Source: Ignavibacteria bacterium (GTDB lineage: Bacteria; Bacteroidota; Ignavibacteria; Tepidaquicellales; OLB5). Taken from it: DNA of 32,923 nucleotides. A program made the translations under genes and the position numbers. This document shows positions 1 through 32,923 of this stretch, in pieces (within the stretch, counting starts at the first letter, position 1; each line of letters begins with the position of its first letter). The stretch spans positions 1-32,923 of the forward strand of contig JABFSP010000372.1 of the NCBI GenBank assembly GCA_013140565.1, written 5' to 3'. The notes under the pieces are model-generated. The model did no database searches. It had not been told where the DNA came from and saw nothing but the letters and a program-made list of their open reading frames with translations.

Positions 1-59
1 GATACACCATTGCCATCTAATGCCACGTTAAATTTAATGCCGTCGTTTTCATTTTCCAC
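1..59 (-). CDS. Possible 5' end of a small hypothetical protein running off the window (VENENDGIKFNVALDGNGV...)
   Basis: Open minus-strand frame from a GTG (plus 57-59) with AAAGGA upstream; truncated by the window edge. Confidence 0.25.
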   Translation of the reverse strand, partial: MENENDGIKFNVALDGNGV

Positions 60-71
60 TTTAGGGTTCCT
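34..71. repeat. Direct repeat copy 1 (~38 bp)
   Basis: TTAATGCCGTCGTTTTCATTTTCCACTTTAGGG-TTCCT; matches 303-341 with 2 substitutions and a 1-nt indel. Confidence 0.8.
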
Positions 72-72
72 T

Positions 73-267
73 TCAACAAATCTTAATCACTTTTGTTTCA
101 ACTGTAACGCCCGCATCGTTCTTTGTGTATCTGATGTCTTCTAAACATGCATATACATAACTTAAACTTCCGACATAATGACCATCGTAACCAATATCTT
201 CTTCTTTAACAACTTCCAGTTCAGGTGGGTGTTTTTGAAGTTTTTCGATGAGTTCTTTTACAGTCAT
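73..267 (-). CDS. Small hypothetical protein (64 aa; MTVKELIEKLQKHPPELEV...)
   Basis: Complete ORF with a purine-rich upstream region (GAGGAATACCAAAATG); 'TVKELIEKLQK.P.ELEV' resembles small accessory or phage-type proteins. Confidence 0.6.
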   Translation of the reverse strand: MTVKELIEKLQKHPPELEVVKEEDIGYDGHYVGSLSYVYACLEDIRYTKNDAGVTVETKVIKIC

Positions 268-302
268 TTTGGTATTCCTCGATTTGTTGTCCTATAAAAA
301 AC

Positions 303-341
303 TTAATGTCGTCGTTTTCATTTTCCGCTTTAGGGGTTCCT
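303..341. repeat. Direct repeat copy 2 (~39 bp)
   Basis: TTAATGTCGTCGTTTTCATTTTCCGCTTTAGGGGTTCCT; see copy 1 at 34-71. Confidence 0.8.
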
Positions 342-561
342 ATCTTACTGGATTACATCCCACACAATATTCTTCTTTTGCATGAATTAACTTCGAGTAC
401 ATTACTGAAATAATATTCTTTACATCGTCAAGTTCTTTTTGCGGGATTTTAATTCCTCGTCCAAAACACTTAGTGCTGGCTTCACAAAATTCGATAGATG
501 TACCACGACCCTGAGTTTGATAATAAACAATAAAATGAATACTATATCTGTAGCTATTCAA
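340..561 (-). CDS. Small hypothetical protein (73 aa)
   Basis: Complete ORF, same orientation as 73-267; family not recognised. Confidence 0.45.
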   Translation of the reverse strand: MNSYRYSIHFIVYYQTQGRGTSIEFCEASTKCFGRGIKIPQKELDDVKNIISVMYSKLIHAKEEYCVGCNPVR

Positions 562-628
562 AATTCGTGTTTTTTGCTTAAATAGTCAAGATTAATATCA
601 GGCAAAATCTAACGATAATCGGTATTTT

Positions 629-1273
629 TCACTGTTTTTGGTGTGTCTGGAAAGTGTTTTCAAAATTTTTCACGTATATCTCCCTGATTTTTTCGAAATC
701 GGCTTTTGCTCCGGTGATCTTTTCTACGCTGGTAACTCCTTTATGAAAGATTCCGCACGGAATAATTTTATCAAAATAGCTGAGGTCTGTGTTAATATTG
801 AAAGCAATTCCATGCATTGTGATCCATCTTGAAACCTTGATTCCGATTGCGCATATTTTCTCATCACCTACCCATACCCCGGTATATTCTTCTTCGCGAT
901 GTGCTTCAATGCCAAGTTCATTTAGTGTCAGTATAACTGTTTCTTCAAGGTCGCGTAAGTAACGGTGTGTATCTTTGTAGTAATTATTAAGCTCAAGTAT
1001 AGGGTATGCCACCAGTTGTCCGGGTCCGTGGTAAGTGATATCTCCGCCGCGGTCAATTTCATAGTATGAAATTCCCTTCGACTTCATTTCTTCATCACTT
1101 ATGAGTATATGATCTCTTGAGCCGGTCTTCCCAAGCGTATATACATGGTTATGTTCTACTGTAAACAGGATATCATCACCCGGGTTTTTCTGTTTGTTCA
1201 GGTGAGTTTCTTTTTGCATGTCCCAGACTTCTTTGTAATCCGCAAAACCCAGATCAATGTGTTTAATCGGCAT
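629..1273 (-). CDS. lipB: Octanoyltransferase (lipoyl(octanoyl) transferase) LipB
   Basis: RGGDITYHGPGQLVAYPIL, YTGVWVGDEKICAIGIKVSRWITMHGIAFNIN and IIPCGI motifs are characteristic of LipB. Confidence 0.96.
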   Translation of the reverse strand: MPIKHIDLGFADYKEVWDMQKETHLNKQKNPGDDILFTVEHNHVYTLGKTGSRDHILISDEEMKSKGISYYEIDRGGDITYHGPGQLVAYPILELNNYYKDTHRYLRDLEETVILTLNELGIEAHREEEYTGVWVGDEKICAIGIKVSRWITMHGIAFNINTDLSYFDKIIPCGIFHKGVTSVEKITGAKADFEKIREIYVKNFENTFQTHQKQ

Positions 1274-1514
1274 TCTTTTCCAAAAGTATTACTTAAGGGA
1301 ACAAGTTTAGCATAAAAAGGTTTTAAGTAGTATTCACTTAATCATCATACCTTAAAAAAACCGGATATAACCCATAAGAAAAGCGCTATCTGCATTATAT
1401 ATATGAATATTGCACGGTTTATTTAATAAATAGCTTGATTTTATAAGGGGAATTTTTTATATTCGGTTCTGAAATTGGCGTATTAGCAAAATTAATCAAG
1501 GAGAAAGCAATTAT

Positions 1515-3836
1515 ATGAAAAGACTATCAGGCCTTCTTTATATATTATTCGCCTTCATCTCACTTCAGTATCTTGCAGGATGCGGAGGTTCTAACGTGGA
1601 TGAAGAAGAATCTGCTGATAAGAAGAAGAAAAAGGACTCGGTAAGTGTATATACAGCACTTGAAAATGCAAGAATACACTATACCAAAGCATTGCAGTTC
1701 AATGAACAGGCTGATTCAAAGGCTTCGAAGGAAGAATTTGAAGCTGCCTTAAAAGACCTTAATAAGATTGATACCAAAAATCTTGAAACACATATTACAT
1801 GGGAAAAAGATTACAAAGAAATTACCACAAGTGTTGTGCAGGATTATATTACTGCCAACCCTGAACTTGACGAAAATCACAAAGTATTTAAACTTGCTTC
1901 AAAACTTGGTATTAAATACGAAAAAGTAGAAAAGAAATCATTCACCAATACATTTAACCCCAATGAACTCCCTCAGTGTATTGATATCCCTCTTGTAGAA
2001 AACGGCCCGGTGCAGGATTACATTACATATTTTACCGGAACCGGCAGGAAGTACATGGATAAATGGCTATTCAGGCTCGGGAAATACTCCAATTTAATGA
2101 GAAGTATTCTCAGGGAAAATAACGCTCCGGAGGAACTGATATATCTTTCTATGATAGAATCGGGACTTGACCCAAAGATAAGTTCCTGGGCGGGAGCAAT
2201 AGGATTATGGCAGTTCATGCCAACAACAGGCTCAGCTTACGGCCTGTATTATGACGGCAGCACTGATGATAAACGCGACCCGGAAAAAGCAACAGATGCC
2301 GCAGCAAGGCATTTAAAAGATCTATATAAATCATTTGGTGACTGGTATCTTGCAATGGCTTCATATAATGCGGGTCCCGGCAGAATAACAAGCGCTATAA
2401 AAAAATCTGGTTCAACTGATTTCTGGACATTGCGTGAATATCTGCCAAAGGAAACAAGGAACTACGTTCCGCAATATATTGCGGTTGCGCTCATTTGCCT
2501 TGACCCTTCAAAATACGGATTTAATGATGTTGAATGGGGTAAGCCGCTTGAATACGACAGGGTAGTAATTAAATCTGCTTTAACAGTTGATGAAATTGCT
2601 TCGCTCAGTAATACAGATGTAGAAACTATCCGTGACCTGAACTCACAAATGCTGAGCGATATAACACCGGTGTTTGATGACGGCTATTTGATAAAGATAC
2701 CAAAAGGTAAGTTCAAGGAATTTACTGAAAATTATGAAGCGGCAAGTCATATTGAAAAATACAGTTTCAAACCGATCTTTGACGGCAACGAGGGTACAGC
2801 TTCAGTAAACCACGAAGAAAGTTACTCATATTTTAAAGTAGCCGGCTATCACGTGGAAGACAAAAGGTACATTATAAGTACAACGAACCGCGAGCTTGTG
2901 TTTCATGATATTTCTGAAAAGGAAGACCTTTATAATGTATCGCTGAAGTATGCTGTAAGACCCAGTGACCTGAGATTATGGAATAACATAAATTATGGCA
3001 TTTATCCCAAAAAGGGTGATAAGCTTTCTGTTTGGCTGACAAAAGATAAATATAAAGAACTTTACGGTTCAGTTGAAGAAGAAAAGAAAACTGAAAACGT
3101 TACCGAGAGCCCAATTAAAGACCCGGGAAAAGATGAAGTCATTGAAGAAACAAATTCTGAAGGAACCAATGAAACCGTTTTGGTTAATAAAGAGCACAAA
3201 AATGATCCGGATGTTAAAAAAGAGGTTGAAGTTAAAAAGGATACCGAAGTAAAAAAAGAGGTAGAAGTCAAAAAGGATGTTGAAGTAAAAAAAGAAAAGA
3301 AAACCAGCACTGATACAAAGAAGAAAAAACAGAGCTACCAGACCTATACTGTAAAAGATGGAGACAACCTGACTGAAATAGCTGATGCGTACGATGTTGA
3401 AATAGCTGATGTAAAAGACTGGAACGAGCTTGAGTCAGATAAAATAATGGTTGGACAGAAGCTGAAAATATATTCGGATAAAAAAGTAACATCATCGAGC
3501 AAAAAATCCAAATCATACACAGTAAAAGAAGGCGATAACCTCACTAAAATTGCAGATGCAAACGGTGTATCTGTTGCGGATATTAAAGAATGGAACGGGC
3601 TGGATAGTGATGTTATCCAGGAAGGACAGGTATTGAAGCTCTATTCAACAAAAGAAACAACCAAGAAAGAGAAAAAAGATACCAAAAGCAAAACAACATA
3701 TCACACAGTTAAAAAAGGCGAAACGCTTGGCAAAATAGCCGATAAGTATGACTGCACTATTGCTGACCTTAAAAAATGGAACAAGATAAAAGGCGATACA
3801 ATTGAAATTGGTGAGAAGCTGGTAGTAAAGAAGTAA
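1515..3836 (+). CDS. Lipoprotein-like lytic murein transglycosylase (MltD-like SLT domain) with C-terminal LysM repeats
   Basis: N-terminal LQYLAGCGG lipobox; SLT motif [37 protein letters not shown]; three LysM units ([29 protein letters not shown]...). Confidence 0.93.
3213..3304 (+). repeat. In-frame [12 protein letters not shown]-type 12-aa repeat in the linker between domains
   Basis: Peptide [34 protein letters not shown] visibly repetitive. Confidence 0.75.
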
Positions 3837-3895
3837 AACTTCCTCTGCTTAGGCAGAGTAAGTCAAGAAGCAAAAGTGAAAAGGCAAAAAAATTT

Positions 3896-3920
3896 AAGGC
3901 GAGTATATCTCGCCTTTTTT
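3896..3920 (+). terminator. Rho-independent terminator after the transglycosylase
   Basis: AAGGCGAG-TATAT-CTCGCCTT followed by TTTT. Confidence 0.8.
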
Positions 3921-3951
3921 ATAGTAAAAATTATCATCAGGAAATTAGCAC

Positions 3952-4002
3952 CCCTCTCCTTTGGAGAGGGAGAAAACGCACAATAGTGCGTTTTGGGAGA
4001 GG
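3952..4002 (+). promoter_or_regulatory. Composite hairpin in the 5' leader of the GNAT gene, overlapping its likely RBS
   Basis: Stem 1 CCCTCTCC-TTT-GGAGAGGG (3952-3970); stem 2 AAAACGCAC-AATA-GTGCGTTTT (3973-3994); a second GGAGAGG (3996-4002) lies just before the ATG at 4008. Confidence 0.5.
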
Positions 4003-4007
4003 TCAAT

Positions 4008-4535
4008 ATGAAACAAAATAACATTACTTTTAAAATCGCATCTCAGGATGATTCTGTTAATATCACAGCTTTGGTTAACTCCGTTTACCGGGGTGAAAAC
4101 TCCAAAAAGGGGTGGACAACTGAAGCGGATTTCCTGAGCGGTATCAGAATCACGGAAGAGAAAGTTAAGGAAATAATTGAAGGCAAAAATGATGTGATCA
4201 TTCTCGCATTGGTTGAAGAAAGCATCATAGGCTGCGTTCACCTGGAAAATGCCGGTAGTTATTCATATTTAGGGATGCTCTCAGTTGATGTGAACTTTCA
4301 GGATAAAGGCATTGGCAAATTGTTAATTACTGAATGTGAGAGATATACAAAAGAAGTATTTGGTCTAAATGAAATAAAGATGAAAGTAATAAGCAGAAGA
4401 ACGGAGCTTATTGAGTATTACAACCGCAGGGGTTATTCTGCAACCAGTGAACTTGAAGAATTCGGCTCGCACGGAGATACTTTTGGCGATACGAGTGAAA
4501 AGCTTTATTTTGAAACTCTTTCAAAAAACTTATGA
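4008..4535 (+). CDS. GNAT family N-acetyltransferase
   Basis: GNAT core LGMLSVDVNFQDKGIGKLLITECERYTKEV...RRTELIEYYNRRGY. ATG at 4008 preferred over the TTG at 3993. Confidence 0.88.
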   Translation: MKQNNITFKIASQDDSVNITALVNSVYRGENSKKGWTTEADFLSGIRITEEKVKEIIEGKNDVIILALVEESIIGCVHLENAGSYSYLGMLSVDVNFQDKGIGKLLITECERYTKEVFGLNEIKMKVISRRTELIEYYNRRGYSATSELEEFGSHGDTFGDTSEKLYFETLSKNL

Positions 4536-4550
4536 ACTGAATATGAGTTA

Positions 4551-5999
4551 TTATCTTTCAAGCTCTTCAGCTTTTTTCAAAAGCCAGATTTTGTTAATTA
4601 AAGCCCGGTTTTCTGAAATTTCCCTTTTTATTTTATTAAGCTCAAATTCTTTATCCTTACCGTCTGTGTTTTTTAAATTAAACAGTTTTCTGGAGTAATT
4701 TATAAAACCATTCACTTGTTCGCGCACCTTATCATGAACTATTTTGTTGTTAAGAATAAAATGCTTGTACGTATCAATATGTGAGTAAAATGGTTCAGAT
4801 TCGTTAAGGTCATAATAAATTTTCAACGTTAGAGATTTGATATTCTGCTTAAATACAAATTCTTCAGAGGTTACCTTTGACAATTCAACAAGAGAGCTTT
4901 CCAGATCATTTTTCCAGTAATGACCCAGCGCGCAGCAAAAGTGATGTGTATCAGTTCTCAAGTCCTCTTTAACCTCATTAATATTCTCTCTAATGAATTT
5001 ATTTACCCACACTGATTCCCCTGCTTCATATCCTGTAGCTACAAGACTGATAAAAAATATATTTGAAATGTAATCAACTGTTCCCTTATGCAGACCTTTA
5101 TCTACAGTTTGTTTATAAAGCTCAAATTGTTGTTTTACAAATTCATCGCTGCCGCTTGTCACTTTAGTATAGCAGAAATTTGTCAATACAGTAAGAATAT
5201 CTTTACTTTTGTGAATATGCAAAATATCAAAGTTCTTTATAAGGAAATCTTTAAGCAGAAAAAAATATTTTTCTTCCTGAGTCTGCATCAGTTTAAAAGA
5301 AAGATAATAGGCGTTAACATAAGGTATATCCAGGAATTTTTTACCCTCCCTGCTGAAAAAGATATCTAACTCTACGGATAAATTGTAAGTAAAACGAAAA
5401 TTTGAAATTTGAGAATTTCTTGTCAGAAGGAAGGTATTATGATAAAGTATTTTTATCAAAAAACCTGATGTTAACAGGTCCGAAATTTCCTGGAACAGTT
5501 TGTTTTCCCTTATGTAACTATCCGTAACATCTTTCTGAAACCCGCTGTAAATCAAACTAAGTTCATATTGTTTATCGTAATAATGCTCATCTTTATAAAC
5601 TGTATTTTCTATCGTTTTGCTTACTCTTTCCTTTTTCTTCAAAAAATGTCCGGTAAGCTTCCTGCTTTTCAGTTCTTCAAGTAACAGCATATCCTTTCTG
5701 AATTCCTTTTTATTAAAATTAAGTACTGCAAGGAATTCATTTGCAAGCCTGAGCATATCAGAAATAACATTTCTCATCAGGGCATCATTGTATTTTTTTC
5801 CGGGATAAAGAAATTCGAATACTTTTTCCTTTTCCATATGCTTTTTATCGTATTCCGGATGACATATTTTCAGATAGTCCGCCAGATTCATCAGCACTTT
5901 TTCTTTGTTGAAAAAGGGTGAATGAACAAAATCTCTGAATTGTTTAAGCTCACCCGGGCTCAGAGTTTTGAGCAATAATACAAATCTTGAATTATTCAT
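4551..5999 (-). CDS. Uncharacterised helical protein, paralog A of a three-member family (SPYF/WLLKK family)
   Basis: MNNSRFVLLLKTLSPGELKQFRDFVHSPFFNKEK...YPEYDKKHMEKEKVFEFLYPGKKYNDALMRNVISDMLRLANEFLA...IWLLKKAEELER; aligns with 12357-13835 and 17497-18957. The listed ORF extends to 6065, but homology to the paralogs starts at the 5999 ATG. Confidence 0.85.
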   Translation of the reverse strand: MNNSRFVLLLKTLSPGELKQFRDFVHSPFFNKEKVLMNLADYLKICHPEYDKKHMEKEKVFEFLYPGKKYNDALMRNVISDMLRLANEFLAVLNFNKKEFRKDMLLLEELKSRKLTGHFLKKKERVSKTIENTVYKDEHYYDKQYELSLIYSGFQKDVTDSYIRENKLFQEISDLLTSGFLIKILYHNTFLLTRNSQISNFRFTYNLSVELDIFFSREGKKFLDIPYVNAYYLSFKLMQTQEEKYFFLLKDFLIKNFDILHIHKSKDILTVLTNFCYTKVTSGSDEFVKQQFELYKQTVDKGLHKGTVDYISNIFFISLVATGYEAGESVWVNKFIRENINEVKEDLRTDTHHFCCALGHYWKNDLESSLVELSKVTSEEFVFKQNIKSLTLKIYYDLNESEPFYSHIDTYKHFILNNKIVHDKVREQVNGFINYSRKLFNLKNTDGKDKEFELNKIKREISENRALINKIWLLKKAEELER

Positions 6000-6171
6000 A
6001 TTTTTTTGTGTACTCCCAATGGTGACAATATAGTGATAAATCCTTTGAAACGATACGTTTTTCATAAAAAATGTGAATCTTTCATCCTACATTTTGCTTT
6101 AATTTTCTTTGTGAAGACCTGCATGCAGATACTAACTTTGCAGAGCATCAAAAAAAAGGGAGAACTCAATA

Positions 6172-6606
6172 ATGAAGACATTAATATTATCCATAATGGT
6201 TTTAATATTCATGGCCGCATTTTCAGATGGCTGCCAGGATATCCTGGGCAGGAAAAAGAATCAGTCAGATACGCAGTATTTGAAAAAGGTAAACGGTAAC
6301 AATTGGCTATTTCCGGGAGCAAAGGGAGAATACTGCAGGTATAAATTGTACGAAGATGTAAACCGAATGACCGTAATTGATACGATCTGTATTTATTGCC
6401 CTTATCAGGACTCAGTCAGCCTGGGGTGCATGAAAGAAAACGATTACAAATACATTTGGGACCAGGAGTATCACAGGGAAGACTCAATTATGACATGGAA
6501 GCGAATGTATATTGAAAAATTAAATACCGATGTTAATTCAGATTGCAAAGAATGTCCGCCTTCAGAACAAAAATATACACAAACAATTTATGGTTATACG
6601 TGGTAA
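6172..6606 (+). CDS. Small Cys-rich secreted/lipoprotein-like hypothetical protein
   Basis: Hydrophobic N-terminus MKTLILSIMVLIFMAAFSDGC followed by CIYC and CKEC motifs; AGGGAGAAC upstream of the ATG. Confidence 0.65.
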   Translation: MKTLILSIMVLIFMAAFSDGCQDILGRKKNQSDTQYLKKVNGNNWLFPGAKGEYCRYKLYEDVNRMTVIDTICIYCPYQDSVSLGCMKENDYKYIWDQEYHREDSIMTWKRMYIEKLNTDVNSDCKECPPSEQKYTQTIYGYTW

Positions 6607-6664
6607 GGGATAAAATACAGTATAAAATATAAATATAAACCAAGAATAAGGAGAATAATAACAT

Positions 6665-8032
6665 ATGGAAAAATTTCAAACCGTATTTTCAGGACCAAAG
6701 GTCATCATGCTCACACTGGGCATAATGCTCTGCTGCAGCCAGGCTTTCTCACAATGGACACAAACTTCAGGAACCCCCGAAGGAGCAGGTATTACCGATA
6801 TGATCACAACTGCCAATGGTACTATAGTGGTAACATGCGCGAGTTATAGCTGGCCAAGCGGTCAGCAGGGCGGAATCAGAATATCATCCAATAGCGGCGC
6901 AAGCTGGCAAAGCGTTGTTAATGCATATAACGGCAGAACCTTGCATCTTGGAACTACAGGGAAGATATTCGCTTCTTTCTGGCCATATCCAACCGCGGAA
7001 GGAATGTATTTTTCAACAAACAACGGGTTGAACTGGGAACAATCATATTACGGAGGCGCTAGCGATAACGTGTTTTCCATTACCTCAACAAACAATGATA
7101 ACACAGTTTTCATCGGTACAAGATATGGTGTATGGAGATCAATAAATAATGGTTTATGGGCGCAGGTTTTCGGTGGTATCCAGCCGAATACTTTTGTATA
7201 TGACTTAGAGGCGGACAGCTCAGGAACATATATTGCAGCTGGAACATCAAAAGGTTTGTATGTTACTTCAAATAACGGAACCACCTGGAGCCCGGTATCA
7301 GGCATAAATGTTGATGATACCATTTATGCAGTTAAATTTATCAAATCACAGGGTGATGATCCGGAAGACAACTTTTTGTTCAGTACAACTTCCAAAGGTG
7401 CTATGTTTAAAAGTCCTGAATCTGCGCAGTACCTGGCAGCAATATTAGTATATACGTTCCTTGGAAAAATTGGCGATGTTCAGGTTGTAAAGAATGCAGA
7501 CCTTATTTATATAGCCGGGGCTCTTTCTCCTTTTCATCTGGATAATTCAGTTAATGCCGGTTTTGTTTTGTCATCTGATATGGGCAGCTCGTGGCAGGAT
7601 ATCAATACTGGTCTGCCCGGGAATCCTGTAGTATCAAGAATAACTTACAATATCTCCGGCGGCAATATTAACTGGCATGCAGGTTTATTCAATAACACAC
7701 TTAACGGAGCTAAAGTATACAAAATGACAACACCTATTGGCATTAACCAGATCTCAAATGAAGTTCCGGATGGCTTTTCTCTTTCACAAAACTATCCTAA
7801 TCCGTTTAACCCCGTGACAAAAATTAAATTCAATGTTGCTAAAGAGTCTGCGGTAAATATCACAGTCTTTGATGTACTTGGCAGACACATATCAACACTT
7901 GTGAATGAAAAACTAAGAGCGGGGAGTTATGAAACCGAGTGGTCTGCGGTAAATATGCCGGGCGGAGTTTATTTTTATAAAATTGAGACTGATGACTTTA
8001 CGGAAACGAAGAAGATGATGCTGGTAAAATAA
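6665..8032 (+). CDS. Secreted Asp-box/beta-propeller protein with T9SS type A sorting domain
   Basis: Signal peptide; S-x-x-x-G-x-x-W Asp-box-like repeats (SSNSGASWQ, STNNGLNWE, TSNNGTTWS, SSDMGSSWQ); C-terminus QNYPNPFNPVTKIKFNV...GVYFYKIETDDFTETKKMMLVK. Confidence 0.9.
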   Translation: MEKFQTVFSGPKVIMLTLGIMLCCSQAFSQWTQTSGTPEGAGITDMITTANGTIVVTCASYSWPSGQQGGIRISSNSGASWQSVVNAYNGRTLHLGTTGKIFASFWPYPTAEGMYFSTNNGLNWEQSYYGGASDNVFSITSTNNDNTVFIGTRYGVWRSINNGLWAQVFGGIQPNTFVYDLEADSSGTYIAAGTSKGLYVTSNNGTTWSPVSGINVDDTIYAVKFIKSQGDDPEDNFLFSTTSKGAMFKSPESAQYLAAILVYTFLGKIGDVQVVKNADLIYIAGALSPFHLDNSVNAGFVLSSDMGSSWQDINTGLPGNPVVSRITYNISGGNINWHAGLFNNTLNGAKVYKMTTPIGINQISNEVPDGFSLSQNYPNPFNPVTKIKFNVAKESAVNITVFDVLGRHISTLVNEKLRAGSYETEWSAVNMPGGVYFYKIETDDFTETKKMMLVK

Positions 8033-8056
8033 CATAATTTGAAATTTTTGCACTCT

Positions 8057-8082
8057 AAGCCGTCAATTTGACGGCTTTTTTA
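8057..8082 (+). terminator. Rho-independent terminator
   Basis: AAGCCGTCAA-T-TTGACGGCTT followed by TTTT. Confidence 0.85.
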
Positions 8083-8155
8083 TTTAATTGAATATAATAC
8101 CCAAAATCGGTATTATTGGTAACAATTCTAATAAAAATTTAAAATTTTATCGCCC

Positions 8156-9295
8156 ATGAGAAATTTATTTTTCAGTATGATAGCCTTAACAGCAATTGCA
8201 GTTTTTACAATTTCAGGCTGCAACAAAGGCAGCGGAGATGAGATCCTGATCGGTGAATACGGTTCATTAACCGGACCGAACGCTACATTTGGTATTTCAT
8301 CAACCAACGGCTTAAAACTTGCTGTTGAAGAACTTAACAATGCAGGCGGATTGCTTAATAAGAAGGTAAAGCTCATTACATACGATGATCAGGGCAAACC
8401 CTCAGAAGCGCAGACAGTTGTTCAGCGTTTAATTAAAAATGATAATGTTGTTGCTGTAATTGGTGAAGTAGCTTCATCGAACAGTAAAGCCGGCGCGCCG
8501 ATTTGCCAGCAGAATAAAATCCCAATGATAACTCCGGCATCAACCAACCCGGAAGTTACAGCAATTGGCGACTATATTTTTAGGGTATGTTTTATTGACC
8601 CGTTCCAGGCAACCGTTGTAAGTAAATTTATCTTAAATACGCTTAAGATGAAAAAAGTTGCTTTGCTTAAGGATGTAAAGAATGCTTACTCTACCGGGTT
8701 AGCTGATTTCTTTGAAAAAGAATTCAAAAATATGGGCGGCGAAATTGTTGAAGTACAGTCATTTTCGGCGGGTGATAAGGATTTTAAAGCCCAGTTAACA
8801 TCTATTAAAGCTAAGAATCCGGAAGCGATATTTATTCCTGCTTATTATACTGATGTGAATTTAATATCCATTCAGGCACGTGAAATAGGCTTAACAATTC
8901 CGTTAATTGGCAGTGATGGCTGGGAATCAGAAAAGCTTACCGAAGGCAAAGCAAAGGATGCGCTTGAAGGATGTTATTTCTCAACTCACGTATCCACAGA
9001 AAATCCTGATCCGTTAATCCAGGAATTCATAAAAAAATATAAAGCTAAATATAACTCAATGCCTGATGCAATGGCATTCCTTGCATACGATGCAGGTTTG
9101 ATACTTTTTGAAGCAATGAAAAAAGCCGGCACAACTGACCCTGAAAAAGTTAAAAATGAGCTTGCAAAGATAAAGGATTTTTCAGGTGTAACAGGAAAGA
9201 TATCGATCAATGAGCAGCGTAACGCTATAAAACCTGCAGTGATTCTTGAAATAAAAGGCGGTCAGTTTAAATTTAAAGAAACGGTACAGCCATAA
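8156..9295 (+). CDS. ABC transporter substrate-binding lipoprotein, branched-chain amino-acid type (LivJ/LivK-like)
   Basis: Lipobox TISGCNKG; GEYGSLTGPNATFGISSTNGLKLAVEELNNAGGLLNKKVKLITYDDQGKPSEAQTVVQRLI. Confidence 0.93.
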   Translation: MRNLFFSMIALTAIAVFTISGCNKGSGDEILIGEYGSLTGPNATFGISSTNGLKLAVEELNNAGGLLNKKVKLITYDDQGKPSEAQTVVQRLIKNDNVVAVIGEVASSNSKAGAPICQQNKIPMITPASTNPEVTAIGDYIFRVCFIDPFQATVVSKFILNTLKMKKVALLKDVKNAYSTGLADFFEKEFKNMGGEIVEVQSFSAGDKDFKAQLTSIKAKNPEAIFIPAYYTDVNLISIQAREIGLTIPLIGSDGWESEKLTEGKAKDALEGCYFSTHVSTENPDPLIQEFIKKYKAKYNSMPDAMAFLAYDAGLILFEAMKKAGTTDPEKVKNELAKIKDFSGVTGKISINEQRNAIKPAVILEIKGGQFKFKETVQP

Positions 9296-9296
9296 G

Positions 9297-10208
9297 ATGA
9301 CAGAATTCATTCAGCAGGTATTTAACGGACTCTCGCTTGGAAGTATTTATGCTCTGATTGCGCTTGGATATACTATGATCTACGGTATCCTGCGGTTTAT
9401 CAACTTTGCGCACGGTGATGTATTTATGATTGGCGCTTTTTCAGGTTATTACCTCGGGATATTATTCGCATTCGCAACCGTATCAGGTATAGCCTCAATT
9501 GGTATGGCCTTATTGATAATGCTTGGCGCTATGATAGTTACCGGCGCTTTGGGCTTTACAATTGAAAAGCTTGTATATAAACCGCTGCGTAAATCTCCAA
9601 AGCTTACTATACTTATTACCGCAATTGGTGTTTCATTGTTTTTGGAATACGGCGGGCAGTTGGTATTTGGCGCTGACCCGAAATCATTCCCTTCTCTTCT
9701 TGAAAATAAACCGCTCATCAATCTTTCAGGAGCGGTAATAGGTTCAAACCCGGTTGTAGTACTTTTAACAGCAGGTATACTGATGATTGGTTTAAGGCTT
9801 ATTGTTATGAAAACAAAGATAGGTACTGCAATGCGTGCGGTATCGTATAATCCAACTGCTGCAAGTCTAATGGGTATCAACATTAACGCAGTTATCAGTT
9901 TTACTTTCATAATCGGCTCCTCACTTGCAGGTGCCGCGGGTATTTTGTATGGACTCAATTATCCAAGTATCGATCCGCTTATGGGCATTCTGCCGGGTCT
10001 GAAAGCCTTTGTTGCGGCAGTACTGGGCGGCATAGGAAATATTCCCGGTGCGGCTTTAGGCGGAATGATAATTGGACTGCTTGAAACTTTTGTTACGGGC
10101 TATATTTCACCCACGTACCGCGATGCAATAGCTTTCGGTATATTAATATTGATATTACTTTTCAAACCTACAGGTTTATTAGGGAAAAAAGAGATAGAAA
10201 AAGTATAG
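9297..10208 (+). CDS. livH: Branched-chain amino-acid ABC transporter permease (LivH-like)
   Basis: QQVFNGLSLGSIYALIALGYTMIYGILRFINFAHGDVFMIGAF...LKAFVAAVLGGIGNIPGAALGGMIIGLLE. Confidence 0.93.
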   Translation: MTEFIQQVFNGLSLGSIYALIALGYTMIYGILRFINFAHGDVFMIGAFSGYYLGILFAFATVSGIASIGMALLIMLGAMIVTGALGFTIEKLVYKPLRKSPKLTILITAIGVSLFLEYGGQLVFGADPKSFPSLLENKPLINLSGAVIGSNPVVVLLTAGILMIGLRLIVMKTKIGTAMRAVSYNPTAASLMGININAVISFTFIIGSSLAGAAGILYGLNYPSIDPLMGILPGLKAFVAAVLGGIGNIPGAALGGMIIGLLETFVTGYISPTYRDAIAFGILILILLFKPTGLLGKKEIEKV

Positions 10209-10222
10209 GTTATTATTCATAG

Positions 10223-10253
10223 ATCATCGGATGACTTCAAGTCATCCGATGAT
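10223..10253. repeat. Perfect palindrome/hairpin (REP-like)
   Basis: ATCATCGGATGACTT-C-AAGTCATCCGATGAT, 15-bp arms. Confidence 0.85.
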
Positions 10254-10261
10254 TAAGTTTG

Positions 10262-10288
10262 GAGTGAGAAAGTTCACTCTTTTTTTAT
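10262..10288 (+). terminator. Rho-independent terminator after livH
   Basis: GAGTGA-GAAAG-TTCACTC followed by TTTTTTT. Confidence 0.75.
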
Positions 10289-10300
10289 ATGTAAATTTGC

Positions 10301-10687
10301 ATGAATGAAGTAGAAAAATATATATCAGCTTTGCCTGAAAACGAAAAAAAGCTTGCAGCTAAGCTGCGTGATATTGTTCTTTCGGTAATACCGAATGCCA
10401 AAGAAAAGCTTTCATACGGTGTGCCGTATTTTTGGGGTAACCAGCGGATATGTTTTATCTGGCCGGCATCGTCTCCTTACAGCAAATTTAAAAAAGGAGC
10501 GGTGTTCGGGTTCTGCAAAGGTTACCTGCTCAATAATGAAGACGGCTTTCTGGAGCAGGGTGGCAGAACACAGGTTTATACTGTAGCATACGGTTCAGAG
10601 AAAGAAGTAAAAGTAAAGCAGCTCAAAGACAAAATACTTGAAGCCGTAATGGCTGATGATATAAAAATTCAGTTCAGAAGAAAATAA
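10301..10687 (+). CDS. DUF1801 (YdhG-like) domain protein
   Basis: VEKYISALPENEKKLAAKLRDIVLSVIPNAKEKLSYGVPYFWGN...FGFCKG is typical of DUF1801. Confidence 0.8.
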   Translation: MNEVEKYISALPENEKKLAAKLRDIVLSVIPNAKEKLSYGVPYFWGNQRICFIWPASSPYSKFKKGAVFGFCKGYLLNNEDGFLEQGGRTQVYTVAYGSEKEVKVKQLKDKILEAVMADDIKIQFRRK

Positions 10688-10691
10688 TTGT

Positions 10692-11105
10692 ATGAGTGAA
10701 ACAAAAGTAATCAGGCAGGATGTTCTGGCACGCATAAAAAAAATTCCGATTGTTGATACTCTAGGGTTTGAGTTTATTGAAATGGATATTGGCAGATGCG
10801 AAGCAGTTGTAAAACACCAGAAGAAGTATGACGGAATTTATGAGTCATTTCATGGCGGGCTGCTAATGACCGTTGCCGATTCCATAAGCGCTTTCGCGCT
10901 ATTGACACTTGCGGGAGCGGATGCTCCGATTACCACAACGGATATGAACATTCGTTTTCTGGCAGCCTGCAGAACAGACGTTCGGGCCATTGCAAGAGTT
11001 ATCAAACACGGAAGAACACTCGCACCCGTTGCAGTTGATATGTTTGATATGAACAACGTACATGTTGCAGTTGCGCAGGTGAATTATATTATTCTCAACA
11101 AATAA
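10692..11105 (+). CDS. PaaI-family hotdog-fold thioesterase
   Basis: DTLGFEFIEMDIGRCEAVVKHQKKYDGIYESFHGGLLMTVADSISAFALLT...TTDMNIRFLAAC. Confidence 0.88.
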   Translation: MSETKVIRQDVLARIKKIPIVDTLGFEFIEMDIGRCEAVVKHQKKYDGIYESFHGGLLMTVADSISAFALLTLAGADAPITTTDMNIRFLAACRTDVRAIARVIKHGRTLAPVAVDMFDMNNVHVAVAQVNYIILNK

Positions 11106-11109
11106 AAAT

Positions 11110-11142
11110 ATTCATCCGATGACTCAAAATCACCGGATGAAT
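11110..11142. repeat. Imperfect palindrome related to 10223-10253
   Basis: ATTCATCCGATGA-CTCAAAA-TCACCGGATGAAT; 12 of 13 paired; shares TCATCCGATGACT with the other element. Confidence 0.75.
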
Positions 11143-11205
11143 TTAATTCGTAAAATAAAACCCTTTAACTGCCGTCTTAAATAAAACAAACTATCTTAAT
11201 TTTTC

Positions 11206-12351
11206 TTGAAAAAATCACAATTTGCAGTATTCTTAACCATAGTTTTAAGTGTATATACTCTGGTTAATTATTACATTTTTGTAACAGGGCTGCATTCCAT
11301 TCCGTATAACTACAAATTTTTATATTCCGCAGTATACTTGTTTTTTTTCCTGTCTTATATTATAGGCAGATTCCTGGAACGTAAATTCCTGAATGCGGTT
11401 TCAGCATTTTTTGTATGGGTAGGTTCTTTCTGGCTTGGGGCAATGGTGTATTATCTTCTTTTTGTAATATTAATAGATATTATACGATTACTTAATGTTT
11501 TGTTCGGTTTCCTTCCTGTTTCATTTTATTCGCCTGATTATCAGGTTTTGTTCTTCCTATGTGTGAGTTCCGTTGTAATCTTAATTGTAATATTGGGGTA
11601 TTCCAATGCAGCGAATCCGGTTGTTAAAAAACTGAATATTAACATTAACAAAAAGGAAGGCGGACTTAAATCACTTAAGATCGTTATGGCTTCTGATATT
11701 CACCTTGGCACTATCATTAACAGAAAACGTCTCAGAAAAATTGTTGATAGAATTAATTCGCTTTCACCCGATATTATTTTCTTGCCGGGTGATGTTGTTG
11801 ATGAAGATATTGGACCTGTCATAAAGCAAAATGCTGGTGAATTGCTTCGAACTCTAAAAGCCAAATACGGAGTATATGCTGTCACTGGTAATCATGAATA
11901 CATAGGCGGGGTAGAGCCTTCAGTGGAATATTTGACAGAACACGGATTGATCGTACTGAGGGATAAGACAGTTAAAGTGGCTGAATCATTTTACATTATT
12001 GGCAGGGAAGACCGCGCTTCAAAGGGTTTTGCGGGTATTCGCAGAAAACCGCTGAACCAATTAATAGAAGGAGTTGATAAAAACCTGCCTGTTATACTAA
12101 TGGATCATCAGCCGCTCAGACTGGAAGAGGCTGAAGTAATCGGAATAGACCTCCAGTTAAGCGGACATACTCACCACGGACAGTTATGGCCGTTCAATTT
12201 TATTACTAAAAAGTTATATGAAGTAAGCATGGGATACAAACAGAAAGGGAATACGCATTATTATGTTTCCTGTGGTGTTGGCTCATGGGGTCCCCCTATT
12301 AGAACGGGCAACAGACCGGAGATCCTTCAAATAGATCTGAACTTTTTGTAG
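11206..12351 (+). CDS. Membrane-anchored metallophosphoesterase (YkuE-like)
   Basis: N-terminal transmembrane segments; MASDIHLGTIIN, DIIFLPGDVVDEDIG, VTGNHEY, LSGHTHHGQLWP. Probable TTG start. Confidence 0.9.
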   Translation: MKKSQFAVFLTIVLSVYTLVNYYIFVTGLHSIPYNYKFLYSAVYLFFFLSYIIGRFLERKFLNAVSAFFVWVGSFWLGAMVYYLLFVILIDIIRLLNVLFGFLPVSFYSPDYQVLFFLCVSSVVILIVILGYSNAANPVVKKLNININKKEGGLKSLKIVMASDIHLGTIINRKRLRKIVDRINSLSPDIIFLPGDVVDEDIGPVIKQNAGELLRTLKAKYGVYAVTGNHEYIGGVEPSVEYLTEHGLIVLRDKTVKVAESFYIIGREDRASKGFAGIRRKPLNQLIEGVDKNLPVILMDHQPLRLEEAEVIGIDLQLSGHTHHGQLWPFNFITKKLYEVSMGYKQKGNTHYYVSCGVGSWGPPIRTGNRPEILQIDLNFL

Positions 12352-12356
12352 TACCG

Positions 12357-13835
12357 CTATTGCTTAACAATAAGTTCATCTGTCTTCTTTAATAACCACT
12401 CCCTGTTAACAAAGTGACCCGAAGCGATTATCTTTTGCCTTAATGAATTTATTCTGAACTCATCAGGCTCAAGCTTAAGCCTGATGTACTTTCCTGTAAA
12501 ATCCAAAAACTTGCTGAATGTTTTCTTCCTTTCTTCCGGTATTTGTTTATCATTTTTTAGCGAATGCTTGCTGGTATCTATCAGGTTTAAAGCGTTTTCA
12601 AAAGATCCGGTTTCACAGTAAATGACTATCATAAGGTCTTTCACCTGCTGTTTTCTTGCGCTGTATTCAATATTGATCCTTGAAAGATATTCAAGCGACT
12701 TTCCATATTCCTTTTTACCATACGATAACACACCCAATGCATAGTTTTCAGCAAAAGTTTTGTGTCTTGGTTCAAGCTTTAAACTGTATTTCTTTATGAA
12801 ATTTTCTGACCAGGCGTGTTTCCCAAGTGAAACAGCATTTCTGACAGAAGATAGAAAATAATTCATGTCGAAATACTCACCCGTACTGTGTATGTCGTTA
12901 TTCATAATTTCAGTATCCAGTTCAAATCTTTCAGTGTCAAATCCTGTAAATCCCATATTCTTTTTTCTAACGCAATAGTTCACCATAGTAACATACAGGT
13001 TGCGCAGGGTATTTGAATTTAATTTGTTCTCTATCCTTCCTTTAAGATTTTTAAGTTCATAATAGTATTTATCCTCTTTCCTGATGTTCAGCAATATTTC
13101 ATTGTAATGCATTGCAATAAGAGCGTCTTCGGCAATTACCTCTTTGTGCGATTCTGCAAAAGCAAGTATATTCTCAAAAAATTCAGTGTTTATCTTAGTG
13201 TTTAAGATCGCCTTATCATTTTCGATATTCCTGTAAATTTCCAGTGCCCGGCACAAAGTATATTTTATAAAATTATCCGCCTCAGAATTAACATCATACT
13301 TCTTCAGCATTTCACCTTTTGTATATGCATAGTTGTTCCTTATTAATTCCAGTGACTGCTTATTATAGTAATAATTAGAATCATATTTTTGAATATCGAT
13401 AGATTGTTGAGACAAATAAAATTGCCTGTAAAAAAACTTCTCCGGCATTTTTCTGCTTAATGCAGTTACTGCATTAATGCTTCGCGCTGCTGTATCCTGA
13501 TAGAACTCTTCCTGGTTTAAAAACTCAATGGCAAGTTTGCCAAGATCTGAATCTAGTCTCCTCAATAAAACACTGCTGAATTTTCTTTCAGGATATAATC
13601 TTTTAAAAAGGGTTTCCTTTTCTAATTCTGATCTGTCAAATGCAGGGTAAAATTCTTTTAAAATACAAAAGTATTCATATAGCAGCTTACTCCTGATATT
13701 TTTGCCTTCAGTGAAATATGGTGACCGTAAAAATCTGTCAAAATTTCTTAGTTCTTTCCCTGAAAGAGTCTTTAATATTGAAAACAGGCTGTTTACATGC
13801 ATTTTCACAGTACAAATTGTTTGTAAATTATTCAT
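12357..13835 (-). CDS. Uncharacterised helical protein, paralog B of the SPYF/WLLKK family
   Basis: LFSILKTLSGKELRNFDRFLRSPYFTEGKN...EFYPAFDRSELEKETLFKRLYPERKFSSVLLRRLDSDLGKLAIEFL...REWLLKKTDEL. Start may instead be the ATG at 13802. Confidence 0.85.
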   Translation of the reverse strand: MNNLQTICTVKMHVNSLFSILKTLSGKELRNFDRFLRSPYFTEGKNIRSKLLYEYFCILKEFYPAFDRSELEKETLFKRLYPERKFSSVLLRRLDSDLGKLAIEFLNQEEFYQDTAARSINAVTALSRKMPEKFFYRQFYLSQQSIDIQKYDSNYYYNKQSLELIRNNYAYTKGEMLKKYDVNSEADNFIKYTLCRALEIYRNIENDKAILNTKINTEFFENILAFAESHKEVIAEDALIAMHYNEILLNIRKEDKYYYELKNLKGRIENKLNSNTLRNLYVTMVNYCVRKKNMGFTGFDTERFELDTEIMNNDIHSTGEYFDMNYFLSSVRNAVSLGKHAWSENFIKKYSLKLEPRHKTFAENYALGVLSYGKKEYGKSLEYLSRINIEYSARKQQVKDLMIVIYCETGSFENALNLIDTSKHSLKNDKQIPEERKKTFSKFLDFTGKYIRLKLEPDEFRINSLRQKIIASGHFVNREWLLKKTDELIVKQ

Positions 13836-13965
13836 AAATTAAGGAATTTCATAAAAGAATTCAATACTCTTACGGTACATTTATATATAAGTTTCTTTGG
13901 ATTTACCTGTAAATGTTGATTATCTTAAACCAGAAGATTAAGCAGTAAAATTAAACAAAGTTGAT

Positions 13966-15021
13966 ATGAGACAAAAGAATAAATTCAGGCTGGTTATACT
14001 TGGTTTAATATTTATCTCTCCAATGTTTTTGGGGGAAGGGGGTTGTGACGGGTGTGAAACGAAAACAAGTATTGTGGACCCCAGTCCGGGAAGAAGCGGA
14101 GCAGTATTAATATATAAAACAGGAAAATCATCAAACTGGATTACAATGGACTTTCCGGAATACAGGGGATTTTCAGATTTTGAAATTGGACCCAACAATG
14201 TTTTTATGATGCCAACATATGAAAAGTTTGTAGGTAAATCTACAAACTATGGTGCCAACTGGATATTTCCGGTAGTAGTTGATACTTTAGCAGTTAATAC
14301 TGAATTTGTTTGCAGTTACTACAATGATATACAGGGATATTATATTACAACTTCCTCAGGCAACATCTTTATTTCCGGTGATGACGGTTTGAACTGGACA
14401 AAAATTGCCTATAACAATAATTTTGGCACCTGTAGCGGAATTGAATTTGTTCAGAAATACCCAACCGGCATAACCGGGATAGGTTTATTCCATTCCGGTA
14501 TTTTTCGCACTACTGATGGTGGATATAACTGGAACAATGTCTATACGGAAAGCAGCTTTAATGACCTTGCGTATTTTTACATATCGGGCGCTAACGCAAA
14601 ATTTGCAGCACTTAGAGGATATACAGGGGGTATTCATTATTCTTCAAATGACGGTTTAAACTGGGCCCCCGTAAGTACACATATAAATAATATTAATGCT
14701 ATAGAGTGCTTTGGAGAGTTCGGTATAATTGCTGCCGGAGATTGGATCGCTTATTCACCTGATAGAGGTGCAACCTGGCAAAATGTCACTCCAGCATCTT
14801 ATGTTGAATTGATAAGAACTGATCCTATTGTTGATCTATATGCAAGCTATCCAGGTGAAGAAGTCACTGCAGTTTCCGGGCAGGGCAGGATCTATTATAA
14901 CGTATTTAATAACCCGCAGGAATGGCTTTATTATGATGGTATTCCAAACGGGAATACAATTACAGTATCAAAAATTCATCACAATGGATATGATGGTACT
15001 TTTGTTATGGGAAAATATTAG
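13966..15021 (+). CDS. Secreted (lipoprotein-like) Asp-box/beta-propeller protein without a T9SS sorting domain
   Basis: N-terminus ...ISPMFLGEGGCDGCETK; Asp boxes SGDDGLNWT, TTDGGYNWN, SSNDGLNWA, SPDRGATWQ. Confidence 0.75.
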   Translation: MRQKNKFRLVILGLIFISPMFLGEGGCDGCETKTSIVDPSPGRSGAVLIYKTGKSSNWITMDFPEYRGFSDFEIGPNNVFMMPTYEKFVGKSTNYGANWIFPVVVDTLAVNTEFVCSYYNDIQGYYITTSSGNIFISGDDGLNWTKIAYNNNFGTCSGIEFVQKYPTGITGIGLFHSGIFRTTDGGYNWNNVYTESSFNDLAYFYISGANAKFAALRGYTGGIHYSSNDGLNWAPVSTHINNINAIECFGEFGIIAAGDWIAYSPDRGATWQNVTPASYVELIRTDPIVDLYASYPGEEVTAVSGQGRIYYNVFNNPQEWLYYDGIPNGNTITVSKIHHNGYDGTFVMGKY

Positions 15022-15054
15022 GATGCTGTTAACATAAATTTTAATTTCAAAGAC

Positions 15055-16386
15055 ATGAAGAAAATTACATATATATTTTTATTCATAATGTTGTTTATTT
15101 CACTTGCCGGATTTAGAGGTTGTGAATCTTTCTTTTATGGCCTATTTGGTATTGATGTAAATAGTTTAGCATTTGCTCTGGTTTTTGGAGGTTCGGATAA
15201 CTTGCCGGTACATTACGGAGTTGCAGTTACCGGGGACGGTAGAATCTATACCAGCGAAGGCAGACCTTCTGCTCCATGGGTCTTAAGGAATAGCGGCAAC
15301 ACACGACGCTTAAACTCAGTGAAAACTTTAAACAGTACTGATTCATCAGTTACATATGCAGTTGGTGATTCCGGTACTGTGCTGCGCTCAACCGATAAAG
15401 GTCATACATGGAGTAACCGGAACGTGCCTTACCAGAATTTTCCAAATCTGCATGGCCTCGATTTCCTTCCCTTGCAGGAAGGACTGTTTGCCCACATTGT
15501 GACTGTTGGCGATAACGGTAAAGTGGTTAAGTCTGAAAATTTTGGCAGCTACTGGAACTGGTTTGAATACCCGTCACTTACAAACAGGAATTTAAGGTCT
15601 GTGGCAGTTATCAATTCTTCCATATGGATCGTTGTTGGCAGCAGGGGAGCCTTATACAGGACCTCGACAGGAGGTGAGACCTGGCAGAGCATTTCAACAG
15701 GAGATACGAACGGTTATAATAAGATCGTACAGGTAAGATATGATACATATTTAATTGCTGGGAATAACGGCAAAATATACATGTCAACAAATTATGGTTC
15801 TTCATGGACTCCGAGAACAAGCGGAACTACAAAGCATTTGCGGGATGCATTATTTAAAAATGAACTTGAGGGAGTTGTTGTTGGTGATGACGGGACAGTA
15901 AGACAAACAACAAATGGCGGCACTACCTGGACAGCAGACCCGTATTTAAACGGGCTGACAACAAGAGATATAATTTGTATATCAAAATTAGATTCATTAA
16001 CAGTAAACTCAGTTACACGTAATTTGGGTTTAGCTGATAGTCCCTCCGGTGATACCACTTATTTCCTTGCCGTCTCATCAGAGCCATTCATAGGGATAGA
16101 ACCGATCTCAAATATTATAGCCCGGATTTTTGAACTTGGCCAGAATTTTCCAAACCCGTTCAATCCGGTGACGAACATTGAAATATCTATCCCTGTTGGA
16201 TCAAATGTGAACGTAGTAATTTATGATATTGCAGGCAGGGAAGTAGAAACGCTGTTTAACAATGAATTGAAGGCAGGTGTGTATAAAATTGACTGGAATG
16301 CGGCAAATTATTCAAGCGGCGTTTATTTCTATAGAATGACAGCGGGGAAATTTACTGAAACAAGGAAAATGATATTACTGAAGTAA
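15055..16386 (+). CDS. Secreted YCF48/Asp-box repeat protein with T9SS sorting domain
   Basis: STDKGHTWS, STNYGSSWT, TTNGGTTWT repeats; C-terminus QNFPNPFNPVTNIEISIP...SGVYFYRMTAGKFTETRKMILLK. Confidence 0.9.
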   Translation: MKKITYIFLFIMLFISLAGFRGCESFFYGLFGIDVNSLAFALVFGGSDNLPVHYGVAVTGDGRIYTSEGRPSAPWVLRNSGNTRRLNSVKTLNSTDSSVTYAVGDSGTVLRSTDKGHTWSNRNVPYQNFPNLHGLDFLPLQEGLFAHIVTVGDNGKVVKSENFGSYWNWFEYPSLTNRNLRSVAVINSSIWIVVGSRGALYRTSTGGETWQSISTGDTNGYNKIVQVRYDTYLIAGNNGKIYMSTNYGSSWTPRTSGTTKHLRDALFKNELEGVVVGDDGTVRQTTNGGTTWTADPYLNGLTTRDIICISKLDSLTVNSVTRNLGLADSPSGDTTYFLAVSSEPFIGIEPISNIIARIFELGQNFPNPFNPVTNIEISIPVGSNVNVVIYDIAGREVETLFNNELKAGVYKIDWNAANYSSGVYFYRMTAGKFTETRKMILLK

Positions 16387-16411
16387 CCCTTTGGAGGGGT
16401 TACTTCAGTAA
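16375..16411. terminator. Hairpin between convergent genes (possible bidirectional terminator)
   Basis: TTACTGAAGTAACCC-TTTGGAG-GGGTTACTTCAGTAA, perfect 15-bp stem, spanning the 16384-16386 stop codon and abutting the 16413 stop. Confidence 0.7.
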
Positions 16412-16412
16412 C

Positions 16413-16874
16413 CTAAAATCTGAAAAATGGCTTGCTTGAAAACGGCGAGAACGGCCATGGTGTCATAAGTAAAACAAGTATCACTGCAATTGTGAACCAG
16501 ATCGCGAGCGCTTTAAATTTAGCATGGTCATCCGTTTTCTTCTTAGATATGGCAGAACCGATGGTTATTAATGCTATTGCAAGAACCATCACAATTGCGT
16601 GTTCCATTCCGTAGAACCTGATATCACGCACTTTCACAGCAGCGCTGAAATTGCTCATGAAATATTTTGTTATGGGACTCAGGAAATAAAGAGCCAAACC
16701 AAGTACCAGCTGAATGTGAGCGGCAATAACCGTGTATTTTCGTGTCTTCGCGTCAGCGGGATCAAATGATCGTTTTCCGAACATTCCCGAATACGCCCTG
16801 TATAGAGTATACAAGACCCCAAGAACAACCAGCCATCTGAAAATTGAATGAAGCGAAAGTAGTGTTGTGTACAT
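16413..16874 (-). CDS. Small multi-pass membrane protein (cytochrome-b-like hypothetical)
   Basis: Four hydrophobic segments with conserved-looking His (LHSIFRWLVVLG, AAHIQLVLGLALYFLSP, GMEHAIVMVLAIALI). Confidence 0.65.
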   Translation of the reverse strand: MYTTLLSLHSIFRWLVVLGVLYTLYRAYSGMFGKRSFDPADAKTRKYTVIAAHIQLVLGLALYFLSPITKYFMSNFSAAVKVRDIRFYGMEHAIVMVLAIALITIGSAISKKKTDDHAKFKALAIWFTIAVILVLLMTPWPFSPFSSKPFFRF

Positions 16875-16896
16875 TTATTGTTTTATCGTAACATTC

Positions 16897-17451
16897 TTAA
16901 TTTACGCTTGGATTTTCGGGGAAGCTTGCAAGTATCGCGAATTTTTTACCCATCCCCTTCAGCGTTTCACGCCAAAGCTTATCAGGTTCAACGGAAAAAA
17001 TATTTTCAATTGAAGTATCTGCCACTATCCATGAATTAATCTCCAGCTCATCATCAATTTGCCCGTCAGTCCATCCTGAATATCCAAGGAAGAACCGGAA
17101 ATCTTCGGGCGCAGCAGTACCGGATGTGATGAGTGTTTTCAGGATATCAAAACTGCCGCCCCAGTATAGTCCCGGCATAATCTCAATTGAGCCATCAATA
17201 ATATTTTCGCCTTTATAAATAAATTGCAGAGTATTTAACTGTACGGGACCGCCGTAGTATACAACTGAATCGAATTCCGGGAATTCTTCAATGACTTCAT
17301 GTATCAGGTAATCAGTTGGTTTATTCAACACAAAACCAATAGAGCCTTCTTCACAATGTTCGGTCAATAATATAATTGTCCTCTTAAAATTGGGATCATT
17401 CAAAAAGGGTTCTGATATCAGTACTTTGCCTTTTGCGGGATTTTCGCTCAT
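16897..17451 (-). CDS. YqgE/AlgH family protein (DUF179)
   Basis: GKVLISEPFLNDPNFKRTIILLTEHCEEGSIGFVLNKPT...YYGGPVQ...FLGYSGWTDGQIDDELEINSW. Confidence 0.93.
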   Translation of the reverse strand: MSENPAKGKVLISEPFLNDPNFKRTIILLTEHCEEGSIGFVLNKPTDYLIHEVIEEFPEFDSVVYYGGPVQLNTLQFIYKGENIIDGSIEIMPGLYWGGSFDILKTLITSGTAAPEDFRFFLGYSGWTDGQIDDELEINSWIVADTSIENIFSVEPDKLWRETLKGMGKKFAILASFPENPSVN

Positions 17452-17496
17452 AACTTCAGCAATATAACGCTAAAAGTAATTATAGAAAATAGGAAT

Positions 17497-18957
17497 TTAT
17501 TGATTTTCTATTTCTGTTATTTTTTCCATGAGCCAGTTGTAACCTTCAGTTATATGCTCTTTTTCGAGATTTTTTTTCAGATACTCCAATTCATCTTTCC
17601 TGTTACCTGTCCTGATCTTTAATATTTCGGAATAAAATTTAATAAAACTAAGTATCTGTTCTTTAAGGGATAAACTAATGTTAATATTTTCGGAAAGAAA
17701 TTTTCTGAATGATTCAATGATTGTAAAGGCGCTTTCCCAATAGCCGAGTTCAAAATATAGTTTTGATGAAAGTATTCTTATATCCAGCTTTAACGAATAT
17801 TCAGAAAGGTCAATTTTTTGAAGAAGTTCCAGAGAGTGTTTAAAATCTGATCTTTTGAAGGCTAATAAAGAATAGCCATATTCTTTATAAGGCCTGATAA
17901 GATCTTTATGCAGGAAATTTATGTGATTTTCCAGCAGCTCATTGGTAAATTCTAAATCGTTATAACTGATCGAAAGTGTTAGTGCATTTTTAAATGAACC
18001 AAGTGGTAGTATTTCATCACCGGGAAAAATATGTAGACTATTCTCAAACATGAACTTTATCATAACATATCTTTCTTTTTCTATCTTTTCATCTTTGCTG
18101 GATTTTAATATATAGGTCAGGCAATTCATTAACAGAAAAATAAATGACTGTTTGGTCGGTTTTGGGATTACTTGTAAGTTATTAAAAAAGATCGTCTTTG
18201 CCTCAAAATAGAATTTTTTATCCCTGAATCTTCTTGCTTTATATAAATTATAATAAAACGATATTTTATAACTCTCACCTGGATTAGATTCTATTAAACA
18301 GGAAATAATCTCGTCAAAATTAACATTATTATGGATTACATCTATAATCTCAGGCATAGGTTGATTTATAGCATTGGATTTAGCCACTTCATCGGCATAA
18401 GTAACAAAATACTCCATGAAAAAAAGTGTGGCAACCGATGTTGTAACATCAAATTCTTTATTCTTGATGTTAAGGTTTCTTCTTCCGTTATAGAATGTTG
18501 CTTCAATTAAACTCAACTCATATTTATTCCTTAGCGCATCAAGAGGGTCAACTATTTCCAGTTCATGGAATTTGTCATAAGCCGCTTTAATCGTATCGGA
18601 AAATTGTTTTTCAAGGTTCCTGTTATGGTATGCATTAAGTTTTGCATGAAGTACTTCAAATTTATTTGTATCAAACATTTTTTGAGCCAGGAAATCTTCT
18701 GCAAGAGAGTTTAGACCTGAAAACATAGTCTTCAATACTGTATCTTTGAATTCTTTTCCCGGGAAGAGTTTTGAATAAACATTTTCTTTTGAAAATTTAG
18801 CTGAACTGAAATCAGGGTAATAATGTTTCAGCACTTTCAGTAATGTTACATAATTTCTTCCGCCATTGAAATACGGCGAAGCAGCGAACCTTTGAAATTC
18901 CCTGAATTCCGGTTTTGAAAAGGTCTTTAGTATCTGAATGATCTTCAATTTATCCAT
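17497..18957 (-). CDS. Uncharacterised helical protein, paralog C of the SPYF/WLLKK family
   Basis: IIQILKTFSKPEFREFQRFAASPYFNGGRN...HYYPDFSSAKFSKENVYSKLFPGKEFKDTVLKTMFSGLNSLAEDFLA...YNWLMEKITEIENQ. Confidence 0.85.
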   Translation of the reverse strand: MDKLKIIQILKTFSKPEFREFQRFAASPYFNGGRNYVTLLKVLKHYYPDFSSAKFSKENVYSKLFPGKEFKDTVLKTMFSGLNSLAEDFLAQKMFDTNKFEVLHAKLNAYHNRNLEKQFSDTIKAAYDKFHELEIVDPLDALRNKYELSLIEATFYNGRRNLNIKNKEFDVTTSVATLFFMEYFVTYADEVAKSNAINQPMPEIIDVIHNNVNFDEIISCLIESNPGESYKISFYYNLYKARRFRDKKFYFEAKTIFFNNLQVIPKPTKQSFIFLLMNCLTYILKSSKDEKIEKERYVMIKFMFENSLHIFPGDEILPLGSFKNALTLSISYNDLEFTNELLENHINFLHKDLIRPYKEYGYSLLAFKRSDFKHSLELLQKIDLSEYSLKLDIRILSSKLYFELGYWESAFTIIESFRKFLSENINISLSLKEQILSFIKFYSEILKIRTGNRKDELEYLKKNLEKEHITEGYNWLMEKITEIENQ

Positions 18958-19014
18958 TAAACCCGTTTACCTATCCCCTTATAATATGCCTAAAATAGCA
19001 ATAATTAAGCATAA

Positions 19015-19028
19015 ATAGTATATACTAT
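19015..19028. promoter_or_regulatory. 14-bp perfect palindrome in a divergent intergenic region
   Basis: ATAGTATATACTAT equals its own reverse complement; lies between 17497-18957(-) and 19137-20717(+). Confidence 0.35.
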
Positions 19029-19136
19029 CACAAAAACATTGTTTACAATCAAGTATATTTCTCTTTGCGGCCCTAAAGGGCAATAAGTAAGTTTGATAAA
19101 ATTAATATTCTATAATTAAAAAGGGAATGTAAAATT

Positions 19137-20717
19137 ATGAGAACTCAAATACATCTTTTTGTAATGCTGGCACTGTTAAGTTCAAACTTGTTTTCTCAAT
19201 ACATTCTGGATTATAATTACAATTATTCACCCTCAAACCGGTATTTTAAGTATTCTATAGTAGATGCAGCAGGAAATACTTATGTGACCACCCAAAGTCA
19301 TAATTACCAGGATAGCGCGAATATAGTAACGATGAAATTTTCACCTGCCGGGACACGTTTGTGGATCTCAGTTTATGATGGACCCGGACACAGCGTGGAT
19401 AGACCTGTCGGCATCACAGGAGATGTTTCAGGTAACCTGTATGTATTCTCAACAGTCCGTTACACAGATAGTTCGTACATTACTATTTTGAAATACAATC
19501 CTTCAACTGGCGGGTTGATATCTTTAACTCCCTTGCCGGGTACAGGGCGTTTTGATTTTACTGAAGCGGTATTTGACAATAAGTATATATATGCAATAGG
19601 CCGCATTTACAAACCCAGCTTAATTGCAATAGCTATGATAAGAACAAAATATGATGGTTCTTACACAAGGATACGGACTTTTGATGCTTTGTATGGGAGT
19701 GGTCACTCAATTGCGATAGATAAATCCAAAAACATTTATGTAAGCGGGCATTTATGGAACGCGGCTGGTTATTATGACTGCCAGATGTTAAAATATGACA
19801 GTTCATGTACACAAAGATGGGTCCTCAATATGGGCAAGTACAATCCTGATGGCGGCAGATTATCAAAGGTCCTTGTTGACGCATTAGACTGTGCAGTTGT
19901 TACTTATCAAATGGATAAAGACCGGTATCATGACCTAATTGTGACAAAAAAATTCACTGCTGACGCAATTCCTGTTATGAGCTGGGAACAGAATTTCAGT
20001 GTTTCAGATGATAATTTCGGACCTTATAATTTTGACGGTTACAAAGATTTTACAATTGATAACAGCAGGAATATTATTGTTGCTGGTTCAACCGGTGATA
20101 CATCTCTTTTGGTAAAATATAACGCATCAGGCACAATGCTCTGGACCAAAAAAGATGTTGTTAATGCTTATGAATTCAAATGCATAACTACAGATAACAC
20201 CCGGAATATTTATGTTGCTGGTGATTTCAAAAGCAGGGGCACGGCAGCAAAGTATAACGGTACAAGCAGCGCTCTTATCTGGCGCGGCGATATAACTTAT
20301 CCATCAGGAATCTTTCTGGGAGATAAAATTTCACTGGATGCATCATCCAGAATTCACATACTGGGTGCCAGGTACTATGGCGTTATACCTTACAGGCAAA
20401 TAACAATACTATCCTATTCCCCAACAGCCCCGCGGCTTGCTGTAATTGAAGAATCTTCATTCCGTTTGGGAAATAATTTCCCCAACCCGTTTAATCCCGT
20501 TACTTCAATCAGATTCTCAATCCCTGTTTATGGCAGTGCAGTTCTCAGGGTTTTTGATAATATTGGGAGAGAAGTAGCCGTTCTGGTAAACGGAAATCTG
20601 GAACCGGGCGAGCATAGAGTCACTTTTGATGCATCTGGTCTTTCCAGCGGGATATATTTCTATAAGTTAGAGTCAGGCAAATATTCTGAGATCAAGAAGA
20701 TGGTTCTTGTAAAGTAG
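19137..20717 (+). CDS. Secreted SBBP/beta-propeller-type repeat protein with T9SS sorting domain
   Basis: Signal peptide; repeated 'DxxxNIYVxGxxxxxxxxxxxxxKYxxxG' units; C-terminus NNFPNPFNPVTSIRFSIP...SGIYFYKLESGKYSEIKKMVLVK. Confidence 0.9.
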   Translation: MRTQIHLFVMLALLSSNLFSQYILDYNYNYSPSNRYFKYSIVDAAGNTYVTTQSHNYQDSANIVTMKFSPAGTRLWISVYDGPGHSVDRPVGITGDVSGNLYVFSTVRYTDSSYITILKYNPSTGGLISLTPLPGTGRFDFTEAVFDNKYIYAIGRIYKPSLIAIAMIRTKYDGSYTRIRTFDALYGSGHSIAIDKSKNIYVSGHLWNAAGYYDCQMLKYDSSCTQRWVLNMGKYNPDGGRLSKVLVDALDCAVVTYQMDKDRYHDLIVTKKFTADAIPVMSWEQNFSVSDDNFGPYNFDGYKDFTIDNSRNIIVAGSTGDTSLLVKYNASGTMLWTKKDVVNAYEFKCITTDNTRNIYVAGDFKSRGTAAKYNGTSSALIWRGDITYPSGIFLGDKISLDASSRIHILGARYYGVIPYRQITILSYSPTAPRLAVIEESSFRLGNNFPNPFNPVTSIRFSIPVYGSAVLRVFDNIGREVAVLVNGNLEPGEHRVTFDASGLSSGIYFYKLESGKYSEIKKMVLVK

Positions 20718-20780
20718 AAAAACAACAGGGCGTGCAGATAGAACTTCCCGCTCAATTTTTAAAATATATTTCTGAGTGAA

Positions 20781-21389
20781 ATGAAAAAAACTATCTTTAT
20801 TGTAATGTTTTTAGGATTATGCGTTAATTTTTTTGCGCAGACCTATGATACAAAATACACAATTGAGTACGCCTTAAAAGATGCCGGCGGGAATATTAAG
20901 AGCAAGATGATGTTTTACAGAAACGGCAGTAAAATGAAATTTGTCAAATTTGATAACGCCGGTAAGCCTGATTCAACTTCCACCAGTATCTATATATTCA
21001 AAGATGAACCAAAAATATACAATATTGTCACAAATTCAGCGGGAAAATTCGGTTCAAAGAACGCCGTTGATATGAGTTATGTTGGAATGCAAACAGGAGT
21101 CTATATACTTGATCTGCCAAATGACGGGAAAATATTCAATTCCGGTACACGGGCAGGTTCTGAAAGTGTATTGGGAATGGAATGTGTTAAATACACAATT
21201 GCATCCCAGACAGTACCGGGTGACCATGCGTCCAGCGACTATTATATGTATCAGGATAACCTAATGCTCAAACGCCGGGTAGGCAATGTCACAGAAGGTA
21301 ATTCAATTGAGGCATTAAACTATGATAATACTTCAGATGTACCGGAGAGTATTTTTGTTGTTCCTGCTGATGTTCAATATTTAAATTGA
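20781..21389 (+). CDS. Secreted hypothetical protein (DUF4412-like)
   Basis: Signal peptide; YTIEYALKDAGGNIKSKMMFYRNGSKMKFVKF; family assignment tentative. Confidence 0.6.
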   Translation: MKKTIFIVMFLGLCVNFFAQTYDTKYTIEYALKDAGGNIKSKMMFYRNGSKMKFVKFDNAGKPDSTSTSIYIFKDEPKIYNIVTNSAGKFGSKNAVDMSYVGMQTGVYILDLPNDGKIFNSGTRAGSESVLGMECVKYTIASQTVPGDHASSDYYMYQDNLMLKRRVGNVTEGNSIEALNYDNTSDVPESIFVVPADVQYLN

Positions 21390-21414
21390 TCTGCTTTGCG
21401 ATAGTATTGTTAAT

Positions 21415-21443
21415 AAAGGGACTCAATTGGGTCCCTTTTGTTT
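21415..21443 (+). terminator. Rho-independent terminator
   Basis: AAAGGGAC-TCAATTGG-GTCCCTTT followed by TGTTT. Confidence 0.75.
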
Positions 21444-21487
21444 GGTATAAATTCTGAAATTGAATAAATCACAAATTATCTTCACCT

Positions 21488-22057
21488 TTGCATAAGTTCA
21501 TCCATAAATTGAAAGACCGACTGCAGGAAATAACTGAGGAGCAAATTGTAACATCCCTGAAACAAAAGAACAGGGATGCGGTTGGTATATTATATGATAA
21601 ATATTCCAGCCTGCTTTTTGGTATTATTGCAAGAATTGTAAAAAGCGATGAAACTGCCGAGGACCTTTTACAGGAAGTATTTGTTAAGGTATGGAAGAAT
21701 ATTGAAAGTTACGATCCCGCAAAAGCAAAGCTTGTTACATGGATGGGTAATATAGCTAGAAATCTGGCAATTGATAAAATTCGCTCAAAGGATTACAAAA
21801 ATTCACAGCAAAACCACGATATAGAAGATTACGTAAATACTATTGAGGAAAACCCGTCATCATCTTTTAATCCTGATCATATTGGAGTCAAGGAAATGAT
21901 TGAAAAACTTGCACCCGAACACAGGATCTTGATTGACATGGTATATTTTCAGGGTTATACCCAGGCCGAAACCGCCGAAAAGCTGGGCATTCCGCTTGGA
22001 ACTGTGAAAACCAGAATAAGAAGCGCAATTAATAATTTAAGAGATATTTATACATAA
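21488..22057 (+). CDS. ECF-type RNA polymerase sigma factor (SigK-like)
   Basis: ILYDKYSSLLFGIIARIVKSDETAEDLLQEVFVKVWKNIESYD...WMGNIARNLAIDKIRS...GYTQAETAEKLGIPLGTVKTRIRSAINNLR. TTG start. Confidence 0.93.
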   Translation: MHKFIHKLKDRLQEITEEQIVTSLKQKNRDAVGILYDKYSSLLFGIIARIVKSDETAEDLLQEVFVKVWKNIESYDPAKAKLVTWMGNIARNLAIDKIRSKDYKNSQQNHDIEDYVNTIEENPSSSFNPDHIGVKEMIEKLAPEHRILIDMVYFQGYTQAETAEKLGIPLGTVKTRIRSAINNLRDIYT

Positions 22058-22100
22058 ATAATAATCAGCAGTGCAGAAATTCTATTCTGTACATTGAATT

Positions 22101-22964
22101 TTGAATACTAAAGAATACATACAATCCGGAGTGCTTGAGCTTTACGCTGCCGGGGCTTTAAGTGATACTGAAGCCCGCGAAGTGGAAGCCATGGCTGCGC
22201 AATACCCTGAAGTGCAGGCAGAGCTTGCTGCCATTCAGGATGCACTTGTATCGTACTCAGCTTCATTTAAAAAGAATCCAAACCCGGAACTGAGAAGTAC
22301 AATCCTCAACAGGATAGATGAGATAGAGGGAGTAAGCAGTGCAAATATTCTTTCAATATCAGACACACAAAAAAAACCAAATATTGCTGATACAACCGGG
22401 AAAAGTTCGTTTAATTACACTCAGCAGCCGGCAAGATTCAATTACTTAATGGCAGCAGTATGGATCTTCCTTGTGCTTAACATTATCGGAAATATATACT
22501 TCTTTAACAAGCTTAAGAACACAGAAGAACAGATGACGGGAGTTGTGAATGAAAACTATAAGATGAAGCTTGAGTATGAAAAGATCAGGCTGGATATGGA
22601 TAAGAAATCAACTGACATGAAGATGGTTATGAACCGCAGCAATAAAATTGTGGATTTAAAAGGTATGGAAATTGCACCGCAATCATTTGCTACCGTTTAC
22701 TGGAATCCGAACAGCAAAAAAGTAATGCTGAATGTTAATAGCCTTCCAATGCCCCCGGCTGATAAACAATACCAGCTATGGGCATTAAAGGACGGTAAAC
22801 CAATTGATGCGGGTGTTTTTGATATGCAGCCCGGAACAGGTGATGATATGCATATGATGCCTGTTACTATTGCCGATGCTGACGCGTTTGCTGTTACTCT
22901 GGAGAAAAAAGGCGGAAGCCCGGCACCTACACTTACCCAGCTTTATGTTATGGGAAAGATTTAA
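22101..22964 (+). CDS. Anti-sigma factor (RskA-like)
   Basis: Follows the ECF sigma; N-terminal LELYAAGALSDTEAREVE, central TM segment, C-terminal FATVYWNPNSKKVMLNVNSLPMPPADKQYQLWALKDGKPIDAGVF. Confidence 0.9.
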   Translation: MNTKEYIQSGVLELYAAGALSDTEAREVEAMAAQYPEVQAELAAIQDALVSYSASFKKNPNPELRSTILNRIDEIEGVSSANILSISDTQKKPNIADTTGKSSFNYTQQPARFNYLMAAVWIFLVLNIIGNIYFFNKLKNTEEQMTGVVNENYKMKLEYEKIRLDMDKKSTDMKMVMNRSNKIVDLKGMEIAPQSFATVYWNPNSKKVMLNVNSLPMPPADKQYQLWALKDGKPIDAGVFDMQPGTGDDMHMMPVTIADADAFAVTLEKKGGSPAPTLTQLYVMGKI

Positions 22965-22993
22965 TATTCAACTATATTAATATTTGATCTATT

Positions 22994-23377
22994 ATGGAAA
23001 TTAATTGTGAATTTATCCTTTATGTATCCGATCAGAAAAAAAGCAGGGATTTTTATTCCTTTATTCTTGATAAAGAACCGAGTCTTGATGTGGAAGGAAT
23101 GACGGAGTTTCTACTATCGGGTGAGTGCAAGCTTGGACTGATGCCTGCTAAAGGTATTATGAAAATACTCGGTAAAAACTTTCCGGAACCCGAGACTATT
23201 AAAGGAGTACACAGGTGTGAATTATATTTGGAAGTACCAAATATTGAAGAATCTTATTCAAGAGCTGTAGAAGCAGGAGCAACTGAATTGAGCCCGGTGA
23301 CTTTAAGGAACTGGGGTCATAGAGTAGGGTATTTATCTGATCCCGACGGTCACATTATTGCTTTTGCATCCATATAA
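22994..23377 (+). CDS. VOC (glyoxalase/bleomycin-resistance/dioxygenase) family protein
   Basis: CEFILYVSDQKKSRDFYSFILDKEPSL...LYLEVPNIEESYSRAVEAGA...WGHRVGYLSDPDGHIIAFA. Confidence 0.9.
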   Translation: MEINCEFILYVSDQKKSRDFYSFILDKEPSLDVEGMTEFLLSGECKLGLMPAKGIMKILGKNFPEPETIKGVHRCELYLEVPNIEESYSRAVEAGATELSPVTLRNWGHRVGYLSDPDGHIIAFASI

Positions 23378-23395
23378 ATTTTAATAAGGCAGAAT

Positions 23396-23926
23396 ATGAG
23401 CATTATTATTACTTATTTAAACCGCAATGACCTGCCGGAATTACTTAAATGGGCAGAAGATGAAAGAACAATGCTGTTGTGGTGCGGACCTGTATTTGAC
23501 TTCCCTTTAACAATTGAGCAATTAAAGAGTTATTTTTCTGAAACACAAAAACCAGGGCCGTGCAGATTAATATTTAAAGCGGTTGATGAAAATGGTAAAA
23601 TAGCCGGAATGTGCGAGCTTGGAGCTATAAGCCGAAGGAATTGTTCTGCATCGATTTGCAGGGTATTTGTAGATAAAGCATCAAGAGGCAAAGGCATTGC
23701 CGATAAATTGATCTCATTTATACTTGAATATGGCTTTACGGAACTTGAACTTATCAGGATAGAATTAAATGTATATACATTCAATACACCCGCAATAAAT
23801 TGTTACGAAAAACTTGGATTCAAAAGAGAAGGGCTTAAAAGGAAAAGTACCAAATTTGAAAATGAATTTTGGGATGGCTATGTTTATGCCATTTTAAAAG
23901 AAGAATGGGATAAACGTGCCGTATAA
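23396..23926 (+). CDS. GNAT family N-acetyltransferase
   Basis: ICRVFVDKASRGKGIADKLISFILEYGFTELELIRIELNVYTFNTPAINCYEKLGFKREG. Confidence 0.92.
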   Translation: MSIIITYLNRNDLPELLKWAEDERTMLLWCGPVFDFPLTIEQLKSYFSETQKPGPCRLIFKAVDENGKIAGMCELGAISRRNCSASICRVFVDKASRGKGIADKLISFILEYGFTELELIRIELNVYTFNTPAINCYEKLGFKREGLKRKSTKFENEFWDGYVYAILKEEWDKRAV

Positions 23927-24409
23927 TTACTGATCTTCTGCTGAACTGATAATTTTCAGCAATCTATCAATAAGCGGGATCTGTGCACCTTTAATTTTTT
24001 GTTTAGCTTCATCAATTCCAAAGAATCCAACCTTATCCACTTCAGGAAATTCTTTAAATTCCCCGGAATGCGGAGGCCATTCTTCTTCGTAAATATTACA
24101 TTCATGTATATAGTTTGGAGGCAGATCGCTTTCAAATGCCCAGGCAAATACTTCCTTGCCGCCTTTCTGAACAATTGAACCCAGTGGGATAAAATCACCT
24201 ATTGGCGTAATGCCTGTTTCCTCTTTAAATTCACGTATAGCAGTTACAAGCAGTTCTTCTTCAACTTCAGGTTCGCCTTTTGGAATACTCCAGTGTCCTT
24301 CATCTTTTTTGTGGAAATATGGTCCGCCCGGATGAGCGAGAAAAACCTCAGGCTCTCCGTTAATCCTTCGGAACATTATTAATCCTGCGCTTTTTCTTCT
24401 TCCTGCCAT
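23927..24409 (-). CDS. NUDIX hydrolase
   Basis: GHWSIPKGEPEVEEELLVTAIREFKEETGITP matches the Nudix box GX5EX7REUXEEXGU. Confidence 0.93.
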   Translation of the reverse strand: MAGRRKSAGLIMFRRINGEPEVFLAHPGGPYFHKKDEGHWSIPKGEPEVEEELLVTAIREFKEETGITPIGDFIPLGSIVQKGGKEVFAWAFESDLPPNYIHECNIYEEEWPPHSGEFKEFPEVDKVGFFGIDEAKQKIKGAQIPLIDRLLKIISSAEDQ

Positions 24410-24410
24410 A

Positions 24411-25535
24411 TTATGAAGTGTAATGTTTTATTAAATTGTTTATCATTAGTTCAATTGTAAATACTTCTTCTGCGCGCTTTCTGCCTGCCAAAGCAAATTT
24501 GTCCCTTAGTTCCTTGTTTGTTATGAGCTTCTCAAGCGCATCAGCCTGACTGCTTGCGTCTTTTGGTTTGAAAAGCAGGCCTGTTTCATTTTCAATGGTT
24601 ATATCAAGCACACCAGCGAAGCCGCTTGCGGCTGTTGGAATTTCAAGTGCCATTGCCTCAAGCAATACCCTGCCAAATGATTCATCGTGTGATGGAAAAG
24701 AAAGTATATCAATTGCAGTCATACTTTTTTCAGGTATTTCAGCGTGCCCCATGAATTTGATGTTCTTTAAATTAAGCTTAACTGCTATTGTTCTGATTCT
24801 TTTTTCATATTCTGCTTCGCCAAAGCTCGCGCTGCCAATCACCAAAAAAAATATTCTATCTTCATATTTAGTATTCAATATTTTTGCAGCTTCAAGGAAT
24901 TCTTCATGCCCTTTTCCAGGCGTCATTCTGCCTACAATACCAATTATCAACTTGTCTACTGGCAAACCCAGCTCCATTTTAACTTCTTTTGCATTAAACC
25001 TGTTTTTGTTAAATCTGACCACATCTATACCAACAGGCAATAGAATGATTTTGTTTTCAGGAACCGGTGTTGTATTTTTTACGCTTTGCTGTATGTATGT
25101 AGAAATTGCAAACACGCCATCTATTCTGTTATATAAGTATCTGTGCATAAGGTCATTTTTTTTAACACCGCTTGCCATATGTTTGGTTAAAAAGAGTTTT
25201 GTTTTTGAGCCTGCCCATTTTAAAGCCGGGGTCAAAACCCAGAGGTCGTGAGAGTGGTTTGAATGAATAACATTTGTATTTGAATTTTTTAGGTATTTTC
25301 TAAGTTTATTAATTGATGCGGGTATGTTTACATTTTTTCCAAAATAGGGGAGAGTCTCAATTCCGTTAACTTCGGCTTCCCTGCAGAGTCTGGAGTCTGT
25401 TGAACATAATATTTTAATATTCATACCTTTATCCGCCAGTTTTCGGGCAGTTTCGAGGGAAAACATCTCGAGTCCGCCCCACGAGTATGAACCGCATGAG
25501 ATCAGTGTATTTGACTTTTGTGGATTATTCTGCAT
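24411..25535 (-). CDS. Glycosyltransferase family 4 (GT-B)
   Basis: YSWGGLEMFSLETARKLADKG...GIVGRMTPGKGHEEFLEAAKIL...SHDESFGRVLLEAMALEIPTAASGFAG. Start at MQNNPQK (25535) preferred over 25658. Confidence 0.9.
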   Translation of the reverse strand: MQNNPQKSNTLISCGSYSWGGLEMFSLETARKLADKGMNIKILCSTDSRLCREAEVNGIETLPYFGKNVNIPASINKLRKYLKNSNTNVIHSNHSHDLWVLTPALKWAGSKTKLFLTKHMASGVKKNDLMHRYLYNRIDGVFAISTYIQQSVKNTTPVPENKIILLPVGIDVVRFNKNRFNAKEVKMELGLPVDKLIIGIVGRMTPGKGHEEFLEAAKILNTKYEDRIFFLVIGSASFGEAEYEKRIRTIAVKLNLKNIKFMGHAEIPEKSMTAIDILSFPSHDESFGRVLLEAMALEIPTAASGFAGVLDITIENETGLLFKPKDASSQADALEKLITNKELRDKFALAGRKRAEEVFTIELMINNLIKHYTS

Positions 25536-25802
25536 ATTATACAAATTTAACTGCAATAAATGAAAAGGTAAAGCATTAACGCAATATATCTTCATTTGTA
25601 ACGTATTGAGGGTATTGAAGCTATACCGTATATGTGCTAACTTGATAATCCATTTCAAAAGATTTTGTAAAAAGGTTCATTCTATTAGGGAAAAAAGCAG
25701 AAAAACGATGTCAAAATGATATAAAAATTGAGCCTGTTGAACGGGTTTTAAAATATATACGTAATATTGAAAAAAAATATGCTGCGGAAAGAGGGTGTTT
25801 AA

Positions 25803-28800
25803 GTGACAGAGCTTAACGGAACCCCGCGTATAATGGTGGTTGAAGATGAAGGTATAATAGCCCAGGATATCAAGAACTGTCTTGAAGGCTTAGGCTACAT
25901 TGTGCCCGATGTTGTATTCACCGGAAGAGAAGCGATAACCCGGGCGGAAGAACTGCGTCCTGACCTTGTATTGATGGATATTGTTTTAAAGGGTGATATT
26001 GACGGAATTGAAACCGCCGCTGAGATAAGAAAAAAATACAATATCCCTATAGTTTATTTAACGGCATATGAAGATGACCGCACGCTGAAGCGTGCAAAAA
26101 TGACTGAGCCGTTAGGCTATATCTTAAAACCTTTCGAAGAAAGATACCTGCGCTCCAGTATTGAAATGGCGCTTTATAAGCACCAGATGGAAACCAAACT
26201 AAAAGAAAATGAACGCTGGTTAAGCGCTATATTAAAGAGTGTTGGTGATGCTGTTATTGTTACCGATCAGTTTGGCTTTATTAAATTTCTGAATCCGGTA
26301 GCGGAAGCGCTTACCGGGTGGACACTCGAGGAAGTTGCAGGAAAAAGGATATATGAGCTCCTTCATTTATTTGATGAAGATACAAAAGAGCCGATGCAAA
26401 ACCCCATCGAAAGAGTCCTTGCTGAAAACATAGTTATAGGCAGGAGCAACCATACTGTACTTATAGCACGGGATGGCAGGGAAATATCTATTGATCACAG
26501 TTCTTCTCCATTAAGGGATGACAAGGGAAGATTAACAGGCGCCGTTCTTATTATTCAGGATATCACCGAAAGGAAGATATCCGAAACCGCGTTAAGAGAA
26601 AGCGAAACCAAGTTCCGTAACTTATTTGATTACGCCACTGATGCGATATTTGTTCAGTCGCTCAATGGCAGGATAATTTCAGTTAATAACCAGGCAAGCA
26701 AACTTCTGGGTTATTCCAAAGAAGAGCTTGGCAAGATGAGATTTTCGGAGTTGATAAATGAAAATATCATAGATAACACATTTATGATCTATTCATCCCT
26801 TAAAGAAAAGGGAAATTACCAGTTTGAAACCGAGTACAGGCGTAAAGATGGCACATATGTTGATGTAGAGATCAGCATGCGTCTTATAAAAATGCTTGAT
26901 GAGGAAGTAGTTCAGCTGTTTGTAAGGGATATAACTGAACGCAAGCAGGCACAGGAAAAGATCGATATGCTTGCTATGGCCGTTAAAGGAATTTCTGAAT
27001 GTGTGAGCATTACTGACCTTGAAGGTAAAGTAATATTTATAAATGACGCTTTCGAAACGATCTACGGTTACTCCAAAGAAGATATAATAGGTAAGGCAAT
27101 TAATTTTGTAAGAAGCCATAATAATCCGCCGGATATAAATAACGAAATACTTGAACAGACGCAAAAAGGCGGCTGGCAGGGTGAATTACTTAACAGGACA
27201 AAAGATGGCAGGGAGTTCCCGGTATATCTTTCTACATCAATTCTAAGGAATGAAAAAGGTGAACCGGTAGCACATATTGGCATAGCCAGTGATATTACCG
27301 AAAGGAAAAAAGCCGATGAAGCTGTTAAGCAGAGTGAAAAGCGTTTCCAGGATCTCTACGACAGCGCTCCTGATATGTATTTTTCCATTTCACCGACGGG
27401 AAGAGTTAAATCAGTTAATAAGTTTGGCGCCCAGTATCTTGGATATAAAATAGAAGACCTGATTGGCAATGAAGTATGGAAGGTAGTGCACCCGGAAGAC
27501 AGAGACCTTGTAATTGACAGGATAAGCGAGATATTTTCCAAAAAGCTGGAAAGCGCAAAGCTTGAATTCAGAAAGCTGCGCAAAGATGGCAGTGTTATAT
27601 GGGTAAATGAAAGTACAAGATTAATTTCAGATATAAACGGCATCCCACAGGAACTTTTCATTATTTGCCGTGATATAACCCCCAACAAAGAATTCCAGAT
27701 TGCCCTTTTGGAGAGTGAAAAGAAATACCGTAAACTTGCACAGAATTCACCGGTATCGGTTGCAAGATTTTCTATGACCACAAATGATTTTGAATATGCC
27801 AATGATGAGTTTGCTCGCCAGATGGGATGTTCTGTGGAAGAATACAGCCAATTGCCGCGAGAGGAAAAGACCAATATCATTTTCATAGACGACAGGAAGA
27901 AAGTTCAGGAAAACTATGACAAATGGAAAAGAGACGGCTTTAAGGCAATGCTGCATTTTGATTACAGGATACTGAACCTTAAAAAAGAACTTATATGGCT
28001 TGATACATTTATATACGCAGATTTTGATGATTCAGGCAGGGCAGTGATGATGAATGAAATTTGTATTGATATCACCGAACGGAAAAAAGCGGAACTTGCT
28101 ATCCTGGAAAGTGAAAAGAAATACAAGAACCTTGCAGAAAACGCGCCTATTGCGGTTACACGGATAAATGCCGTGACCATGAAATATGAATATGTGAACG
28201 ATGAGTTTACGCGGCAAACCGGCTATAATATGGAAGAGTATAATTCCCTGGATGCGGTTTCACTAAAAGCGATGGCATACCCTGAAGATAGTGAACGTGT
28301 AAAGGATTTCTTTAACAAATGGCGCGATGAAGGTTACAAAGATACACAGCATATAGACTACAGGACTTTTAACAGGCTGGGTGAAGTGATATGGGTGGAT
28401 ACATTCCTGTTTGCCGATTTTGACGAGAACGGAAATATTGCGGCAATTAACCAGATATGTATTGATATCACAGACCAGAAAAAGGCGCAGGAAAAGATTA
28501 TTGAAAATGAGAATAAGTATAAAAACCTGGCAGCCAATGCACCCGTTGCAGTTACAAGGGTAATGCTAAAGAACGGCGCATATGACTTCGTCAATGATGA
28601 GTTCATGAGGCAATCCGGTTATACAATGGATGAGTTTAACCATCTTAATGATACAGATCTTGTTGAAATGATCCATATTGATGACAGGGGAAAAGTATTC
28701 GACTTCTATAAAGATTGGGCTCAGAAAAGATACCAGGCTACCCAGCATATCGATTACCGCATAATAAACAGGAATAAGCAGGTTATATGGCTTGATACAT

Positions 28801-31169
28801 ACTTGTATGCTGAATACGAAAAAACCGGCGAAGCGGTTGCTATAAACCAGATATGTATTGATGTAACCGAAAGAAAAAAAGCTGAAGTTGAGCTTACCGC
28901 AAAAGATAAACAGTTCCGCGCCTTAATTGAAAATATAACCGATCTTATCTCTTTGGTGGATGAGAACGGAAAGATCATTTACGCCAGTCCTTCGGTAACC
29001 AAGATACTTGGCTACGACCCGGATAATTATATTGGCAGGAATATATTCGAGTTCATAAATGAAGAAGATAAACCCTCCGCTGATACACTTTTTAAAGATG
29101 TACTTTCAGAAGAAGGCAAAATTGTAAATAACGTTCAGTTCAGGTTTAAACATTCTGACGGACACTGGATGTGGCATGAAGCTACGGCGCATAATCTGAT
29201 AAATGACCCGGCAATTGCAGCAATTGTCTTCAATTACAGGGATATAACTGAGCGTAAAAAAGCCGAAGAGGAAATTCTGCTGCAGAAATCATACTTCCAG
29301 CAGCTTTTCGAAAATTCACCTGAAGGTATTGTTGTTCTTGATAACCAGGACAGGATACTTAACGCGAATAAAGGTTTTGAAAGAATGTTCCAGTTCAGCG
29401 CTGAAGAAATAAAAGGCAGGACTTTGAATGATATAATAGTACCTGAAAGTATGCTTGAACAGGCTACGCAAATGACCCTGTTTGTGCTTAAGGGCGAGAT
29501 CATTCACAGGGAAACAGAACGCAAACGCAAAGATGGCAGTACGGTCGATGTTTCGGTTCTTGCTTACCCGATCACACTTGAAGAGAACCAGATAGGTGTT
29601 TACGGAATTTACAGCGATATTACAGAACGTAAAGAAACAGAAAAAGCATTAAGGAACAGCGAAGAACGTTACAGGGCTTTTGTAAAACAAAGCACAGAAG
29701 GAATATGGCGTTTCGAGTTCCTTGAGCCTGTTTCTACCAAGCTGCCGGTTGATGAACAGGTTAAAAATGTATTCAGGTACGGTTATCTTGCGGAATGTAA
29801 TGACGTATTCGCTAAAATGTTCGGTTACGAAGCTGCTGCAGATATTGCCGGAGCAAGAATTGGTGAGCTTCTTATTGAATCAGAACCGAAGAACATTGAT
29901 TACATCCGCAAAAGTATTATGAACGGATACAAGATAGATAATGTTGAATCACTTGAAAAAGATAAAGACGGTAAAACAAAGATATTCATGAACAACCTGG
30001 TAGGAATATTGGAAAATGACGCACTTATCAGGATGTGGGGTTCACAGCGTGATATTACTGAATCGAAGAAGGCACAGGAAGAATTAAGTAAAACACAGTT
30101 CAGGCTTGCTACTTTGTTAAAGAACCTGCGGGATGTTGTACTATACGAAACAGGCGGCGGCAAAGAGTTTATGTCTGAAAATGTATATGAAATGCTTGGA
30201 TATGATGCTGAGTTGTTCAATGACCGTGATTTCTTCAGGACAATTACACATCCGGGTGATTGGAAAGCGATTGAAGAGAAAACAAAAGATTGGAACAGGG
30301 GCGGCTCTCTGGGTGTACTTAATCTTGAATTCAGGGTAAGAAGATCCGATGGCAGGTATATATGGGTCGAAGACCATATGATAAAAGTCCGCAATAACGG
30401 TGACTCTCACATGGCGGGAGTGCTTATTAATATTACCGAACATAAGACTACTGAGGAAAAGCTAAAACAGCTAGCTGAAAAACTTTCGCAGTCAAATAAA
30501 GAACTTGAACAGTTCGCATACGTTGCCTCCCATGATCTGCAGGAACCTCTGAGGATGGTTGCAAGTTATATACAGCTTCTGCAAAGAAGGTACAAAGGAA
30601 GTATCAGCGCTGAAGCTGATGAGTTCATAAATTATTCAGTTGATGGTGTTGTCAGAATGAAAACGCTTATCAATGACCTGCTGGCTTATTCCAGGGTAAA
30701 CACAAAAGATGCGCCTCTTGAAGATGTAGATGTAAATAAAATTGTGGCGCAGAATCTGAAAAACCTCTCAGCATCAATACAGGAAACAGGGGCACAGGTA
30801 AATTACGAGAACCTGCCTACAGTCAGGGCCAATACTCTTCAGATCAACCAGTTATTCCAGAACCTGATAAGTAACGCAATCAAGTTCAGGAAGCCGGATG
30901 TTAACCCCGTTGTTAATATTACGGCCAAACACGCCGGTGATGAATGGCTCTTTACAGTTTCTGATAATGGTATTGGTATTGATAAGGAATTCAGCGACAA
31001 GATATTTATCATATTCCAGCGTCTGCATAATAATTCAGAGTATCCCGGAACAGGTATAGGGCTTGCAATATGTAAAAAGATAGTTGAAAAACTGGGCGGT
31101 CACCTGTGGGTTGAATCTGAACCCGGCAAAGGCTCAACATTTACATTTACAATTCCGGATAAAGAATAA
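25803..31169 (+). CDS. REC-(PAS)x~11-HisKA-HATPase_c sensor histidine kinase
   Basis: N-terminal REC (MVVEDEGIIAQDIKN...PDLVLMDIVLKGDIDGIE...YLTAYEDD...GYILKPFEE); eleven PAS/PAC units mostly ending DITERKKAE; HisKA VASHDLQEPLRM; HATPase NLISNAIKF, DNGIGID, GTGIGLAICKKIVE. GTG start. Confidence 0.95.
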   Translation: MTELNGTPRIMVVEDEGIIAQDIKNCLEGLGYIVPDVVFTGREAITRAEELRPDLVLMDIVLKGDIDGIETAAEIRKKYNIPIVYLTAYEDDRTLKRAKMTEPLGYILKPFEERYLRSSIEMALYKHQMETKLKENERWLSAILKSVGDAVIVTDQFGFIKFLNPVAEALTGWTLEEVAGKRIYELLHLFDEDTKEPMQNPIERVLAENIVIGRSNHTVLIARDGREISIDHSSSPLRDDKGRLTGAVLIIQDITERKISETALRESETKFRNLFDYATDAIFVQSLNGRIISVNNQASKLLGYSKEELGKMRFSELINENIIDNTFMIYSSLKEKGNYQFETEYRRKDGTYVDVEISMRLIKMLDEEVVQLFVRDITERKQAQEKIDMLAMAVKGISECVSITDLEGKVIFINDAFETIYGYSKEDIIGKAINFVRSHNNPPDINNEILEQTQKGGWQGELLNRTKDGREFPVYLSTSILRNEKGEPVAHIGIASDITERKKADEAVKQSEKRFQDLYDSAPDMYFSISPTGRVKSVNKFGAQYLGYKIEDLIGNEVWKVVHPEDRDLVIDRISEIFSKKLESAKLEFRKLRKDGSVIWVNESTRLISDINGIPQELFIICRDITPNKEFQIALLESEKKYRKLAQNSPVSVARFSMTTNDFEYANDEFARQMGCSVEEYSQLPREEKTNIIFIDDRKKVQENYDKWKRDGFKAMLHFDYRILNLKKELIWLDTFIYADFDDSGRAVMMNEICIDITERKKAELAILESEKKYKNLAENAPIAVTRINAVTMKYEYVNDEFTRQTGYNMEEYNSLDAVSLKAMAYPEDSERVKDFFNKWRDEGYKDTQHIDYRTFNRLGEVIWVDTFLFADFDENGNIAAINQICIDITDQKKAQEKIIENENKYKNLAANAPVAVTRVMLKNGAYDFVNDEFMRQSGYTMDEFNHLNDTDLVEMIHIDDRGKVFDFYKDWAQKRYQATQHIDYRIINRNKQVIWLDTYLYAEYEKTGEAVAINQICIDVTERKKAEVELTAKDKQFRALIENITDLISLVDENGKIIYASPSVTKILGYDPDNYIGRNIFEFINEEDKPSADTLFKDVLSEEGKIVNNVQFRFKHSDGHWMWHEATAHNLINDPAIAAIVFNYRDITERKKAEEEILLQKSYFQQLFENSPEGIVVLDNQDRILNANKGFERMFQFSAEEIKGRTLNDIIVPESMLEQATQMTLFVLKGEIIHRETERKRKDGSTVDVSVLAYPITLEENQIGVYGIYSDITERKETEKALRNSEERYRAFVKQSTEGIWRFEFLEPVSTKLPVDEQVKNVFRYGYLAECNDVFAKMFGYEAAADIAGARIGELLIESEPKNIDYIRKSIMNGYKIDNVESLEKDKDGKTKIFMNNLVGILENDALIRMWGSQRDITESKKAQEELSKTQFRLATLLKNLRDVVLYETGGGKEFMSENVYEMLGYDAELFNDRDFFRTITHPGDWKAIEEKTKDWNRGGSLGVLNLEFRVRRSDGRYIWVEDHMIKVRNNGDSHMAGVLINITEHKTTEEKLKQLAEKLSQSNKELEQFAYVASHDLQEPLRMVASYIQLLQRRYKGSISAEADEFINYSVDGVVRMKTLINDLLAYSRVNTKDAPLEDVDVNKIVAQNLKNLSASIQETGAQVNYENLPTVRANTLQINQLFQNLISNAIKFRKPDVNPVVNITAKHAGDEWLFTVSDNGIGIDKEFSDKIFIIFQRLHNNSEYPGTGIGLAICKKIVEKLGGHLWVESEPGKGSTFTFTIPDKE
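27711..28898 (+). repeat. Three tandem, collinear PAS-coding units of exactly 396 bp (132 aa) each
   Basis: Unit starts at 27711, 28107, 28503; the next unit begins at 28899. Peptides ESEKKYRKLAQNSPVSVARF / ESEKKYKNLAENAPIAVTRI / ENENKYKNLAANAPVAVTRV. Confidence 0.9.
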
Positions 31170-31284
31170 TTTTTTTGTTTGTTCGTTTTAAGTTTTAGGA
31201 AGGCAGTAACACTAACTCTCTCACCTTGTTGTTGGTTTAGAATTTTGGTATTTTTGAACAGAAATAATGAAATTAAACATATAA

Positions 31285-31722
31285 ATGGACTATATTCCAA
31301 GAAGTTTGCAGGTACTGCTGGTTGAAGATAACGAAGGCGATGTACGCCTTATAAAAGAGGCGTTCAGCGAAAGTAAAATAGATAAAACTTTTTCGGTTGC
31401 CCGTGATGGCGAAGAAGCACTGAATTATTTATATGCCAGGGGAAAGTACGCAGAAAGAACAAAACCCGATATTATTCTGCTGGATATAAATTTACCTAAA
31501 AAGAACGGGTTTGAAATACTTGAAAGCATTAAAAATGATCCTGAACTGAAAAAAATTCCTGTAATTATGCTTAGCAGCTCTAGCTCTGAAGAACATATCA
31601 CCAAATCATATGATCTGAATGCTAACTGTTATGTAACCAAGCCGGTTGATTTTGATGAATACACACAGGCAGTAAAGATAATCGAAGACTTCTGGTTCCA
31701 GATGGCTAAACTGCCCGGTTAG
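31285..31722 (+). CDS. Stand-alone response regulator receiver (Rcp1/CheY-like)
   Basis: VLLVEDNEGDVRLIKEAFSES...PDIILLDINLPKKNGFEILESIKNDPELKKIPVIMLSSS...CYVTKPVDFDEY. Confidence 0.95.
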   Translation: MDYIPRSLQVLLVEDNEGDVRLIKEAFSESKIDKTFSVARDGEEALNYLYARGKYAERTKPDIILLDINLPKKNGFEILESIKNDPELKKIPVIMLSSSSSEEHITKSYDLNANCYVTKPVDFDEYTQAVKIIEDFWFQMAKLPG

Positions 31723-31740
31723 AAAAGGTTTGTTAAAGCA

Positions 31741-31777
31741 AAAGCCCGCTTTGGTTATCCTAAAGCGGGCTTTTTTT
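31741..31777. terminator. Rho-independent terminator between convergent genes
   Basis: AAAGCCCGCTTTGGTTATCCTAAAGCGGGCTTTTTTT. Confidence 0.9.
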
Positions 31778-31799
31778 GTTTCTGTTAATTCTTACTTCT

Positions 31800-32285
31800 T
31801 TAATTCAGCAATTTTTTTACTTCTGTTTCAAACTGCTCGTATGTTTTGTTTCCCATTAATGTCTTAGTCAGTTTGCCTTCTTTGTCGTAAAATCCGGTGT
31901 AGGGAATTTCTCCCTGCCATGATTTATCAACATATGTCATTAACGCTTCAGGGTTGCTGAAGTTACCAAAGTATGAAGTGAAATCAACTCCCTGCTTTTT
32001 TAAGAATGGAAGAAGCTTGGAATCAAAATCAGCCTTGTCATCCAGCGAAACAAATACAAGCACGAATTCTTTATCCTTGTAATCATTATAAAGTTTTACA
32101 AGCTCTGGAAATTCCTTTACGCAGGGCGGGCACCAGGTCGCCCAGAAATTTACAAGAACTACCTTACCTTTTGAACCATCAACAACGGCTTTATACTCAT
32201 CAATACTTGTGATGGTCTTTACTTCCTGCGAGTATGAAAATGAAATCAAAAATAATAATACTATGAGGCTTGTAATAGTTTTCAT
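31800..32285 (-). CDS. Secreted TlpA/ResA-like thioredoxin-fold protein
   Basis: Signal peptide; VVLVNFWATWCPPCVKEFPELVKLY (CPPC active site). Confidence 0.93.
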   Translation of the reverse strand: MKTITSLIVLLFLISFSYSQEVKTITSIDEYKAVVDGSKGKVVLVNFWATWCPPCVKEFPELVKLYNDYKDKEFVLVFVSLDDKADFDSKLLPFLKKQGVDFTSYFGNFSNPEALMTYVDKSWQGEIPYTGFYDKEGKLTKTLMGNKTYEQFETEVKKLLN

Positions 32286-32298
32286 TAATTGGTAATAA

Positions 32299-32889
32299 TT
32301 ATTTTTCTACTCTTTTTATTCCGCAGCCAAATGATTTGGTTTCTTTAACGGATACATCTTTGCCTGATGAAATTTCATCAACTGCGTTTTTCAGGTCATG
32401 TGTGCTCTGCTCTGCGGCAGATTTGTTATCAGATATCCTTCCATGATATAGGACAGATTGATCTTTGCTGATCACAAAAACCTCCGGTGTTCTTGTTGAA
32501 CCGAATATATCAGCAACTACATTGTTGTTATCCTTTAACATTGGAAACGAGTAACCGTTCTTGCTTGCATGTTCTTTCACAACATCAGTACTTTCTGTGT
32601 TGTTGGAATTGATCGCCCATACAGTAAATCCTTTTTCAGTGTATTCCTTAACATAATCATTTATCCTGTCATTGTACGGCTGCACGAACGGACACTCACT
32701 TGACCAGAACATTACTATAACTCCGGCACTGGAATTTTTTAGAGCATCTGATAAATTGTAGTTTTTTCCATCGTAATTGGATATGGAAAAATCTTCAATT
32801 TTATCTCCCGGACCCTTTGTAAAAGCAAACGAATCCAGTGTAAAAGCGAAAATCGCTAAAATCAGGCTTAAAACCACTTTTCTTGTCAA
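32299..32889 (-). CDS. Secreted AhpC/TSA-like redoxin
   Basis: Signal peptide; GVIVMFWSSECPFVQPYNDRINDYVKEYTEKGFTVWAINSN...VFVISKDQSVLYHGRISDN. Confidence 0.88.
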   Translation of the reverse strand: MTRKVVLSLILAIFAFTLDSFAFTKGPGDKIEDFSISNYDGKNYNLSDALKNSSAGVIVMFWSSECPFVQPYNDRINDYVKEYTEKGFTVWAINSNNTESTDVVKEHASKNGYSFPMLKDNNNVVADIFGSTRTPEVFVISKDQSVLYHGRISDNKSAAEQSTHDLKNAVDEISSGKDVSVKETKSFGCGIKRVEK

Positions 32890-32923
32890 TATATCCTCCT
32901 GTTATTTTTAATAAGTATTACAA

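Follow-up and report, generated by a model that had tools for sequence, protein, structure and literature searches.

The stretch of DNA analysed here (the window; 32,923 nt of an Ignavibacteria MAG of 3.73 Mb) carries three similar minus-strand genes, and raises the question of what their products do. The genes encode P0001 (482 aa; positions 4551..5999), P0002 (492 aa as an ORF; 12357..13835) and P0003 (486 aa; 17497..18957). The P0001 ORF is nested within a longer one reaching 6065, and we preferred the start at 5999, which agrees with both the family alignment and the spacing to the promoter; for P0002, a start near 13800 fits the alignment better. In a protein search of the window's own genome, P0003 matched P0001 (E 3.1e-25) and P0002 (E 3.3e-18) over the full length, so the similarity is due neither to chance nor to the protein ends only. 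The paralogy reported in the original prediction is thus real, but its number, three, is far too low: the same search recovered about 55 copies. A complete congener has 50, and three further genomes have 57, 59 and 45. We estimate that the family makes up about 1-2% of the genes per genome (50-60 copies in 3.7-4 Mb).

The N-terminal block and C-terminal WLxxK motif described for the three proteins extend to an alignment of 46 paralogs, in which W475 is invariant and E17 and S27 are conserved in at least 90%. One motif quoted for P0001, YPEYDKK, had a wrong letter and reads HPEYDKK. The family was rightly taken to be uncharacterised, as Pfam, NCBIfam and PHROG gave no match above cut-off (for PHROGs, 0 of 21 members, which does not indicate a phage family) and we found nothing on it in the literature. 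The genomic context of the members gave no hint of defence. The genome collection was scanned with a four-member alignment as query; one weak false member in L021, a cyclase-like TPR protein of 645 aa, was left out.

The AF2 model of P0003 is all-helical (pLDDT 86.9), with an N-terminal domain followed by a TPR-like superhelix, and P0001 has the same layout. This agrees with the fold first suggested from the sequence; the three proteins also lack a signal peptide, as noted there. Superhelices of the TPR kind are built from tandem helix-turn-helix pairs; the best Foldseek matches of the model are TPR proteins (though with E >= 6e-3), the family profile matches designed TPRs at 1e-13, and single members match Pfam TPR models weakly. 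Beta strands are absent from the models. The N-terminal domain (pLDDT 91) had no PDB match at E<=0.001, the best being a BEN4-DNA structure at a non-significant E of 2.1, and a profile search gave none either; no known DNA-binding domain was recognised by sequence or fold. Judging from these models, the putative DNA-binding domain of the family is probably unlike known folds.

Genomic context provided a first clue to function. The upstream neighbour is divergent in 137 of the 170 members that have one (42 of 46 in the window's own genome alone), compared with 10% divergent pairs among other neighbours. The divergent partners are mostly exported or T9SS-cargo genes: a T9SS sorting domain occurs among the first three divergent genes of 82 of the 137 divergent members, and 25 of 39 partners scanned have Por_Secre_tail. 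Some members face non-exported genes. Single-copy members in other families and in another class are also mostly located beside an exported-looking divergent gene. Neither the copy number nor this pairing had been noticed in the original prediction.

All three window genes follow this pattern, with partners on the plus strand. P0001 faces a gene for a 144-aa protein (6172..6606), predicted to be exported and lipoprotein-like (a hydrophobic N-terminus, then Cys) and lacking a confident Pfam match, followed by one for a 455-aa protein (6665..8032) with BNR/sortilin-like repeats and Por_Secre_tail, the T9SS sorting domain. The partners of P0002 encode an exported 351-aa protein with BNR/sortilin-like repeats (13966..15021) and a 443-aa protein with BNR repeats and Por_Secre_tail (15055..16386). 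P0003 has a single partner (19137..20717), whose 526-aa product has a signal peptide, SBBP beta-propeller repeats and Por_Secre_tail.

The intergenic regions contain a promoter that faces the neighbour, TTTCTTTG-n20/21-TAnnTTTG, and a variable block about 13-25 nt upstream of its -33 element. On the plus strand of the window, the promoter at P0001 spans 6104..6140 (TTTCTTTG at 6104-6111, n21, TAACTTTG at 6133-6140), that at P0002 13892..13927 (TTTCTTTG at 13892-13899, n20, and a degenerate -7 element, TTATCTTA, at 13920-13927) and that at P0003 19060..19095 (TCTCTTTG at 19060-19067, n20, TAAGTTTG at 19088-19095). The putative operators, also on the plus strand, are CATCCTACATTT for P0001 (6083..6094, which is 14-25 nt upstream of the TTTG at -33 and lies where DNA bases covary with the family's proteins), TACGGTACATTT for P0002 (13871..13882) and TTGTTTACAATC for P0003 (19039..19050).

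The form TCTTTG-n16-22-TAnnTTTG was found in 51 of 132 family-divergent intergenic regions, compared with 5 of 232 at other genes and 0 of 145 on the family's own side. A promoter score of at least 8 was reached in 158 of 222 cases, against 11 of 222 on the reverse strand. In the complete genome G008, 15 of the 19 exact TTCTTTG-n20/21-TAnnTTTG sites have a family start within about 310 nt and point away from it. Exact sites number 0-3 in relatives with 0-2 family copies and 19-23 in family-rich congeners; G028, with 45 copies, has only 8, about two of them at family members. Sigma-ABfr promoters of Bacteroidota have TTTG at -33 and TAnnTTTG at -7 (PMC7366714). The promoter reported here has both elements, but differs in its extended -33 (TTTCTTTG), an A-rich block at -9..-6, a spacer of mostly 20-21 nt and the paralog-specific block upstream. 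We considered a dedicated alternative sigma factor and rejected it, as the controlled promoter has lost neither of the housekeeping-type elements.

To relate protein to DNA we numbered bases from the first T of the -33 TTTG (position 0). Among proteins 28-45% identical, the more similar the proteins, the more similar is their DNA, mainly at -25..-13 (r=0.175 for the window; permutation SD 0.021, p=0.002, the floor of the test); upstream control windows lack this correlation. Across 77 representatives less than 40% identical, 43,245 residue-base pairs were scanned without bias; the six best were, in order, 415x-1, 72x-18, 76x-18, 77x-20, 72x-17 and 419x-1; candidate recognition-helix residues paired with operator bases thus hold ranks 2-5. 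The PGKKYND loop is followed by a helix whose first turn holds residues 72, 76 and 77; the highest z of any column (15.3) belongs to residue 73. In detail, D72 goes with C in 63 of 87 cases, K72 with G in 17 of 25 and Y72 with A in 19 of 21, while Q73 goes with T in 35 of 41 and S73 with A in 27 of 30. P0001 has D72 A73 R76 N77 and D415 H419 (P0003 numbering), and P0003 itself D72 T73 K76 T77 and E415 K419. The original prediction had placed diversity in the protein interiors, perhaps for partner recognition; the residues that track a target are instead those at 72-77, within the conserved N-terminal block, and 415 and 419 in a single C-terminal helix, and what they track is bases of the divergent promoter.

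With relatives left out, bases -17, -18 and -20 were predicted with accuracies of 0.83, 0.69 and 0.63 (majority base, 0.63, 0.49 and 0.43). Residues 72/73/76/77 were also associated with their bases in a disjoint nearest-pair test (p 0.002-0.02). For -20 and -18, however, unrelated columns had even smaller p values; overall divergence thus confounds this test, and representatives at <40/33/30% identity were used in its place. At 30% (n=56), 415x-1 and 77x-20 remain in the top three; 72x-18 drops to rank 69 overall but is still first among columns for base -18. The promoter score itself favours the signal at base -1 in part, but the signal survives with anchors that ignore -1 (D415 with C in 72 of 75).

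We propose, with a probability of about 0.65, that the family consists of local sequence-specific regulators, probably activators, which read the promoter of the divergent secreted-protein gene through the helix at 72 and residues 415/419. Each protein would bind the region separating its own gene from the divergent one, an interaction suggested by the sequence covariation. The all-helical N-terminal domain (about residues 1-97) would be the DNA-binding part, with a recognition helix beginning at 72, right after the PGKKYND loop. Residues 72-77 would read the paralog-specific address at -25 to -13, and the second helix, in the C-terminal TPR-like superhelix, the base directly before the -33 element (TTTC|TTTG). 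A regulator that reads both would be positioned immediately upstream of sigma region 4, at a Bacteroidota promoter of the housekeeping type (TTTG-n20/21-TAnnTTTG), where it most likely activates one operon for a secreted or T9SS-surface protein. The superhelix is probably where an inducing ligand, peptide or partner binds.

Activation is favoured over repression at about 2:1. A local repressor that occupies the site beside -33 and keeps the secreted-protein gene off until a signal releases it is a less likely but serious alternative: repressors are often encoded divergently from their targets, the site directly adjoins the -33 element, and the promoter is close to consensus, as expected where a gene is kept off. 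There is no overlap of the site with the -7, though, and the mostly 20-21-nt spacer and the reading of the base adjoining the -33 TTTG suit a sigma contact at least as well as occlusion.

Two further readings do without regulation. The proteins could be cytoplasmic chaperones or adaptors, one per T9SS cargo, with the superhelix binding the neighbour's product and the motif a strong promoter common to cargo genes. The TPR-like fold, the one-to-one adjacency and the co-inheritance of regulator and cargo at >45% regulator identity are in keeping with this, but an adaptor does not predict that protein residues covary with DNA bases, let alone head all residue-base pairs. Moreover, the promoter is far rarer at T9SS genes without a divergent member (4/39, compared with 51/132 at family-divergent intergenic regions), the paired genes are divergent instead of sharing an operon, a few of the partners are not exported, and cargoes are rarely related at <35% regulator identity while the operator signal persists. 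We consider this reading improbable. Still less probable, and already largely refuted, is that the genes are cargo of a mobile or recombination system, inverted singletons in oppositely oriented gene runs with the motif as a recombination or integration site. Although 40 of 49 members in the window's genome are also convergent with their downstream gene and some members are in tandem arrays, the motif is a -33/-7 promoter of the Bacteroidota type that has a direction and lies on the 5′ side with a preferred spacing to the start of the member (mode 100-120 nt), the family has no recombinase domain, and regulator-cargo pairs are conserved between species.

As putative local regulators, the proteins have partial parallels. 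LysR-type regulators are divergent local regulators, and SusR/HTCS or ECF-sigma/anti-sigma pairs are found beside Bacteroidota surface-protein operons. The family resembles them as a private regulator encoded beside an exported-protein target, but it is unrelated to them and a single cytoplasmic protein and, unlike ECF-sigma pairs, would act on a housekeeping-type promoter without supplying a sigma factor. SARPs have their site beside the -35/-33 element, which points to an interaction with sigma region 4. The family's site adjoins this element as well, and the proteins share with SARP/AfsR activators a (presumed) DNA-binding N-terminus and a TPR-like domain. SARP/AfsR proteins combine an OmpR-type winged helix with BTAD, whereas the models here, free of strands, have no wing, and neither Trans_reg_C (PF00486) nor BTAD (PF03704) was among the families listed (best 25 of 29) for 46 members. 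RRNPP regulators (PlcR, Rgg, AimR) likewise have a helical N-terminal DNA-binding part, as suggested here, and then a TPR-like superhelix; in RRNPP regulators a secreted signal peptide binds in the TPR groove. In the AimR arbitrium receptor, DNA binding is under the control of the TPR, which takes up a peptide (PMC12472986); an arbitrium receptor (6s7i) is in the Foldseek list of the family model, weakly (E 0.15). Unlike RRNPP proteins, the family showed no HTH_3-type (cro/C1) domain among the families listed (best 25 of 29) for the 46 members, and its N-terminal fold has no PDB match. It also differs in that a C-terminal superhelix residue covaries with DNA, in being present 50-60 times per genome with a separate target for each copy, and in that no adjacent signal-peptide gene was demonstrated. 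We think it rather probable that this is an undescribed regulator class with a new DNA-binding fold, two-point reading by an N-terminal recognition helix and a TPR helix, and 50-60 mutually different private regulator-operator pairs per genome.

The family previously had neither name nor function despite its share of these genomes. The pairing makes it a testable system of dozens of local regulators, each for one secreted or surface protein, and offers a functional clue to many uncharacterised beta-propeller T9SS cargoes. Because recognition residues and operators both vary from paralog to paralog, the paralogs provide a natural library for a residue-to-base recognition code, and the family may be an orthogonal regulator set for Bacteroidota. 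If the regulatory reading is true, members of this poorly cultured bacterial class would have individually switchable surfaces.

The three minus-strand ORFs that had been predicted to be paralogs (P0001, 4551-5999; P0002, 12357-13835; P0003, 17497-18957) were all found at these coordinates. A sequence search with P0003 gave full-length matches to P0001 (E 3.1e-25) and P0002 (E 3.3e-18), and recovered ~55 family members of ~480-500 aa each in the genome containing the window (a 3.73-Mb draft, 93.8% complete). A four-member alignment was used to retrieve relatives, and every named one is an Ignavibacteria MAG. The family is present in 37 of 39 sampled relatives of the order, many scoring at least 40 copies. 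Counting copies per genome, as suggested with the original prediction, gave 50 in G008, a complete congener genome, and 59, 45 and 57 in genomes G020, G028 and G010, a few of the entries being fragments (45-59 across the four). Phylum-wide, just 15 of 393 sampled genomes had matches, the order itself included; outside it, matching genomes carry 1-3 copies.

No family member passes the cut-off in Pfam, NCBIfam or PHROG. The AF2 model of P0003 (21 sequences) is all-helical with a pLDDT of 86.9. Foldseek retrieved TPR-type superhelices (none at E<=0.001) and a profile search of the family matched designed TPR proteins, in agreement with the all-helical, TPR-like superhelix anticipated from the sequence. 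Modelled alone, the N-terminal 117 residues (pLDDT 91) lack strands and form helices at 5-11, 15-26, 28-31, 37-44, 57-64 and 72-112 (P0003 numbering). Neither profile nor structure searches identified a PDB relative of this domain, the best structural match, BEN4-DNA, being non-significant (E 2.1).

The family has a characteristic gene neighborhood. Of the 46 members in the window's genome that have an upstream neighbor, 42 are oriented divergently to it, and the downstream gene is convergent in 40 of 49 cases; other neighbor pairs are 80% co-oriented. In an enlarged set, 137 of 170 members are divergent, and 19 of the remainder are tandem family members. Tandem arrays of two to three family genes occur at L014:4658-9146, L024:5426-8357 and other loci, where the intergenic region next to the divergent gene belongs to the first gene alone. 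All three window members follow the pattern, with divergent genes at 6172/6665 (P0001), 13966/15055 (P0002) and 19137 (P0003). Divergent genes mostly encode exported proteins. In 82 of 137 cases a T9SS sorting domain is encoded among the first three genes; of the products scanned, 25 of 39 have Por_Secre_tail, and SBBP or BNR-type repeats are common. Where a member occurs as a single copy, in other families and in another class, its divergent neighbor again mostly looks exported. Because the local background is already rich in exported genes, orientation and promoter weigh more than cargo class alone. The window's own genome has at least 150 T9SS sorting-domain matches in 3.7 Mb, so that cargo genes outnumber family members by about three to one or more. 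One family member is divergent from a 645-aa class III cyclase-like protein with a TPR tail (L021:2415-4352, plus strand), which matched the family profile weakly and was left out of the family. Near the cargo divergent from P0003 are plus-strand genes for an ECF-type sigma factor (21488-22057) and, directly after it, an RskA-like anti-sigma factor (22101-22964). A 1788-aa hybrid sensor kinase with a receiver domain, long PAS array, HisKA and HATPase (25803-31169, plus strand) is followed by a stand-alone receiver protein (31285-31722, plus strand).

Among intergenic 6-mers, TCTTTG, directed at the divergent gene, was the single strand-specific motif, with 35 of 61 observed and 5.4 expected. 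It is the -33 part of the Bacteroidota-type promoter, TTTG at -33 followed by TAnnTTTG (PMC7366714), here extended to TTTCTTTG. Family-divergent promoters have a 20-21 nt spacer, an A-rich block at -9 to -6 and a T-x-A-C-A-like block at -21 to -17 (position 0 being the first T of the -33 TTTG). Of 132 family-divergent intergenic regions, 51 contain TCTTTG-n16-22-TAnnTTTG, compared with 5 of 232 for other genes and 4 of 39 for the remaining T9SS genes; on the side facing the family genes themselves it is absent (0 of 145). A promoter score of 8 is passed by 158 of 222 regions, compared with 11 of 222 when the reverse strand is scored. Distances between the -33 element and the family start are not spread evenly but have a mode of 100-120 nt. 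In G008, exact TTCTTTG-n20/21-TAnnTTTG sites number 19 in 3.7 Mb, 15 of them lying upstream of a family start, at a distance of up to ~310 nt, and pointing away from it. Congeners have 19-23 exact sites, and the number falls to 0-3, close to that of controls, in relatives carrying 0-2 copies of the family. G028, although it has 45 copies, rarely shows the exact pattern; the consensus thus drifts from one family to another. In family-divergent promoters, A-enriched columns at about -59, -70 and -81 (11-nt spacing) relative to the -33 TTTG suggest phased A-tracts, or bent DNA, between regulator gene and operator. Promoters of this type without an adjoining family gene (G008:C1:589251, C2:137581 and C2:495227; C317:27457 and 29515 in the window's genome) are candidates for regulation in trans, or may have lost their regulator.

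Should each protein read its own promoter, similarity between proteins would be expected to predict similarity between their sites and nothing else. Among pairs 28-45% identical, DNA similarity climbs sharply at -25 to -13 and less at the -33 extension, with flat upstream controls. Over the operator window, protein and DNA similarity correlate at r=0.175 (permutation SD 0.021). In these covariation tests generally, the null is row permutation and not a full phylogenetic model, and a disjoint-pair test was confounded by divergence. The columns most tied to the site are 73 (z 15.3), 76 and 72, with 74 also in the top five. These residues make up the opening turn of the long helix that follows the PGKKYND loop, the place at which a recognition helix would insert. 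An unbiased scan pairing alignment columns with DNA positions, rerun on 77 representatives <40% identical (43,245 pairs), ranked residue 415 with base -1, 72 with -18, 76 with -18, 77 with -20, 72 with -17 and 419 with -1 as the top six. The main pairs hold at a 33% identity limit and partly at 30%. At -18, C accompanies D72 or R76, G accompanies K72 or W76, and A accompanies Y72; at -17, T goes with Q73 and A with S73; at -20, T or G goes with N77, C with K77 and A with T77. Trained only on sequences <35% identical, residues 72, 73, 76 and 77 predict bases -17, -18 and -20 at 0.83, 0.69 and 0.63, compared with 0.63, 0.49 and 0.43 for the majority base; the mean of 40 control residue quartets fell below the majority base. 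Pairs of 415 and 419 with base -1 weigh less, since the promoter score rewards C there; using anchors that ignore -1, D415 accompanies C in 72 of 75 cases.

TACA at -20 to -17 is common to the putative operators of P0001 (TCATCCTACATTTT), P0002 (TTACGGTACATTTA) and P0003 (ATTGTTTACAATCA). P0001, with D72, R76 and N77, has the matching C at -18 and T at -20, whereas P0003 has T at -20 where T77 would favor A.

From these sequence patterns, we consider the family to be a local DNA-binding regulator, activating or repressing, with a probability of roughly 90%. The regulator's binding site would start near -25 and end at the border of the -33 element, adjoining the expected seat of sigma region 4. 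Repression of the divergent gene from this position is unlikely; activation, the probable mode, is favored by the spacer of 20-21 nt and by the site lying immediately against the -33 element. By analogy with AimR (PMC12472986), a signal would most naturally be received by the TPR superhelix.

Literature and domain searches found no name, domain or paper for the family. In its mode of action it would resemble regulators that contain TPRs, RRNPP proteins and SARPs among them, but it shows none of the defining features tested for either. We place it among local transcription regulators, a known kind, possibly with a new DNA-binding fold. Cargo is often co-inherited with regulators that are >45% identical (related in at least about half of the pairs), and is seldom related once regulator identity drops below 35%. 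We infer that a regulator and its cargo stay together for some time before re-assorting, and that the operator goes with the regulator.
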